64,000 nucleotides of DNA, from contig NC_009523.1 of assembly GCF_000016665.1 (NCBI RefSeq), positions 3,657,501-3,721,500 on the forward strand, written 5' to 3'. Of the stretch, positions 1 to 64,000 are shown in pieces (position 1 is the first letter of the stretch; every line of letters begins with the position of its first letter). The DNA is from Roseiflexus sp. RS-1. GTDB taxonomy: Bacteria > Chloroflexota > Chloroflexia > Chloroflexales > Roseiflexaceae. Under the pieces are notes generated by a model. The model saw only the letters and a list, made by a program, of their open reading frames with translations. It had not been told where the DNA came from and did no database searches. The position numbers and the translations under genes were made by a program.

Positions 1-763
1 CTCCCTGTGGTGCGCCATCGTCGTCGATCACCCGCACCTCATCGCCGACCAGCGCTGCCAGGTGCTGCTGCGGGTTGGCGCTGGTCGCCGAGCAGCAGAT
101 AAACTGCGGCGCGCTGCCGTAATGGGCGCACAACCGTCGCAGCCGCCGCATGATCAGCGCGACGTGCGTACCGAACACGCCGCGATAGACGTGTGCCTCA
201 TCCAGCACCACATAGCGCAACCGCGCCAGGATCCCCTGCCAGCGCGCGTGATCGGGCAACAGCGTGCGATGGAGCAGATCGGGGTTCGACAGAATGACAT
301 GCGCCCCGGTGCGCAGTCGGTCGCGTGCTGGTCGAGGCGTATCGCCGTCCAGGGTCGCTGCCGTAAGCGCTGGACCGCCTGCCGCTTTGAGCGCTGCAAG
401 GAGACTGTTCAACGCGCGCAACTGGTCGGCGGCGAGCGCCTTGGTTGGAAAAAGAAACAGCGCGCAGGCAGTGTGATCGGTGATCGCCGCTTCAATGGTC
501 GGCAACTGATAGCAGAGAGTCTTCCCCGATGCCGTCGCCGTCACGATGCCGATATGATAACCGGCGCGCGCTGCATCGAGCGCAGCCGCCTGGTGGGTAT
601 AGAGGCGCGTGATTCCGCGTGCAGCAAGCGCCGCAGCGAGCGGTTGCGGCAGCGGCGCGGAAGGTTCCGCAAAGCGCGCAGCGCGCGCAGGGAGACGTTC
701 GATATGCGCAATCTGACCGGCATAACCGCGCGCGCCGCGCAATAGTTCAACAAAATCGGTCAT
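1..763 (-). CDS. DEAD/DEAH-box helicase, MrfA/YprA-like, N-terminal part (runs off the window)
   Basis: This reading frame is open from the ATG at 761-763 to the left window edge, so only the first ~254 residues are present. It shows a superfamily-2 helicase core: a Q-motif-like YTHQ near residue 58, a Walker A variant TATASGKT about residues 75-82, FPTKALA (motif Ia), SNPDLLH (Ib), the Walker B box LDEAH followed by VYRGVFGTHV, and CSAT (motif III). The motif after DEAH is typical of the YprA/MrfA family, which carries a C-terminal DUF1998 zinc domain and acts in DNA repair; that part lies outside the window. It is divergent from the next gene. Family assignment is good; a precise role is inferred only. 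Confidence 0.85.
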   Translation of the reverse strand, partial: MTDFVELLRGARGYAGQIAHIERLPARAARFAEPSAPLPQPLAAALAARGITRLYTHQAAALDAARAGYHIGIVTATASGKTLCYQLPTIEAAITDHTACALFLFPTKALAADQLRALNSLLAALKAAGGPALTAATLDGDTPRPARDRLRTGAHVILSNPDLLHRTLLPDHARWQGILARLRYVVLDEAHVYRGVFGTHVALIMRRLRRLCAHYGSAPQFICCSATSANPQQHLAALVGDEVRVIDDDGAPQG

Positions 764-862
764 AGGCGCCCGCCGATGCGTCTAACTTCAGACACCGCAC
801 CATCATGGCACGGCGCCGAACAGATGTCAAGACCACTGAGATACGATCCCCATTCGTGCGAT

Positions 863-911
863 ACCGGATCGTAATCAGCCACATGCACGTTTGCACAGGT
901 TACGATCCGGT
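863..911. promoter_or_regulatory. 12-bp perfect inverted repeat between divergent genes
   Basis: Arms at 863-874 and 900-911 (ACCGGATCGTAA and its exact complement) are separated by 25 bases and followed on the plus strand by a short T run. It lies between the divergent helicase and the gene at 962, where a terminator would be unexpected, so an operator or a leftover terminator are both possible. Confidence 0.5.
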
Positions 912-961
912 TTTAGCATACTTAACCAAAAGACAACAACAACCCGTTTGTCAAGAATGCC

Positions 962-1759
962 ATGATGCACTTGCACCATTCAATGTCACGCAGGAACCAC
1001 GACGTCGCAATGAACCAAGCCTGTTCCCGCCCATGCCCATTCGTTCAGCGGCATCGGCATGACCTCATCCGGCTGCGCGATCATCTCGCCGAAGGTCATC
1101 GCTGCGCTGACGCATGGATCGCGATAGCGCATCTGGTGCATGAACCGTGGCAACGCCTGGACTGTCTGGAACGTGCGTGCGCCATCGACCCCGATGACCA
1201 GAACCTGCAGATCGCCCGCCTCGAACATTATGTCGTGCTGCATCCAGAAGACGCACACGCAGCGGAAGAACTGCGCGAAGCAAAAGCCCGCCGTGCGCTG
1301 GAACGTTACAAGCCGCGCGTCTTTCGCCACCAGGACGCTTCGCAGCCGATCGGCGCCATTCTGCGCGCGCTGCGTGCCATCAGCGACACCGATCTGGAAG
1401 TTGTGCTGGAAGAGCAGGATCGTCTCCGCCGCCTTGGACGCCCGCTGCTCCTGGGCGACCTGCTGGTGCGGCGTGGCAGGGTAGCGCCGGAAACGCTGGC
1501 GCGCGCACTGACCCTGCAAAGCCGCCTCCGTGCGGTGAACGGCGCTGTGCCGCGCACACTGGGAGAGTATCTGATCGCCCAGGGGCACGTTACCCCTGAT
1601 CAACTCGAACGCGCTCTGATCGAACAGATCCGTCTGCGCGCATCCGGCGCCCATGAACCGCTCGGCGAAATCCTGCTGCGTCACGGCGCCGTCGATGCCG
1701 CCATCCTGCAACGCGCCTTCCAGCAGCATATGCACGACGCAATGACGGCATTCGAGTGA
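962..1759 (+). CDS. Protein with three GspE/MshE-N-like repeats and a TPR-like N-terminus
   Basis: 265 codons from the first ATG; in-frame ATGs at 983 and 1010 are alternatives and none has a convincing ribosome site. The C-terminal half contains three copies of a helical repeat of about 40-45 residues, each with an LG-[DE]-[YIL]-L core followed by a 'G.V....L..AL..Q' pattern (around LGDLLVRRG, LGEYLIAQG and LGEILLRHG). This resembles the N-terminal domain of type II secretion/type IV pilus ATPases (GspE, PilB, MshE), but no ATPase domain follows. The N-terminal half has a TPR-like stretch (ERACAIDPDD). Function unknown; a stand-alone adaptor or c-di-GMP-type domain is conceivable. A long opposite-strand frame was judged a shadow. 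Confidence 0.7.
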   Translation: MMHLHHSMSRRNHDVAMNQACSRPCPFVQRHRHDLIRLRDHLAEGHRCADAWIAIAHLVHEPWQRLDCLERACAIDPDDQNLQIARLEHYVVLHPEDAHAAEELREAKARRALERYKPRVFRHQDASQPIGAILRALRAISDTDLEVVLEEQDRLRRLGRPLLLGDLLVRRGRVAPETLARALTLQSRLRAVNGAVPRTLGEYLIAQGHVTPDQLERALIEQIRLRASGAHEPLGEILLRHGAVDAAILQRAFQQHMHDAMTAFE

Positions 1760-1761
1760 TA

Positions 1762-2005
1762 AGAATATAAACTGGTATTTGCCCCTTGCAGTCGGGCTGA
1801 TGGAGATCGAGAATTTACAGCATTTCTCAGATACGTTGACCATCGTTCGCGTCTGCCATGTCGCGCGAGACGCAGTGTAGACCGAAATTCATTTCGGTCG
1901 CCGCTCGTAGACCGAAATTCATTTCGGTCATCGCGTGAAACGCGCTATTCCCAGGAGCGGTCAACCTTGTCCATCAGGTTCAACCCCGTTGAGAACTGCT
2001 ATAAT
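1762..2005 (+). repeat. Dispersed repeat element with GACCGAAAT palindromes
   Basis: The interval between the repeat protein and the HAD gene is repetitive. It holds GAATATAAAC..GGTAT (also 19310-19330), GGGCTGATGGAGAT.GAGAAT (also 17875, 29702-29730 and 29811-29840 in reverse), TTCTCAGATACGTTGACC (also 58205), two copies of the 20-bp hairpin GACCGAAATTCATTTCGGTC about 35 bp apart (1883-1902, 1911-1930; also once near 58272), and CAACCTTGTCCATCAGGTTC (also 58325 and, degenerate, 19225). No coding signal was seen. Confidence 0.7.
2000..2005 (+). promoter_or_regulatory. -10 box for the HAD gene, at the edge of a repeat
   Basis: A perfect TATAAT lies about 85 bases before the HAD start. The surrounding GAGAACTGCT.TAAT is shared with the repeat copy at 19257-19272, so the promoter may have been supplied by the repeat. 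No good -35 was seen at 17 bp. Confidence 0.35.
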
Positions 2006-2089
2006 GCTTAAGGATCATCACCAGCAACACATGCCCGTCATTCCCGGCAGAGATCGCAGCAGGAGTAAGGGAAACAGAAGGGTTAAGCC

Positions 2090-2752
2090 ATGACGCTTGC
2101 GGCAATTTTATTCGATCTCGACAGCACGCTCTACCCGCGTTCCGCAGGCGTTCAGCGCGCTCTCGACGAGCGGATGAACGCGTATGTTCAGCGCGTCACC
2201 GGTTGCACCCTCGAAGAAGCGCCCATCCTGCGCGATTCCTGGTTCAGACGGTACGGTACGACTCTCGCCGGGTTGCAGCACGAGTACCATATCGATGTCG
2301 AAGACTATCTGCGCGTCATTCACGACATTCGCCTGGAAACGTTTTTGAAACGTGATCCGGAACTCGACGCTCTGCTGGAACGCCTCGATCTTCAGCGTGC
2401 AATCTTCACCAACTCGCCTGCCGAACATGCAGCGCGGGTGCTGCGCACCCTCGGCGTTGCGCGGCACTTCCCCCTGATTTTCGATATTCGCTTCTTCGAG
2501 TTTCAGCCCAAACCGAAACTGACCGCCTACACCCGCGCGCTCGATGCGCTCGGAGTCGCCGCAGGCGAAACGCTCCTGATCGAAGACACGCCGCAAAACC
2601 TGCCACCGGCGCGTGAACTTGGCATGCGCACCATCCTGATCGACGAACAGGGCGCGCATCGATCAGATGGCATTGCCGACCATGTCGCGCCCGATATTCG
2701 TGCCGCGCTGCGCATTGTGCTGAACGGCGGCATTCCCGGCGTCCGGGCATAG
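2090..2752 (+). CDS. HAD-superfamily hydrolase, pyrimidine 5'-nucleotidase-like
   Basis: 220 residues. Motif I is FDLDSTLYP (Asp nucleophile and acid/base Asp, residues ~8-16), motif II is IFTNSP (~residue 104), the conserved lysine is in QPKPKL, and motif III is IEDTPQNL (~residues 166-173). The DLDSTLYP signature with a helical cap is typical of the Sdt1/pyrimidine-5'-nucleotidase branch, which dephosphorylates UMP/CMP or small phosphorylated metabolites. Cytosolic. It stands alone, convergent with the SPFH gene. Confidence 0.85.
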   Translation: MTLAAILFDLDSTLYPRSAGVQRALDERMNAYVQRVTGCTLEEAPILRDSWFRRYGTTLAGLQHEYHIDVEDYLRVIHDIRLETFLKRDPELDALLERLDLQRAIFTNSPAEHAARVLRTLGVARHFPLIFDIRFFEFQPKPKLTAYTRALDALGVAAGETLLIEDTPQNLPPARELGMRTILIDEQGAHRSDGIADHVAPDIRAALRIVLNGGIPGVRA

Positions 2753-2803
2753 CAGCGAATGTGCTCACGCCGCCCCGTTTTTCTCCCGACAAAGAAATGC
2801 AAA

Positions 2804-2823
2804 GGACGCGGCAAGCCGCGTCC
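2804..2823 (-). terminator. Hairpin between convergent HAD and SPFH genes
   Basis: An 8-bp perfect stem (GGACGCGG / CCGCGTCC) closed by a CAAG tetraloop, followed on the minus strand by a T-rich stretch. Placed to end the SPFH transcript, and possibly used in both directions. Confidence 0.55.
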
Positions 2824-2853
2824 CTGCTGCGTGTTCCGAATGCGCCCCCACTC

Positions 2854-3813
2854 CTACGGCGACGTTGCCGGTTGTTCATTTGCCGGCGCTGGCGCCTGAT
2901 CCTCCGCTGGTGTGCGCGGTGGCGTCGGCGTCGAAGCGCCCAGCACCTCGCTCGATGGAATACTGAGCATCGGCATCAGACTGTTTTCGCCGCCGACAAA
3001 CCGTGGCATCACCCCATCCCAGCGCTCGATGAAGCGCAGTTGCAGTAGTTCCGCCGAAATCACCTCACGCTGCAAGCGCAACGCTTCAGCTTCCGCACGC
3101 GCAATTTCCAGGCGCGCCTTTGCTTCGGCTTCGGCGCGCGCAACCTGCTGCTGCGCCTCGATCCGCGCTCGCTCCAGTTCACGCGCCGCACGCAACGCAT
3201 CCTGCTCGGCAACCTGCTTCGCCTCGATTGCGCGGGCAAACTCCGGGCTGAAGTTGAAATCGGTGATCGACACACTCTCGACGATCACACCGCGCGGCGT
3301 CAACCGCTCGCTCAAGCCGCGCTGGATCAACTCCGAAACTTCAGGACGGCGGGTGATCAACTCCTCCGCCGTAAAACGCGCCGTCGCCGCCTTGATCGAT
3401 TCCTGGATCGCCGGATCGACGACCCGCCGCTCATAATCGACGCCGATCTCGCGCACCAGACGATCCACCTGACCTGCATCGGGGCGATAGTTGATCACCA
3501 CCTGCGTCGTGACTGTCTGCAAGTCGCGCGAAGCGGCGCTCGAGTTCGACTCATAGCGCTGGGTGCGTACCTCAACAATCGTCACCGACGTGATAAACGG
3601 CATACGGAAATGCAACCCCTCTTCGAGCACACCCGTGATTTCACCGAACGTCTTCAGCACACCGCGCGTTCCCGCCTCGATGGTCGTGACCGAACTGCTT
3701 CCGAGAAAAATCGCGACCACCACGATCAAACTCAACACAATCAGAACTGATACGGAACGTCCACGCGCATCGGGGTTCTGAAACGCCCTTCCTTCCTGTC
3801 CCTGGTTCATCAC
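2854..3813 (-). CDS. SPFH/prohibitin-domain membrane protein
   Basis: 319 residues. An N-terminal membrane anchor (VLIVLSLIVVVAIFLG, about residues 24-39) is followed by an SPFH/Band-7 domain with the family pattern ..TRGVLKTFGEI..VLEEGLHFRMPFI, then a long Ala/Glu/Arg-rich coiled coil (residues ~190-250, EAKQVAEQDALRAARELERA) and a Pro/Ala-rich tail. These proteins form large ring scaffolds at the membrane and often bind FtsH-type proteases; no protease is adjacent here. The size fits the prohibitin/HflC range. Confidence 0.85.
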   Translation of the reverse strand: MMNQGQEGRAFQNPDARGRSVSVLIVLSLIVVVAIFLGSSSVTTIEAGTRGVLKTFGEITGVLEEGLHFRMPFITSVTIVEVRTQRYESNSSAASRDLQTVTTQVVINYRPDAGQVDRLVREIGVDYERRVVDPAIQESIKAATARFTAEELITRRPEVSELIQRGLSERLTPRGVIVESVSITDFNFSPEFARAIEAKQVAEQDALRAARELERARIEAQQQVARAEAEAKARLEIARAEAEALRLQREVISAELLQLRFIERWDGVMPRFVGGENSLMPMLSIPSSEVLGASTPTPPRTPAEDQAPAPANEQPATSP

Positions 3814-3855
3814 TCACCTCTTCTTCTAAGACCCTTCTTGTCGCTATGACAACAA

Positions 3856-3880
3856 AGCCCGGAGAGAAACCCTCCGGGCT
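3856..3880 (-). terminator. Rho-independent terminator of the amine oxidase gene
   Basis: A 9-bp perfect stem (AGCCCGGAG / CTCCGGGCT) with a 7-base loop, followed on the minus strand by TTTGTTGT. It lies just downstream of the flavin amine oxidase gene and upstream of the SPFH gene. Confidence 0.75.
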
Positions 3881-4089
3881 TCTATCCACCGCATCACCGG
3901 GATCTTCATACTGAAGTATACCCGATCCTGATGCGTTGTGGATGGAAAGAGCGCTCGATTGGAGTATTACCGTGAACGTGTCATCGCAAGCGGAAATTCA
4001 GTCAACGTATCATCCACCTCTGCGGGAACCGAACTCGTCGCCGGACACGACACGCCTGCAGGACACACACGCAGAGCAAGATTGTCCTT

Positions 4090-5346
4090 TCATCTGACCA
4101 CCTCATCCGCAGCGCGCCACCCACTTTCGATGGCGCCATGCACCGTTTGCGGGTTGCTGTCGTATGCGGTTGCCTCGCCTGCGAAGAAGAGCGTAGCACC
4201 CTCCGGCGCCGCCAGCACGACGCGCGCGTCTGCTGCACCGGGTGGAACGTGCGCATATCCGCCATATGCGAAGGGATCGGCGCCCCACGCGACTCGCCGC
4301 GCCGCGCGCTGCCGCTGCGTCAGATCGCGCCGCCCCAGCAGGGTTTGCAACTCTTCCAGACCCACAGCCAGCGCTTCATCATCGTCGAGAGCATCGAGCG
4401 CACGGGCGCGCGCTGCGGTTGCATAGGCGACAATTACCGCCGCATTGCGCGTTGTGTGCGCGGCGGTCCACCACCGCGCCGATAGACCTTTGTGCGCCAT
4501 GAACGTCAGGTCGGCATCCCACATCGGTTCGTCGAACCGATAGAACAGTTTGGTCGCCGGTTCGATGCGCAATGCGTTGATCGCCCGGCGCTTCCGGGCG
4601 CTGAGCGGCGGATCAAACTGCGGAAGACCGCGCTGCAACACGGCAACCGGAATGGTGACAATGCACCGGTCGCCGTGAAAGATGCCTGCATCGGTCTCGA
4701 TGATCACGCCGCCAGAAGTGTGACGCACCAGGCGCACCACCGTGCCGGTACGAATGTCGAGACCGCGCGCGTACCACTCGAGCAGCGCCGCATACCCCTC
4801 GCGCACGCGATACTCGCGCCTGCCTGCGTGATCGACGCGCAGTTCACGCGAGAGATCGGCGCAACTCAATGTTTCGACGGAAGCGCAGCACGTCTGCGCA
4901 AGCAATACATCCGCTACCGTGAGCGCCTCTTCGTCGAAGCCGCACTCACGCAAGTAGTGCGCCAGTGAACGATCCGGCGCATCGTGTGGAACATCACGCA
5001 ACCGGTCGAATGTGCGAAACAACGCACCGATCAGGTCACGACGGTGCGGTGGCAGCGCATCGATGGTGCGCGCCGATCCGCCATCGCTCCAACGCAACCG
5101 TCCGTAACGATCAACCGGGATCGCCTCCAGACCGGCAGCCGTCACCAGCGCGTGCGTAACGGCGTGTTCACCGTGGATGAATTCAGCGCCGTGTTCGACA
5201 GGAAATGGCGCAAAGGTGTGGTCGGTCCAGATCCTGCCGCCAATGCGCTGCCGTGCTTCGAGCACCTGCACCGTCACGCCTGCATCGTGGAGACGACGGG
5301 CTGCGGCAAGACCGGAAGCGCCTGCGCCGAGGACAATGACATGCAT
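4090..5346 (-). CDS. FAD-dependent amine oxidase (NAD(P)-binding Rossmann)
   Basis: 418 residues from the ATG at 5344-5346, chosen because the Rossmann motif starts at once (VIVLGAGASGLAAARRL) and because an upstream in-frame start would overlap the divergent GNAT gene. After the GxGxxG comes the glycine-rich ARQRIGGR of the FAD-amine-oxidase family, and the C-terminus has the second FAD-binding signature FFAGEATAYD...TVHGAIESG. The family oxidises primary or secondary amines (monoamine/polyamine oxidase) or carotenoid-like substrates; substrate cannot be read from sequence. Confidence 0.85.
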   Translation of the reverse strand: MHVIVLGAGASGLAAARRLHDAGVTVQVLEARQRIGGRIWTDHTFAPFPVEHGAEFIHGEHAVTHALVTAAGLEAIPVDRYGRLRWSDGGSARTIDALPPHRRDLIGALFRTFDRLRDVPHDAPDRSLAHYLRECGFDEEALTVADVLLAQTCCASVETLSCADLSRELRVDHAGRREYRVREGYAALLEWYARGLDIRTGTVVRLVRHTSGGVIIETDAGIFHGDRCIVTIPVAVLQRGLPQFDPPLSARKRRAINALRIEPATKLFYRFDEPMWDADLTFMAHKGLSARWWTAAHTTRNAAVIVAYATAARARALDALDDDEALAVGLEELQTLLGRRDLTQRQRAARRVAWGADPFAYGGYAHVPPGAADARVVLAAPEGATLFFAGEATAYDSNPQTVHGAIESGWRAADEVVR

Positions 5347-5360
5347 ACAGGGATAGCAGG

Positions 5361-5366
5361 TATAAT
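5361..5366 (+). promoter_or_regulatory. -10 box for the GNAT gene
   Basis: TATAAT lies 30 bases before the GNAT start in the short divergent gap with the amine oxidase. A weak -35 (TGACAT) is found about 18 bp upstream. Confidence 0.45.
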
Positions 5367-5396
5367 GCAACAAGAGCGGACAACGATAAGCATACC

Positions 5397-5822
5397 ATGG
5401 ATATTCGGGTCGCAACACTGGCGGATGCACACATTCTTGCCGATCTGAACGCAGACTTCAATGGCGTGCAGATGACGCTGGAACGCATGGCGGAACAGAT
5501 GCTCCGCTGCTACGATGTTGAACGCGCGTTGATCGCATGCATCGATGGTACAGCGGTCGGTTTCGCCTGCCTGCGGTTGATCCCCTGGCTGTGCTACGAT
5601 CCGCCATATGCGGAACTGACCGAACTGTTCGTGCGGGAACCCTTTCGGCGTCGTGGCATTGCATCTGCGCTGGTGGCGCACGCTCAGGGTCTGGCGCGCA
5701 CGGCTGGCGCGAATGAGTTGCGCATCCTGACCGGACGCGACAACCCGGCGGCGCGTGCGTTCTACCGGAAACTCGGATGCACTGAGGAGGACGAGGTGTT
5801 GCTGATACTCCATCTCGTATAA
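5397..5822 (+). CDS. GNAT-family N-acetyltransferase
   Basis: 141 residues, a full single GNAT domain. The acetyl-CoA pyrophosphate loop is visible as FRRRGIASALVAHA (R/Q-x-x-G-x-G/A type, ~residues 81-94) after the YAELTELFV strand, and the C-terminal strand contains ARAFYRKLGC, typical of the fold. It transfers an acetyl group to an unknown amine. Its stop overlaps the in-frame extension of the lipoprotein gene, but the likely lipoprotein start lies 42 bases further on. Confidence 0.85.
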   Translation: MDIRVATLADAHILADLNADFNGVQMTLERMAEQMLRCYDVERALIACIDGTAVGFACLRLIPWLCYDPPYAELTELFVREPFRRRGIASALVAHAQGLARTAGANELRILTGRDNPAARAFYRKLGCTEEDEVLLILHLV

Positions 5823-5863
5823 TGAAAGCGCGCTCAACGCAGATACCCTCAAGGAGTCAACAG

Positions 5864-6586
5864 ATGTCTCAGTGGTTACGCGCAGCGCTATCCCTTGTTG
5901 TGGCGCTGATCATCACCGGATGCGGCGGAGCGGCGCCGGTTGTCACCCCCACGCCCACCCCGACGCCAGCCGAGATCAGTGCGCGCGCGGGACAGGCGAC
6001 AGGCGCAGCGCAGAGCCTGGCATTTTCGATTACCATCACCGGGCAACCGGTGTACACCGATCCATCGCGGGTCTTCGTCATCACGTCCATCGATGGCGCA
6101 CTCCGCCGACCGGACGGAGTGCTGGCGACGCTGAAACTGCGCAGCGCAGCCGGTCTTGCAGAAGTGCGAACCGTTTCGCTGGCAGGGAAACAGTACGCCA
6201 CCAATCCATTGACCCGCGCCTGGCAGTGCCTGACGCCAGGGCAGGCGTTTGATGCCGCAGTGCTGTTCGACCCGCAAAAGGGGATTGAACAACTGCTCCA
6301 AAGCGGCATTGAAACCATCACCCTTGTCGGCGAAGAGACCCTCGACGGTCGCCTGACGTACCACCTGCGCGGTACGATTCCCGGCGCACGTATGGCGGAC
6401 ATCAGTGGCGGATTGATTGGCGCTGCTCCAGTCACCGCCGACATCTGGGCAGATCGGGAGACGCTGCGCCTGGCAAAAATTGTCCTGGTCGATCAGGCAC
6501 CCGGCGCGCCAGAGCCAACCACGTGGACGCTGGTGTTCAGCACCTATGACCAGCCGGTCGATGTGCGCCCGCCGATCGAGTGTTGA
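5864..6586 (+). CDS. LppX/LprAFG-like lipoprotein
   Basis: 240 residues from the ATG at 5864, which has AAGGAG 8 bases upstream; a longer frame begins at 5822 without a ribosome site. The signal peptide ends in a lipobox (LIITGC, Cys ~residue 20), followed by a Pro/Thr-rich linker (TPTPTPTP). The mature region has the beta-rich arrangement of LppX_LprAFG proteins, which bind lipids or glycolipids in a hydrophobic cavity. It precedes an MFS exporter by 26 bases, an arrangement reminiscent of LprG-P55-type lipoprotein/exporter pairs, which is suggestive only. Confidence 0.75.
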   Translation: MSQWLRAALSLVVALIITGCGGAAPVVTPTPTPTPAEISARAGQATGAAQSLAFSITITGQPVYTDPSRVFVITSIDGALRRPDGVLATLKLRSAAGLAEVRTVSLAGKQYATNPLTRAWQCLTPGQAFDAAVLFDPQKGIEQLLQSGIETITLVGEETLDGRLTYHLRGTIPGARMADISGGLIGAAPVTADIWADRETLRLAKIVLVDQAPGAPEPTTWTLVFSTYDQPVDVRPPIEC

Positions 6587-6612
6587 TCCGTCTTTCGGGC
6601 TGAATATCGTTC

Positions 6613-8232
6613 GTGAAAGGGGATCCCTTGGCGCTCGAACAGAAGCCAGCTGCGATTGGTTCGGCGCAGACGACACAGGATCGCGGCGCGATGGCGTGGC
6701 TCCAACGCCCATCGACAGCGCTTGCCCTGGTGTGCGCCGCCGTCTTTCTCGGCGCCGTCGATCTGACGATCGTGACCGCCGTGCTGCCGAAGATCATGGT
6801 CGATCTGAGCGTCTCGATCGACACCGAACTCCATCGCGCCTCATGGGTGATTACCGGCTACCTGCTGGCATATACCATCAGCATGACCTTTACCGGGCGC
6901 CTGTCCGACCTGTATGGACGACGCATTGCCTACCTGATCTGTCTGACCATCTTTACCCTCGGTTCGGTTGTGGTTGCTGTCGCACCCGCGCTTGAAGAGG
7001 TCGTCCTGGGGCGGGTGGTGCAGGCGCTCGGCGCCGGGGCGCTGGTGCCGATTTCGATGGCGCTGGTGAGCGATCTCTTCCCGCCGGAGCGCCGCCCGGC
7101 GGCGCTGGGGGTGATTGCCGCCGTCGATACCGCTGGCTGGATGGTCGGGCATGTGTATGGCGGTGCGCTTATGCGTCTGTTCGATGACTGGCGCCTGCTG
7201 TTCTGGATCAATGTCCCATTCGGCATGATTGCCCTGGCATTGACCTGGCTGGCGCTGCGGCGCGTGGTGATCACCCGCGCATCGGGCAGTTTCGACTGGC
7301 GCGGCGCGGTGCTGATCTCGATCAGTCTGACGGCATTCAACATCGGGATAGGCGCAGGCGCAGAACTGGGACAGACCGATTTCTACGGCGAACGTCCCGG
7401 ACCTCCGCCCTATGCCTTGCCGCTGACGCTGGCATCCCTTGTCGTCCTTGCAGCGTTCATCTGGGTCGAACGCCGCGCGCGCGACCCGCTGCTGGACCTG
7501 GCGCTGTTCCGGCAGCGCGGCACTGTTGCGGCATCGATCATGAATGTGCTGATCGGGTTCGTGCTGGCGCTGGCGATTGCGAATGTGCCGCTGTTCATCA
7601 ACACCCGCCTGGGGCTGCTCTACCCGACTGACCCCGACATCCTGCGGCGAGGCGCATGGGAGACCGGTCTGGTGCTTTCGGCGCTGACGCTGGCGCTGGC
7701 ACTGCTGGCATGGCCCGGCGGTCGCCTGGCGGGACGGTTCGGCGACCGCCTTCCGGCGCTGATCGGGCTGGGGGTGGCGACAGTCGGCTACCTGGTGATG
7801 AGTCGCTGGCAATCCGACACCGATTACTGGACGATGGTCGGGGGGTTGACGCTGGCGGGGTGCGGCGTGGGCATGGCGCTTGCGCCAACCGCTTCGACGA
7901 TCATCGCGGCTGCCGGACCCGAACGGCGCGGCGCGGCGTCGGCGCTGGTGATCATCCTGCGACTGATCGGAATGACGGCGGGCGTTTCGACCCTGACACT
8001 GTGGGGCGTGCAGCGACAGGACGCGCTGCGACGCGCTGCGGACCCGGCATTGCTGGCAGACTTTGATCGGGTGCGGATGTTTCTGATCGATGTAGCCGCG
8101 CAGGTGGTGGGAGAGACCTTCCTTTTTGCAGTGGCCGCGTGCGCGATTGCGCTCGTTGCAGCCATATGGCTGCCGGGGCGTCACCGATCACAAACCGGAG
8201 AGACACGGGATGGGAGTCAGGTTGCCCGATAG
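6613..8232 (+). CDS. MFS transporter, EmrB/QacA (DHA2) family, 14 TM
   Basis: 539 residues from a GTG at 6613. A TTG at 6628 with AAAGGGGA immediately before it is an equally good start. Hydrophobic segments fit 14 helices. Motif A of MFS (GRLSDLYGRR), the D1 motif (LGAVDLTIVTAVLP) and a motif C-like glycine-rich helix are present. Family members are proton-driven drug, dye or lipid exporters. It follows the LppX-like lipoprotein closely and could be co-transcribed, as in lprG-p55, where the pair exports lipids; that parallel is an inference. Confidence 0.85.
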   Translation: MKGDPLALEQKPAAIGSAQTTQDRGAMAWLQRPSTALALVCAAVFLGAVDLTIVTAVLPKIMVDLSVSIDTELHRASWVITGYLLAYTISMTFTGRLSDLYGRRIAYLICLTIFTLGSVVVAVAPALEEVVLGRVVQALGAGALVPISMALVSDLFPPERRPAALGVIAAVDTAGWMVGHVYGGALMRLFDDWRLLFWINVPFGMIALALTWLALRRVVITRASGSFDWRGAVLISISLTAFNIGIGAGAELGQTDFYGERPGPPPYALPLTLASLVVLAAFIWVERRARDPLLDLALFRQRGTVAASIMNVLIGFVLALAIANVPLFINTRLGLLYPTDPDILRRGAWETGLVLSALTLALALLAWPGGRLAGRFGDRLPALIGLGVATVGYLVMSRWQSDTDYWTMVGGLTLAGCGVGMALAPTASTIIAAAGPERRGAASALVIILRLIGMTAGVSTLTLWGVQRQDALRRAADPALLADFDRVRMFLIDVAAQVVGETFLFAVAACAIALVAAIWLPGRHRSQTGETRDGSQVAR

Positions 8233-8368
8233 ATGGTCAGGGCACAATTCTCTGTCGCGTCTGAGCAAGCATGGATCACGATGCCTGGACTTTCGAAACG
8301 AAGGACTCTGCCCAGCGGATAGTTCGGTCAATATCTTGCCTGCGCTATGACCGTGAAAACGCGCAGTT

Positions 8369-8995
8369 TTATGATGAAACCGGAATATTCAGCGTTTTCC
8401 AGCCTGTCATAGTCACAAGAATGCCAAGCAACTGATTAAGATTGTCAACATAATACTCTCGCCGATCAATGCGCACAACATTCTGCTCCAGTTGCAGAAA
8501 ACGCCAGTTTGTACCGGTGGTTACCGATCCGTGGATCACCGGAATGGCATGTCCTTCACGCTCGTTGAAGCGTTGAGCTGCAATCATCGCGGCGATACAC
8601 TGCGGAAAACCGCCCTTGATGTCTTCATTCTTCGCTTCGAATATGATCAACACCGGAGCGCTGACATAGAGTTGTTCCGGTGACAGCGAGACGATAAAAT
8701 CGCATACGCCGTTCAGACCCAGGGAAGGATCGACAGAAAAATCGATCCCTGAGAAAAAACTGATTGAACGTTCTGTCTGCCGCCGCAACTCAACCAGAAT
8801 AGGGGCAATAATCAACTCGGATCGCACTTTCTCGGTGTTAATCGCAAGTGCGATCGGCAGGGTCTCGCGCAATGTCTCCTTCAACCATTCGCTGACCGGC
8901 AGTTCGGGCGCGGCGGCGAAGAGATCAACATCCTCTTCGAACACGAGTTGAAAACGCCGCTTGAGATCGGGCAGTTTGAAATCACTGTACGCCAT
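8369..8995 (-). CDS. PD-(D/E)XK nuclease-like protein of unknown role
   Basis: 208 residues from the ATG at 8993-8995, which is preceded by a strong purine-rich ribosome site (GGAGAGGAGGGG). The middle of the protein has a nuclease-like core: GVCDFIVSL (candidate catalytic Asp) then VLIIFEAKNED (E-x-K). Similar small proteins are common in cyanobacteria and Chloroflexota and are often annotated as hypothetical or restriction-endonuclease-like. No methyltransferase is adjacent. Catalytic activity is an inference from the D...ExK pattern. Confidence 0.65.
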   Translation of the reverse strand: MAYSDFKLPDLKRRFQLVFEEDVDLFAAAPELPVSEWLKETLRETLPIALAINTEKVRSELIIAPILVELRRQTERSISFFSGIDFSVDPSLGLNGVCDFIVSLSPEQLYVSAPVLIIFEAKNEDIKGGFPQCIAAMIAAQRFNEREGHAIPVIHGSVTTGTNWRFLQLEQNVVRIDRREYYVDNLNQLLGILVTMTGWKTLNIPVSS

Positions 8996-9122
8996 ATCAC
9001 CCCTCCTCTCCTGGCGTATGCACATAGTGTATCACACGCAAGCGAACGACGCTTTGCATCTGAGATATGCTACAATAGCCAGCGTAGCCCTGGAATATGG
9101 TCGTCTCTCCTGAGCAGCATCG

Positions 9123-9566
9123 ATGCGATTGTTTTCTACCGGACGTACACCGCTGATTGTGGCGATCATCATCGGCGCCATGTGCGCGTGGGTGATCATC
9201 GCCTGGCTCGATGCAACTCTGGCGCCCGGCGCCGGTGGGGTCTGGCTGGCGCTGACCGTCCTGATCGGCGGGGTGGCAGTGCGCTTACGGCAGGGGCGCA
9301 CACCTTCCGCATGCGCGACCGGACCGCGCCTCCGTCCGTTGCAGGTGAGTTGCTTTGGCGCTATTGCGCTGGGGGTGCATCTGTTGCACGCCGCAGAAAC
9401 CGGTCTCCTGACGGCTGCCATTCCTGCCCTGGCTGCGCCGTGGCTGCCTGCTGCCTGCATCATCGGCGGCGTCGGCGGTCTGGCGATCCTGAGTTTTGGT
9501 TCCGACTGCCGCAATGCAGCCTTCAGCGGCGAACCATCGGAGGAACAGAAACGTGGAGTCACGTAA
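9123..9566 (+). CDS. Small hypothetical membrane protein
   Basis: 147 residues with about four hydrophobic segments (PLIVAIIIGAMCAWVIIAWL, GVWLALTVLIGGVAV, SCFGAIALGVHLL, LPAACIIGGVGGLAILSF). No family was recognised. A -10 box (TACAAT, 9071-9076) precedes it and its 3' end overlaps the esterase start by 14 bases, so the two are probably co-transcribed. Confidence 0.6.
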   Translation: MRLFSTGRTPLIVAIIIGAMCAWVIIAWLDATLAPGAGGVWLALTVLIGGVAVRLRQGRTPSACATGPRLRPLQVSCFGAIALGVHLLHAAETGLLTAAIPALAAPWLPAACIIGGVGGLAILSFGSDCRNAAFSGEPSEEQKRGVT

Positions 9567-10221
9567 TCTGCCGCTCTATCATCTGGTGCGCCCTGCAGCG
9601 GGCGACGATCCGCACCCGCCATTGCTCGTTCTCTTCCACGGGTATGGCAGCAACGAAGAAGACCTGTTCGGTTTGACGCCCTATATCGATCCTCAGTTTC
9701 TGGTGCTCAGCACGCGCGCACCGCTGACGCTTATGCCCGGTATGTACGCCTGGTTCGAGATCGGCTTCACCCCCGATGGGCGCATTGCCGTCGATGATGT
9801 CCAGGCGCGCCAGGCGGCGCAGATCACGGCGCAATTCGTCGAACAGGCGACCAGAGCGTATGGCGCCGACCCGTCGCGCGTGATCGTCGCCGGGTTCAGT
9901 CAGGGTGGCACAATGGCAGCGCTGACGGCGCTGACCCGCCCTGATCTGGTGGCGGGCGCAGCCGTGCTGAGCGGCATTGTGCCGTCGTCGATCATCGATG
10001 AACTGCCAGATCGGGAGGCGCTGGTCGGCAAGCCGTTCCTGGTTGTTCACGGGACGAACGACCAGGTTGTTTCGATTGCCCATGGTCGCGCAAGTCGGAA
10101 CTTTCTGAGCCAGCTTGGCGTGGCGCTGACCTACCGCGAATACCCTATGGCGCATGAGATCAATCTTGATGCGCTGCTCGACCTGACCGAATGGCTGAGG
10201 ACGTTGAAGGTTGAGGGTTGA
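9553..10221 (+). CDS. Carboxylesterase/phospholipase, alpha/beta hydrolase (YpfH/EstB type)
   Basis: 222 residues from the GTG at 9553, which has GGAGGA upstream; the longer frame from 9496 overlaps the membrane protein more. The fold is shown by the oxyanion strand LLVLFHGYGSNEED, the nucleophile elbow GFSQGG (Ser ~residue 117), the Asp in VHGTNDQVV and the His in YPMAHEI. This matches the Abhydrolase_2 family (acyl-protein thioesterase-like). It hydrolyses short-chain esters; physiological substrate unknown. Confidence 0.85.
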   Translation: MESRNLPLYHLVRPAAGDDPHPPLLVLFHGYGSNEEDLFGLTPYIDPQFLVLSTRAPLTLMPGMYAWFEIGFTPDGRIAVDDVQARQAAQITAQFVEQATRAYGADPSRVIVAGFSQGGTMAALTALTRPDLVAGAAVLSGIVPSSIIDELPDREALVGKPFLVVHGTNDQVVSIAHGRASRNFLSQLGVALTYREYPMAHEINLDALLDLTEWLRTLKVEG

Positions 10222-10240
10222 AGGTTGAAGGTTGAATGGT
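10203..10240 (+). repeat. Heptamer repeat (TTGAAGG)n
   Basis: About five degenerate TTGAAGG/TTGAGGG units cover the end of the esterase gene and the gap after it. The complementary heptads (CAACCTT/CAACGTT) recur at 38465-38545 and 43240-43275, so this is a dispersed simple repeat. Confidence 0.6.
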
Positions 10241-10251
10241 GAACGTGGAAG

Positions 10252-10683
10252 ATGTACCAGTTTCTTCTCCTGATCCACGTTACCTGTTTTGCTCTCTGGA
10301 TGGGCGCTGTTGCTGCATCGCTGCTGGTGGTGCGCACGCTTGAGCCGCGACTGACAGGCGTGACAGGCGACGCAATGCAGGATGCCAGTCTTCTGCGTGC
10401 TTACATTCGGCAGGAAGTCAAATTCGTTGATGTCGTCTTTGCAGGCGTCCTCGTTTCCGGCATCATGCTGGCGCAACTGTACACCGGCTGGACGCCGTGG
10501 GTGTTGACGAAAATCGGCTTGTTCATCGCACAATTCGTGGCGACAATGGCGTACATTCAGGTTTTTATTCGTCCACTGACGTACCCCTGTCCACCGCACC
10601 ACTACCGACGCTGGTATGGGTTGTTCGCGGTATCGTTGAGTTTCTTCGCCATGACGCTGCTGGTTGTGTTCTTCGGAAGGTAA
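10252..10683 (+). CDS. Four-helix membrane protein, CopD-like
   Basis: 143 residues, about four transmembrane helices with a conserved His in the first (LLLIHVTCFALWMGAVAASL) and further His residues after TM3 (CPPHHYRRWYG). The pattern resembles CopD/DUF2269-type small integral membrane proteins that may bind haem or copper. No neighbours support a specific role. Confidence 0.55.
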   Translation: MYQFLLLIHVTCFALWMGAVAASLLVVRTLEPRLTGVTGDAMQDASLLRAYIRQEVKFVDVVFAGVLVSGIMLAQLYTGWTPWVLTKIGLFIAQFVATMAYIQVFIRPLTYPCPPHHYRRWYGLFAVSLSFFAMTLLVVFFGR

Positions 10684-10778
10684 TTCGACACGCCGGAGGC
10701 GTTCGCTTATCTGGGGGTCTACGACCTGTCAAGGTGGGTTATCTCTAGAGCAAGGCGAAGTATGAGTCAGGAGACAAG

Positions 10779-11060
10779 ATGATGAGTGAGAGGATAAGCG
10801 TTGTGGAAAAACAAATCCGACTATCGGTGCAACACGCAGACCGCCTGAGCCGCCTGGCCAGAGCCAAAGCCCTCAGCGAAGACCAGATTATTGAGAAAGC
10901 CCTGGACATTCTCTTCAGTCTGACCGATCTCCTTGACCAGCACGTCGAGCGGGAAGGGTGGTCGTTCCTGTCGGAAGGCACACTACAACGAGTGTGGGAT
11001 AACGAAGAGGATGCCCGTTACGACTCCTGGAGAGAACTCTATGGCCTTTCAGCGCGGTGA
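10779..11060 (+). CDS. Antitoxin of a MazF/PemK-type module
   Basis: 93 residues, with AGGAG upstream. The N-terminal region (VEKQIRLSVQHADRLSRLAR then ALSEDQIIEKALDIL) looks like a ribbon-helix-helix DNA-binding domain, and the C-terminus is acidic, as expected for binding a toxin. Its 3' end overlaps the MazF start by 20 bases, typical of a coupled toxin-antitoxin operon. The assignment rests on this context and the RHH-like pattern. Confidence 0.7.
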   Translation: MMSERISVVEKQIRLSVQHADRLSRLARAKALSEDQIIEKALDILFSLTDLLDQHVEREGWSFLSEGTLQRVWDNEEDARYDSWRELYGLSAR

Positions 11061-11379
11061 TGTCGTGCTGGTGCCGTTTCCGTTCAGCGACTTGAGTACA
11101 ACAAAGGTGAGGCCAGCTGTGGTGGTGAGCAGTTCACTCTACCATGCTACAGAACCCGACCTGATTCTGGCAGCGATCACCTCCAGGGTTGCTGCGTCCA
11201 GTGGGCCTTTGGACTGCGTATTGCATGATTGGCAGGTAGCCGGTCTACGTTACCCTTCTGCCGTTAAACCGGTACTGTTTACCCTTGATCCGACACGCGT
11301 GATCTACCATGTCGGTGCGCTGACCCCAGTGGATCTTGCTGAAGTGGCTCAACGGCTCCGTCGTGCTTTGGAGTTGTAG
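11041..11379 (+). CDS. MazF/PemK-family endoribonuclease toxin
   Basis: 112 residues from the ATG at 11041, inside the antitoxin's 3' end. The MazF fold signature is clear: QRGDVVLVPFPFSD (beta1-beta2) and KVRPAVVVSS (beta3, with the conserved Arg-Pro), then ILAAITSR and a C-terminal LTPVDLAEVAQRL helix. The family cleaves single-stranded RNA at short sequence motifs. Length is normal. Confidence 0.85.
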   Translation: MAFQRGDVVLVPFPFSDLSTTKVRPAVVVSSSLYHATEPDLILAAITSRVAASSGPLDCVLHDWQVAGLRYPSAVKPVLFTLDPTRVIYHVGALTPVDLAEVAQRLRRALEL

Positions 11380-11391
11380 AGTTGGTTCTAG

Positions 11392-11754
11392 ATGTTGCGA
11401 GGAATTATGACTGCCTCAGTCAGCCTCGATCTTCCGCTACGCTATCTGGACAAAGTACGTGCGATTCTGCGGCAATACGTGCCCGACTACGACGTCTGGG
11501 CATACGGTAGCCGCGTGCGCGGTGGTGCATTCGCAGCAAGCGATCTTGATCTGGTGGTGCGGAACCCCCGCCATCCGCTGCAACCCTGCGACCGGATTTT
11601 CGATCTGCGGTCTGCCTTTCTTGAGAGTGACCTGCCCATCCGGGTTGATGTCATGGATTGGGCACGCATCCCGCCCGCCTTTCGGCAGGAGATCGAGCGT
11701 GGGTATGTTGTCGTGCAGGCGGCAACTGAGCCGACGATGCATACGACAGGATGA
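11392..11754 (+). CDS. MNT-type nucleotidyltransferase (no HEPN partner adjacent)
   Basis: 120 residues; an ATG at 11407 with GAGGA before it may be the true start. The nucleotidyltransferase motif is AYGSRVRGGAFAASDLDLVV (GS-x10-D-x-D) with the third acidic residue in RVDVMDW. Such minimal transferases normally act as antitoxins for HEPN RNases by AMPylating them. Here the expected HEPN gene is missing: downstream, only a start-less open stretch (to 11851) is seen. It lies 12 bases after mazF. Confidence 0.8.
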   Translation: MLRGIMTASVSLDLPLRYLDKVRAILRQYVPDYDVWAYGSRVRGGAFAASDLDLVVRNPRHPLQPCDRIFDLRSAFLESDLPIRVDVMDWARIPPAFRQEIERGYVVVQAATEPTMHTTG

Positions 11755-11935
11755 TCTCAAAACGATCTGGCGCGACCAGATGCGCCGTGATTTTGAGCAG
11801 GAATACTGGAACGTGCTGGAACCTCAACCTCCTACTGTCCTGCGCGGATAGTCTTACCCTTTCCTTCCCCTTGCGCGGCATGCACCGACCGTCTATACTT
11901 TCCATAGCGCGCAATCACCAGGGAAAGGGCCTGAT

Positions 11936-12670
11936 ATGAGCGTTGAAACTGCAACCTCAGCCGGCGCCGCCGTCGCCACACCGCCCGACGAGCGACCGCC
12001 GCTCCACTCCGGCGACCGCCTGACGCGCGCTGAGTTCGCCCGGCGCTATGCGCTGCACCCCGAAATCCAGAAAGCCGAACTGATCGATGGAGTCGTTTAC
12101 GTGGCTTCACCAACTCGCCACCGGCAGCACGGCAGACTGCACCTGATCCTGGTTGCCTGGCTGGGCGTGTACAGCGCCGCAACGCCGGGCGTTGACGGGA
12201 GCAATAACGCGACGGTTCTGCTCGACCTGGAGAATGAGCATCAACCTGACGCCCTCCTGCGCCTCGAACCGATCCACGGCGGGCGCTCGCGCGTCACCCG
12301 CGACGATTACATCGAAGGTCCGCCCGACCTGATTGTCGAAGTCGCCGCCAGCAGCGCCGCTTACGACCTGCACGACAAGAAGCGCGTTTACGCCCGCAGC
12401 GGCGTGCAAGAGTATCTGGTGGCGCAGGCGTATGAGCGCCGGGTCGACTGGTGGGAACTGCGCGAGGGGGTCTTTACCCCTCTGCCGCTCGAAGCGGACG
12501 GCACGCTGCGCAGTCGCGTCTTCCCCGGCTTGTGGCTCGACCCGGCGGCGCTGTGGGCGGGTGACGCCGCCGCTCTGCTCGCCACCCTCCAGCGCGGTCT
12601 CGCCAACCCCGCACACGCCGCATTCGTCGAGCGCCTGCGTGCAACCTCCGGGGCGACTCCGGCATCGTGA
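11936..12670 (+). CDS. Uma2-family endonuclease, copy 1
   Basis: 244 residues. The Uma2/DUF820 fold (PD-(D/E)XK-like) is shown by EIQKAELIDGVVYVASPTRHRQHG, DATVL-type strand NNATVLLDLE..HQPDALLRL (catalytic Asp), then PDLIVEVAASSAAYDLHDKKRVYARSG (Glu and Lys, with the typical V-E-V...D...K...Y pattern) and QEYLV. Uma2 genes are abundant in cyanobacteria and Chloroflexota and their function is uncertain. The second copy begins 11 bases downstream. Confidence 0.85.
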   Translation: MSVETATSAGAAVATPPDERPPLHSGDRLTRAEFARRYALHPEIQKAELIDGVVYVASPTRHRQHGRLHLILVAWLGVYSAATPGVDGSNNATVLLDLENEHQPDALLRLEPIHGGRSRVTRDDYIEGPPDLIVEVAASSAAYDLHDKKRVYARSGVQEYLVAQAYERRVDWWELREGVFTPLPLEADGTLRSRVFPGLWLDPAALWAGDAAALLATLQRGLANPAHAAFVERLRATSGATPAS

Positions 12671-12681
12671 AAGGGGAGACG

Positions 12682-13410
12682 ATGAGCGTCGAAACTGCAA
12701 CCTCAGCCGGCGCCGCCGTTGCCGCACCGCCCGACGAGCGACCGCCGCTCCACTCCGGCGACCGCCTGACGCGCGCTGAGTTCGCCCGGCGCTATGCGCT
12801 GCACCCCGAAATCAAGAAAGCCGAACTGATCGATGGAGTCGTTTACGTGGCTTCACCAACCCGCCACCGGCAGCACGGCAAGCCGCACAGCCTGCTCGTT
12901 GGATGGATCATCGCTTACGCAGCGGCAACTCCGGGTGTGGATTTCAGTGACAACGCGACGGTTCTGCTCGACCTGGAGAATGAGCATCAACCTGACGCCC
13001 TCCTGCGCCTCGAACCGATCCACGGCGGGCGCTCGCGCGTCACCCGCGACGATTACATCGAAGGTCCGCCCGACCTGATTGTCGAAGTCGCCGCCAGCAG
13101 CGCCGCTTACGACCTGCACGACAAGAAGCGCGTTTACGCCCGCAGCGGCGTGCAAGAGTATCTGGTGGCGCAGGCGTATGAGCGCCGGGTCGACTGGTGG
13201 GAACTGCGCGAGGGGGTCTTTACCCCTCTGCCGCTCGAAGCGGACGGCACGCTGCGCAGTCGCGTCTTCCCCGGCTTGTGGCTCGACCCGGCGGCGCTGT
13301 GGGCGGGTGACGCCGCCGCTCTGCTCGCCACCCTCCAGCGCGGCCTCGCCGATCCTGCACACGCCGCATTCGTCGAGCGCCTGCGCAGGGCGGAACAGGG
13401 CGCTGCCTGA
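12682..13410 (+). CDS. Uma2-family endonuclease, copy 2 (tandem duplicate)
   Basis: 242 residues from the ATG at 12682 (AAAGGGGA upstream; an in-frame GTG at 12667 is less likely). Same domain layout and catalytic residues as copy 1. Nucleotide identity is nearly complete at both ends, but a block of about 75 bases (12885-12957 against 12139-12211) differs strongly, changing the stretch after HRQHG. This looks like duplication followed by divergence of one patch and homogenisation of the rest. Confidence 0.85.
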   Translation: MSVETATSAGAAVAAPPDERPPLHSGDRLTRAEFARRYALHPEIKKAELIDGVVYVASPTRHRQHGKPHSLLVGWIIAYAAATPGVDFSDNATVLLDLENEHQPDALLRLEPIHGGRSRVTRDDYIEGPPDLIVEVAASSAAYDLHDKKRVYARSGVQEYLVAQAYERRVDWWELREGVFTPLPLEADGTLRSRVFPGLWLDPAALWAGDAAALLATLQRGLADPAHAAFVERLRRAEQGAA

Positions 13411-13414
13411 TGGC

Positions 13415-13514
13415 GGAATAGAACACGGATCGGCACGGATGCGACGGATCAGCGCGGATGAAGGTTTGTCGGGAATAGCCCGCGCAGGCGGGCTTTGCCC
13501 TGGATAGCCGAGGG
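13415..13514 (+). repeat. 100-bp direct repeat, left copy
   Basis: Matches 29502-29601 in the same orientation with 2 differences seen by eye. It comprises GGAATAGAACAC, a CACGGATGCGACGGATCAGC segment, and the GCCCGCGCAGGCGGGC hairpin. It follows directly after the second Uma2 gene. A partial further copy lies at 13756-13803. Confidence 0.85.
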
Positions 13515-13608
13515 GTTCACCCCGACGGCACGCCTCTCAAGGGTAGAGTTTTTGGGAGAGATGAGCGATGTTCTGCATTCCTGTGCGCCTTTACCCCTCA
13601 TCCCCCCA

Positions 13609-13637
13609 CCCCCTTCTCCCACAAGGGGAGAAGGGGG
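13609..13637. repeat. 12-bp hairpin CCCCCTTCTCCC, copy 1
   Basis: A perfect 12-bp stem (13609-13620 with 13626-13637) and a 5-base loop, lying in a G/C-run-rich context. An inverted, nearly identical copy lies at 55961-55989. The 13411-14015 gap otherwise holds only repeats and a promoter. Confidence 0.75.
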
Positions 13638-13950
13638 AGGTTGGGCGTCCTGATGGCTGAAACGAGAGATGGCACGCAGGGGCTTGCCAAAAAATCTACC
13701 CCTGTGAGCGACGGCACGCGCCAGCCCGCGCAGGCGGGCCTCGTCCTGGAAGCTGGAATAGAACGCGGATCGGCACGAATGCGACGGATGGGCGCGGATG
13801 TTTTTGACCCTCATTCGTGCCCATCCGTTCCGTCCGTTCCAATCCGTGACGTGTTCTGGCACACAGTGAAGCGCCAACCGGTTGACCGCCGGGATCGCGC
13901 GCATCAGGTGGAGCGCCCAATCTGGAGCACGTTGAACGCAGCTCGCAAAC

Positions 13951-13979
13951 TTGCAGAGGACCGGCAAGCCTGATATGAT
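13951..13979 (+). promoter_or_regulatory. Sigma-70-type promoter for the methyltransferase/MBL operon
   Basis: TTGCAG (13951-13956), a 17-base spacer and TATGAT (13974-13979), about 37 bases before the first possible start codon of the methyltransferase. Confidence 0.6.
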
Positions 13980-14015
13980 AGCGCGAAATGTACACTTGTT
14001 CTCCATGGACAGGTA

Positions 14016-16814
14016 GTGTCTGAAGAGGCAAAGATGCTCTCACAAGCCGCGCCGTCTCACGAACGTTTAGGTTTCGCACCGCTTCCCGATAACGCTCGCC
14101 AGGCAGTCTATGACAGCCTGACTGCGTGTGGCTTTGCTCATGAAGCTATTCTTGAGTCGTACAACTTTACCGGACGTGGTGGTGATTTCACCCTCAATAT
14201 GCTGGCCTTCGCGGATCGTGTTCGCCGTAATCCTGCGGAATATGCCGGATGCACGGTGTACAACGCAACGAATGGTCTTCCTGATAGAGAGATTGTCTCA
14301 GTTCTTGCTCAGACAGCGGCGCCTTTTCACATCATTCATCGAGAAGACAGGTTTTCGTTTTGGGCAACCACATTAGAGCAAAACACAATAAATCCCATTG
14401 ATTTAGGAGCTGAGATTTCCTATGCTCAGCTATCTCAGGTACTTCAAGAATACAAAATCGATCTCGCTCCTGACCAGATAGTCAGTGTGAAACAGGGTCG
14501 CAGTCAATTTGCGCATCCCCACTTACGCGATTTGGAACCGCTTCAACTTGCGCTGTGGGCTATCGATGTCACCCGCGACACGCTGGTAGATACATTTGGA
14601 CGAGCCGTAACACAATTACGCGCCGATATGAACGATCGACCTGATCCCGAAATCACGGGCCTGGCAATTCGCATGCTCGGCGCGATGATTCTTGCCGATA
14701 CCGGCGCCCTGGACGCATCAATGCGACAGCGAAGAAGCGATCTGTCGTTCGATCAGTTGCTCCTCGGCGCCGCCAGGAAGTATCCGACCTATTTTGGGGA
14801 CATGCACCTTTTTTTGGAGCGGGATTATCGGCGGATCGAACGCGCCTATGACATCTTGCGCCGAATATATTATTCTGGCTTCGTTCCCGATATGCTCAGT
14901 GCGCTTTATACGAAAGCCTACGGTAAAGAGAAACGAAAGAAACTCGGCTTCTATGATACACCCCTCTATCTTACTCGTCGCATTTTGCACAACATTCCGG
15001 TTGAGTTTCTCCCCCCAAAGCAGCGCATTGTCGTAGATATGACATGCGGGTGGGGAAGCTTCCTTATTGCGGGCGTCGAGCGGTTATCGCAACTGAGCGA
15101 CATGCGTGATCAATCGCTCCGCGATCATATTATCGGGAATGACATTGACATCTTCACAGCGCAACTTGCCGGTCTTGGGCTTTTGCTTGCCACGTCAGAA
15201 GATAGCTGGCATATCGATCATGAGGATGCGCGTCAATGGTCCTGGATTGACATGCACACACCAGGCATCATTGTTGGCAACCCACCCTTTCGTGGCAGGC
15301 GTGATCAGCCTGAAAGCCTGGAAGACTTGATGCCAACGAAAGGAAAGCGAACGCGCGTTGAGGCCGCTAATGCATATTTAGATCTTGCCATACGCAACGT
15401 TCGAACTGGCGGTTATATTGCCATGATTATGCCGCAATCATTTCTTGTTGCTGAGGCGGGCCCTGACGTGCGGCGCAATCTCCTCGAAAGCTGTGATGTC
15501 ACTGAGATCTGGGAACTTCCAGGGCGCATGTTTCCTGATGCAAAGGTGCAGCCAATTGTGCTTTTTGCCCGCAAGGAGTCGGGGAAGCGCAAGACGGTAT
15601 TCCCGATCCGCACACGGAATGTTCAGAAAAGCACCATCGAAGCGTTTAAGAAGTCGGGGATTTTTACGGCTTCGAATATCGCATCAGGTTTTTCCATACC
15701 AGAAGATGGCGACATCAAGACCAGTGCAAAAGAGACCTACAGAATAGATGCACCCGTCATTTTGTCAGATGTAGATTGGCATACATTACGCCAAAGATGT
15801 AGAAATCTTGCTGAGTATGCAACCATATTCCCCGGTACAATTCGGGGCAAGAAGAAAGAAAATAAGCGGTGGCTGGATGATCCAGAGCAACGCGAGGTTT
15901 TATGGCTGACAAATGCGCTAAAGACCGTGCCGGGATTATGGCATATCAATTATAGGGCAGCAATCAGCAAAACTTACCCGAGGGACTTCGAAGAGCCACG
16001 TCTTGAGTATCAAGATATACTTGATTCGGAAAAAATTATTATGGTAGCCAAACCTAATCCCAGTTGGGGCAGACGCGCGAAAGCTGTTGTTGAACGGCAA
16101 GGTTATCACGTCTCGCATAGCTTCTGGGTTGTGTGGCCTGATGAAAAAACAAACCCCTATCTCTCGAAGGAAGCGCTGACTGCCATCATGAACTGGCACG
16201 TCAGCAACGCCTGGATTGCTGAATATCTCAACTATCCATGGATTGAACGACGCATCATTGAAACGATACCCATTCCGCGAGATCTCAGTCCAGATGATTG
16301 TCTTGCATTGACCGACGCTGTTCGAGCGATTGAGCGGGCTGCATATGCTCATCAGCGTTTACCAGAAGATTCGGTTCAATCCATCGATACGATTCTTCGC
16401 AGAGCCTATGACCTGGACGACGCCACCTACGCACGACTGCGCGCGATATCGGAGTGGGATGAGCATCCTCATATCACGCTTGATCCGCAGCCTGATCGCA
16501 GTGTTGCCGATTATATCATTAGTGGTATCGTCGAAGAGGTGCAGGCTGAAAAGGGCGTCGTGTCCCTCTGGATCAGCGGCTTCGACGATGCGCAGACCGT
16601 GCCGATCGATCCTCTCATGCCTGGATGGATGCTGCGCCCGGAGACGCCGTTCCGGGCAAAAATACCCTTTGTTCATAAGCGCAAACGTTCACTTGAAGGT
16701 GTCGTGTGGAACTCGTTTGCTCCACAGCAACACACCTACCAGAATGAAGATGAACTTGTTCAAGAATTAGCCCGTATTTTCGCCTTCGCGGAGAACAAGA
16801 CGGATGACGTTTGA
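14016..16814 (+). CDS. N6-adenine DNA methyltransferase (Eco57I/type IIG-like)
   Basis: 932 residues from a GTG at 14016; an ATG at 14034 with GAAGAGG upstream is a good alternative. After a long N-terminal region of about 300 residues with no recognised domain come GFYDTPLYLTRRIL (~311-324), the SAM motif DMTCGWGSF (~341-349), GNDID (~374-378) and the catalytic motif NPPF (422-425), so it is a gamma-class amino-methyltransferase. The C-terminal ~450 residues would hold target recognition. I could not locate a convincing nuclease site, so a restriction partner is not obvious. The gene is visibly AT-richer than its neighbours and overlaps the next by 11 bases. Confidence 0.85.
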   Translation: MSEEAKMLSQAAPSHERLGFAPLPDNARQAVYDSLTACGFAHEAILESYNFTGRGGDFTLNMLAFADRVRRNPAEYAGCTVYNATNGLPDREIVSVLAQTAAPFHIIHREDRFSFWATTLEQNTINPIDLGAEISYAQLSQVLQEYKIDLAPDQIVSVKQGRSQFAHPHLRDLEPLQLALWAIDVTRDTLVDTFGRAVTQLRADMNDRPDPEITGLAIRMLGAMILADTGALDASMRQRRSDLSFDQLLLGAARKYPTYFGDMHLFLERDYRRIERAYDILRRIYYSGFVPDMLSALYTKAYGKEKRKKLGFYDTPLYLTRRILHNIPVEFLPPKQRIVVDMTCGWGSFLIAGVERLSQLSDMRDQSLRDHIIGNDIDIFTAQLAGLGLLLATSEDSWHIDHEDARQWSWIDMHTPGIIVGNPPFRGRRDQPESLEDLMPTKGKRTRVEAANAYLDLAIRNVRTGGYIAMIMPQSFLVAEAGPDVRRNLLESCDVTEIWELPGRMFPDAKVQPIVLFARKESGKRKTVFPIRTRNVQKSTIEAFKKSGIFTASNIASGFSIPEDGDIKTSAKETYRIDAPVILSDVDWHTLRQRCRNLAEYATIFPGTIRGKKKENKRWLDDPEQREVLWLTNALKTVPGLWHINYRAAISKTYPRDFEEPRLEYQDILDSEKIIMVAKPNPSWGRRAKAVVERQGYHVSHSFWVVWPDEKTNPYLSKEALTAIMNWHVSNAWIAEYLNYPWIERRIIETIPIPRDLSPDDCLALTDAVRAIERAAYAHQRLPEDSVQSIDTILRRAYDLDDATYARLRAISEWDEHPHITLDPQPDRSVADYIISGIVEEVQAEKGVVSLWISGFDDAQTVPIDPLMPGWMLRPETPFRAKIPFVHKRKRSLEGVVWNSFAPQQHTYQNEDELVQELARIFAFAENKTDDV

Positions 16815-17868
16815 GCATAGCGTCAAAGTGGCATTCCTGGATGTGGGGCAGGGCGATAGTATCGTGGTGACAGTGCCGAATACTGGAGAGGCTGTCATCA
16901 TCGATTGTCCCGAAGCAGATACGGTCATTGAGTATCTGCGCAATGAACGTATTCACTCTATTCGTGCGCTGATCATTACCCATCTTCACCTTGATCACTT
17001 CAAGGATGCTGTAGGGTTCCTTGAGAACTGTAGTTCACAATTGAACATCAAGTGTGAACACCTTATTTTTAACTGGCCATCAAACCTCCAAAAGTTGGCG
17101 CCTGATGCCGATGGGCATAGTGAGATATATCGTAATCCAAAACGACGTAATCAGGCGCGGCTCACAGCCTATCAAGAATTGGTTGCCTGGACAAAGCGAA
17201 ACACACGCTCATGCTTTCCATTATTGCGGCCCAACAATGGATATCGCCTAAGGATTAAGGGGACAATCAAGGACGCAATTAGAATTTTGCAGCCCTCGCA
17301 CGGTTGCATGGGCTCTCTTATGCAGTCTGGTTTGAACAATACATCGGCTGTCCTGCGAATAGAAGGACCGGGTTCTTCAGCTTTACTTACGGCAGATATT
17401 GAACCAGATGGATGGAATCAGTTAAGAAGTAGCCATTCAGATCTGCAAAGTGACGTGCTTAAGTTTCCTCACCATGGCGCCTGGAAGAATGCTGACCCTG
17501 CCGATATCCTGACCGCAGTTGATCCTTCAATCGTCATTATCTCCGTTGGCACAGATGGCATTCAATACAGCCACCCTAACGTTCATGTCTTTGCTGCCAT
17601 ACGTAACCGTTCAAACACGAGATTACTCTGTACTCAGGCAACAAGCCGTTGTGTTGATAATCCTGACTCTCACGCGAGTCAAATTGATGCCATTCTTCAA
17701 GCACATTCGCGTGGAAGCGGACATATCCGTACCCATCGTGGCTGCCCCTGCGCCGGAACGATAGTCATCGAATTGGGCGATCAGGTTACGGTTCTTCAGC
17801 CGGACATTTCAGTCCATCGCAACCAGATCATTCTGCGATTTCTCACATCGCATCGGTGCCGCATATAG
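16804..17868 (+). CDS. ComEC/Rec2-like metallo-beta-lactamase-fold hydrolase
   Basis: 354 residues. The start overlaps the methyltransferase stop by 11 bases, so the two are translationally coupled. The fold starts with VAFLDVGQGDSIVV; the metal site is HLHLDH (residues 60-65), followed by the acidic LLTADIE, the KFPHHGA His pair and the SHPN His, which is the order seen in the C-terminal nuclease domain of ComEC. A Cys cluster near the C-terminus (CTQATSRC ... GCPCAG) recurs in stand-alone members and may bind zinc. No membrane helices. Probably a soluble nuclease or phosphodiesterase acting with the methyltransferase. Confidence 0.85.
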   Translation: MTFEHSVKVAFLDVGQGDSIVVTVPNTGEAVIIDCPEADTVIEYLRNERIHSIRALIITHLHLDHFKDAVGFLENCSSQLNIKCEHLIFNWPSNLQKLAPDADGHSEIYRNPKRRNQARLTAYQELVAWTKRNTRSCFPLLRPNNGYRLRIKGTIKDAIRILQPSHGCMGSLMQSGLNNTSAVLRIEGPGSSALLTADIEPDGWNQLRSSHSDLQSDVLKFPHHGAWKNADPADILTAVDPSIVIISVGTDGIQYSHPNVHVFAAIRNRSNTRLLCTQATSRCVDNPDSHASQIDAILQAHSRGSGHIRTHRGCPCAGTIVIELGDQVTVLQPDISVHRNQIILRFLTSHRCRI

Positions 17869-18002
17869 CACTTATGGAGATTGAGAATTATAGCAATGAT
17901 TGAACCACATGCGTCCTGGGTGCGCGGGCGTCCCCGCCCGCATGATGAAATCTTCCTCTGCGAGCGCTGCGCTCCCTATCTCCGCGCCTAGTATAATCTA
18001 AC

Positions 18003-18158
18003 GGGACACGGTATACCGTTCTGCGCCAGGTTCACGAGATCGCCGCGGAGTGTTGGGTAGCCGTGTCCTTCAACGCGACCAAGCCGAACAGTTATCTGGG
18101 CCCTCAAACCCGCATATGCTAGCAAGGCTGGCGCCGTTTTCCTCAGGAGGTTCTGTGT
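18003..18158 (+). ncRNA. Candidate IS110 bridge RNA / structured tnp leader
   Basis: The 5' non-coding region of the IS110 transposase begins just after a TATAAT (17992-17997). It contains an 8-bp perfect stem GGACACGG (18004-18011) with CCGTGTCC (18061-18068) enclosing ~50 bases, and a local CGGTATACCG hairpin (18009-18018). IS110-group elements are known to encode a bridge RNA of roughly this size in this place, with target- and donor-binding loops. Loop matches to the element ends were not worked out. Confidence 0.45.
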
Positions 18159-19121
18159 ATGGCTTCCCGTGAGTCGCTCTTTATCGGCATTGATGTCTCC
18201 AAACAGACGCTGGATGTGGCGTTTGGCGCCGACCCGCACGCGCCACTCGAGACGATACCGTCTACCGACGAAGGTGTCCAGCTCCTGGTCACGCGACTCC
18301 AGCGCCTGCAGCCGACCCTGATTGTGCTGGAGGCGACCGGCGGGCTGGAGCGCATGGTGTTCGCCCAACTGCTCCAGGCTGGCTTGCCGACGGCGCGGGT
18401 GCAGCCACGCCGCGTGCGCGCCCTGGCGCACGCGGAAGGACGCCAGGCGAAGACCGACCGCCTGGATGCCCGGTTGCTCGCCCGCTTTGCCGAACGGGTG
18501 CGCCCGCCGCACCACCAAGCGACGGACGAGCAGCGCGCATCCTTGCGCGACCTGCTGGTCCGGCGGGAGCAGGTGATTCCGATGCGGACGGCTGAGATCA
18601 ATCGGTTGACGGCTGCCGCGCCGAACCTCCGCCCGGGCATCCAGCAGCATATTGATTGGCTGGATCAGGAGATCCGTGCGCTTGAGCAGGAACGCGACAA
18701 CGAGGCGGAGCGCACCGACGAGGTGCGCCGGAAACGGGAGCTGCGCGAAAGCGTGCCCGGCATCGGCGCGATCACCGCACTGAACCTGCTGCTCCGCCTG
18801 CCCGAACTGGGGACCATCAAGCGCACGGAAGCGGCGGCCTTTGTGGGCGTTGCGCCGTATGCCAATCAGAGCGGCGCACAGCACAAACCCCGGCATATCT
18901 CCGGCGGCAGGAGGGATGTGCGCAGCGTGTTGTACATGGCGACCCTGGCGGCCACGCGGCGCCGTCTGGTCAGGCGCGCCTTCGATCAGCGCCTGTGTCA
19001 AGCTGGCAAGCCGCGCAAGGTCGCCATCGTCGCTGCGATGCGCAAGCTGCTGACTATTCTCGGCGCAATATTGCGTCAGCAAAAGCCCTGGGATCCGGCT
19101 GTGCATACGAGCGCCCCTTGA
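18159..19121 (+). CDS. IS110-family transposase (DEDD recombinase)
   Basis: 320 residues, ATG preceded by CAGGAGGT. The RuvC-like DEDD domain shows IGIDVSKQTLDV (first Asp), LIVLEATGG (Glu), and KTDRLDARLLARF (Asp pair). A coiled coil (EQERDNEAERTDEVRRKREL) links to the C-terminal Tnp domain with the HhH-like SVPGIGAITAL and AAFVGVAPYANQSG and the serine-containing SGGRRDVRSVLYMA. Length is normal and the frame is intact, so it may be functional. Confidence 0.9.
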   Translation: MASRESLFIGIDVSKQTLDVAFGADPHAPLETIPSTDEGVQLLVTRLQRLQPTLIVLEATGGLERMVFAQLLQAGLPTARVQPRRVRALAHAEGRQAKTDRLDARLLARFAERVRPPHHQATDEQRASLRDLLVRREQVIPMRTAEINRLTAAAPNLRPGIQQHIDWLDQEIRALEQERDNEAERTDEVRRKRELRESVPGIGAITALNLLLRLPELGTIKRTEAAAFVGVAPYANQSGAQHKPRHISGGRRDVRSVLYMATLAATRRRLVRRAFDQRLCQAGKPRKVAIVAAMRKLLTILGAILRQQKPWDPAVHTSAP

Positions 19122-19417
19122 CAAGCAACACAGTTACTCCGCGCCTCCGCGTGAGCCGGTCTGATGCACGCAGAGATACGGAGCACGCGGAGGGATGTCG
19201 CACAAGGCGTCTGCTTTTGATGGCGTGTGCAACCCTGTCCAACAAGACCAATCTTTGTGAGAACTGCTGTAATCCGCTACGCCGAACCAGCCATGGGGCT
19301 GATAGAGATTAAGAATATAAACCGGTATGCGCCCTTTGCCGTCGGGCTGATGGACTTTGAAAAAATATTCCGTTATACTGATATCCATCCGTGTCAAGCC
19401 TTTCTCAGGAGGTTGCG
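19122..19417. repeat. Inter-IS gap with dispersed repeats
   Basis: No gene seen. It contains a CTCCGCGCCTCCGCGTGAG block (shared with the array at 25830-26317), a degenerate CAACC.TGTCCA...GAGAACTGCT.TAAT block (19225-19272, shared with 1966-2005), and GAGATTAAGAATATAAACCG (19304-19323, shared with 1762-1775). An IS630 left end may lie here. Confidence 0.5.
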
Positions 19418-20584
19418 ATGCCGGCACGCCAGACCCTTCACGTGTCCGTCGAGGAGCGGGAGGCCCTCGAAGACCTGCGCGATCACGCCCCCACGCCCTA
19501 TTTGCGTGAACGGGCGGCAGCGTTCCTGCTCATCGCGTCCGGCGTGCCGCCCGCTGTCACGGCGCGCGAACGCTTGCTGCGTCCGCGCCATCCGGAAACC
19601 GTCTCTCGCTGGCTGAATCGCTGGGAAGCCGAGGGCATCGATAGCCTCCCCATCCGGGACGGACGCGGGCGCACGCCCGCTTTTTCCCCCTGACCGCCAT
19701 GACCCTGAGACGGCGGCTACTGCGGGAGAGCATCTGGTCCGCCGTGACCCGCGGCAGTGCGGGCTGACCCAGACGCGCGGGACCCTGGACGCCATCCGCA
19801 GCCCGTTGGTGTGGGGACGCGACGCCGCGCTGCGCGGGATCGCCCGCATCCTGGATCGGTTGGGCATCACCTGGCAGCGCGCCCGCAGGCATGGGCCTAG
19901 CCCTGATCCTCACGATCAGGCCAAACTGCAGGAGATTGCGGACGTGGTGGAGGATGCCCGCGCGCACCCCAACCAGGTGGTGACCGTGGATCGGGATGAC
20001 GTCACGGTCACCCGGCGCCCGACCCTGGCCAACGGGTATGGACGGGCAGGCGCCGATCAGGTGCGGGCGGAACGGAGTCGGGCGACCGATGGTGACCTGC
20101 GCATCGTGGGCCGTTTGGACGTCGTGACGGGCCAGGTGGTCACCCGGCGGGCGAAGACGATGGGCCTGGCGACGCTGGCGCCGTTCTTCCCGGACCGGCG
20201 CGCTGCCTATCCTGAGGCTGAGCGCATCGATGTCATTCTGGATAATTGGCCGGTCCATGGTCATCCGGATGTCCTGGTGGCGCTTGAGCCGCAAACGACC
20301 CGCTGAGCGTTTTCCCGTCCTGGCAATGGGCCGGCCACCCCCAGTGGACGGGCCGTGCGCCGGGCTGGAGATGTCCGCCGGCCCATCCAACTGATGCCGT
20401 TGCCGACGGATGCGTCGTGGCGCCGCTTGATTGCGAGCAGCTGGGGCGGTGGATGCGTCAGGAGGTCACCCGCGTGCATCGCTGGGCGACGGATCTCGAT
20501 CAGTTGCGCAGCCATCTGGATGCCTTCTTCGCGTCGTTTGCAACCGGCTCGCCAAAGCTTTTACAGTATGTCGGTCTCGGATAG
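19418..20584 (+). pseudogene. IS630-family transposase, frameshifted
   Basis: Three pieces in different frames together match an IS630-type transposase. 19418-19693 is the HTH N-terminus (RWEAEGIDSLPIRDGRGR). 19806-20306 holds the start of the DDE domain (TVDRDDVTVTRRPTLANGYG and VILDNWPVHGH, with two catalytic acids). ~20321-20584 is the end (QEVTRVHRWATDLDQLRSHL). At least two frameshifts break it. CTCAGGAGGT upstream resembles the IS110 ribosome site. Probably immobile on its own. Confidence 0.8.
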
Positions 20585-20740
20585 CGGATTATTTATTCAA
20601 AGACCATAAGCCCTCGGCTGTACGGGGCAAAGCCCGCCTGCGCGGGCTATACCGGACTTAATTCCTAAGGATCATAAGCCCTCGGCTATGCGCTGCGAAG
20701 CCCGCCTGCGCGGGCTAGAGCGGAATAATTACTCAAAGTC
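20585..20740 (-). repeat. Two dispersed GCCCGCGCAGGCGGGC repeat units
   Basis: Two units in reverse orientation to those at 29610-29690 and 57961-58180: CCATAAGCCCTCGGCT followed by AAGCCCGCCTGCGCGGGCT, each with a GC-rich hairpin. They abut the end of the dead IS630 transposase. Confidence 0.75.
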
Positions 20741-20801
20741 CATTAGTGAATCGCCGTCCGCTCCAGTCTGCACCTTCGGTGTGAACTACACCGCCAGCCG
20801 C

Positions 20802-22892
20802 TCAAGGTCGGATCAGGTCACCGAGAAATTCGGACGCAGGCGTCACAGCGGAAACGTGCAAGGCGTCGCGCGCGCGTGTGCAGGCGACGTAGAGCAGGTG
20901 CCGCTCGGTGTTGTACACCTCCTCCAGATCGCTGTCGTCGGTGATGTTCTCAATCCGTGAGTTCAGAGGAACGACCTCGTCGTCGCAGGCCATCACCGCC
21001 ACGCAGCGGAATTCGAGACCTTTGGCGAGCGGCATGGTGCAGATCGACGCATGACCGTGCTGCATTTCGATGCGTTCATCCAGCACCGCCGACGAAAGCC
21101 CCGCCAGCTCCGCAGCGCGCCGGGCGCGCGCAACCTGCGCGTCAGATCGCACGATGATGCCGATCTCGTTCGGCGCGACCCCCTCCTGCAACTGTTCCTT
21201 CAGCCAGTCTGCGACGCCGGCGGCTTCCTGTTCCTCGTTATCGAAAACGCGGATGACCGGCGGCGGCCCGTTGAAGACCGACACAGTGCCGCGGCGGTCT
21301 TCGACATTGCCGTCAACGTCGGTGAGTTGTGGCGCCAGGAGCCTGTCCGCCTGCGCGCGGATCTGGTGAGAGGTGCGGTAGTTGACGCGCAGCGTGCGCG
21401 ACCGACCGCGCACATCCACGCCCAGTGACGCCCACGAGAAGGGCTGTTGAAAGATGCGCTGACCGAGGTCTCCGGCAAAGAACAGCCGGTTGGTCGCCTT
21501 TGCATCGAAAGCGGCAAGAAAGCGGAGTTGCGGGATCGACATATCCTGAGCCTCGTCAACGACGACAAAGTCGTAGGGCGGTTGGGCGAGGGTCTGGATC
21601 TTCTCCGCCAGGCGCCCGAAAAGCCTGGCGCGCGTCAGCCAGCCTTCCTGTTCCAGCCGCCGGTTGACCGCCTCGAACACTGCCCAGAGTTCGGCGCGTC
21701 GCGCCTCTGGGAGCCGGGTCTTGCGACCGAGTCGCGGCACGGTGCGGTAATCCTCCCAACTCGCAAGCTGCCAGGCATCCACGATTTCTGTCCACTCGTC
21801 GAGCAGGAAGGCTGCCGGGAAGCGCGCCGCCGGGCTGCCCTGAGCCGCTTCGACCAGATACCGTTCAACGGTTTCGCGGGCGACCAGCCGGGGTGCGCCG
21901 AAGTGCAGCGTGTAGAGGCGCTCACCGACGGCGTTGAGCGCACGGATGTCCACGCGCCCGGCGAGTCTGGGTTCGCCTGCGATCAGGCGCCGGAAGAGGG
22001 ACTGCAGGGCGTTGGCGAGCGCGTCCGAAAACGTCGTCAGCAAGACACGCGCATCGGGATGCCTGCGCGCAAGGGATGCCGCGCGGTGCAGCGCCACGAC
22101 TGTCTTGCCGGTGCCGGCGGAACCGGCCACGCGCGCCGGGCCGTTGAAGTCCTTCTCCACCCACTCGCGTTGCGCCGGATGCAGGAAGATCGTCCACCGG
22201 TCCCAGGGATATTCGAGCGCCCGTTTCAGATCCTCGACATCCGTCATCAGGCGGAAGCGGCGTTGCGCGTCAGGGTGCACGAAGGCATCCGCTGCCGGCA
22301 GCACCGGCCGGGGCGTCGGTTTGCCGCCGGTAGCCAGTTCCAGCACTGCTTCGGCGGCTTCGGCGGGCAGATGCTCCGCGAGCGCGAGCAGCCCATCTTC
22401 ATCAGCTTGCTTCACATCCGACAGCCATTCGACCGGAACGCCGTAGGACAGCAGTTCCTCGTCCGCGCAGTGCGCCAACGGCAGCCGGGCCGTTTGTGGA
22501 GACGGCACAGGGACATCGCGCTCTCCGCCTGCCGGGCGCCTGGTTACGACACTATCCTCAACGCGCTCGCGTATCTCGACGAACTGCGCCGCGCCGGTTC
22601 TGGGATGCACCTCCAGCCGACGCCGCTCGGCCCATGCATACGCCTGATCGTGGTGGCCGACGTAACACAGCAGCAAACTGTCGTGCGACCGGTGCACAAT
22701 AATGCGCAGATCGCGGTTGACCCGCACCGACCAGAAGTTTTTGTCGCGCGATTTTTCGATCTTGTGGAACTGCATGCCCGGACTGGACGGATCGGCCTGC
22801 AAGTCGAAAACTGTGACCTTCACGGCTTTCTGCTCTTCGCTCGTCAGCCGGGCGAGGCTGGCGGTAAATGTGTCGGCGATGCGGAAGTGCAT
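20802..22892 (-). CDS. RelE/ParE-like domain fused to UvrD-type superfamily-1 helicase
   Basis: 696 residues; start is 3 bases after the mod stop, so it is the last gene of the R-M operon. Residues ~1-93 match the RelE/ParE fold (FWSVRVNRDLRIIVHRS then LLLCYVGHHDQAYAWAERR). A linker follows, then a UvrD-like helicase: Walker A GSAGTGKT (257-264), motif Ia LTTFSDALA, Walker B VVVDEAQDMS, motif III GDLGQRIFQ, motif IV-like LRVNYRTSHQIR, and a C-terminal LLYVACTRARDAL (motif VI). Whether the RelE-like part is an active RNase or only a structural module cannot be told. It probably acts with Res and Mod. Confidence 0.85.
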   Translation of the reverse strand: MHFRIADTFTASLARLTSEEQKAVKVTVFDLQADPSSPGMQFHKIEKSRDKNFWSVRVNRDLRIIVHRSHDSLLLCYVGHHDQAYAWAERRRLEVHPRTGAAQFVEIRERVEDSVVTRRPAGGERDVPVPSPQTARLPLAHCADEELLSYGVPVEWLSDVKQADEDGLLALAEHLPAEAAEAVLELATGGKPTPRPVLPAADAFVHPDAQRRFRLMTDVEDLKRALEYPWDRWTIFLHPAQREWVEKDFNGPARVAGSAGTGKTVVALHRAASLARRHPDARVLLTTFSDALANALQSLFRRLIAGEPRLAGRVDIRALNAVGERLYTLHFGAPRLVARETVERYLVEAAQGSPAARFPAAFLLDEWTEIVDAWQLASWEDYRTVPRLGRKTRLPEARRAELWAVFEAVNRRLEQEGWLTRARLFGRLAEKIQTLAQPPYDFVVVDEAQDMSIPQLRFLAAFDAKATNRLFFAGDLGQRIFQQPFSWASLGVDVRGRSRTLRVNYRTSHQIRAQADRLLAPQLTDVDGNVEDRRGTVSVFNGPPPVIRVFDNEEQEAAGVADWLKEQLQEGVAPNEIGIIVRSDAQVARARRAAELAGLSSAVLDERIEMQHGHASICTMPLAKGLEFRCVAVMACDDEVVPLNSRIENITDDSDLEEVYNTERHLLYVACTRARDALHVSAVTPASEFLGDLIRP

Positions 22893-22895
22893 ACA

Positions 22896-25385
22896 CTACA
22901 CCCTGAACACCTTCATCACTTCATCCCCCAGGTGGTTGATCACCTTGACGGCGATGCGACCGGATGCGGGTTTCGCAAAGGGACGGGAGGTGTCGCTGTT
23001 CAATGTGGCCCAGGCCTCTTCGTTGATCTCAGCCCTGAGAGTGGTCTTGAGCGCCTTGTAGGGGTCGTTCTGTCCCAGGAAGTAGGCGTGGCGGACGAAG
23101 AAACTCTCTTCGTTGTAGTCGGTGTCGATGAACCAACAGGCGATGCCGTCGGTGGAGTCGCTGCGGATTTCGCCGGTGGAAGGATCGAACACGTCCACGC
23201 CGCGGATCTGCACGCGAATGCGTCCGTCGGGTTCGTGGAGGAGTTTGATGTCCGGTTCGCCAAAGATCACGAAGAGGTTGCCCTTGCCGGTGGGCTTGAG
23301 GTCGCCGCCCATGTGCAGGTCGGCATTCATGCGCGCCCTGAGCACGGGGATGCGACCGAGCCGGTTGAACTCGCTCGCGTGGGCCTCGAAGCTGAAGGCG
23401 CAGGCGATCAGCACGTCGAAACTGGCATCGGCCGCCTCGCGCGCCGCAGCGACGAGATCGGGTCGGCTCACCGTGCCGAACTCAGGACCGATGAAGATCG
23501 CCGCGCGCTTCTCCGTCGCGCCCTCCAGGTAGCGCCCCTCGGCGCAGACCAGTTCACCGGGCCAGGGCACGATCGACGTGAAGCTGATGCGGTCTTCCCT
23601 GTGCACCTGCTGCACGCCGGCGGCTTTGAGGTTCTCCAGCACCATCTGCTCGAAGCCCGGCGGCGGCTGATAATCGGCCTGCAGCTCGCGCACCCGGAGC
23701 GGGTCGATCAGTTCGTCGTTCTCATCCACGAACAGCGTGCGGTGCGGGCTGAGCGACTCCACGGTGAAGGGTCCGGCCACGCGCACCTTTCTGTTGTCGA
23801 TGTAGGGCCTGTCGTAGAGATATTCGATGTCAGCATTGCGGGCAATCGAAGCGTCGATCTCCCGCTGCCGCGCAATGCGCGCCGCCCAGAAATCGGCGAG
23901 CGGCTGCCGGGCGGTTTCGGGCCAGTCGGCGGGCGCCTGCCTGGGAACCTCCCATTCGACGAGTTCATAGGCTTTGACCACCTCGCCAGATGGCATGGTG
24001 AAGGTGGCGCCTTCAGGCGCGTCGAAGCGCACCTCCTTGCCCTCGCGCCCGCCGTTGGTCACGCGGAAGGGCTTTGTGTGGCCCCGCAGCGCCGCATTCA
24101 GGCGCGCTAGCGCCTCCAGCACCTGCGGCTGCCACGTCTCGTAGATGACATCGATCTCGGCATTGTTGGCGATGGATTTCAGCGTGATGTGCGGCACGCG
24201 CTCGTAGACGAAGCCCTGGCGGATGTCGCCGTAGGTCGGCTTCTCGACGTAGGAGCGACCGGACAGCTCGGCCTCCTTGCGCCGGCCCTCGGGCGAGTCG
24301 GCCAGCAGGTAGTAGGGGTAGCGCGCGCCCATCAGCCGCGCGCGGGCCAGCGCCAGCGCCACGCGCGAGGTGTCAATCGTGATCCAGCGCCGCCCCCATT
24401 GCTCGGCCACGTAGGCCGTGGTGCCCGATCCGCAGGTCGGGTCCAGCACCAGGTCGCCGGGGTCGGTAGTCATCAAAATACAGCGCTCGACAACTTTAGT
24501 GCGCGTCTCTACTACGTATCTCTGGTCGGGGTTAAAACTAGCAGTGTCGCTCCAGACCTCGGACAGGACTTTCAAAGGATAGTCGTCAATGTAATATTTC
24601 CACCTTAGTTTATTCCCATCCTTGACCATCCGACCCGTCTTCTTCAAGGCTTCCATGCTGTCGGGGTAGGTTAACTTCCAGTGTCCGTTCTTACTTGGGC
24701 GGAACTTCTCTCCCTCGAATTCAAGTGGGGTATCCTCACCTGATGGTCCTGCACTCTCCAGGCTCACGAGCCGGAAGACTCTCGCCCCTGCTGGCAACAG
24801 CAACGGATCAACCATTTCAGCGTGCGTGATCTTTCGTACGCTGCTATCGGCTAGCTCTACATTACTGTAGAAAGCATCAGGTAGCTTTTTAGAGTATAGC
24901 TGACGATACTTTATGTATTCTTTGTCTTTAGCGTACCAAAGTAGATAGTCGCTTGTCCGGCCCAGCTCATCGGAGACCATACTGCCGGTCTTGGCGAAGG
25001 CGATCTGTCTTACAAAATTATCCGGACCGAACACTTCATCCATCAGGCAGCGCACGCGGTGGACGTTCTCATCGCCGATCTGTACGAAGATCGAGCCGGA
25101 TTCGGTCAGCAGGTCGCGGGCGACGGTGAGGCGGTCGCGCAGGCAGGTGAGGTAGGAGTGGATGCCGTCGCGCCAGGTGTCGCGGAAGGCTTTGACCTGC
25201 TCCGGCTCGCGGGTGATGTGTTCGGGTCGGCCGTCCTTCACGTCGCGGCTGGTGGTGGACCACTGGAAGTTGCTGTTGAATTTGATGCCGTAGGGCGGGT
25301 CGATGTAGATCATCTGCACCTTGCCGCGCAGCCCTTCGCGTTCGGCCAGGCTGGCCATCACCTGGAGCGAGTCACCCAGGATCAT
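22896..25385 (-). CDS. Type III-like site-specific DNA methyltransferase (Mod), main fragment
   Basis: 829 residues from an internal ATG at 25383-25385. It has the beta-class order: catalytic DPPY (MIYIDPPYGI, ~residues 25-34) first, then the SAM motif DPTCGSGT (~residue 320). Homologues start with ~140 further residues that are found here in another frame upstream (25382-25795), so a 2-nt frameshift at ~25431-25438 has split the gene. The ATG overlaps the upstream stop as ATGA, which could allow reinitiation. Residues ~122-305, between the two motifs, are encoded by visibly AT-rich DNA and are the likely target-recognition domain. Confidence 0.85.
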   Translation of the reverse strand: MILGDSLQVMASLAEREGLRGKVQMIYIDPPYGIKFNSNFQWSTTSRDVKDGRPEHITREPEQVKAFRDTWRDGIHSYLTCLRDRLTVARDLLTESGSIFVQIGDENVHRVRCLMDEVFGPDNFVRQIAFAKTGSMVSDELGRTSDYLLWYAKDKEYIKYRQLYSKKLPDAFYSNVELADSSVRKITHAEMVDPLLLPAGARVFRLVSLESAGPSGEDTPLEFEGEKFRPSKNGHWKLTYPDSMEALKKTGRMVKDGNKLRWKYYIDDYPLKVLSEVWSDTASFNPDQRYVVETRTKVVERCILMTTDPGDLVLDPTCGSGTTAYVAEQWGRRWITIDTSRVALALARARLMGARYPYYLLADSPEGRRKEAELSGRSYVEKPTYGDIRQGFVYERVPHITLKSIANNAEIDVIYETWQPQVLEALARLNAALRGHTKPFRVTNGGREGKEVRFDAPEGATFTMPSGEVVKAYELVEWEVPRQAPADWPETARQPLADFWAARIARQREIDASIARNADIEYLYDRPYIDNRKVRVAGPFTVESLSPHRTLFVDENDELIDPLRVRELQADYQPPPGFEQMVLENLKAAGVQQVHREDRISFTSIVPWPGELVCAEGRYLEGATEKRAAIFIGPEFGTVSRPDLVAAAREAADASFDVLIACAFSFEAHASEFNRLGRIPVLRARMNADLHMGGDLKPTGKGNLFVIFGEPDIKLLHEPDGRIRVQIRGVDVFDPSTGEIRSDSTDGIACWFIDTDYNEESFFVRHAYFLGQNDPYKALKTTLRAEINEEAWATLNSDTSRPFAKPASGRIAVKVINHLGDEVMKVFRV

Positions 25386-25795
25386 GCGGTTCGACCAGTT
25401 GGCGTCGTGGCGGTAGAACTCGGTGCGGTCGGCGCGCCTTCGGGGATGCCGTTGAAATCGGCGAAGAGGTCGAGTTGCAATGCCTCAGACGTGTTTTCCT
25501 GAGTGTGCCGCAGCAGGTCGTCGATGAGCGCCTTGGGGTGGATTTTCTCCTGGATGTAGAGCGGCGGCGCGGGGACGACGAGGTCGCTCCAGTCCTGGTA
25601 GTCTTTGCCGCGCCAGACGAGCTGCGGGTCGAGGTCGGTGTTGCGCGGGTAGCGCAGGAGTCTGGGCGCCTGCTCTTCCGGCTTCATCACCGCCTGGTAT
25701 TCGGCGGTGGGGATGTTCTTGCGCTTGTCGTGTTTGTGCGTCAGCGCTTCGATGGACTTGCCAGCATTGGTTGAGGCGCTTTTTTTGCGAGTCAT
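25382..25795 (-). CDS. N-terminal fragment of the split Mod methyltransferase
   Basis: 137 codons, ATG with AAGGAT upstream. The sequence (NIPTAEYQAVM, DLDPQLVWRGKDYQDWSDLV, YIQEKIHPKALIDDLLR, LDLFADFNGIPEG) is the usual N-terminus of this Mod family. After GIPEGAP the frame runs into an unrelated tail and stops at TGA. Dropping two bases from the GGCGCGCC at 25431-25438 restores the expected EGADRTEFYRHDANWSNRM. So this is a fragment, not a separate gene, unless the two parts work as a split enzyme. Confidence 0.85.
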   Translation of the reverse strand: MTRKKSASTNAGKSIEALTHKHDKRKNIPTAEYQAVMKPEEQAPRLLRYPRNTDLDPQLVWRGKDYQDWSDLVVPAPPLYIQEKIHPKALIDDLLRHTQENTSEALQLDLFADFNGIPEGAPTAPSSTATTPTGRTA

Positions 25796-25829
25796 GGTCG
25801 GCTATCCTTATCTCTCTACGTCCCGACGC

Positions 25830-26317
25830 GCCCGTTGTGATCGCACGCGGAGACGCGGATGTGTTTTCTTATGTTGGCACCTTGTGTGACCTCACGCGGA
25901 GGCGTAGAGATGTTTTTGGTCATGGCGTTGCCGTGCGCCTCGTGTGACCTCACGCGGAGACGCGGAGGCGTGGAAGTGTTTTTTCCGGTTTTCTTATCCC
26001 TTCGCATTTCCCGTGTCGCTGCCTGTCCCGTGTGACCTCACGCGGAGACGCGGAGGCGCGGAGGTGTTTTTTCCGGTTTTCTTTTCCCTTCGCATCCCCC
26101 GTGTCTCTGCCTGTCCTTTGTCACCTCACGCGGAGGCGCGGAGGCGCGGAGAGGTTTTACACGTTCCGTATCCCTTCGCATTCCCCGTGTCTCGACGCGC
26201 TCCTTGTGGGCGCACGCGGAGGCGCGAAGGGACAGAGATGCTTAATGTAGTTCCTGCCTCCGCGTTCTCTGCGCCTTCGCGTGCCCCAGATGACCTCATG
26301 CGAAGGCGCGGAGATGT
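25830..26317 (-). repeat. Degenerate tandem array of CACGCGGAGACGCGGAGGCG units
   Basis: About seven units of 50-90 bases, each beginning GTGACCTCACGCGGAG.CGCGGAGG and often followed by a GTTTT..CCGGTTTTCTT..CCCTTCGCAT stretch (starts near 25835, 25885, 25940, 26028, 26117, 26203, 26287). It fills the gap between res and mod and the last unit runs into the 3' end of res. No gene seen. Confidence 0.8.
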
Positions 26318-29300
26318 TCAGTCAGTTCCTGCCTCCGCGCGCTCCGCAGCTCCGTGTGGGCGAATCATCTGCTCAAGCAACTGATCGAACGCCTTCTGTA
26401 TCTGCCAGATGTCGCCGAACTCGGCAAACGCCCAGCGGCCATAGGTCTTGAGGTTGTTCACGCCGGGAATCCAGAAGGTTTCCATCGTCGATTTCTTCTC
26501 CTTCGCATCCTCGCCGCGATAGCCCTTGATCTCGATCACGAGGTGCAGCGGGTCGTGCGGACCCCGGCCATCGTCCACCAGCACGATGAAGTCGGGGCGA
26601 TAGGCGCGGGTTTCCGAGCCGTAGCGGTAGGGGACTTCGAAGCCAAGGTTGTGGTTCTTCACGTAGGCGAGCACGCGGGGATGGCTTTCCGCCACCCGGC
26701 AGAACTCGGCTTCCCAATCGCTATCGAGCACGATCCAGTTGACGTGGCACTTCGGCGGCGGTCCGGCGGTGTCCCATAGCGTTTGCCGCGTAGTAGAGAA
26801 ACGCACATACGCAGTTGATCCGGTGGGGTTATAGGGATCGAGCAGCGCCTTGATCGGGCGCCGGTCCTGAAACTCGCGCGTGATAGCGGCGGTGATCTTA
26901 TTGCAGGCCATGTCGGCGAGTTCCTGGTACATGAGCAAGGCGGGGTACGTGTCGCCCTTGCAGACGAGACAACGATCCAGCCATTCCCCGGTGATGCGCT
27001 TGAGCTGGCCAAAGAGGTGCAGCTTCGGTTCTTCGCCCGGATCGCGCCATTTGTTATAGAGCAGGTGCTTCGTGAGGTTGAAGAGCAGCGCCGAAGGACG
27101 CATGTCCTCGAGGTGCGCGAGGGTCAGATCCACCGCTTCGCCGATGATCCCCTGGTTGCGGGTGATGGTGGGTCCGACGAGGGCGGGGGTGAGTTCGAGG
27201 ATGGAGTCCTCCGTGAATTTTGCAGCCAGGCGCTCGTCGGGCAGCTCAACGCGGTAGCCCTGAACACGCGGGAAACGGATTTCCAGGTGATCGCGCTCGG
27301 GACGGACAGCCCTGACCTGGATGGTCTGGCGCGGCGGCTGGGGCCGGACGACGACCGGCTTCGCGGTGAAGTCGAAGGGAATGCCGAAGATGTCGGCATA
27401 TTCAGGATTGAAGAGACCTTCAGCGTTCACTTCATACGACTGGCGGCGCAGCGCGCGGCCAATGACCTGCTCGCACAACAGCTGGGTGCCAAAGGCGCGC
27501 ACGCCAAGAATGTGGGTGACGTTGTTGGCGTCCCACCCTTCGGTGAGCATGGAGACCGAGACCACGCAGCGGATCTGCTCGCCGAGCTGACCGGGTTTGC
27601 CCACCGTGTTCATAACCTCGCGCAGCAGGTCCTGGTCGGTGAGGCTTTCAGCTTTTCGCGCATCGCCGGTGCGCTCAATGATGGCGCGGCGGAAGCGCTC
27701 GATCTCGTCCGCCGCCATCGCGCGGAAGTTATCGTCGAGAGCCGTGCCGGACTCAAGCTGCTCACTGTCGATGAGCAGGGTGTTGGGGCGGGGCAGCGGG
27801 TTGCCGGTGGTCTCGTCGAAATTGCGGAAGAGCGGCAGCTGGCCGTTGACCAGTGTGCTCGTGCCATCGTCGTTCTGCCGGACAAAGCCCGCGACATAGT
27901 CGTAGACGAGTTTGGAGATCGCGGTGTTCTGGCAGACGATAATGAAGCAGGGAGGCACACGGATGCCAGCCTGCTCCCAGATCCGGAAGGTCTTCTCGTA
28001 GTGGCCGTACAGCGCCTGGAGCGCCGTCTGCAAACGGGTAGGAATCTTCAAGGGATCCAGGTCGCCAGCCTTGCCGCGCCCTTTCTTCGGCATATCCTTG
28101 CGGATGTGCTCCCACAGATTGCGGTACATCGGCATCTCGTCACCCGGGATGTTCTCGGCCACGGGCACGCGCGGGAGCTTCACGATACCACACTCGATGG
28201 CGTCCATCAGCGAAAAATCGCTCATCGTCCACGGGAACAGGGTTCCCTCGGCATAGCCTGAGCCGCGCAGAAAGAACGGCGTGGCCGAAAGGTCGATCAC
28301 CCGGCTCACGCCGATCTTGCGGGCGACAGTCTCGATACCGGTGATCCACAACCGCGCGGCTTCGTTGTTTTTCTCGGCTTCCTTCTTCTCTTCGCTGGTC
28401 AGGTCTTCCTCTTCCGGGTCGCGCGGCTTTTCACGGTAGCAGTGATGACCTTCGTCGTTGAGCACCAGGATGTTTTTCATGCTCATCAGCTCAGGCATCA
28501 CGCGGGCAAGCATCTGCCCTTCCGTCTCGGTGGTCTGGATCGGTTCGCCGCGACCCTGCAGCAGCGCCCGCCCGCCGGCGGACAGTTCCATCCGCTCGCG
28601 CAGTTTGAAGGCGTGGTAGTTGGTGATGACAATCCGGGCGCGGTGGATATCCTCGATCATATCAATGGGAACCAGCTCGCGGGTCGTGTAGTAGTTCTCC
28701 GTGTCGTTCGGAAGCAACACCCGCAGGCGGTCCCGGATGGTGATCCCCGGCGTGACAATGAGAAACCCACGGGTGAAGCGTTTGCTCTGCGGATGGCGCA
28801 CGGCGTTGACCGTCTGCCAGGCGATCAGCATGGCCATGACGGTGGTCTTGCCCGCGCCGGTGGCGAGTTTGAGCGCAAGACGATTGAGTTCGGGGTTGGC
28901 ATCGCGGTTCGCCCGCGCCAGATGATCGAGGAGACCCTTCCCGGCAGCCGTGTGCGGCGCAACTTCAGTGAGCCAGATCACCGTCTCGACCGCCTCGATC
29001 TGGCAGAAGAACGGGCGCACGCTGCTGAACTGGTGATGCCGCCAGTGGTGCAACAAGCGCGCAGTTTCGGGGGTGACCTGCCACTGGCCCGGCGGCAGTG
29101 CGCGCCAGGCATCCACGTGGCTACGCACTTCGTTGATGATCGAGGTCGGGTCGTACTGCTGCGTTGCGGTCGAAAGCCCCAGCCCTTCGTCGAAGATCAT
29201 TTCTGCCTGCTGCGCAGCGCGGCGCTTCTTCAGCCTGGGGATGGGCGTGATAAATTCCGCCCGACGCCGGCCGTGGATAATCTCCCCTGTCGGTTGACCG

Positions 29301-29374
29301 TTTTCGAGCTTCCAGTGGCGCGCAGGGTATTCGTAGGGCGAGTTCAGGATCGGTTGGTCAAAAAACTGGCTCAT
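26318..29374 (-). CDS. Type III-like restriction subunit Res (helicase + nuclease)
   Basis: 1018 residues from the ATG at 29372-29374 (a GTG at 29395 is possible). An SF2 helicase core is clear: LATGAGKTTVMAML (Walker A), LVLNDEGHHCY (Walker B-like, DEGH), DLSATPFF (motif III), SMLTEGWDANNVTHILG and CEQVIGRALRR (motifs V/VI). The C-terminus has a PD-(D/E)XK site: RPDFIVLVDDG ... LVIEIKGYRG. The layout matches Res subunits of type III-like systems (BPTD_3080 type). It cuts DNA after ATP-driven translocation when its Mod partner finds unmodified sites. It heads the operon res-mod-helicase. Confidence 0.9.
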   Translation of the reverse strand: MSQFFDQPILNSPYEYPARHWKLENGQPTGEIIHGRRRAEFITPIPRLKKRRAAQQAEMIFDEGLGLSTATQQYDPTSIINEVRSHVDAWRALPPGQWQVTPETARLLHHWRHHQFSSVRPFFCQIEAVETVIWLTEVAPHTAAGKGLLDHLARANRDANPELNRLALKLATGAGKTTVMAMLIAWQTVNAVRHPQSKRFTRGFLIVTPGITIRDRLRVLLPNDTENYYTTRELVPIDMIEDIHRARIVITNYHAFKLRERMELSAGGRALLQGRGEPIQTTETEGQMLARVMPELMSMKNILVLNDEGHHCYREKPRDPEEEDLTSEEKKEAEKNNEAARLWITGIETVARKIGVSRVIDLSATPFFLRGSGYAEGTLFPWTMSDFSLMDAIECGIVKLPRVPVAENIPGDEMPMYRNLWEHIRKDMPKKGRGKAGDLDPLKIPTRLQTALQALYGHYEKTFRIWEQAGIRVPPCFIIVCQNTAISKLVYDYVAGFVRQNDDGTSTLVNGQLPLFRNFDETTGNPLPRPNTLLIDSEQLESGTALDDNFRAMAADEIERFRRAIIERTGDARKAESLTDQDLLREVMNTVGKPGQLGEQIRCVVSVSMLTEGWDANNVTHILGVRAFGTQLLCEQVIGRALRRQSYEVNAEGLFNPEYADIFGIPFDFTAKPVVVRPQPPRQTIQVRAVRPERDHLEIRFPRVQGYRVELPDERLAAKFTEDSILELTPALVGPTITRNQGIIGEAVDLTLAHLEDMRPSALLFNLTKHLLYNKWRDPGEEPKLHLFGQLKRITGEWLDRCLVCKGDTYPALLMYQELADMACNKITAAITREFQDRRPIKALLDPYNPTGSTAYVRFSTTRQTLWDTAGPPPKCHVNWIVLDSDWEAEFCRVAESHPRVLAYVKNHNLGFEVPYRYGSETRAYRPDFIVLVDDGRGPHDPLHLVIEIKGYRGEDAKEKKSTMETFWIPGVNNLKTYGRWAFAEFGDIWQIQKAFDQLLEQMIRPHGAAERAEAGTD

Positions 29375-29501
29375 GGGGCTGCGCTCATTCCTCACGTTCG
29401 CAGATGCTCAACATAACCGGCGAGTACAGCACTGCCCATTCGCTTGAATACCGCAATTATAGCATGTCGCTCCGCTCCAGAGCGCGCAGGTCTCGGGCGT
29501 T

Positions 29502-29601
29502 GGAATAGAACACGAATCAGCACGGATGCGACGGATCAGCGCGGATGAAGGTTTGTCGGGAATAGCCCGCGCAGGCGGGCTTTGCCCTGGATAGCCGAGG
29601 G
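29502..29601 (+). repeat. 100-bp direct repeat, right copy
   Basis: Near-identical to 13415-13514 and in the same orientation; the two copies bracket the whole methyltransferase/IS/R-M island. It lies 127 bases upstream of res. Confidence 0.85.
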
Positions 29602-29870
29602 CTTATGGTCTTTGAATAAATAATCTGGTATAGCCCGCGCAGGCGGGCTTCGCCCTGGCTAGCCGAGGGCTTCAGCCCCACGGCTAGCGCAGTATAGCGG
29701 ATTTAATTTTCAATCTCCATCAGCCCGACGGCAAGAGCCCGCGCAGGCGGGCTTTGCCCTGGATAGCCGAGGGGTTCACCCCGACGGCAAGAGGCGCACA
29801 TATCGGACTTAATTCTCAATCTCCATCAGCCCGACGGCTAGATGCGCGCCTGCTGCGCGCGATCCCGGTG
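29602..29870 (+). repeat. Cluster of GCCCGCGCAGGCGGGC repeats
   Basis: Contains ATGGTCTTTGAATAAATAATC (shared with 20588 and 57961), two more GCCCGCGCAGGCGGGCTT hairpins each followed by a TAGCCGAGGG tail, and two copies of AATCTCCATCAGCCCGACGGC (29709, 29818) related to GGGCTGATGGAGAT at 1794. No gene; the rest of the gap to gatA is similar. Confidence 0.75.
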
Positions 29871-29908
29871 ATCAACCGCTTTGCGCTTCATGGTAGCAGA
29901 CCCGTCGG

Positions 29909-31372
29909 TTACTCAACCGGCAGATCCGGCATGCGCGTATGCCAGTCAGTAACACGCTGATAGGCGTCGCCGATGCGCAGCAGCGTCTCTTCATCGAACG
30001 CTCGCCCGATCAGTTGCAGACCGATCGGCAGCCCTGCCGCAAACCCGCATGGCACAACCAGCCCCGGCAACCCTGCCAGATTCAACGGCAGCGTGCAGAC
30101 ATCCTCGAGGTACATTGCCAGTGGGTCATCGGAGTGCGCCCCAATCGGGAAGGCGACCGTCGGCGTGGTTGGGGCGGCAATGACATCGACCTGCTCGAAT
30201 GCCTGCTGATAGTCGCGCCGGATGAGGGTGCGCACCTGTTGGGCGCGTTTGTAGTAGGCATCATAGTACCCCGCTGAGAGCGCATACGTTCCCAGCATAA
30301 TCCGCCGTCGCACCTCTGGACCGAACCCTGCGCCACGGGTGCGCTCTAGTTCATCGAAGTAACTCTCGCCCGGCACGCGCAACCCATACCGCACACCGTC
30401 GAAACGCGCAAGATTGGCGCTGGCTTCCGCCGGAGCGATCAGATAGTAGACCGGCAGCGCGTAGGGGGTGTGCGGCAGACTGATCTCGCGCACTTCCGCG
30501 CCCTGGTCGCGCAACACATCAATGGCGACGCGCACGGCAGATTCAACCTCCGGTTGCATACCGGCAACGAAGTACTCACGCGGAACGCCAATGCGCAACC
30601 CGCGAATGTCGCCGGTCAGCGCCGCCTCATAATCTGGAACCGGGTGATCGGTACAGGTTGCATCGAACGGATCGGCGCCCGCAATAACCCGCAGAATTAT
30701 TGCACAATCGCGCACCGTGCGCGCCATCGGTCCGATCTGATCGAGCGACGAGGCGAACGCTACTAGACCATAACGTGACACGCGCCCATAGGTCGGCTTG
30801 AGACCGGTAATGCCGCACAGCGCCGCCGGTTGACGGATCGAACCGCCGGTATCGGTGCCGAGGGTTGCCGGCGCCTCACCGGCAGCCACAGCCGCTGCCG
30901 AACCGCCGGATGAACCGCCGGGAACCCGTTCCAGATTCCAGGGGTTGCGCGTCTGCTGAAATGCGCTATTCTCGGTCGAGGAACCCATCGCAAACTCATC
31001 ACAGTTGAGTTTGCCGATCAGCACCGCGCCAGCTGCTTTCAAGCGCGCAACAGCCGTTGCGTCGTACACCGGAACATAGTTTTCGAGCATCTTCGAGGCG
31101 CAGGTGGTGCGCACCCCCTGCGTCGAAATGACATCCTTGATGCCAAGCGGAATGCCGAGCAACGGCGATGTATCGCCAGCGGCGCGACGCGCATCGGCAG
31201 CCTGCGCCTGCGCCCGCGCACCTTCAGCGTCGATGGTCAGAAACGCGCGCACCTGCGGTTCGACAGCGGCAATCCGCGCCAGCAGCGCATCGGTCAACTC
31301 GACCGATGTGATCTCACCGCGCATCAGCGCCTCACGCGCATCGGAAAGCGTCAACTGGTGGAGCAACGTCAT
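29909..31372 (-). CDS. gatA: Asp/Glu-tRNA amidotransferase subunit A
   Basis: 487 residues, full length. The amidase signature is complete: catalytic Lys in GIKDVI (~residue 77), the cis-Ser in [11 protein letters not shown] and the nucleophile Ser in the glycine-rich [12 protein letters not shown] region (~residues 150-180). GatA releases ammonia from glutamine for transamidation of mischarged Glu-tRNA(Gln) or Asp-tRNA(Asn), with GatB and GatC, which are not in this window. The start overlaps the stop of the sugar transferase by one base, so it is probably the distal gene of that transcript. Confidence 0.92.
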
Positions 31373-32802
31373 CAGTACCCTCGATTTTTGCCTGAAAGGA
31401 TATCAACAACCGTCTTGATGATAATTTTTATGTCAAATAGCAGTGACCAGTTTTCAACATAGTAGAGATCGTAGCGGGTGCGCTCCTCAATGCTGGTATC
31501 GCCGCGCAACCCGTTGACCTGCGCCCATCCGGTAATGCCAGCCTTCTGCTTGTGGCGGCGCATATAGCGCGGGATGCTCTGACTGAACCGCTCGACCCAC
31601 ACCGGTTGCTCCGGGCGTGGTCCGACAACGCTCATCTCCCCACGAATAACATTGATGAACTGCGGCAATTCATCGAGACTGTAGCGCCGCAGGAAGCGCC
31701 CAAGCGTCGTCACCCGCGGATCGTCCTTCGTCGTCCAGTTGCCGATCAGCGGCGCATCGACGCGCATCGTGCGGAACTTGAAGGTCGGGAACGGCTTCCC
31801 GTCCAGACCAACCCGCTCCTGCACAAAGAAGACCGGACCGCGCGACTCGAATTTGATCAGCAGCGCGATCAGCAGCATGACCGGTGAACTGAGGGTCAAT
31901 ACCAGGATCGCAACCACCAGATCGAGCGTGCGCTTAAGCGCCCGGTTGATCGGACTGTCGAGTGCAACGTTGCGAATGCCGATCAGGGGCAAGCCGCTCA
32001 CATCGCCGATTGAAATATCGTTATTGGTGATCAGTTGAAAAGCGTCGGGATAGAGTTTAATCTCGACCGACTCATCCTCGGCGAGGGTGACGAGGTCCAG
32101 CACTTCTGCCGGCGTTCGACCTGACACCGCAATGATGACCTCATCCGCCTGCGCTGCGCGTATCACACGACCAAGCGCCGCCGGTTTGCCAAGCACCGGC
32201 ACCCCCTCGACCAGCGTGCCAACCGGCGTTGAGTTCGAAATAAAACCGACGACGTGATACCCCATTTCGGGCTGGCGTCGGATGGTATTGAGCACCACCC
32301 GCCCCGGATCGCGCGTTCCGACGATAATGACACGGCGCACATCGATCCCGCGCCGACGCAGCGCCGTCAGCACCGAACGGTGCGCCCACCTTAGCGCGAC
32401 CACACCCGCCACTGCGCCGATCCAGCCACTCACCAGCACCTGCTCGTTCCAGGGAAGTGGATCACGTCCGAACTGCGGTTGCATCGCGTTGATGATCAGG
32501 GTGGCAAATGTTCCAAGTGAAACCGTCACGATCACCTTGAAGAACTCATCCACCCGCGATACGCCGCGACGCAACGAGTACAGGCTGCTTCCCACAAAAG
32601 CGACAGCCATGGAAACATTCATGATCAACAGCGTGATCAGCCAGGTCGTCGAACCAACGGTGGCAAGCGAAGCTGCAAACTCGGCATCGGCACGAACTGC
32701 CCACAGATAGACGCCGACGAACGCTCCATTGAGCGCCAGCGAATCACAGGCGATCAGCGCCAGTATCAGCAGCGTGCGCACCACCCATGAGCGCTGGCGC
32801 AT
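31372..32802 (-). CDS. Polyprenyl-phosphate sugar-1-phosphate transferase (EPS initiation)
   Basis: 476 residues from the ATG at 32800-32802, which avoids overlap with the upstream gene; a TTG at 32853 is an alternative. Four N-terminal helices are followed by a CoA-binding-like Rossmann domain ([16 protein letters not shown]) and the C-terminal bacterial sugar transferase domain ([82 protein letters not shown]). It loads the first sugar phosphate onto undecaprenyl phosphate for exopolysaccharide. It forms a unit with the glycosyltransferase upstream. Confidence 0.9.
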
Positions 32803-32806
32803 CGTT

Positions 32807-33706
32807 TTACCGGGCGCGACGCGCGACCGGGGGGCGGATGAGATTGCTGCCAAGGCTGAGGAACTCCTTCAGCGTAATACCGGTTTCAATCATTGCATTC
32901 AGCAACGCCGGAGTGGTGGCGGCAAAATGCTTGCGGTGAAAAATACGCATGGCATCGTAAAACCAGCGGATCGCCTGCACAGGGCGCTGGCTGCTCGATG
33001 CGCGTTTGTGGTGGTACACCGTCACCGATGGAACATACATAATGCGCCAGCCGTACTGTTTGATGCGGTACGCCCAATCGAGGTCTTCGCCATACATGAA
33101 GAACGCCTCGTCGAGCAAGCCGACTTCGCGCACGACGCTGGCGCGCACCAGCATACAGGCGCCCACCACCGAATCGACCTCGGTCTCACAATTTTCGTCC
33201 AGATAGGTCAGGTTGTAGCGCGCGAAGCGCGGATAACGCGGGAACAGGCGCGACAGACCGATCATCCGGTAGAATGCGACTTCTGGCGTGGGGAATGAGC
33301 GCCGACACGCCAGGTCGAGCGAGCCGTCGGGCAACAGCAACTTCGGACCACACGCACCGACATCGGGATGCGCTTCCATATAATCAACCAGCAGATCAAG
33401 CGCACCACGCGGCACAACCGTATCCGGGTTGAGCAGCATCACATAATCGGCGGCATCAGTCTCATCAAGAATGGCGCGCAGCGCCAGATTGTTGGCGAAC
33501 GCAAACCCGCCGTTGTGCGGACTGACGATCAGGCGCACATGCGGGAATTCGGTGCGCACCATTGCGGCGCTGTCGTCGTTGGATGCATTATCCACCACCC
33601 AGATGCTGATGGCGCAGCGCGGATCGTCCTCCGTGATCGAGCGCAGACAGGCACGTAACAGATCGCGGGTGTTGTAATTGGCGATGACAAGCGCAAGCGA
33701 CGCCAT
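32807..33706 (-). CDS. Glycosyltransferase family 2
   Basis: 299 residues from the ATG at 33704-33706; a longer frame to 33733 is possible. GT-A features: [42 protein letters not shown], and [10 protein letters not shown] (the metal-binding Asp-x-Asp equivalent), then [16 protein letters not shown] (the acceptor motif ED). It transfers a sugar to a growing polysaccharide, and is likely of the rhamnosyltransferase (WbbL) type. It lies 4 bases upstream of the sugar transferase, so they are co-transcribed. A TATAAT (33741-33746) precedes it. Confidence 0.88.
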
Positions 33707-33844
33707 GGTCGAATCCCACAGACAGCATATCAATGCTGCAATTATATCATACCCGTAAGCAATGCCTGGATGCGCACACGATTGTCTGACGCAGAGCGTT
33801 ATCCAGGGCGCCTGCTGGTATGCTCGCGTAGCCGACCGTAACTA

Positions 33845-34630
33845 TCAGCCACGCAGCGACCGCACGAAATCGACTGCGCGTGCAACATACTCGCCGGGCG
33901 GCGCCTGTTCGATGACATTGATCAGCGCGCTGGCGACGATTGCACCGGCGGCATATCTGCCCGCCTCACGGACATGCGCCGCACTGCTGATGCCGAATCC
34001 GACCACCAGCGGCAGACTGGTGCGGCGGCGAACCCGTTCGAGGAACGCGGGTAATCCGCTCCACAGTTCGCGCCGCGCGCCGGTGACGCCGGTCAGCGCA
34101 ACGCAGTAGATGAAACCGCTTGCGAGTGCGGCGATGCGGTCGATTCGTTCGTCAGGGGTGGTGGGAGCGACAAAGAAGATCAGGTCAAGACCATGCGCAC
34201 GGCAGGCAGCGTGGCACTCGTGCGCCTCTTCCGGCGGCAGGTCGGGAATGATCAGTCCATCCGCGCCAGCATCAGCCATATCGCGTGCCAGCCGCTCAAG
34301 ACCGTACTGCAAAAATGGGTTGTAATACCCCATCGGCACGATTGGCGCGCGCACGCCACGTTTGCGCAACCCGGCAACCGTTTCGATGCAGTGTTCCAGG
34401 CGAATGCCGTTGGCAAGGGCGCGCTCCGAGGCGCGCTGGATCGTGGCGCCGTCGGCGAGCGGATCGGAGAATGGAACGCCAAGCTCGAACAGATCGGCGC
34501 CAGCCGCTTCCAGCGCGGGTGCAAGTTCCAGCGCCGAGTCGCGCTCCGGGTAACCGGTCATCAGGTAGGGCATAAGTGCTGTGCGCCCGGCGGCGCGCAA
34601 ATAGGCAAAGGTTTCGGCAATACGGCTCAT
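33845..34630 (-). CDS. trpA: Tryptophan synthase alpha chain
   Basis: 261 residues from the ATG at 34628-34630, which has AAGGATGG upstream. The TIM-barrel has the hallmarks: [36 protein letters not shown] (catalytic Glu in FELG; Asp in SDPLADG), [25 protein letters not shown], and the phosphate site LVVGFGIS. It cleaves indole-3-glycerol phosphate to indole. No other trp gene is next to it, so trpA is detached from its pathway here. Confidence 0.93.
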
Positions 34631-34688
34631 CACACCATCCTTCATATGTTCGGGAAGAAATTCACATATTTCAATAGGAAAGGCAACC

Positions 34689-34717
34689 CTGACATGCAGT
34701 GGCGGACATTGTATAAT
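34689..34717 (+). promoter_or_regulatory. Promoter of the small membrane protein gene
   Basis: CTGACA (34689-34694), a 17-base spacer and TATAAT (34712-34717), 45 bases before the start codon at 34762. Confidence 0.6.
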
Positions 34718-34761
34718 ATAAAGTGCTCAGATGGCATCACATCACTATAAAGGAGGGAGCG

Positions 34762-35124
34762 ATGCCCAGAAACACAATCATTGCCGGTGCAGCGCTGACG
34801 TTGCTGGCGCTGTCAACATATTTCGGAACCGGTATGTCGAGCGTCACGGCGCTCATTCCGGCGTTTTTCGGCGTGCCGCTGATCCTGCTGGGATGGCTGG
34901 CACAGAATGGGCAGCGCCGCAAGACGATGATGCACATCGCGGTCGCCCTCGGAGCACTCGGGTTCATTGCGCCGATGAGCCGCATCGTTCCATCGCTCGG
35001 CTCATTCGAACTGAACGTTGCGACCGGCGCCAACATTGCGATGGCGCTGATCTGCGGCATTTACGTGGCGCTCGGCGTGCGCTCGTTCATCGAGGCGCGC
35101 CGCAATCCGCCGGCAACAACGTGA
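34762..35124 (+). CDS. Small membrane protein of unknown function
   Basis: 120 residues from the ATG at 34762, with AAAGGAGGGAG just upstream. About four hydrophobic segments (TIIAGAALTLLALSTYFG, LIPAFFGVPLILLGWLA, MHIAVALGALGFIAPM, TGANIAMALICGIYVALGV). No family recognised. It has its own promoter and terminator, so it is a single-gene unit. Confidence 0.7.
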   Translation: MPRNTIIAGAALTLLALSTYFGTGMSSVTALIPAFFGVPLILLGWLAQNGQRRKTMMHIAVALGALGFIAPMSRIVPSLGSFELNVATGANIAMALICGIYVALGVRSFIEARRNPPATT

Positions 35125-35179
35125 TGCGCGCTCACTCCGGAGTCTGGCGAGCCTGACGCTTCCGCCACACTCCTGTGGC

Positions 35180-35205
35180 AGCCCTGCACAATGGCGTGCA
35201 GGGCT
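35180..35205. terminator. Bidirectional terminator between convergent genes
   Basis: A 10-bp perfect stem (AGCCCTGCAC / GTGCAGGGCT) with a 6-base loop, between the small membrane protein and the pyruvate dehydrogenase gene. T-rich on the plus side only weakly (GTTATG). Confidence 0.6.
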
Positions 35206-35219
35206 GTTATGATTCACCA

Positions 35220-37607
35220 TCACTCATCGATCATGCGAAATGCCGCTTCTGCGATACTCGTCGGGTCGATCCCGAAGTGGCGATAGAGATCGGCGCGCGC
35301 GCCCGACTGACCAAAATCATCGACTCCCAATGCCGCTACCGGCACACCGTACACGCTCCCTAACCACGCCAGGCTGTGGGACGCGCCATCCTGCACGGTG
35401 ACTATCGGTGCGCGCCGTTCTTCCGGCAGAACCAACCATCCCAGCGGATCCCGGTCGCGCGCCGCGCGCCAGCGCTCGAACAGACGCTTCGGACTGACCA
35501 GGTTCAGCACGGTGACCGCCACCCCTTCGCGTTGCAGGTACGCCGCTGCCTCCAGCGCTTCCGGCACAATCGCACCGACGGCAGCGATCATCACCTGATA
35601 GGGGCGTCCGTCGCCACGCCGCGTAATGACAGTCTGATCGCCAAAACGCCAGTCGTAGAGGCGGTACCCGCCCATCACAACCTGCCGTCGCAGTTCCGCT
35701 CTCCCGACGCGCTCAAGCGCCGCATTGAACGGCGCCTGGTCGATAGGGCGTGTCGAAAGGCGCAGGTACGTCGCCTGCCCGTGGACGCGGTCGCAACACT
35801 CGCGGATCGCTTCCAGCAGCAGCCATGCCACTTCCTGCGCATAGCACGGCTCATACGCGCGCAGTTTCGGCAGTTCCGCCCCGATTGAGGGTGTGATCGT
35901 CGATTGATGGGCGCCGCCTTCGGGCGATAGGGTGATGCCCGACGGCGTTCCGGCAAAGATGAACTTTGCGCCGGAATAGACGCTGTAGATCAGGGCATCG
36001 AGACCCCGACAGACGAACGGGTCGTAGACGGTGCCGATCGGTATCAGCGGTTGCCCGCACAGTTCCGCCGACAATCCCATCATCCCCAGCAGCATGAACA
36101 GGTTCATCTCAGAAATGCCCAGTTCGATATGTCTGCCGGAGGGACCGCGCTTCCAGCGCAATAAACGGTACGACTCAGTCTCATAATCGGGGTGTTCGAC
36201 AGGTGTGAAGACGCCGGTCTTGTTGATCCATCCCGCCAGATTGGTTGAGACCGACACATCCGGCGAAGAGGTCACGATCCGTTCACCGATCGGCGTATCC
36301 GCCAGACGCACCAGCAGGCGACCAAAAGCGTCCTGCGTGCTGGTGCGCTCCGGTATGGCGACGTCCAGGTCAGCGGGAATGAGGGCGGGATCGCATGCAA
36401 CGACCGGCGGCTTTTCGGGCGGATAGAGGCGCGCCGCAACTTCGGCGCACAGATCGGCTTCGGGCGTGCCTGGTGCGAATGCGTCCCACTCGGCGCCCGG
36501 AGCGATACCGTGCGCGATGCGCAACGCCTCGATCTGTTCAGCGGTCAACAGCATCGAGTGGTTGTGCGGATGCCCGGCGATCGGCAACCCCCAACCCTTG
36601 ATTGTATAGGCAAAAATGATGGTGGGTTTGCCGACCGATGCGTCCGCCTGCGCCAGCACATCGAACAGTTCCGCCAGATCGTGCCCGCCCAGATTTGAAA
36701 GAACAGCAGGCAGCTCGGCATCGGGAATATCCGCAATCACGCGCGCGATCCGATCACCCCTGCCAGCCGGATCATCACACAAACGCGGACGCAATTCGTG
36801 ACCGGGCAAACGGATGAGCGCCTGGTACTCTTCGTTGCTCATGTCATCGATACGCTGGCGCAGCGCATCGCCGCCGGGTTGCCGAAACAGCGCCTGCAAC
36901 CGACGCCCATACTTCGCTTCCAGCACCTGCCAGCCATTCTCGGCGAACAACCGCTTCAGGCGCGCTGCCCGTATGCCGGGAACGACCCGGTCGAGGCTCT
37001 GGCGGTTCAGGTCAACAATCCAGATCAGGTTGTCCAGACCTTCCAGCGCCTCATCGAGGATTGCCTCCCATACATTGCCTTCGTCCAGTTCTGCATCGCC
37101 CACCAGCGCAATAAAGCGTCGCGATGTGACGTGACCGAAGTGAAGTTTCGCGTAACGATGCGCCAGTGCCGCAAATGCAGGCGCAACCGCCCCCAACCCA
37201 ACCGAACCGGTCGAGAAATCGACATCATCAGGGTCTTTCGTGCGACTGGGATACGCCTGGAGACCGCCGTAGGCGCGGAGTGTGGCGAGATACTGGCGTG
37301 GCAATCGTCCGAGCAGATACTGGACGGCATGAAACGCTGGCGATGCGTGCGGTTTGATCGAAACCCGATCGCCGGGACGCAGGAAGTGGAAATAGAGTGC
37401 CGTGAGGATCGTCACGAGCGACGTTGAGGATGCCTGATGACCGCCGATCTTCGTGCCATCGAGGTTGGGACGCACGTGGTTGGCGTGATGCACCATGAAT
37501 GTCGCCAACCAGAGAATGCGACGCTGGATCGCGTCCAGCACCGCGAGACGTTCAGGCGTGATCGCCACGGGTGTCCCGGTCTGCTGTCCAGGCGCAACAT
37601 CGATCAC
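35220..37607 (-). CDS. Pyruvate dehydrogenase E1, homodimeric (AceE-like)
   Basis: 795 residues from the GTG at 37605-37607, which has GGAGG upstream; another GTG at 37622 is in frame. It shows transketolase-superfamily order: N-terminal ThDP domain (KIGGHQASSTSLVTILTAL, STGSVGLGAVAPAFAALAH, LVGDAELDEGNVWEA with the GDxE...N ThDP-Mg signature) and the middle domain (HIELGISEMNLFMLLGMMGL). The homodimeric AceE type decarboxylates pyruvate with lipoyl-E2; no E2 or E3 gene is next to it. A transketolase-like or 2-oxo-acid variant is the alternative. Confidence 0.85.
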   Translation of the reverse strand: MIDVAPGQQTGTPVAITPERLAVLDAIQRRILWLATFMVHHANHVRPNLDGTKIGGHQASSTSLVTILTALYFHFLRPGDRVSIKPHASPAFHAVQYLLGRLPRQYLATLRAYGGLQAYPSRTKDPDDVDFSTGSVGLGAVAPAFAALAHRYAKLHFGHVTSRRFIALVGDAELDEGNVWEAILDEALEGLDNLIWIVDLNRQSLDRVVPGIRAARLKRLFAENGWQVLEAKYGRRLQALFRQPGGDALRQRIDDMSNEEYQALIRLPGHELRPRLCDDPAGRGDRIARVIADIPDAELPAVLSNLGGHDLAELFDVLAQADASVGKPTIIFAYTIKGWGLPIAGHPHNHSMLLTAEQIEALRIAHGIAPGAEWDAFAPGTPEADLCAEVAARLYPPEKPPVVACDPALIPADLDVAIPERTSTQDAFGRLLVRLADTPIGERIVTSSPDVSVSTNLAGWINKTGVFTPVEHPDYETESYRLLRWKRGPSGRHIELGISEMNLFMLLGMMGLSAELCGQPLIPIGTVYDPFVCRGLDALIYSVYSGAKFIFAGTPSGITLSPEGGAHQSTITPSIGAELPKLRAYEPCYAQEVAWLLLEAIRECCDRVHGQATYLRLSTRPIDQAPFNAALERVGRAELRRQVVMGGYRLYDWRFGDQTVITRRGDGRPYQVMIAAVGAIVPEALEAAAYLQREGVAVTVLNLVSPKRLFERWRAARDRDPLGWLVLPEERRAPIVTVQDGASHSLAWLGSVYGVPVAALGVDDFGQSGARADLYRHFGIDPTSIAEAAFRMIDE

Positions 37608-37625
37608 GGTCGTCCTCCACACGTA

Positions 37626-38066
37626 TCACTCAACCGGTTGATCCGACGGCGGTTGCGGCAAAAGCGCCAGAATCTCACGATAGTACGCTTCAAGATCGGT
37701 CAGGTGATGAACCAGTATCGACTTGAGCACATCAAGGGAGAGTTTTCGATAATCGTGCACGGCGATATTCCGAAAACCGCACATGTTCTGCATGGCGCGC
37801 GCTACAGCGCTAGAGAGCAACCCCTGTTCCGCAAGCGCCACAAAAATCTCGCGCAGCGTCGCCGGCATGTCACGCCCCTGAGACGCCAGTGTATGAGCGC
37901 CGAGATCAATCGCTGCCTGGATTGCGCGTTGTAGATTGAGAACAAAGATATCCTGGGTATCGATGTCCTCAAGCCGGTTCGGGTCCAGGTGCGTGACCGA
38001 CCTGATGCGATCCAGGCAACGCTGAATGATCGCCACTTTTGCAAGAACAATATCAGGGTCTATCAC
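37626..38066 (-). CDS. HepT-like HEPN ribonuclease toxin
   Basis: 146 residues. The HEPN/DUF86 active site is FRNIAVHDYRKL: R-x4-H-x-Y, the HepT motif. Paired with the nucleotidyltransferase next to it (4-base overlap). In the known MntA/HepT system the toxin cleaves RNA and is inactivated by AMPylation of the Tyr of this motif. Confidence 0.88.
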   Translation of the reverse strand: MIDPDIVLAKVAIIQRCLDRIRSVTHLDPNRLEDIDTQDIFVLNLQRAIQAAIDLGAHTLASQGRDMPATLREIFVALAEQGLLSSAVARAMQNMCGFRNIAVHDYRKLSLDVLKSILVHHLTDLEAYYREILALLPQPPSDQPVE

Positions 38067-38464
38067 TGAAGCATGCTCCGTCGTATCAGTGCATCTTCAA
38101 TCGGTTTCCGAATCCGTTTGAAGTCGGCGTACTCCGTCACCAGACGCATCACGAATTCATGATAGACACGTGGACGCGGGCATGCGATCAATCTGCCATA
38201 ACGGAGCGCCTGAAACGCCAGAATGGTCGGCGCATCATTGAGAACGATGAGATCGACATCGCGTTGTACGGCTTCTTCAAGGCGTTGACGTAGCGCCAGA
38301 CGCTCTTCGATGCCGGGAATGGCGCTGTGCTCGAAGAGTGTCGCCACATCAATATCGCTGTCGGGTCGGAGACGTCCGCGCACCGCCGAACCGAACAGCA
38401 GGACGGCGGCAATGCCCGGCTCCGCGCCGAGAACATCGTTGATGCGTATTTCGACAGACGTCAT
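38063..38464 (-). CDS. MntA-like nucleotidyltransferase antitoxin
   Basis: 133 residues from the ATG at 38462-38464 (an upstream in-frame ATG is less likely). The motif LLFGSAVRGRLRPDSDIDVA (GS-x10-D-x-D) and the third acidic residue in RDVDLIVLND define a minimal nucleotidyltransferase. It overlaps hepT by 4 bases and is expected to AMPylate the toxin. Confidence 0.88.
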   Translation of the reverse strand: MTSVEIRINDVLGAEPGIAAVLLFGSAVRGRLRPDSDIDVATLFEHSAIPGIEERLALRQRLEEAVQRDVDLIVLNDAPTILAFQALRYGRLIACPRPRVYHEFVMRLVTEYADFKRIRKPIEDALIRRSMLQ

Positions 38465-38545
38465 ATTCAACCCGCAACGCTCAACCTGCAACGTTCAACC
38501 TGCAACGTTCAACCTGCAACGCGAAACCTTCACCCTTCGACGCAA
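38465..38545 (+). repeat. Heptad/14-bp repeat (CAACGTTCAACCTG)n
   Basis: Three to four units of a 14-base period, then CAACGCGAAACCTTCACCC-type degenerate units, between mntA and pgsA. Same family, on the other strand, as 10203-10240. Confidence 0.7.
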
Positions 38546-38550
38546 AACCT

Positions 38551-39120
38551 TCACCGTCGCAGCAACGGCATCGCCTTCCAGAAATACTCCACGCCCGACC
38601 CGATCGTCCAGATCAGCGCAAGCCCCAGAACCAGGGGCCAGAACGACGCCAGGGTCAGCAGCGCCTCCGGCGATCCGGGAATCGCGCGCACTGCGGCGTC
38701 CACCAGACACCAGATCAGCGCGGCAACAGTGAATACCAGTTTTTGCTTCCCCCACTGGCGCGCCGCGATGACTTCACCTTCGGCAGCGGCGTAGGAACGC
38801 AACCCCGATACGGCAAATTCGCGGATAATGATGATCAGTGCAACCCATCCGGGCAACAACCCGCGTTCGACCATCGGCAACAGCGCGCCGGCAACGAATA
38901 TCTTGTCGGAGATGGTATCGAGAAAAACGCCGAGCGGCGAAACAACCTTGAGTTTCCGCGCGATTCGCCCATCGGCAATGTCGCTGATAGCCATCGCAAC
39001 TAACAAAACAACCGCGCCCAGATCGCCGGACGGCGTCCCCAGCGCGATCAGGATATAGAGCGCCGGCGTTGCGACAATCCGGAACAGACCAAGCAGATTG
39101 GGCAGATGACGAGTATACAC
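38551..39120 (-). CDS. pgsA: CDP-diacylglycerol-glycerol-3-phosphate 3-phosphatidyltransferase
   Basis: 189 residues from the GTG at 39118-39120, which has GGAGAGG upstream; longer frames upstream lack support. The CDP-alcohol phosphotransferase motif is complete (D-G-x2-A-R-x8-G-x3-D-x3-D: ADGRIAR then GVFLDTISDK). Membrane enzyme with about 5-6 helices; makes phosphatidylglycerol phosphate. LPNLLGLFRIVATP at the N-terminus is typical of PgsA. Confidence 0.9.
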   Translation of the reverse strand: MYTRHLPNLLGLFRIVATPALYILIALGTPSGDLGAVVLLVAMAISDIADGRIARKLKVVSPLGVFLDTISDKIFVAGALLPMVERGLLPGWVALIIIIREFAVSGLRSYAAAEGEVIAARQWGKQKLVFTVAALIWCLVDAAVRAIPGSPEALLTLASFWPLVLGLALIWTIGSGVEYFWKAMPLLRR

Positions 39121-39138
39121 GCAACCTCTCCATCCGGC

Positions 39139-39144
39139 ATTATA
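39139..39144 (-). promoter_or_regulatory. -10 box of pgsA
   Basis: TATAAT on the minus strand, ~20 bases before the GTG start, in the 40-base divergent gap with the PPOX gene. Confidence 0.45.
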
Positions 39145-39160
39145 CCTGAAGGAACTGCGT

Positions 39161-39577
39161 ATGACAGCATGGGAGCGCGATTTTATCGTGCATGGGCGCG
39201 TGGCGCGTATGGCCACCGTCGATGCACATGGACATCCCAGTGTTGTGCCGATTGTGTATGCTTTCGATGATCGGCTGTATACGCCTCTCGACGCGAAACC
39301 CAAGCGTGTCGCCGCAACGCAGTTGCAGCGTGTGCGAAACATTCAAGCACACCCGCACGTTGCGATTGTCGTCGATCACTATAGCGAAAACTGGAGCGAT
39401 CTGGCATGGGTGCTGATCCGCGGAACGGCAGACATCGTCACCGACGGACCGATGTATGTGACCGGCATTGAACTGTTGCGTCAGAAGTATCCCCAGTATG
39501 CAACGTTGCCGCTGGACGGCGCCCCGCTGATCGTCGTCACGCCGCTGACGATTCGCGGATGGCGCGCGACGGACTGA
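39161..39577 (+). CDS. PPOX-class FMN/F420-dependent oxidoreductase
   Basis: 138 residues, AAGGA upstream. A split beta-barrel of the pyridoxamine-phosphate-oxidase-like family: GRVARMATVDAHGHPSVVPIVYAFDD, KRVAATQLQRVRNIQAHPHVAIVVDHY and the AWVLIRGTADIV strand, as in F420-binding TIGR03668-like proteins. Substrate unknown. Confidence 0.8.
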   Translation: MTAWERDFIVHGRVARMATVDAHGHPSVVPIVYAFDDRLYTPLDAKPKRVAATQLQRVRNIQAHPHVAIVVDHYSENWSDLAWVLIRGTADIVTDGPMYVTGIELLRQKYPQYATLPLDGAPLIVVTPLTIRGWRATD

Positions 39578-39645
39578 TACCGGGACAGCAACCGTGTACC
39601 GGTGGCAGACCTGAACGCCGCCATAAGGACCGCCTGTTCTGCCGG

Positions 39646-41835
39646 TTATGGCGCAATCACATCGACGGATCCGATCACGAGGCGGTTGTCGGAGAGCGTC
39701 GGCGCGCGAGTGGCAATCGGCAGACGCGAAGCGGGCGCACCGTCTCCACTGTAGACTCCCAGCACCAATGTGTAACGACCGGGTGGGAGGGTATGCGGCA
39801 GCGGAAGGGATCGCTCATCGTGCACCGGGTCGCCAATCCGCCACGTGGTGGTCATTCCGGCAGGCGCATACCCGCCGAGCGGCGGTCCGTCATCAAGTGC
39901 GACCGGCGGCATGTCACAATTGCGGCAGAGATGGAGAAATATCCGGTAGTCGCGCGTCGGCGGCGCTACCGCTTCCCAGTAGAGTGTCACGGGAAGCGAT
40001 CCGCCAGCCCGCGCAGCGCCGCCGTGGAGCGCCAGCGTCAATCCGCGCAGGCGCAATTCGCCGCCGAATGTTGCGTCGAGCACTGTGTCCGGTTGTGGGA
40101 TCGCGCCTGGACCGCCGGCATTGAACGTTTCCGGAAAGCTCTGGCACATGAGAAGGACGCCAACGAACTCACTGCCGCCGCAGGGCCAGGTGCGCTGCGG
40201 GTATTGAAAGCGCAATCCCACCCATCCGAAGCGGTCAATCGGCAATGGCGGCGGATCGACCGTGCGGGCATGATCCGGTGCAATCAGCAGCAGCGCCCGC
40301 TTTCTTCCGGTCGCCTGCTGGTTGAAGAATGGCTCGAACCGCCGTCGGATGCACTCCAGCATCTGCTGCCGCGTTGGATTGACGATACCGCAGACGTCGC
40401 CCTCCGCAAAAACCGGGAATGTTCTCGGCTGCGGCAATGGATCAGGCGTGACACGCGGCGCATAGTAGGCGTACATTGGCTCGACATAGTGTGGATGCAG
40501 CAGCACGAGATCATCAGGATGCACCCGCAGCGCCAGCGCCGTCACCGCCTCGCGCCACTGTTCTTTGACCGGATCGCCGCTGAACAACCCTTTCCCCGGT
40601 TGAACCAGCGTTGCGACGCTGGTCGTCAGGCTGAGGACGAGCAGGACAGGCGCAAGGGCATCTGGCAGTATTCGGCGCAATGACATGGGCACGCTGTCTT
40701 TTTCGCCATGCTGCGCCAGAATCGGGTAGACCAGCGCCGCCAGCCACGCAGGAAACGCCGGCGCAACGTAGCGCGCCTCATACACGGGTACAAGGGTATG
40801 AACGATGGCGAACAGTCCCACCGGCGCAATCAGCAGAGCGACAATCGCGCTGGCGCTGATCCGTCCGGCAAGCGCATTGCGACACAACAGCGCGACACCC
40901 CAGAGCGTCAACACTGCCCACGGCAGGAACCAGGCAAACGTCGGCAACCAGAGATACCCTTCCAGATCGCCGGGCCAGCGATCCAGACTGAAATGCGCGA
41001 ACGTGAACCAGATACCCTCGACAATCCCGACAGAACCGCGTTCACTACCGATCCGTTCATTGCGTGTCGCCAGGATCGTTCCGGCTACTCCAGTCAGGCT
41101 CAGGACCAGCGCGATCGCAATGAACGCGGCAGCCGACCAGCGCCGCATACCGGCGTTCCAACGCCACAGGTGAAGCCCCAGAACCAGTGCGGCGCCAGCC
41201 AGCGAGAGGAGCGCCAGGCGGTGCACGAATACGCTGATCAACGCCACGGCAGCGAACAACAGCCATGCGCGCCGCGTATCCATGCGGAATGCACGCAGAA
41301 ACGTCCAGAGCAGCATCGCCGACGCCAGGATCACCAGGCTGTAAACCTTCGCATCCTGTGCGTGCCAGAGGGCATAGGGCGAAAGCGCGACGAGCGCACC
41401 GATCGCGGCGGCGCCCCGAACATCCCTGGAATCGGTGTGATGGGAGGAGAGTTCACCCACTACCGCCATCAGCACCGGCACGACCAGCGCCCCCGCCAGC
41501 GCCGACGGAAAGCGGAGCGCCCACTCCGCATCACCGGCAATGAGCACCCACGCCTTCAGCAGAAGATGGTAGAGCGGGTAACCGGCATTGGGGCTGAACA
41601 GTTCGGCAACCAGCGCCAGCCAGCTCTTCCCGGTCACCTCGACCCATGTGCTCCCCTCGTCCAGCCAGAGGCTCTGGGCATCCAGCCGATAGATGCGCAG
41701 CGCAAACGCCAGTGCCGTCAATGCAATCGTGACCAGGAATATCCGCTGCGTCGCGTCTGATGTATGGATCAGATCACCGGATGTCCTGGCGCGCCGGGTG
41801 AAAGCATGCAAACCGGCTGTCAAACGTTCTCGCAT
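39646..41835 (-). CDS. GT39-like polytopic glycosyltransferase
   Basis: 729 residues. N-terminal half has about 10-12 helices with the GT39/ArnT-type motif RLDAQSLWLDEGSTW (acidic D-E near the first loop) and HLLLKAW, and the C-terminal ~230 residues form a soluble beta-rich domain (HPHYVEPMYAYYAPRV, TLYWEAVAPPTRDYRIF, LPPGRYTLVLGVYSG). Such proteins use lipid-linked sugars on the outer face of the membrane. Acceptor unknown. Confidence 0.75.
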   Translation of the reverse strand: MRERLTAGLHAFTRRARTSGDLIHTSDATQRIFLVTIALTALAFALRIYRLDAQSLWLDEGSTWVEVTGKSWLALVAELFSPNAGYPLYHLLLKAWVLIAGDAEWALRFPSALAGALVVPVLMAVVGELSSHHTDSRDVRGAAAIGALVALSPYALWHAQDAKVYSLVILASAMLLWTFLRAFRMDTRRAWLLFAAVALISVFVHRLALLSLAGAALVLGLHLWRWNAGMRRWSAAAFIAIALVLSLTGVAGTILATRNERIGSERGSVGIVEGIWFTFAHFSLDRWPGDLEGYLWLPTFAWFLPWAVLTLWGVALLCRNALAGRISASAIVALLIAPVGLFAIVHTLVPVYEARYVAPAFPAWLAALVYPILAQHGEKDSVPMSLRRILPDALAPVLLVLSLTTSVATLVQPGKGLFSGDPVKEQWREAVTALALRVHPDDLVLLHPHYVEPMYAYYAPRVTPDPLPQPRTFPVFAEGDVCGIVNPTRQQMLECIRRRFEPFFNQQATGRKRALLLIAPDHARTVDPPPLPIDRFGWVGLRFQYPQRTWPCGGSEFVGVLLMCQSFPETFNAGGPGAIPQPDTVLDATFGGELRLRGLTLALHGGAARAGGSLPVTLYWEAVAPPTRDYRIFLHLCRNCDMPPVALDDGPPLGGYAPAGMTTTWRIGDPVHDERSLPLPHTLPPGRYTLVLGVYSGDGAPASRLPIATRAPTLSDNRLVIGSVDVIAP

Positions 41836-41859
41836 CGTTCAACCCGCAACCGCTCACCC

Positions 41860-43086
41860 TCATAGATCAAGCGCACGATGGTACGCCTCCTCGAAGCGCG
41901 CCGCAACGACATCCCACGACAGTTCTTCCAGCACGCGACGCCGGGCGGCTTCGCCGAGGCGAACCGCCACATCTCGCCCGATCAGCAAGCGTGTGATCGC
42001 CTCCGCCAGCGCCGCCGGATCGCGCTCTGGCACGAGTACGCCATGAACACCATCAACTACCACATCGGGAATGCCAGCGACGCGCGTGGCAACGATTGGA
42101 CGCGCCGCGCCCATCCCTTCGAGCAGCGTGTTGGGCAGACCATCGACGTTACCGGCATCATCACGCACCGAGGGCACGACGTACACATCTGCGGCAGCAA
42201 CATAGCGCGCAGCGCGGTCACGCGGAAGTTGACCGGGAAAGATGACCGCTTCCGCAACATTGAGTTCGTAAGCCCGACGTTTCAATGCGTCCAGCAGATC
42301 GCCATATCCCGCCAGCACGAGGGTTGCGTTCGGATGGATTGCACGTATGCGCGGCATGGCGTCGAGCAGATAGGTAAACCCTTTTTTATGGACCATTCTG
42401 CCCATCGCAACGATCAGTGGCATATCGGGAGGCAACCGGAGTTCTGCGCGCACCTGCGCGCCGGCGCGCGGATCCGGACGAAAGGCATACGCATCCACAC
42501 CATAAGGGATCACGGTTGCGCGATCCGGCGGTGCGCCGAGCCGCACTGCACGCTGACGGAGATCGCTGCTACAGGCGGTGATCGCCGCTGCACCGCGAAA
42601 CACAGTCGCGGCAGTCAGCGCGAACGGCCATCCTTTGAACGCCAGATAGACATCCGAGCCATGCAAACTGACTACCAGCGGCAACCGACACAAACGAGCG
42701 GCGAGCAGGGCAGGCGCGCCATTCGGCAGCACCCAGTGCGCATGGATCAGGTCAAACTTCTGACGCCGCACGAGGCGCATTGTTGCCTGAAATGATGCCG
42801 CCAGAGCAAACGGCGCCGCTGCCAGCGCCGTGCGCCGCAGACCAATGTCGGCGTGCAGTGATGCAGCATAGCCATAGACATTGAATGCCGGGTGGGGAGC
42901 ATACCGGTAAAAGTGCAACCGCACGCCGGACTCGATCGGCGCACGCCGCACCTCTGGATGAAACGGCGCCAGAACATGAACCGTATGCTGACGGCGCACA
43001 AGACCAACAGCAATCGACTCGATGAACGGTGCAGTCGTTTCTCCTGCATATTTCGGGTACGACGATGTGAGCATGAGAATGTTCAT
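41860..43086 (-). CDS. Glycosyltransferase family 4 (GT-B)
   Basis: 408 residues. N-terminal MNILMLTSSYPKYAGE, HAHWVLPNGAPALLAARL, and the C-terminal donor-binding domain (IVAMGRMVHKKGFTYLLDAM, FPGQLPRDRAARYVAAADVYVVPSV with GLPNTLLEGMGAARPIVATRV, the E-x7-E signature). Retaining transferase of the GT4 type. Ends 24 bases before the GT39-like start, in the same direction. Confidence 0.9.
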   Translation of the reverse strand: MNILMLTSSYPKYAGETTAPFIESIAVGLVRRQHTVHVLAPFHPEVRRAPIESGVRLHFYRYAPHPAFNVYGYAASLHADIGLRRTALAAAPFALAASFQATMRLVRRQKFDLIHAHWVLPNGAPALLAARLCRLPLVVSLHGSDVYLAFKGWPFALTAATVFRGAAAITACSSDLRQRAVRLGAPPDRATVIPYGVDAYAFRPDPRAGAQVRAELRLPPDMPLIVAMGRMVHKKGFTYLLDAMPRIRAIHPNATLVLAGYGDLLDALKRRAYELNVAEAVIFPGQLPRDRAARYVAAADVYVVPSVRDDAGNVDGLPNTLLEGMGAARPIVATRVAGIPDVVVDGVHGVLVPERDPAALAEAITRLLIGRDVAVRLGEAARRRVLEELSWDVVAARFEEAYHRALDL

Positions 43087-43310
43087 ACCTGGTTACTTAA
43101 CCAAGAGGCACGGAAAGAGCAGAGAAAATAACCGTGTATCACTTTTTTTGACCCTATCTGCACCAACGCGGCGACATTGCAGCGCCTCGGCGATGGTGCA
43201 CTATGGTGGAGCGGCAACGGCTCTGTCTTACCACGGTCAACATGCAACGTGCAACACCTGCAACCTGTAACCTTCGCACCTGCATCCTTCCTGCCTCTCG
43301 CCCTACGCGC
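43087..43310. other. Intergenic stretch before the hairpin repeats
   Basis: No gene seen. It contains GCAACGTGCAACACCTGCAACCTGTAACCTT, a degenerate version of the heptad repeat at 38465. Confidence 0.4.
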
Positions 43311-43452
43311 CTCGCGCCATTGCCCCGCTGCCGATCCGGGCGCAGCGCCGATGCGCCCCTACGTCGCCTCATGCCTCTTGCCTCGCGCCTCGCGCCATTG
43401 CCCCGCTGCCGGTCCGGGCGCAGCGTCGCTGCACCCCTACATCGCCTCATAC
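43311..43452 (+). repeat. Two units of the GC-rich tandem repeat
   Basis: Two copies, 78 bases apart (CATTGCCCCGCTGCC at 43318 and 43396), of the unit that is tandemly repeated at 51394-51812. They sit immediately downstream of the large GT39-like gene. Confidence 0.8.
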
Positions 43453-43453
43453 C

Positions 43454-46294
43454 TTACTCCGGGAATGCGTACACCACTGCGGTCAACTCCTTCGTCACAC
43501 CCCGGAAATCGGCGCGGTACGTCGGTGTGCGATAGACTTCACGGAAACCCAGGTGCGGGTCGGCAATCATTGCATCAAGCATCCGTCGCACCTCTGGCGC
43601 CGGACGCTGCAACGTATCGAGCACCAGGTACCGCACACGGTAGTGGCGCGCCAGGCGCAGGAACGTCTCCTGATCGGTTGTGTATGGAATCATCAGCGCC
43701 GGACGCTCGCTATGCCAGTTGAGTTGCCACGGATTGCGCGTCATAACGACCGCATCGGGCGGCGTAGAACGCTGCAACCAGGCATAAGCGTCGAGATCGG
43801 CGCGGTAGAGGTGAGGTTCATCGCGCACCTTTTCGGCGATTTCGGGCCACGAAGGGACAATGATAGCCGCAGTCAACGCGACAACTGCCATCAACCCGAA
43901 CGGCGCCCATCGCCGGTTGGAGATCCTGGCAATTCTATCGTAGATGCGCCAGATCGCAGCAGCGGCAAAGAGCGCCAGCCACGGCATGATCACAACCCAG
44001 TAGCGCTCTTCGTTCGTGTGCCAGTAGACGATCAGAAACAGAGTATATGGCACAAAAGCAGCGCAAAGAAGCATTATCAGGCGGCGGTGAGCGACCGCAG
44101 CGCCAACGGCGCCAAAAAGCGCCAGCCACGCGCCCGCCTCAAACAACAAACGCCTCTTGTCGGCGCGCCCGAACCACTCGCCCATCCCAAACGGAGCACG
44201 CTCCCAGGAAGGGATCAGATAATCGCGCAATGCCTGAACCTGACGCTCCAGTTTCACCAGGGTGCGGTCAAATCCCCAGCGCAGAATCCAGCTTCGATCC
44301 GGAACACCCAGCGTGCTCAACCCTTCCTCAGAGGTATACACCGCATAGATCTGATCCCACGTCGTATACTCCAACACCCATGCATCTTTGCTTTCGGTTG
44401 AATAGAACGGCACGCCGAAGGTGAGCATATTCCGCGCCAGGTAGGGGGAGAGTAACGCAAAAGCAACAACACTCCACCCGACAACCGGGGCAAGACGCAC
44501 GCGCAGGTCTGCCATGGTTCGCGGCAGCGCGTCGAAGCGCACCCACAGGAACCACAACCCCATTCCCAACGCGATCAACCCGCCGCTTCCCGGCTTCTGA
44601 AGCAGCATGAGTCCGGTCAACGCACCAGAAACGGCGGTCAGAAGCGCAACCTTTCGCGCAGACATACCCGCCTGCGGCGCACCCCAGGCGCGGTACAGCG
44701 CGATCAGCGCCCCAAACGTAAACAGCGCAAATCCCAGGTCATTCGTCACATAGATCACCAGTTTGAAATAGAGGTGACTGGTGATCAGCAACACAACGGC
44801 GACCAGTCCGACGCGTCGATCCCACAGGCGCGCACCAGCACGGTAGACCGCCAGCGCCAGCAGCGTCATGAACAGCAGATTGGGAACTTTCGCCGCCCAT
44901 GCGCTGACACCGAACACCGCAAACGAGAACGCCACCCACACCGGTTGGAGCAGGGGCCAGGTCTCCTGCGGGCGCGTGACGCCATCATAGAGATAGTAGA
45001 ACTGCGTCACATAATCGACCGTCCATCCGCGACCGGCGAGCAGATTGCGCGCCACGACCGCATTATCCGCATAATCGGCATGACCGACATACGGCAGTGC
45101 CATGATGACCGATCCCAGATACCCGACCCATACCGCCAGCATCAGCGCCAGCAGCAATGCCGCTCCTCGTTGCGAACCGATAGCATCCACCGTATTCTGG
45201 ACGAGACGCGGTAAACCGTTGTGACCATAGATGAGTATCAGCGCCAGAACGCCAGCAATGATCAGGGTAGAGACCAGCGAGTCCGGAAAAAACTCCCAGA
45301 ACCACTCCGGACGCGGCAATGGAGGAGCGTAAAGCGTCACCATCGCCATCAGCCACACGGCAACCGCGCCGAGCAACCCATACCCAAGAGATGCACCACG
45401 CGCAAAGCGGCGTATCAACCGCAAGGGGTATCTTGTGAGCAGCGCACGGTACTGCCAGATCAGCGGAACAGCGCCAATACCGGCGAACCACGGCAGCAAC
45501 GCAACCGCCCAGATACGCAACGCTGCCAGAGCAACCGCTGCCCCGCTGACCAGCAACGTAGCGACAACAAAGGCGCCTGTCGGTCGGCGCGTGAGTGCGG
45601 CAAGCGCCAGGAACCAGACGACGCCATTCACCGCCAGCCAGAACACCGGCGCAACAACCGGCATGAACGGACCATCGCTGGCGCTGCGCACGCTGATCGA
45701 TTCGATCCGAACCCCTTTGGGCCGCGGATCGGTGTAGACACTTGTGCTGGTGAAAACGTCCGAGGCGGTGAACGTCAATATCAGGTCGGCGCCGCGACGC
45801 GCCTCGACCGGGATGGCAAACTCATACTCCGCCCATCGCTCATCAGGGGTGAATCGACCGATCGGCGCATCATGGGTTGCAACGATCACCTCCGGTTGGC
45901 GCGTCACGCTGTTCAGTGCATCGGCGGGCCAACCCTGAGCGCGCACCGTCACAACGAGCGCGCCTTCTCCCAGACCAGCCAGATCGACCCGCGCCCCCTG
46001 GTGCGTCCAGCGACTCCGTCCACTTTGTGCGTCTGCGGTGAGTTCGTCCCCATAGAACGTGTAGCGATCCGCAGCGCCAGCGCCCTCGCTCGCCTGCAAA
46101 AACAAGCGGTCGCCGGGCCAACCGACGAGAATCGTCGTATTGACCGGCGCCTGATACGCGAAGATGCCAGCCAGCACCGCCAGCGCGATGATCAGCGCCA
46201 GGCGCATATCCAGATAATGCAGCACCATCTGCGCATACGTGCCAGCGGACGGCTGCCAGGCAGGTGGATCGCCCGAAATCGTTTTACTCCTCAC
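43454..46294 (-). CDS. Large GT39/ArnT-like membrane glycosyltransferase
   Basis: 946 residues. A short N-terminal segment with one helix (LALIIALAVLAGIFAYQA) is followed by a periplasmic beta-rich part, then ~12 further helices. The lumenal loop DYADNAVVARNLLAGRGWTVDYV is the dolichyl-phosphate-mannose-mannosyltransferase signature (acidic residue in the first large loop). The C-terminus is soluble (APDALVMTRNPW-like, YLVLDTLQRP). Probably acts at the outer face of the membrane; the acceptor is unknown. Confidence 0.78.
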   Translation of the reverse strand: MRSKTISGDPPAWQPSAGTYAQMVLHYLDMRLALIIALAVLAGIFAYQAPVNTTILVGWPGDRLFLQASEGAGAADRYTFYGDELTADAQSGRSRWTHQGARVDLAGLGEGALVVTVRAQGWPADALNSVTRQPEVIVATHDAPIGRFTPDERWAEYEFAIPVEARRGADLILTFTASDVFTSTSVYTDPRPKGVRIESISVRSASDGPFMPVVAPVFWLAVNGVVWFLALAALTRRPTGAFVVATLLVSGAAVALAALRIWAVALLPWFAGIGAVPLIWQYRALLTRYPLRLIRRFARGASLGYGLLGAVAVWLMAMVTLYAPPLPRPEWFWEFFPDSLVSTLIIAGVLALILIYGHNGLPRLVQNTVDAIGSQRGAALLLALMLAVWVGYLGSVIMALPYVGHADYADNAVVARNLLAGRGWTVDYVTQFYYLYDGVTRPQETWPLLQPVWVAFSFAVFGVSAWAAKVPNLLFMTLLALAVYRAGARLWDRRVGLVAVVLLITSHLYFKLVIYVTNDLGFALFTFGALIALYRAWGAPQAGMSARKVALLTAVSGALTGLMLLQKPGSGGLIALGMGLWFLWVRFDALPRTMADLRVRLAPVVGWSVVAFALLSPYLARNMLTFGVPFYSTESKDAWVLEYTTWDQIYAVYTSEEGLSTLGVPDRSWILRWGFDRTLVKLERQVQALRDYLIPSWERAPFGMGEWFGRADKRRLLFEAGAWLALFGAVGAAVAHRRLIMLLCAAFVPYTLFLIVYWHTNEERYWVVIMPWLALFAAAAIWRIYDRIARISNRRWAPFGLMAVVALTAAIIVPSWPEIAEKVRDEPHLYRADLDAYAWLQRSTPPDAVVMTRNPWQLNWHSERPALMIPYTTDQETFLRLARHYRVRYLVLDTLQRPAPEVRRMLDAMIADPHLGFREVYRTPTYRADFRGVTKELTAVVYAFPE

Positions 46295-46322
46295 GGGCAG
46301 TATTATACTCGAATGTTTCTGC

Positions 46323-46328
46323 TACAAT
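46323..46328 (+). promoter_or_regulatory. -10 box of the RidA gene
   Basis: TACAAT, 38 bases before the RidA start. The same GCTACAATAG sequence precedes the gene at 9123. Confidence 0.4.
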
Positions 46329-46365
46329 AGCCGCGGTTCGCATTCCTGCAGAAAGGAAAACCACG

Positions 46366-46755
46366 ATGGAACGTGCAGTCGTGCAAACGCCGGATGCGCC
46401 TCAGGCGATTGGACCCTATTCCCAGGCGATTAACGCTGGCAATCTCGTGTTCTGCTCCGGTCAGATACCCCTGACACCCGATGGCGCCCTGATCGAGGGG
46501 GATGTTGCTGCGCAAACGCGCCAGGTGCTGACCAACCTTCAGGCAGTGCTGACAGCTGCTGGCAGTTCGCTCGATCAGGTGGTCAAAACAACCGTCTTTC
46601 TCGCCGACATGGGAGACTTTGCTGCAATGAACGCGGTGTATGCCGAATTCTTTCCCGCAAACCCGCCAGCGCGTTCGACCGTCCAGGTGGCGCGGCTGCC
46701 GCGCGACGCGCGGGTGGAGATCGAAGCGATTGCGTTGAGGCGTTCCGCGTCATGA
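46366..46755 (+). CDS. RidA-family imine/enamine deaminase
   Basis: 129 residues from the ATG at 46366 (AAAGGA upstream), the normal length. YjgF/RidA signature: PYSQAINAGNLVFCSGQIP, FLADMGDFAAMNAVYAEFF, PARSTVQVARLPRDARVEIEAIA (the Arg that binds the carboxylate). It hydrolyses reactive enamines from PLP enzymes. Its TGA overlaps the GH32 ATG (ATGA). Confidence 0.92.
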   Translation: MERAVVQTPDAPQAIGPYSQAINAGNLVFCSGQIPLTPDGALIEGDVAAQTRQVLTNLQAVLTAAGSSLDQVVKTTVFLADMGDFAAMNAVYAEFFPANPPARSTVQVARLPRDARVEIEAIALRRSAS

Positions 46756-48024
46756 CATCAAACGATCGATACCGACCCGGGTATCACTTTACCCCGCCTG
46801 GTGGCTGGATGAACGACCCAAATGGGTTAATTCAGTGGCATGGTCGTTACCACATGTTCTACCAGCACAATCCGCACGAGGCGCGCTGGGGTTTTATCCA
46901 CTGGGGGCACGCTGTCAGCAATGACCTGATACGCTGGACCGATCTGCCGATCGCGCTGGCACCGGAACCAGGTTCACCGCGCGGTGATGGGTGCTGGTCT
47001 GGCGTGGCTGTGGATGATCATGGCATTCCCACGCTGGTGTATACCGAAGTGCGGAATGGCGTCCAGTTGCCGTATATTGCGACCGGCAGCGATGATCTGG
47101 TGACGTGGCGGAAACATCCGCGCAACCCGGTGATACCCGGTCCACCCGAAGGACTGGAGGTTGCCGGTTTTCGCGACCACTGTGTCTGGCGCGAGGGCGA
47201 TGAGTGGCGCCAGATCATCGGATCGGGAATTGTGGGGCAGGGAGGTGCGTGCTTTCTGTATCGCGGTCGCAGCCTGCTGGAGTGGGAGTATCTCGGTCTG
47301 CTGTGTGTCGGGAGTGTTGGCGAGAACGACGAGATGTGGGAATGCCCGGACTTCTTCGCATCTGGCGGGCGGCATGTGCTGGTTCTTTCGCCGCTTCCGC
47401 TCAATCAGGCAGTCTATCTGGTCGGGCGGTACCAGGCGAACCGATTCACTCCTGAAGTGCACGGTACGGTCGATGGCAGCGCCAATTTCTACGCACCGCA
47501 GAGTTTCGTCGATCAACAGGGACGACGGATCATGGATGGTTGGATGGCTGCGCGAGGCGCGCAGCGAAACGGCTCAACTGAACGCAGGATGGTCAGGGGC
47601 AATGTCATTGCCGCGCCTGATCACTCTCCGCGCTGACGGACGTCTCAGAATGACCCCTGCACCAGAAGTGGAAACGCTCCGTAGCGCACACATCACGCAC
47701 GCGCCGCACGACCTGGCGCCGGATACTGTTGCTGCGCTCGATGAACTGCATGGAGACATGATCGAGATTGCGACGACTATTGACCCCGGCGCCGCGCAAC
47801 GTGTCGGCATCACACTGCTTGCCAGCCCGAACCGTGAAGAAGAAACGCGCGTCATCTACGAACGTCTTCCAGGTCGATTGCTGGTCGATCGGACACGATC
47901 CGGCAGCGGATCTTCTGACTCACCCTCTGTTGCTCTGTCGCTTGCTCCCGGTGAAATGCTCGACCTGCGCATCTTCGTTGATCGTTCGATCAGTTCTCAG
48001 TTCTTTCCAGGAAGCATCCTATGA
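46752..48024 (+). pseudogene. GH32 fructosidase/levanase, frameshifted and shortened
   Basis: The first part (46752-~47540) has the catalytic module: GWMNDPNGLIQW (nucleophile Asp), GFIHWGHAVS, FRDHCVWR (transition-state Asp) and WECPDFF (acid/base Glu in ECP). Near 47535-47548 a 4-nt insertion (ATGG) shifts the frame, so the first ORF ends early at 47636. The continuing frame (WLREARSETAQLNAGW) runs to 48024 and encodes most of the C-terminal beta-sandwich (LDLRIFVDRSISSQFF) but stops at the rhodanese start, missing the last strands. It would need to be restored to be active. Confidence 0.8.
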
Positions 48025-48458
48025 AACGTCTCTTTCTCCTGCTGCTCATCATATCCGCATATGCAATAGCAGCCTGCAGTGCACCAGCGACAACCGCACC
48101 CATCGTTGCAGGCAGTGCACCGTCGAGTACCATCAACATCGACAATCTGCCGCTCAACGTCGATGTCGCCACAGTACGTGCGCTCCAGGAGCGGGATGAT
48201 GTCGTCCTGATCGACGTGCGCGAGCCGGAAGAATACGCTGCCGGACACATCCCCGGCGTGCGTCTTATTCCGATGGGCGAGGTTCCTTCCCGCCTGAACG
48301 AGATCCCGACCGACAAGACGGTGATCGTCACCTGCCGCAGCGGCAACCGCAGTGGACAGATCACCGATTTCCTGCGACGCAACGGCTTCACCCGCGTCCA
48401 CAACATGCAGGGCGGCATTCTCGCCTGGCAACGCGCCGGGTATCCCGTCGAGAAGTAA
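48021..48458 (+). CDS. Rhodanese-like lipoprotein
   Basis: 145 residues. Signal peptide ends in lipobox AIAAC (Cys ~residue 19). The rhodanese domain shows VVLIDVREPEEYAAGHIPG, the active-site loop CRSGNRSG (Cys ~residue 105) and VHNMQGGILAWQ. Sulfurtransferase or sulfide-handling role outside the membrane. ATG overlaps the stop of the broken GH32 frame. Confidence 0.88.
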   Translation: MKRLFLLLLIISAYAIAACSAPATTAPIVAGSAPSSTINIDNLPLNVDVATVRALQERDDVVLIDVREPEEYAAGHIPGVRLIPMGEVPSRLNEIPTDKTVIVTCRSGNRSGQITDFLRRNGFTRVHNMQGGILAWQRAGYPVEK

Positions 48459-48675
48459 CCGGCGCAGACCTGGAAAACCGGGCATCGTGATCGAGCCGGG
48501 GCAGCGCCTCAATCAGGCGCCTGGACGATGTGCTCGTCGTTCAGGCGCGCCTCTCATCCTGCTGGAAGAAGCCGACATTCTCCCCTTTCTGCAACAATCG
48601 ACCGGGCGCCAGTGCAGCAAAAGCGTCTGCTGGCATCTGGAATAATGCTTGTCTCCAAATTGATAGTTAGTATCA

Positions 48676-48705
48676 TTGATTTTTCAAACAGAGTTCCTGT
48701 ACAAT
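48676..48705 (+). promoter_or_regulatory. Promoter of the LuxR-type regulator
   Basis: TTGATT (48676-48681), an 18-base spacer and TACAAT (48700-48705), about 33 bases before the ATG at 48738. Confidence 0.5.
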
Positions 48706-48737
48706 ACGACGAGAAAGATGGACACTATGGGGGTCTC

Positions 48738-51385
48738 ATGAGCGAATCGCTGCTCATTACCAGGATTGCCCCGCCCGCCTATCGCAGCCATCTCGTTCCA
48801 CGCCGACGCATTCTTGCACAATTGCGCAATCTCATCGATATACCATTGACACTTCTCAGCGCCCCTGCGGGTTTTGGCAAAACTACAGCGATGCTGGAGG
48901 CAACCGGCACATGCTGCGGAAGCGTGCTGATACGGCGCTGGCATGGCTGACGCTCGACGAACACGACAACGATCCGATCCACTTCTGGCGCTACGTGGCT
49001 CTGGCAGTGCACAGCGCCATCAACAACTGCGGCGCCGCAATGATCGAGGCGCTGGCAGGACCGCAACCGGCGCCGATTCGACCACTGCTTGTTGCGACGA
49101 TCAACGAGATAGGAGCGCAGGAACAGCACCTCGTCCTTGTGCTGGACGATTATCATTTCATCGATCTGCCCGCCATTCATGACGATCTGGCGTTTCTTCT
49201 GAATCACGCGCCCCCGAACCTGCATGGTGTGATCATCACGCGCGCCGACCCGCCACTGCCACTGCACCGCTGGCGTGCACGCGGTCAGTTGCTCGAGGTG
49301 CGGATGGACGATCTGCGCTTCGATCTGATGGAAGCGGCGGAGTTACTCAATGGGGTCATGCGCCTGGGGTTCGATGAAGAGGATATAGCGACTCTGCTGC
49401 GGCAGACCGAAGGATGGCCTGCTGCTCTCTACCTGGCAGGGCTGGCGTTGCGCGAAGACGATCCTGCAACCCGGCGTCAGCGCATCGCACGACTGGCGCA
49501 GAGCAACCGGTTCATCATCGAATATCTCACCGAAGAGATACTGGCGCAACAACCTCCAGACGTGCATGAGTTCCTGCTGTGCATCTCCGTTCTGGAACGA
49601 TTCTGCGGTCCGCTATGCGACGCCGTTGCCGGCAGGAGCGGCAGCGCCGCGCTTCTCGAATCACTGGCGCAACGCAATCTGTTTCTCATCCCGCTCAGTA
49701 CTGCGGCAAACGACAATGAGCGCTGGTTTCGTTTTCACCGGTTGTTTGGCGATCTGCTGCGCAGTCAGTTATCGAGCACTCATTCGGCGGATATTCCTGC
49801 ACTGTACCGGCGCGCGGCAGCCTGGCACGCTGCGCGTGGCGACATCGAGCAGGCCATCGAGTATGCCCTGGCAGGGCGCGATTTCGATGCTGCCACGCAT
49901 CTTCTTGACCGGGCCGCCAGCACGCTGGTGATGGAAGGACGGGCAGCGCTCCTTGAACGCTGGTTGAACCTCTTGCCCGACGAACTGCGACAGACATTGC
50001 CGCACGCCAGCATTGCCTTTGCCTGGGCGCTCATTCTGCGCGGGCGGTATAGCGAGGTCGAGCCGTACATTGTACAGGTGGAAACGATCATACCGGCAGA
50101 CGACCCTGCACTCCGTGGTGAACTCCATGCCGTGCGCGCCGTCCTCGCCGAAATCAAAGGACAGCTGGCAGAGGCGCTCCACCACGCGCAGCAGGCGCTC
50201 GACCATGCCCCTTCCGATCATCGTATCGCCCATGCAGTGGCAAAGACGGCAATTGCTGGAGCGCTGCGCGCGGCTGGCGATGTAAACGCCGCTATCGTTG
50301 CATATGAACAGGCTGTGCCGCTCTGTGTCGCCGCACGCCTGCCACTGCCAGCGCTCCTGGGGCGCGCGCATCTCGGCATGCTGTATCTGGTGCAGGGAAG
50401 GTTGCGCAACGCCGAGGCGACGGTGCGACCGGTTTTGACCTCAGCGGCGTTTATGCCTGCCGCTGCACCCGCTTTTATTGCGTACAGCGCGCTTCTGATC
50501 GAACGCAACCAGCTGGACGAAGCCCGGCAGCAGTTGCAACACGCACTCAACCTGGCGCAGCAGAGCGGACATACCGCTGCGCTGGCGCAATGCTTTATTC
50601 ATCTGGCGCGGGTGCAGCGCGCCCTCGGCGACTTCGCAGGCGCCCAGGCCGCACTCGATGCCGCTGCCGCATATGTTGCCCAGGGTGTTCCAGTATGGAT
50701 CGAACCGATGCTGATCGCCGAACGTGTGCATCTCTACCTCGATCAGGGCGCAGTGACGAAAGCCAGGCGTGTACTGACCGGGCACGGTACACATAGCGAC
50801 TCGGTTGCTGGAGTGAGCCGGGAGGCGGTACCGCTGGCACGCGCACGCCTGCTGCTGCACCAGGGGCGCAACGCCGACGCGCGCGCACTGCTTGATGAGG
50901 TGATCGCTCTGGCGGAAGCATCTGATCGGCAGGGAAGAGTCATCGAGGCGCTGGTGCTGCGTGCACTGGCAAACGATGCGTTGGGTGACGAGTCCGCTGC
51001 GCTCGACGATCTGCGACGCTCAGTGACCCTGGCGGCGCCGGAAGGGTTCGTGCGCGTCTTCCTCGATGCAGGCCCGCGTATGGCAAAACTGCTCTATCGC
51101 GCAGGCAGCCCCGCTGCCCATCGTCTGCTGGAAGCGTTTCCTCCGACGATCCGTGAGCGCAGCGCCACACTGTCAGAACTGAGCGAACCGCTCAGCGAAC
51201 GCGAACGTGACATTCTGCGCCTGATGGCGCGTGGATTGACCTACCGACAGATTGCCAGCGAACTGATGATCAGCATCAACACGGTGCGTTACCACGTCAA
51301 GAGTCTCTACAGCAAACTCCAGGTCAGCAGCCGCACCCTGGCGCTTGCCCGCGCGCGCGATCTCCATCTGCTCGATGGGGCATAA
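48738..51385 (+). pseudogene. MalT-like LuxR-family STAND regulator, frameshifted
   Basis: The N-terminal frame from the ATG at 48738 has LLITRIAPPAYRSHLVPRRR and the Walker A box SAPAGFGKTTAM, then ends at a TGA (48950) after MLEATGTCC. The rest continues in another frame from about 48900: HMLRKRADTALAWLTLDEHD, the Walker B VLVLDDYHFI, winged-helix and TPR regions, and the C-terminal LuxR HTH (LSERERDILRLMARGLTYRQ, SINTVRYHVKSLYSKL). A single missing base near 48895-48905 would explain it. Full length would be ~880 residues, typical of MalT-like activators. Confidence 0.82.
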
Positions 51386-51393
51386 TGCCTCAA

Positions 51394-51812
51394 TTGCCCC
51401 CGCTGCCGGTCCGGGCGCAGCGCTGCTGCGCCCCTACATCGCCTCCCGCCCCCGCCATTGCCCCCGCTGCCGGTCCAGGCGCAGCGCTGCTGCGCCCCTA
51501 CTCCCTCTCGCCCCCGCCATTGCCCCCGCTGCCGGTCCGGGCGCAGCGCTGTTGCGCCCCTACATCGCCTCTCGCCCCCGCCATTACCCCCGCTGCCGGT
51601 CCGGACGCAGCGCTGCTGCGCCCCTACATCGCCTCTCGCCCCCGCCATTGCCCCCGCTGCCGGTCCGGGCGCAGCGCTGCTGCGCCCTCGCTGCCGGTCC
51701 GGGCGCAGCGCTGTTGCGCCCCTACATCGCCTCTCGCCCCCGCCATTGCCCCCGCTGCCGGTCCGGGCGCAGCGCTGCTGCGCCCCTACTCCCTCTCGCC
51801 TCGCGTCTCGCA
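51394..51812 (+). repeat. GC-rich tandem hairpin array
   Basis: About seven units with starts at 51394, 51458, 51520, 51584, 51648, (an internal 34-base partial) and 51746; period 62-64 bases. Each unit has CCCCCGCTGCCGGTCCGGGC and a strong hairpin GGCGCAGC GCT GCTGCGCC, with variation at single positions. It begins right after the regulator stop, and its end overlaps the 3' end of the convergent gene at 51786. Two more units lie at 43311-43452. No spacer diversity, so it is not a CRISPR. Confidence 0.85.
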
Positions 51813-53855
51813 CCTCTCCCGCATGAACGGTGGCGCATCGTTATCCAGCGCCTCGTCGAACTCACGCGCCGCCCGATGACCGGCAAACACCGCCTGCGCG
51901 ATAATGTGCGGCGCCTCGGCATCACCAATCACCCGCAGAGTGCGGATGCGACTGTCGGCTCGAGCAGGCGCCAGGTCAACCGCCAACTCATCGCACGGCA
52001 GGCGATCAGCGACGATCACTACTGCATCGCACGCCAGATCGATGGTGACGCCGGTTATCATATGGCGAACGGCGACACCGCCCTCAAGAATCGTGCTGAG
52101 CACGCTGCGGGTATGGATGACCACCCCCAATCCGCACAATCTCCGCTCAACCCGCTCCTGTTCGAGCGTGAACTGGGTCCAGTGCGACACCATTGGCGCA
52201 GGCGTGCACACGATGACCTGGCGTCCCTGGCGCGCCAGCAACTCTGCCAGAACGCCTCCCATGTAGTAGTGATCGTCATCGTAGATCACAACCCGACCCG
52301 ACGGCAGACGCCCATCCATCAGGTCATCGGGGGTGTACACATGAGGCAGATCATGCCCCGGCAGCGGGCGATGCACGGTGCGTCCCATACCGTCCCGTCG
52401 CCAGACCGCACCGGTCGCGATGATAACGTGCTCATACCCGCTTTCGAGAACGTCGGCGGCAGTCATCGGATTCCCCGGCAACAGCTGAACATTCGGCAGC
52501 CTGGCGATCTGCGTCAGACGCCAGTCGATCACCCGCCGCCACTCCTGCAATCCAGGGAGGCGCGCCTCGCGCGCCACGCGACCACCCGGTTCACGCTGCG
52601 CTTCGACCAGCGTTACCTGATAGCCGCGTTGACCCAGCGCACGGGCGCACTCCAACCCCGCCGGGCCCGCGCCGACGACCAGAATCTCGGCGGTGCTGCG
52701 GCGTGGCGCAATTGTTTCGGGATGCCATCCGCGCCGCCATTCCTCACCCATCGTCGGGTTTTGCGTGCAACGGATCGGAACGCATTTGTTATCGCCGGTG
52801 ACACAGATATTGCACCCGATGCACTCACGGATATCTTCGACCCGTCCTTCCCGAATCTTGCGCGGCAGGAACGGATCGGCGATTGATGGTCGCGCCGCGC
52901 CGATGAAATCCAGGATTCCGCGCCGGACGGCAGAAACCATCGACTCCGGCGACGTATATCGCCCCACACCCACCACCGGCTTGCTCGTCAATTGTTTGAC
53001 AAACGCAATGTACGGCTCCTGAAACCCTTCCTTCTCAAAGCGCGACGACGCTGAGTCGTTGCTCCAGTTCGCGACGTTGACATCCCATAGATCGGGAAGT
53101 TCCGCAAGCATCGCAACGATCTCATACGCCTCGCCCTGGCTGGTCAGACCCTCATCACCAAGCAGTTCATCGACCGCCAGACGCACCGCAACCGTGCAGC
53201 GGTCGCCAACGGCATCTTTCGTATCCTCGATCAACTCGCGGAGCAGGCGCACCCGGTTTTCCAGACTTCCGCCATACGCATCGCTCCGATCATTGTACCG
53301 GCGCAGCAGGAAGTGCATCGCCAGACTCAAACCGTGCCCGGCATAGCAGTAGATAATGTCGAAACCGGCATGTCTGGCGCGCAGTGCCGCGCTGCGGTGC
53401 CAGCGACGCAGATTGCGAATGTCTTCCAGGTCCATCCGACGACACTGACCCGGTTCGAAGCCTGTGCCGCCCATCAAGCCAATCGAACGCGGACCGAGCG
53501 AGGCGGTGCGCGAGTAATAGTTCATCGCATCGTGACCATTGTGGGTCAACTCAATGCCTGCAAGCGCGCCGTGACGGTGCACTGCTTCCGCCATAAGCGC
53601 CAGTGCCGGGATGTCATCATCACTCCACAAGCGCCCCTCCAGGTACGGCGCCAGATCGCTCGAATGGTGAATCTCGACTTCCTCGGTGCACACAACACCC
53701 CAACCACCCTCGGCTTTCACGCCGCGCATAGCAGCCAGCGCACGCGGCATGCGGTACCCCATGCCATTACAGTGCGGAACCTGGTAAAATCGGTTGGGGG
53801 CAGTCACCGGACCGATGCGCACCGGTTCGAAGAGAAGAGTGTAGGGATGGGTCAT
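51786..53855 (-). CDS. Trimethylamine-dehydrogenase-like flavoprotein (TMADH family)
   Basis: 689 residues. N-terminal FMN barrel (PNRFYQVPHCNGMGYR, with Cys29 at the position of the 6-S-cysteinyl-FMN Cys of TMADH), a 4Fe-4S cluster (CIGCNICVTGDNKC...C, then TQNPTMGEEWRRGWHPE, very close to the TMADH family), and a C-terminal NAD/FAD-like half (ILVVGAGPAGLECARALG). The TMADH substrate Tyr60 appears replaced by Glu (CTEEVEI), so the substrate may be a different amine or an enoate. The last few residues overlap the repeat array. It lies 2 bases downstream of the O-methyltransferase. Confidence 0.85.
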   Translation of the reverse strand: MTHPYTLLFEPVRIGPVTAPNRFYQVPHCNGMGYRMPRALAAMRGVKAEGGWGVVCTEEVEIHHSSDLAPYLEGRLWSDDDIPALALMAEAVHRHGALAGIELTHNGHDAMNYYSRTASLGPRSIGLMGGTGFEPGQCRRMDLEDIRNLRRWHRSAALRARHAGFDIIYCYAGHGLSLAMHFLLRRYNDRSDAYGGSLENRVRLLRELIEDTKDAVGDRCTVAVRLAVDELLGDEGLTSQGEAYEIVAMLAELPDLWDVNVANWSNDSASSRFEKEGFQEPYIAFVKQLTSKPVVGVGRYTSPESMVSAVRRGILDFIGAARPSIADPFLPRKIREGRVEDIRECIGCNICVTGDNKCVPIRCTQNPTMGEEWRRGWHPETIAPRRSTAEILVVGAGPAGLECARALGQRGYQVTLVEAQREPGGRVAREARLPGLQEWRRVIDWRLTQIARLPNVQLLPGNPMTAADVLESGYEHVIIATGAVWRRDGMGRTVHRPLPGHDLPHVYTPDDLMDGRLPSGRVVIYDDDHYYMGGVLAELLARQGRQVIVCTPAPMVSHWTQFTLEQERVERRLCGLGVVIHTRSVLSTILEGGVAVRHMITGVTIDLACDAVVIVADRLPCDELAVDLAPARADSRIRTLRVIGDAEAPHIIAQAVFAGHRAAREFDEALDNDAPPFMRERCETRGERE

Positions 53856-53857
53856 AT

Positions 53858-54520
53858 CTACTCCCGCACCACTGCCAGCGCCATCCCATCATACCCTTTG
53901 ATCCCGACCATCTGAACAATCGTCGCCGTCACGCGCCGGTCGGCGGCAAGCGCCTCATTGAAGCGGCGGACTCCCTGCAAGCCCGCATCGGCGCTGGAGT
54001 CGTCCAGCACTTCGCCGTGACGGATCACATTATCAGTAATGATCAGGCTGCCGGGACGCGCCAGACGCACCGCCCAGTCAAAGTAGGTCGTCAGGTTCGT
54101 CTTATCGGCGTCGATAAAGATCAGATCGAAAGGACCCTTTCTTTCCGCAGCAAGTTGCGGCAGCACATCAAGCGCAATTCCCAGGCGCACCTCGATCCGG
54201 TCGGCAAGACCGGCGTGCGCAATATTCGCCCGTGCGACTTCAGCGTGCTTCGGGTCGGCTTCCAGCGTAATCAGTTTCCCATCGGCAGGGAGCGCGCGTG
54301 CCATCCAGATCGCACTATAGCCCGCCAGCGTCCCGATCTCCAGGATCATCCGCGCGCCGCATGCCAGCGCCAGGACGTGCAGCAGCCGTCCCTGGACAGG
54401 CGACACATTGATCTGCGGCATGCCAGCCGCGCGTGTCGCCTGAAGCACCATTTCCAGCGCCGGGTCTGAAGGAAAGAGACCGGTAATGTACTCATCGACG
54501 GCAATCCACTGCTCGTGCAT
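53858..54520 (-). CDS. Class I SAM-dependent O-methyltransferase (family 3, CCoAOMT-like)
   Basis: 220 residues from the ATG at 54518-54520 (GAGGAG upstream; longer frame rejected). SAM motif ILEIGTLAGYSAIWMA, the acidic end of beta2 ITLEADP, IFIDADKTNL (metal/substrate region) and IITDNVIRHGEV (the metal-ligand DN) define the caffeoyl-CoA/catechol OMT family. Substrate unknown. Co-directional with, and 2 bases before, the amine dehydrogenase-like gene. Confidence 0.88.
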   Translation of the reverse strand: MHEQWIAVDEYITGLFPSDPALEMVLQATRAAGMPQINVSPVQGRLLHVLALACGARMILEIGTLAGYSAIWMARALPADGKLITLEADPKHAEVARANIAHAGLADRIEVRLGIALDVLPQLAAERKGPFDLIFIDADKTNLTTYFDWAVRLARPGSLIITDNVIRHGEVLDDSSADAGLQGVRRFNEALAADRRVTATIVQMVGIKGYDGMALAVVRE

Positions 54521-54692
54521 GATGCAAGCTCCTCTGTGTTCAAGACGGACGACACGGCGGCGATCCTGACAGAAAAACAGGGCGCGTCTCGTTCTGGCAG
54601 TCACCCGCCGGATCAGGAAAACCTGCGGTGAATAAGCGCACCCATTGTACACCGGAAAACGCACATCGGGCGCCTGGTATCATTACCCCGCG

Positions 54693-54735
54693 AATAAAAT
54701 GCACCTCCGATCCGCATGTAGATCGGAGGTGCATT
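54693..54735 (-). terminator. Rho-independent terminator of the rhodopsin gene
   Basis: A 15-bp perfect stem (54698-54712 with 54721-54735), 8-base loop, then TTTTATTC on the minus strand (54700-54693). The strongest terminator in the window. Confidence 0.88.
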
Positions 54736-54752
54736 CAGGGGTGAACGTGGAC

Positions 54753-55532
54753 TTACGCAATGGCTGGGATCGTCCCTTCAGAGGACTCCCCTCGCTCTTG
54801 TTGGGTCTTGATTCGTGCGATCGCGTAGATCAACAGACCATAGGCCGGCTTCGCCACAATATCAGCGATCGAGTATCCGACCTGACGCGCAACCAGCGCA
54901 GTCGCCGGGTCAATACTCAGGAGCGGCAGCAGGTATGCGATCGGATACACTCCCCAGCTTGCGAGCAGGAGCAGGCGCAGATTCCGCAGCAGAACCCGTA
55001 CTTCTGCTGATTCACGCTCCATCACTGCACCCAGATCGCGCCAGAGCACATACAGAATGTAGAGGAATGGGATACTGCTCAGCGTGCCCCACACAAGCCG
55101 CGTGGTAACGTCTGACGAAATCTCGCCAGGGTAGCCCAACACGATCATCAACACTGCTGCAATCACCAACCGCGCGATCATCCCACTGCGCTGCTGTCCC
55201 GTGATATGCAGAACCGCGACGAGCTCGACGAGCAAGAGCGGGACGGTCAGGAGCCAATCGGCATAACGGTATGCTTCATTGAACGGCTCGCCAGTAGGCG
55301 TGTAGATCGCGCCGCTGACGGTGAAGGCTGTGCTCCAGCTGGTAAACATCCGTACATAATGATACGCAGCAATCCCGACGATGATTGCTGCGAGCACCAT
55401 CGCGCGCTGATAGGTGGATGCTACGGTGTTGCGCGCGAGCAAGAAAAATACGAACGCCGCGCCCATCGCCGCGATGGTGAACGATAGCGCGTTGTAAACC
55501 AGGTCATACTGAGATAGCGTAAGGTTTGGCAT
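54753..55532 (-). CDS. Xanthorhodopsin-type proton-pumping rhodopsin
   Basis: 259 residues, seven helices; ATG with AGGAG 9 bases upstream. Retinal Lys228 lies in ADIVAKPAYG (with Asp224). Helix C is RYADWLLTVPLLLVEL: Arg89, acceptor Asp92, Thr96, donor Glu103, i.e. the DTE motif of outward proton pumps. Leu100 at the proteorhodopsin-105 position predicts green absorption. His58 (helix B, AYHYVRM) is the partner of the acceptor. Gly149 (LVWGTLSSIPF) is where carotenoid-antenna rhodopsins have Gly instead of Trp, suggesting a carotenoid antenna could bind. No bcd/blh or carotenoid gene is nearby, so retinal must come from elsewhere. Confidence 0.93.
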   Translation of the reverse strand: MPNLTLSQYDLVYNALSFTIAAMGAAFVFFLLARNTVASTYQRAMVLAAIIVGIAAYHYVRMFTSWSTAFTVSGAIYTPTGEPFNEAYRYADWLLTVPLLLVELVAVLHITGQQRSGMIARLVIAAVLMIVLGYPGEISSDVTTRLVWGTLSSIPFLYILYVLWRDLGAVMERESAEVRVLLRNLRLLLLASWGVYPIAYLLPLLSIDPATALVARQVGYSIADIVAKPAYGLLIYAIARIKTQQERGESSEGTIPAIA

Positions 55533-55623
55533 GACCAGGAACTCCTATCTGATACGAATATAGTGATCTTTGTCGAACGACACGTGGTCAAACGAGGTTC
55601 TTGCTCATAGCGCCGATATTGAT

Positions 55624-55664
55624 CCTATCTAGGTTGAGTGATGCTGCGAGATAGGGCAATCACT
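55624..55664 (-). promoter_or_regulatory. Possible H-type pseudoknot in the rhodopsin leader
   Basis: Two interleaved stems: CCTATCT (55624-55630) with AGATAGG (55649-55655), and AGTGAT (55637-55642) with ATCACT (55659-55664). In RNA this is an H-type pseudoknot, or two mutually exclusive hairpins, about 92-132 nt before the start codon, inside the ~230-nt leader. Could be a regulatory RNA; could be chance. Confidence 0.4.
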
Positions 55665-55769
55665 ACAACATACGGCAAACTGGCTTGTGGTCTGGTATCA
55701 CTACCGCCTGAGCGCTCTGCGAACCGGGCCGCTCTGTGGTAAGCCACCAGATTGTTCCCCACATCACAA

Positions 55770-55798
55770 AGTATACGCGCTTTTCAGCATTTTGTCAA
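55770..55798 (-). promoter_or_regulatory. Consensus sigma-70 promoter of the rhodopsin gene
   Basis: Perfect TTGACA (55793-55798), 17-base spacer and TATACT (55770-55775) on the minus strand. Start of transcription is expected near 55762, giving a 5' leader of about 230 nt before the rhodopsin ATG. Confidence 0.82.
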
Positions 55799-55960
55799 TG
55801 AAACGTTCAGGTTTTATCACGATTTTGCACAAAGACTGGCGAACATCTTCTCCAGTGAAACATTAACCAATGACGAGACAGTTGCCTGGGGGCGCTGCCC
55901 GCACCGCCCACTGCCACGCTAACTCCTCTCTCCCGTTTCAGGCATCAGGACGCCCAGACA

Positions 55961-55989
55961 CCCCCTTCTCCCCGTGTGGGAAAAGGGGG
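55961..55989. repeat. Hairpin CCCCCTTCTCCC, inverted copy 2
   Basis: Stem 55961-55972 with 55978-55989 (one mismatch). With the adjoining GGGGGGATGAGG it is the reverse complement of the element at 13600-13637. Rest of 55799-56070 holds no gene. Confidence 0.7.
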
Positions 55990-56070
55990 TTGGGGGGATG
56001 AGGGGGCAAACGCGCACACGCGGGCGCGACACCCGCGCACCTGATCCACGCACAGGGGGCGCGGCTATTG

Positions 56071-57366
56071 TCAGAGCGCACCAGGCGCAGGGATCGCATT
56101 CGCGCGCGCGATAATGGCGTAGAGCGCCGCCGACGGGCGCATCCGCCGTTCGCCAGTTCGCTCATCGAGCGCATACAACCCGAAGCGCAGCCCCCATCCC
56201 TCCGCCCACTCGAAGTTGTCCACCAGCGACCAGATGAACACTCCGCGGACATCGATCCCTTCCTGGATCGCTCGATAGACCGACTCGAGATGGTTGAGCA
56301 AAAACCGCGGACGCTGATTGTCGTCCTCGTCCGGCAGACCGGTCTCGGTCACGTAGATGGGGAGCTTCAGCCAGCGATAGGCTCGTTTGAGCGCACGGTA
56401 CAGACCATTGGGATAGATCTCGCCGAATGTGCCAAGCATACCGGCATCGCTCTGTTCCACATATGGAGGTGTGAAGCGACGAATGAACAGATGGTACGGC
56501 CGTCGCAGATCGAAGGCGATGTGATCACGACTGTAGTAGTTCAATCCAAAAAAGTCGGACGTCTCGCGCAGACGGCGCAGCACCAGTCCGTTGACCAGAT
56601 AGTCGTACATGACCGTCGTGAGCACATCGTGACCAGCAGGCGATGCCGGATCGAGAATCCGTTTATGGTGCACGATACCGACACGATGCGCCGGATGCTG
56701 CCTGTGAACCGTCTGCGCTGCAAGTTCATGCCCACGCATCAGATTGCCGAAGACCCGCAGCGCCTGCAAGATGTTACGTCGTCCGGGGGGCCACACGCCC
56801 TGCAGATAACTCAACGCAGCGTAGACCGTCGGCTCATTGACGGTGCACCAGAGATTGCAGAGATCGCCCAGTTCTTCGACTGCGTATGCGACGAATTGCG
56901 CAAATCGCTTTGGAGTCGCCGGGTTCAACCAGGCGCCCTTTGCCTCGACCCAGAGCGGATTGGTGAAGTGGTGCAGCGTAATCATCGGCGTCATTCCGCG
57001 CCTGACGATTCCACCAATGATCTCGCGGTAGCGACGAATTGCCTCACGATCGAAACGCCCCTCTTCCGGTTCGATACGGCTCCATTCGATCGACATACGA
57101 TGGGCATTCGTACCAAGCGCTGCCGCACGATCCAGGTCGCCCTCGGCATCGCGCCACCAGTCGCAGGCATCACCGGAAACATCGCCATGCCAGCAGCGCC
57201 CCTGCTGCTCCCAGACCCACCACTGATTGTTGGTATTCTGCCCTTCGACCTGATGTGCGCTGGTTGCGGTTCCCCACAGGAAGCCTGGCGGAAAACGAAG
57301 CGGTTCAGGAAGCCGCGTATGAGGACGGGAATGAACGAAAAGACCGATATCGTACTGAGATGTCAT
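56071..57366 (-). CDS. GH1 beta-glucosidase
   Basis: 431 residues from the ATG at 57364-57366; the upstream in-frame ATG is inside the promoter. GH1 features: PGFLWGTATSAHQVEG, SIEWSRIEPEEG, TVNEPTVYA (acid/base Glu), and IYVTETGLPDEDD (nucleophile Glu; TETG in place of the usual TENG), ending with GVFIWSLVDNFEWAEGW and RFGLYALD. Hydrolyses beta-glucosides or related sugars; cytosolic (no signal peptide). Confidence 0.9.
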   Translation of the reverse strand: MTSQYDIGLFVHSRPHTRLPEPLRFPPGFLWGTATSAHQVEGQNTNNQWWVWEQQGRCWHGDVSGDACDWWRDAEGDLDRAAALGTNAHRMSIEWSRIEPEEGRFDREAIRRYREIIGGIVRRGMTPMITLHHFTNPLWVEAKGAWLNPATPKRFAQFVAYAVEELGDLCNLWCTVNEPTVYAALSYLQGVWPPGRRNILQALRVFGNLMRGHELAAQTVHRQHPAHRVGIVHHKRILDPASPAGHDVLTTVMYDYLVNGLVLRRLRETSDFFGLNYYSRDHIAFDLRRPYHLFIRRFTPPYVEQSDAGMLGTFGEIYPNGLYRALKRAYRWLKLPIYVTETGLPDEDDNQRPRFLLNHLESVYRAIQEGIDVRGVFIWSLVDNFEWAEGWGLRFGLYALDERTGERRMRPSAALYAIIARANAIPAPGAL

Positions 57367-57399
57367 ACCTTGTAGAATTGTTCGCTCCTTATTATTTTC

Positions 57400-57412
57400 G
57401 GTATAGTATACC
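57400..57412 (-). promoter_or_regulatory. Palindromic -10 region of the GH1 gene
   Basis: GGTATA C TATACC, a perfect palindrome containing TATACT on the minus strand, 40-46 bases upstream of the start. A repressor could bind over the -10. Confidence 0.4.
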
Positions 57413-57743
57413 ATTGCTGTGGTAACGCGCGGGCACAGAAATACAGCGGGCGCTGCTCACTGCGCCGTCGCGCTTATCCGTCATCGCCTCCCGCCCGTAC
57501 AGGTGCAGCAGCGTGGGGAGGCGTGCGGGAAAAGGCGGGAGAGCGCCGCCCCTGAGTACGGGTGCAGCCAGCGCCAGACCTGACGCGCGACGGCGTTGAG
57601 CGCCAGGAATCGCTTTGCGCCTGTACCGGCGCAGCAGTGCTATGCCCCGATTCCGAAGGCAAAGGTCTTGTTGCAGCGCCAGGGGCGCGCCTGGATCGCG
57701 CTGCGTCTCTCCTCTGGCGGCAGAGGTATGCATAATCCAGGGA

Positions 57744-57773
57744 ACTAGTATGCTAGCATACTAGTATACTAGT
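57744..57773. other. Overlapping long palindromes ACTAGTATGCTAGCATACTAGT
   Basis: A perfect 22-bp palindrome (57744-57765) overlaps a 14-bp one (57760-57773), all CTAG-rich. CTAG is usually avoided in bacterial genomes, so this is a distinctive site. It lies in the 1.0-kb gap 57415-58459, which has no supported gene. Confidence 0.6.
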
Positions 57774-57960
57774 GCCACGTCTCTACACCTGCGCCTGGTG
57801 CATGCGGTCTAATGCTTCCCGCGCATGCACGCTCCTGCGACCAGTCCGCCTATCAATACTGGCGGCACGCATGGCGCACTACGAAACTCCCGCCTATCCA
57901 CGTGCATGCGGTTTGAATGCCGGATGTTCAGGCACAGACATGCTGGCAGACGCGAGCAAA

Positions 57961-58190
57961 TGGTCTTTGAAGAAATAATCCGCCACAGCCCGCGCAGGCG
58001 GGCTTCGCATTCCATAGCCGAGGGCTGATGGTCGTTGAGGAAATAATCCGTCATAGCCCGCGCAGGCGGGCTTCGCATTCCATAGCCGAGGGCTGATGGT
58101 CGTTGAGGAAATAATCCGCCATAGCCCGCGCAGGCGGGCTTCGCCCTGGCTAGCCGAGGGCTTCAGCCCCACGGCTAGCGCAGTAGAGCG
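57961..58190 (+). repeat. Three tandem 68-bp repeats
   Basis: Units start at 57961, 58029 and 58097, each TGGTC.TTGA.GAAATAATCC then the GCCCGCGCAGGCGGGC hairpin and ATAGCCGAGGGCT. The third diverges at its end. Single copies of the same unit occur at 29606-29690 and, reversed, at 20585-20740. Confidence 0.85.
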
Positions 58191-58199
58191 GATGTATAG

Positions 58200-58375
58200 C
58201 GGTTCTCAGATACGTTGACCCCTGTCCGGGTCTGCCGCGTCGTGCGAGGCGCCCGTTTCCGGCAGAGCGTAGACCGAAATTCATTTCGGTCACCGCGTGG
58301 AGAGTGCGATTCCGGGAGTGTTCAACATTGTCCACCAGGTTCAACCTCTGTGTGCTATAAATTCTCAATCTCCGC
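58200..58375 (+). repeat. Second copy of the 1762-2005 dispersed element
   Basis: Contains TTCTCAGATACGTTGACC (58204-58221), CGTGCGAGGC, one GACCGAAATTCATTTCGGTC hairpin (near 58272), CAACATTGTCCACCAGGTTCA (58323-58343) and a TATAAATTCTCAATCTCC end, in the same order as 1820-2005. Confidence 0.75.
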
Positions 58376-58459
58376 ATGCTCAATGCCCCCTGACCGCTGC
58401 CATAGCAATACCGATGTGCAAGCATCCGCCGGGAGGCGTGGGCATCTGTCTGACGCGCG

Positions 58460-60268
58460 CTAGCTGCTGCCGAAGCAGTGCGGATTGGCGCGCATGAGGT
58501 CATCGACGCTGCGGAAACCCTGCAACACAAGCGGCGTGCCGAGGCTGCCAAGCGCCACAATCGGTCCGGTCACCATAAATGTATAACGCCCGGTGCGTTT
58601 CGGATCGGGGAGGGAACAGTAGCGCGCAAACCCCTCTTTGCCCAGTTCAGTCTCGACATACTCGCGATCGGCACCAAGTTTGAACCCCTGCCCAAAAATC
58701 TTCACCTGCAACTGCCGCAGGATCGTCTTGTCGAAATCGTGCAGCGTCTGTGTAATGAACATCCAGCCGACACCATACTTGCCGGTCATTCGGATGCTTT
58801 GCGCCAGCAGAGAACGGGTGCGCGCGCCGTCACCGGTGTCGTCGGCATGTTCACCGGCAAACAGGTGCGCTTCGTCGAGCAACACGAGCGCATTTGAGGT
58901 GCGTCCATCCTGGAAGGAACGGTGGATCACCTGGCGCAGGCGGGTCAGGATTTCGTTGAGCAGGAAGTACGGCGTATCGGCGACATTCTCCTGGGCGAAC
59001 GACAGGATCACGATGGCGCGATCGGTCAGCACCTGCTGGATCACCTGTGACAGCGGTTGACGTTTCCCTGGCTCGACGCGGAAACGCTGCAACGCATCGT
59101 CCCACAACCGGCGCAGGCGCGTCTCATCAAGACTGTAGCGCGCCAGCACATCGGCGGCGCGCTGTCCCTCTCCCGGCATCGTGCCGGGACGGGTGGCATA
59201 GATCACATCCGCAAAGCGTGCCAGGTCCTTCACCAGCAACGGCAGATCCGCCGCCGTCAGATCACGGATCGGACGACGACGCCCACCCGCGTCGGTCAGG
59301 TCGGTCAACAAGCCAGACAGTCGTTCGGCAGCTTCGCGCTCCTTATTTGCGCCCTTGAATCCCAGACTGTCGAAGAACCCGGCGCGGCGCAACAGTTCGG
59401 TGAACGCCTCCGCGCCTTCCATCGCCACGTCATCGGTCGTCAATGTAATCACGTCGCGGCGGTGGCGTAGACCGGCGAGCAGACGGCGGATGCTGAAATC
59501 GACGCGGTGATCGCCGGCGGCGAAACGGTCGCGCCCGAACTCGCCTTGCGGATCGATCACCAGAATGCCCATGTGCGGGTTGGCAGCAAACCCGGCAAGC
59601 AACTGCGCCGCCAGGATCGATTTGCCGCTGCGCGTCTGCCCGAAGATGCCAATCATCACCGCTTCGCCAAACCCGCCCTGCTCGGTTGGACCGAAGTGGC
59701 GCAGCGTCAGCGGCACCGGCAACCCATCTCCCGGTGATTGCCCGGCATAGAAGATCCCCGGCTCGGTATGCACCAGATCCTGCAGGGTGGCGGCATCCGC
59801 CGGATAGACCGGCGTCCCTGATGGCGGCGGGGTGGAAAGGGTCGTGCGTCGCACCACCCGCCCCTGATCATCGAGCAGAAAAACGCCGAGCGCCGAGAGT
59901 TGCGCCGCCGTCAGGTCACTCTCGCCAGAGAGAGCGGGGAGGGCGCCCTGATGCTTGATCACGGCGCGGATAACCGGATCTTCGTGCCAGCGGTTGCGGG
60001 TGATGATTCCGCCCAACTGACAGAGCGCCCGTTTGCGGTACATCTTGCCATTGAAGCGCTCGGTCACTTCGAACACCACCCAGGCGTGATCGAGCGCCCG
60101 GTCGCGCGCGGTTTCGAGAATATCAACCGTAAAGTGGGTTGTGGAGTTCGGACTGCCGATCACTGCGATCGGCGCCGCTACCAGAGGCGCCGCAGTCGAA
60201 CGCAGACTCGACGCTTCCTGACGTTCACGCAACGGACGCATGCTACTCCGAACAGAAATGCTAAACAC
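58460..60268 (-). CDS. HerA-like (DUF87) DNA-translocase ATPase
   Basis: 602 residues (ATG at 60268; 60241 possible). N-terminal beta-barrel-like region, then Walker A GIFGQTRSGKSILAAQ (~residues 228-243), LVIDPQGEFGRD, and Walker B ALVLLDEAHLFAGE, then IRMTGKYGVGWMFITQTLHD (sensor-like). HerA ATPases form hexamers that move DNA and usually work with NurA nuclease in end resection, or in anti-phage systems. No NurA is next to it. An isolated HerA is therefore unusual. Confidence 0.85.
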   Translation of the reverse strand: MFSISVRSSMRPLRERQEASSLRSTAAPLVAAPIAVIGSPNSTTHFTVDILETARDRALDHAWVVFEVTERFNGKMYRKRALCQLGGIITRNRWHEDPVIRAVIKHQGALPALSGESDLTAAQLSALGVFLLDDQGRVVRRTTLSTPPPSGTPVYPADAATLQDLVHTEPGIFYAGQSPGDGLPVPLTLRHFGPTEQGGFGEAVMIGIFGQTRSGKSILAAQLLAGFAANPHMGILVIDPQGEFGRDRFAAGDHRVDFSIRRLLAGLRHRRDVITLTTDDVAMEGAEAFTELLRRAGFFDSLGFKGANKEREAAERLSGLLTDLTDAGGRRRPIRDLTAADLPLLVKDLARFADVIYATRPGTMPGEGQRAADVLARYSLDETRLRRLWDDALQRFRVEPGKRQPLSQVIQQVLTDRAIVILSFAQENVADTPYFLLNEILTRLRQVIHRSFQDGRTSNALVLLDEAHLFAGEHADDTGDGARTRSLLAQSIRMTGKYGVGWMFITQTLHDFDKTILRQLQVKIFGQGFKLGADREYVETELGKEGFARYCSLPDPKRTGRYTFMVTGPIVALGSLGTPLVLQGFRSVDDLMRANPHCFGSS

Positions 60269-60355
60269 CTGTTCGCAGTATAGCAGCCCTTGATGAGGAA
60301 ATCAAGAGGGAAACGGCAAAAGTTTACAAAATCACTACAAATCCAGCAGAGAGCA

Positions 60356-60379
60356 GGCGTCCCCGCTGTCGGAGACGCC
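60356..60379 (-). terminator. Hairpin downstream of the thiolase gene
   Basis: A 10-bp stem with one G-U pair (60356-60365 with 60370-60379) and 4-base loop, just after the thiolase stop on the minus strand. No strong T run, so weak evidence. Confidence 0.4.
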
Positions 60380-60389
60380 CGCCGGCACA

Positions 60390-61565
60390 TCACAGCATCT
60401 CGACGATGCCGGCAGCTCCCATGCCGCCGCCGATGCACATGGTGATCAGACCGTAGCGCCCGCCGCGACGCCGCAGTTCGTGCAGGATCTGCACTGTCAA
60501 CTTGGCGCCAGTGCATCCCAGTGGATGCCCGAGCGCAATAGCGCCGCCGTTGACGTTGACTTTCTCTTCGTCAAGTTCGAGCGCGCGAATCACCGCCAGC
60601 GCCTGTGCCGCAAACGCTTCGTTCAGTTCGATCAGGTCGATCTGGTCGATGGTCAAGCCGGCTTGCTTAAGTGCCTTCGGGATGGCGGCAACCGGACCGA
60701 TCCCCATTATTTCCGGCGGCACACCCGCAACCGCGAACGATACGAAGCGCGCCAGCGGCTTCACCCCGAGTGCATCAGCCTTCTCGCGGCTCATAACCAC
60801 CACTGCCGCTGCCCCATCGCTGGTCTGCGAGGAGTTGCCAGCAGTGACCGTGCCGTTGATCGCAAAGACCGGTTTGAGTTTCGCCAGCGCTTCAGCCGAG
60901 GTGTCGCGCCGCGGACCTTCATCGGTGTCGAAGATCATCGTTGAACGCTGTACCCTGCCGTTTTCGAACCAGACGTGCTCCACTTCGATCGGCACAATCT
61001 CGTCCTTGAACAGACCGGCGTCGATGGCGGCAATCGCGCGCTGGTGTGAGCGTAGCGCAAAGGCATCCTGATCCTCACGACTGACCTCGTACCGCCTGGC
61101 GACATTCTCAGCGGTCAAACCCATGCCGAGGTATACATCGGGACTCATCTCCGCCATTGCCGGGTTGGGCGCGAAGTGATGCCCTCCCATGGGTACGGCG
61201 CTCATGCTCTCGGCGCCCCCGGCGACGACCACATCACCCATGCCGCTCATCACCTGTTGCGCTGCAAGGGCGATGGTCTGCAAACCCGACGCGCAGAACC
61301 GGTTGACCGTCTGACCTGGCACATCCGTGGGCAGACCCGCGCGCAGGAGCGCGACACGCGCCATATTCAAGCCCTGTTCCGCCTCGGGCATGGCGCATCC
61401 CAGAATAACATCATCGATCTCTTTCGGGTCGAGACCGGGAACGCGCTCGACTGCCGACCGGATCACGGTTGCCGCCAGATCGGTCGGATGAACACTGCGC
61501 AGTGCACCGCGCGGCGCTTTGCCGACGGCTGTGCGAACTGCGCTGACAATCACTGCTTCTCGCAT
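60390..61565 (-). CDS. fadA: Acetyl-CoA acyltransferase (3-ketoacyl-CoA thiolase)
   Basis: 391 residues from the ATG at 61563-61565, with GGAGG upstream. All thiolase residues are visible: nucleophile Cys in [10 protein letters not shown] (~residue 91), [10 protein letters not shown] (His), and CIGGGMGAA (second Cys). It cleaves 3-ketoacyl-CoA in the last step of beta-oxidation. Paired with the FadN-like gene upstream (85-base gap), as in Bacillus fadNA. Confidence 0.92.
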
Positions 61566-61650
61566 GCTCTTTGCCTCCACTCTCTCGTGATGGAATGCGA
61601 CATACCGTGTCGCCGGGGCCGCGCCACGCCGGTACGCCGCGTCACTGTGA

Positions 61651-64000
61651 TCAATTCCGCAACGGCTTGCCGGTTTGCAGGATCGCCATGATCCGCTCCT
61701 GGGTCTTCGGTTGCTGGATCAACTGGCTTGCCTGCTCGAACTCCAGGTCAAGGAAATACTGCTCGGTGACCCACTGTGGCTGGGTCAGGTCGCCGCCGCA
61801 CATCACATACGCCAGCGCGCGCGCCAGTTTCATATCGTAATCGCTGATGTAGCCGCCCTGGCGCATGCCGTAGACCATGGCATTCACGGCTGCGATGCCG
61901 CGCCGCCCGATAGCATACACCGGCTCACCCTCCGGCGGAACCGGCGTATACCCCTCGGCGACCATCAGCAGCACTTCCTTCTTTGCTTCGGCGATCAGCC
62001 GCTCGCGGTTCATCACGATCTTGTCGTCGTCCATCAGGTAGCCGAGTTGCTTCGCCTGAACGGCGCCCAGCTCACTGACCTTCGCCATCGCAATCGTCTC
62101 GAACGCCTGTTGCAGATAGGGAAGCGGATCAGCGCCAGGCGTTCTGACATGCGGCGAGACGTGCCGGCGAACAAACTCCTTGCACCCGCCCCAGGCGGGG
62201 ATCAGGCCCACCCCCAGTTCCACCAGACCCATATATGTCTCAGCGGCTGCCACCCGTCGCGCCGCTGCCAGGCAGACTTCGACGCCGCCGCCGAGCACGC
62301 GGCCATACGGCGCAGCCACGATTGGTTTTGGACAGGTGCGGAAGCGGAAGAAGAGGTCCTGCGTTCCTTTGGCGAACTTCGCCGACTCTTCGGGTTTGCC
62401 GCCCATTACCCCCATCAGCACGACCCCCAGGTTCACGCCAGCGCAAAAATCGGACGACTGATTGCCGATCACCATGCCGACCCAGCGATCCTCCTGGAGC
62501 AGCTCAAGCGCTTTCCACCCCATCTCGGTGATCAGCGGATCGATGGCATTCACCTTGGCGTGGAACTCAAAGCAGAGCACGCCATCTCCCAGGTCGATAA
62601 GCGATGCACTATGGTTGCGCGCGACTTCTTTCCCCTGGGCGCGCAGGTCGTCGAGCGACAGCACCCCTTCCGGCGGCGTGTATGCGACATACTGCGCGTC
62701 TATCGGGCTCCACACGCTGACGATCCGGCCATTCTCGCGGCGATAGAAACTCTCGCCGCCCTTCGCCAGCATGTCTTCGACCCATGGTGCAATCGCTATG
62801 TCGCGTTCACGCATGCGCTCGACTGTCTTCCGCACCCCGAGGGTGTCCCACACCTCGAAAGGACCAAGTTGATGGCTGAACCCCCAGCGCATGGCGCGGT
62901 CGATATCGACGATGCTCTCAGAGATCTCCGGGATGCGTCGCGCTGTGTACGCCAGCATACGCAGCATGGTTTCGCGGATAAAGACGCCAGCGCGGTCGGT
63001 ATCGGCATTGTCGAACAGGAAGCGCAACCGCTCATGGAGGTCCTCAATCTTGCGCGCCTTGCCGACCAGATCGAAGCGCGGCTTCTTCGGCGGTTCATGC
63101 TCCATCGTTTGCAGATTGAGGGGCCAGAACTCGCGCCCGGATGCACCTTTCGTTTCTTTGTAGAAACCGATGCCGCTCTTGTTCCCCAGCCATCCTCTGG
63201 CGGCGATCGCCTCGATTTCAGGCGCGATCTTCAGCGCCTCACGCTCCTCGTCGTCGGGAAGCGCCGCATACAGATTGCGTTGCACATGCAGCATCACATC
63301 GATGCCGACAAGATCGAGGAGGCGGAAGGTTGCCGTTTTCGGTCTGCCGATCAATTCACCCGTCAGGGCATCGACCTCTTCGACGCTGTAGCCATTGCGC
63401 AGCGCATACCCCACCGTGGTGGCAATATCGTAACTGAAGATGCGGTTGCCGATAAAGTTGGGGCGATCCTTGCAGATCACCACGCCTTTGCCAAGCGTCA
63501 CATCGGCGAAGCGGCTGATCGCTGCAACGACCTGCGGGTCAGTGTCGGGCGTTGGAATGACTTCGAGGAGGTAGAGATAGCGCGGCGGGTTGAAGAAGTG
63601 CGTTCCCAGGAAATGCCTGCGAAAATCGTCGGATCGACCGGCTGCAATGGCGGCGATCGGGATGCCGGACGTATTGGATGAAACGATGCTGCCCGGCTTG
63701 CGCACCTGCTCGATCTTTTCCATCAACGCGCGTTTTGGTTCGAGTTGCTCGATAATCGCCTCGACGATCCAGTCGGCATCCGCGATCAAGGCGAGGTCGT
63801 CCTCCACATTACCGGTCACGATCCGGGAGATCGACTGCGGATCGAAGAGCGCTGCCGGGCGAGCGTTTTTGATCCGCTCCAGACCTGCCCGGACGAAGCG
63901 ATTGCGCACCTCCTTCGACTCGAGCGTCAGACCGCGTTTTTCTTCTTCGGGGGTCAGGCTGGACGGAACCGTATCGAGCAGCACGACCTGCAAACCGGCA
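61651..64000 (-). CDS. FadN-like 3-hydroxyacyl-CoA dehydrogenase / enoyl-CoA hydratase (5' end beyond window)
   Basis: Open to the right window edge; ~783 codons are visible and the N-terminal GxGxxG is outside. The dehydrogenase half has [34 protein letters not shown] (catalytic His) and [14 protein letters not shown], with a second helical domain. The C-terminal half is a crotonase ([17 protein letters not shown] with catalytic Glu, [14 protein letters not shown]). Domain order (dehydrogenase first) matches FadN/YusL. It makes 3-ketoacyl-CoA for the adjacent thiolase. Confidence 0.9.

Follow-up and report, generated by a model that had tools for sequence, protein, structure and literature searches.

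A 64,000-nucleotide stretch of the Roseiflexus sp. RS-1 genome (hereafter the window; the genome is a single contig of 5.80 Mb) carries on its plus strand a gene for an N6-adenine DNA methyltransferase (MTase), followed by a gene for a ComEC-like MBL-fold protein (MBL). A preliminary description regarded these genes as a candidate new defence module, possibly modification-dependent and with the MBL as its effector. This raises the question of whether the two genes form a unit and, if they do, which of the proteins selects the DNA and which one acts on it. The explanation that we favour, with somewhat more confidence than doubt, is a self-contained, horizontally moving defence cassette similar to restriction-modification (RM) systems, in which the MTase would set the specificity and mark self, and the MBL would cut.

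Gene pair and domain architecture

The two open reading frames have bases 16804-16814 in common, i.e. the 11-base overlap of the preliminary description, and the region is AT-richer than its flanks, as had also been proposed: the GC content is 49-51% across 14-18 kb, compared to 55-67% in the adjacent 10-13 kb and 18-23 kb, and GC3 amounts to 0.50 in the MTase gene and 0.46 in the MBL gene, compared to 0.6-0.8 in most neighbouring genes. Calculated against the nearest relative (from Oscillochloris fontis), dN/dS is 0.17 for the MTase and 0.25 for the MBL; thus, neither open reading frame arose by chance, and purifying selection maintains both gene products. Genes of a type III RM system, located at 22.9-29.4 kb of the window, form a separate unit on the opposite strand; their presence among the neighbours speaks for the RM-like explanation.

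The MTase comprises an N-terminal part of ~290 aa, the MTase domain (aa ~300-555), a putative target-recognition region in the C-terminal part, and a small C-terminal domain. A profile of the protein matches the structures of BseCI, HsdM, and CamA across aa ~300-560, and both motif I and NPPF are intact; judging from its family, the protein is predicted to be a gamma-type enzyme that methylates the host copies of its site. The C-terminal part exhibits a weak match to TaqI_C (E=0.18), and a structure prediction from two sequences reached a pLDDT of 33. Residues 1-290 match no Pfam family. The earlier claim that the pair lacks any nuclease other than the MBL therefore stands insofar as no nuclease family was recognized, while a hidden domain in this N-terminal segment is possible.

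In the MBL, the motifs HLHLDH, LNNTS, TADIE, PHHG, and Y-HP are intact, and residues H60, D64, H65, D198, H223, H224, and G225 are invariant across the family and its ComEC-like relatives. The protein matches Lactamase_B (E=9e-9) in addition to ComEC/Rec2 (Table 1). The predicted model is of moderate confidence (mean pLDDT 67); its best fold match in the PDB is the MBL domain of ComEC (9ic4, E=5e-15), and the structural matches also include esterases. The last 80 residues constitute a tail with four conserved Cys residues (Cys4 tail), about 60 residues longer than the tail of ComEC-like proteins, which possibly forms a zinc site. Taken together, the fold and the intact motifs suggest that the MBL is a probable nuclease, as do its exchange for a probable HNH nuclease in one sister operon (see below) and the finding that a related MBL protein of Hachiman is a DNase (PMC12799240).

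The spacing of the metal motifs bears on abortive infection, which we regard as rather unlikely, and as the main rival of the RM-like explanation. Here, the MTase would guard or sense, and disturbance by a phage or a block of methylation would unleash the MBL as a non-specific DNase, with death or arrest of the host as the outcome. Gated MBL effectors in AVAST and Hachiman act in this manner (PMC12799240), and the window MBL has 133 residues between HxHxDH and D198 (read from the sequence), compared to mostly 90-98 in ComEC-like proteins, the extra stretch of ~40 residues being modelled with low confidence. On the other hand, D198 and HHG are separated by 25 residues, as in ComEC, i.e. there is no second insertion. 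Since only one of the two insert positions is longer, gating of the HamM type is at most half present.

Table 1. Features of the gene pair and its upstream region (window coordinates)
Feature	Position	Strand	Remarks
Probable promoter	13951..13979	+	TTGCAG (13951-13956), 17-nt spacer, TATGAT (13974-13979); kept in four hosts
Operator-like imperfect palindrome TGTTCTCCATGGACA, consensus TGTTCTNNNNGRACA	13997..14011		Kept in the same four upstream regions
N6-adenine DNA methyltransferase, 932 aa (926 aa from ATG 14034)	14016..16814	+	N6_Mtase E=3e-22
MTase catalytic motif IV NPPF, aa 422-425	15279..15290	+	Unchanged across six relatives, the cyanobacterial one among them
Region that differs between the sister cassettes, about aa 455-797, putative target-recognition region	15380..16410 (approximate)	+	
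ComEC-like MBL-fold protein, 354 aa, probable nuclease	16804..17868	+	ComEC_Rec2 E=4e-18; overlaps the MTase gene, translationally coupled
MBL metal motif HLHLDH, aa 60-65	16981..16998	+	With D198 (17395-17397) and HHG (17470-17478)
Cys4 tail: C276, C283, C316, C352, and H338 (CTQxTxxC ... CAGTIxI ... H ... C)	17629..17859	+	Invariant in ten relatives

Distribution and mobility of the pair

Relatives were sought in 400 Chloroflexota genomes, which served as a sample of the phylum, and elsewhere in collections of plasmids, phages, and viral contigs. The MTase search returned five full-length relatives with E below 1e-200 (the window's own protein included), followed by a gap to ordinary MTases, and the MBL search independently returned the same five Chloroflexota genomes. 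The MBL gene follows the MTase gene in all five cases; four pairs are intact, and in the draft genome G236 the MTase is whole and the MBL is reduced to its last third. In the same 400 genomes, the MBL profile identified seven complete MBLs in addition to the G236 remnant, with a sharp drop from E 1e-67 to E 1e-29 where generic ComEC proteins begin, and a profile of the tail alone gave eight strong matches, all to these MBLs, plus three marginal ones (E 0.001-0.008). At each of the eight loci, the gene for the Cys4-tailed MBL adjoins an N6-adenine MTase gene: five loci have two genes only, and the remaining three (L091-L093) have the four-gene operon described below. The tail can be used as a search handle for more members. 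More distantly similar MTases (E 1e-10 to 1e-20) have no adjoining Cys4 MBL and appear to be other MTases.

Outside the phylum, the pair occurs on a plasmid of Pseudanabaena galeata, a cyanobacterium. There the two genes overlap by 4 bp, and their products measure 934 aa (MTase, 22% identity to its window counterpart) and 347 aa (MBL, 32% identity). A scan of genome contigs for relatives returned one, and no relative of the two-gene MTase was found in IMG/VR. The two-gene form thus has only six members here, five from Chloroflexota (one with the truncated MBL) and one from a plasmid, a small number that weighs against the RM-like explanation. The preliminary description would have been refuted by a pair that is not conserved or by an MBL frequently absent from the side of the same MTase; instead, both searches hit the same genomes, the pair recurs on the P. 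galeata plasmid, and the only defect of the MBL within this MTase family is the truncation in the draft genome G236.

The neighbouring genes differ among the window, L001, L032, and L033, and no third gene is common to them. In L032 and L033, which originate from two congeneric species, similarity ends ~120 bp before the MTase gene and at the stop codon of the MBL gene, and the pair keeps its low GC3, where most neighbours exhibit values of 0.6-0.96. Neither the MTase nor the MBL search found the pair in the other members of the genus sampled; the left flank of the pair is present in G330 and G395, and the contigs end there. The occurrence of the same unit at different sites and its absence from close relatives are features of a mobile cassette, and we conclude that the pair travels as one, comprising two genes and ~120 bp, with a candidate role in defence. 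The neighbours in L032 and L033 are mostly housekeeping-like genes and not defence islands, which counts against a defence function.

Exchange of the putative recognition region

The cassettes of L032 and L033 are 95.7% identical at the DNA level in their first 1.48 kb and 96.7% in their last 1.48 kb (including the whole MBL gene), with almost no detectable DNA match in the intervening ~1.03 kb. At the protein level, the MTases are 95.6% identical over aa 1-450, 42.9% within the exchanged region (aa 451-795), and 97.1% from aa 796 to the end, and the MBLs are 96.4% identical. It is probably L033 that carries the replaced segment, because L032 stays close to the window protein in this region (61% identity, compared to 69-75% elsewhere in the protein) and L033 does not (43%). 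We infer that the exchanged region sets the DNA target specificity, based on where it lies in the protein and on the weak match to TaqI_C. The pattern is what would be expected if the nuclease were indifferent to the specificity that it serves. By its sequence, the pair combines an MTase domain bearing the catalytic motifs with a swapped recognition region, as in the MTases of RM systems in the broad sense; the coupled MBL, with its intact metal motifs, is a candidate for the cognate nuclease.

The swap also bears on the modification-dependent mode of action suggested originally, in which the MBL would cut DNA bearing either the mark of its own MTase or another modification. Such a mode would agree with the coupling of an MTase to a nuclease without assigned specificity. 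We nevertheless consider it highly improbable and favour the RM-like logic, mainly because the recognition region has been swapped with the MBL unchanged; moreover, the host chromosome itself would be cut by a nuclease that targets the mark of its partner, and no modification-reader domain was recognized. Exchange of this kind is typical of sequence discrimination and speaks against abortive infection as well. The natural swap between near-identical cassettes provides a ready experiment, in which different sequences would be methylated and restricted in the presence of the same MBL.

A related four-gene operon

Cys4-tailed MBLs are also encoded in an operon of four genes: an MTase (~450 aa), a GHKL/histidine kinase (~690 aa), a receiver-like protein (237 aa), and the MBL. 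We found it in Chloroflexota (the loci L091-L093), on plasmids of Hymenobacter and Burkholderia, and in IMG/VR contigs L141-L143. In L141, a P2-like phage contig, the operon adjoins the portal gene, and the genes next in order encode terminase and P2-type capsid proteins; P2-like phages possess a defence hotspot between gpA and the portal gene (Rousset et al., PMC9122126). Profile alignments between the two-gene and four-gene groups extend over 384 columns for the MTase (E=1e-8) and 303 columns for the MBL (E=2e-31). The two-gene module is therefore one member of a wider set that has the Cys4-tailed MBL in common. The position of the kinase and receiver between the MTase and the MBL would suggest control of restriction by signalling; this hint of signalling is also a point in favour of abortive infection.

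Several variants of the operon were identified. On a plasmid of Klebsiella variicola, where the kinase and receiver downstream of the MTase are fragmented, the slot of the MBL holds a probable HNH nuclease (E=3e-4, slightly short of the Pfam cut-off), and ppl is located close by. A Rhizobium plasmid carries the MTase near DISARM-like genes (PLD and helicase according to Pfam, the third by inspection only). In Pseudanabaena ABRG5-3, the kinase, receiver, and MBL genes are present without an annotated MTase, and the MBL gene is split by an IS; this arrangement counts against the RM-like explanation. A search of E. coli with the Klebsiella operon and a search of the phage collection with the four-gene MTase gave no matches.

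These variants help to assess another alternative, according to which the pair is an addiction or maintenance module, or a regulatory MTase accompanied by an MBL with a function other than defence (e.g. a phosphodiesterase). RM pairs can be addictive, and the esterases among the structural matches of the MBL would fit such a role. We find this alternative unlikely, given the HNH nuclease in place of the MBL in the sister operon, the carriage on phage and plasmid beside defence genes, and ComEC as the best match of the MBL fold.

Proposed mode of action

According to the RM-like explanation, the MTase would read a DNA site through its own exchangeable recognition region and, as its family suggests, methylate the host copies of that site. 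The Cys4-tailed MBL would serve as the nuclease, consistent with its fold and metal motifs and the HNH exchange; lacking sequence specificity of its own, it could be recruited or licensed by the MTase at unmodified sites, and incoming phage or plasmid DNA would be degraded. The original proposal of the MBL as effector is supported, as a probable effector within a conserved and mobile two-gene module. No classical restriction nuclease is known to be a ComEC-like MBL protein, which counts against the proposed mechanism. If it is true, the mechanism would add a nuclease fold to the RM logic and illustrate how a nuclease without specificity of its own is guided by an MTase.

Comparison with known systems

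PADLOC 2.0 and NCBIfam provide only sub-threshold or generic matches and no name for the pair, in agreement with the earlier statement that it was not recognized among named systems; a description of the two-gene or the four-gene operon was not found in the open-access literature searched. With type II/IIG and type I RM systems, the pair shares the MTase domain (BseCI, HsdM), an exchangeable (TaqI-like) recognition region, overlapping genes, and mobility. It differs from them in that its probable nuclease is a ComEC-like MBL encoded by a separate gene, and that no PD-(D/E)xK, HNH, or helicase/translocase domain was recognized. Unlike in type I and III systems, the cassette includes no gene for a helicase/translocase restriction subunit, and its flanks vary between hosts. 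A nuclease domain fused to the MTase, as in type IIG enzymes, may reside in aa 1-290, the segment without Pfam match.

A ComEC-like MBL as a probable DNase effector is a feature common to the pair and AVAST type 1, Lamassu, DRT RTasMBL, and Hachiman, whose Avs1a, LmuA, RTasMBL, and HamM, respectively, are MBL nucleases with proteases (PMC12799240). The pair, in contrast, possesses no trypsin or caspase partner and no STAND, SMC, RT, or helicase gene, and has the Cys4 tail and the MTase instead; the lack of a protease partner is a further argument against abortive infection. To the Avs1a model of AVAST type 1 the window MBL scores 52.4 bits, compared to the cut-off of 420, and there are only two genes. 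The nearest name is that of the NCBIfam anti-phage 6A-MBL model for an MBL-fold protein (NF058524), which might be thought similar, as its name, from which alone this likeness is guessed, suggests an adenine MTase and an MBL; the window MBL scores 21.5 bits against it (cut-off 220), and its relatives 22-34 bits or nothing. A search of the Roseiflexus genome with this model gave no match at E<=0.001, and a description of the composition of the 6A-MBL system was not found in the databases and literature searched. The MTase core is similar to the N6-adenine MTases PglX of BREX and mad2 of MADS, but the scores (30.9 and 26.7 bits) compare to NCBIfam cut-offs of 500 and 720, respectively, and the cassette contains neither PglZ, BrxC, or any other BREX gene nor a further MADS gene. 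We put forward tentatively, as a suggestion that may well fail, that these loci represent an RM-like class in which the recognition region of a free-standing N6-adenine MTase guides a Cys4-tailed, ComEC-like MBL nuclease, with a four-gene branch in P2-like phages that is gated by kinase and receiver, and an effector slot occupied by MBL or HNH.

Upstream region

The MTase may start at ATG 14034 (926 aa) rather than at GTG 14016 (932 aa); the former is the likelier start, because four hosts share this ATG together with its AAGATG context. The claim that the pair has its own promoter received a mixed answer: a generic scan upstream of the MTase gene found nothing above chance, TTGCAG-N17-TATGAT being below the scan threshold, while the element TTGCAG-N17-TATGAT/TATTAT, followed by TGTTCTNNNNGRACA, is retained within the upstream 100 bp in four hosts, in which the other flanking DNA is unrelated (with TTGCGG in one of the four). 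This conservation supports a promoter of the pair's own. The palindrome pattern has 8 sites in the 5.8-Mb genome, compared to 2 for a reversed control pattern, and the copy near 13997 is operator-like and may act as an operator. SOS control was considered too: upstream of lexA, this genome carries GTTC-N4-GAAC boxes, but the element of the pair has five spacer bases.

Genomic neighborhood of the pair

The two Uma2-family genes 5' of the methyltransferase-MBL pair are ~86% identical to each other across 300 nt, the intergenic repeats recur in many copies both in this genome and in a relative from the same genus, and the IS-like element has at least ten further copies in the genome, with 89-96% identity. 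When the 19.2-25.8 kb segment of the window was compared with other members of the genus, matches fell mainly in its IS part. The type III RM methyltransferase scored 1123 bits with a PADLOC type III model; its neighbors include a ResIII-type restriction subunit and the helicase, whose N-terminus is RelE/HigB-like. The element upstream of the pair differs from the lexA boxes by one spacer base.

Related systems on plasmids and phage contigs

The Klebsiella variicola operon, which lies close to ppl, represents an exchange of effector within the sister system. On both P2-like phage contigs a portal gene adjoins the four-gene operon. The Rhizobium phaseoli region is possibly a DISARM-like hybrid.

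Features around the pair and at related loci
Feature	Location	Strand
Two tandem Uma2-family genes, shortly 5' of the pair	window 11936-13410	
Dispersed intergenic repeats	window 13415-13600	
IS110-type transposase	window 18159-19121	
IS-like element	window ~19300-20750	
Type III RM genes and helicase, adjoining the pair	window 20802-29395	minus
Two GTTC-N4-GAAC boxes, 5' of lexA	L095 (lexA locus, same genome) 1428-1463	
MTase-kinase-receiver-MBL operon	L141 (P2-like phage contig) 2072-7230	
MTase-kinase-receiver-MBL operon	L142 (P2-like phage contig) 809-5967	
MTase, split kinase, receiver, probable HNH nuclease operon	L145 (K. variicola plasmid) 6881-11750	
Related MTase with nearby PLD, helicase, DrmB-like protein	L146 (R. 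phaseoli plasmid) 5914-13033
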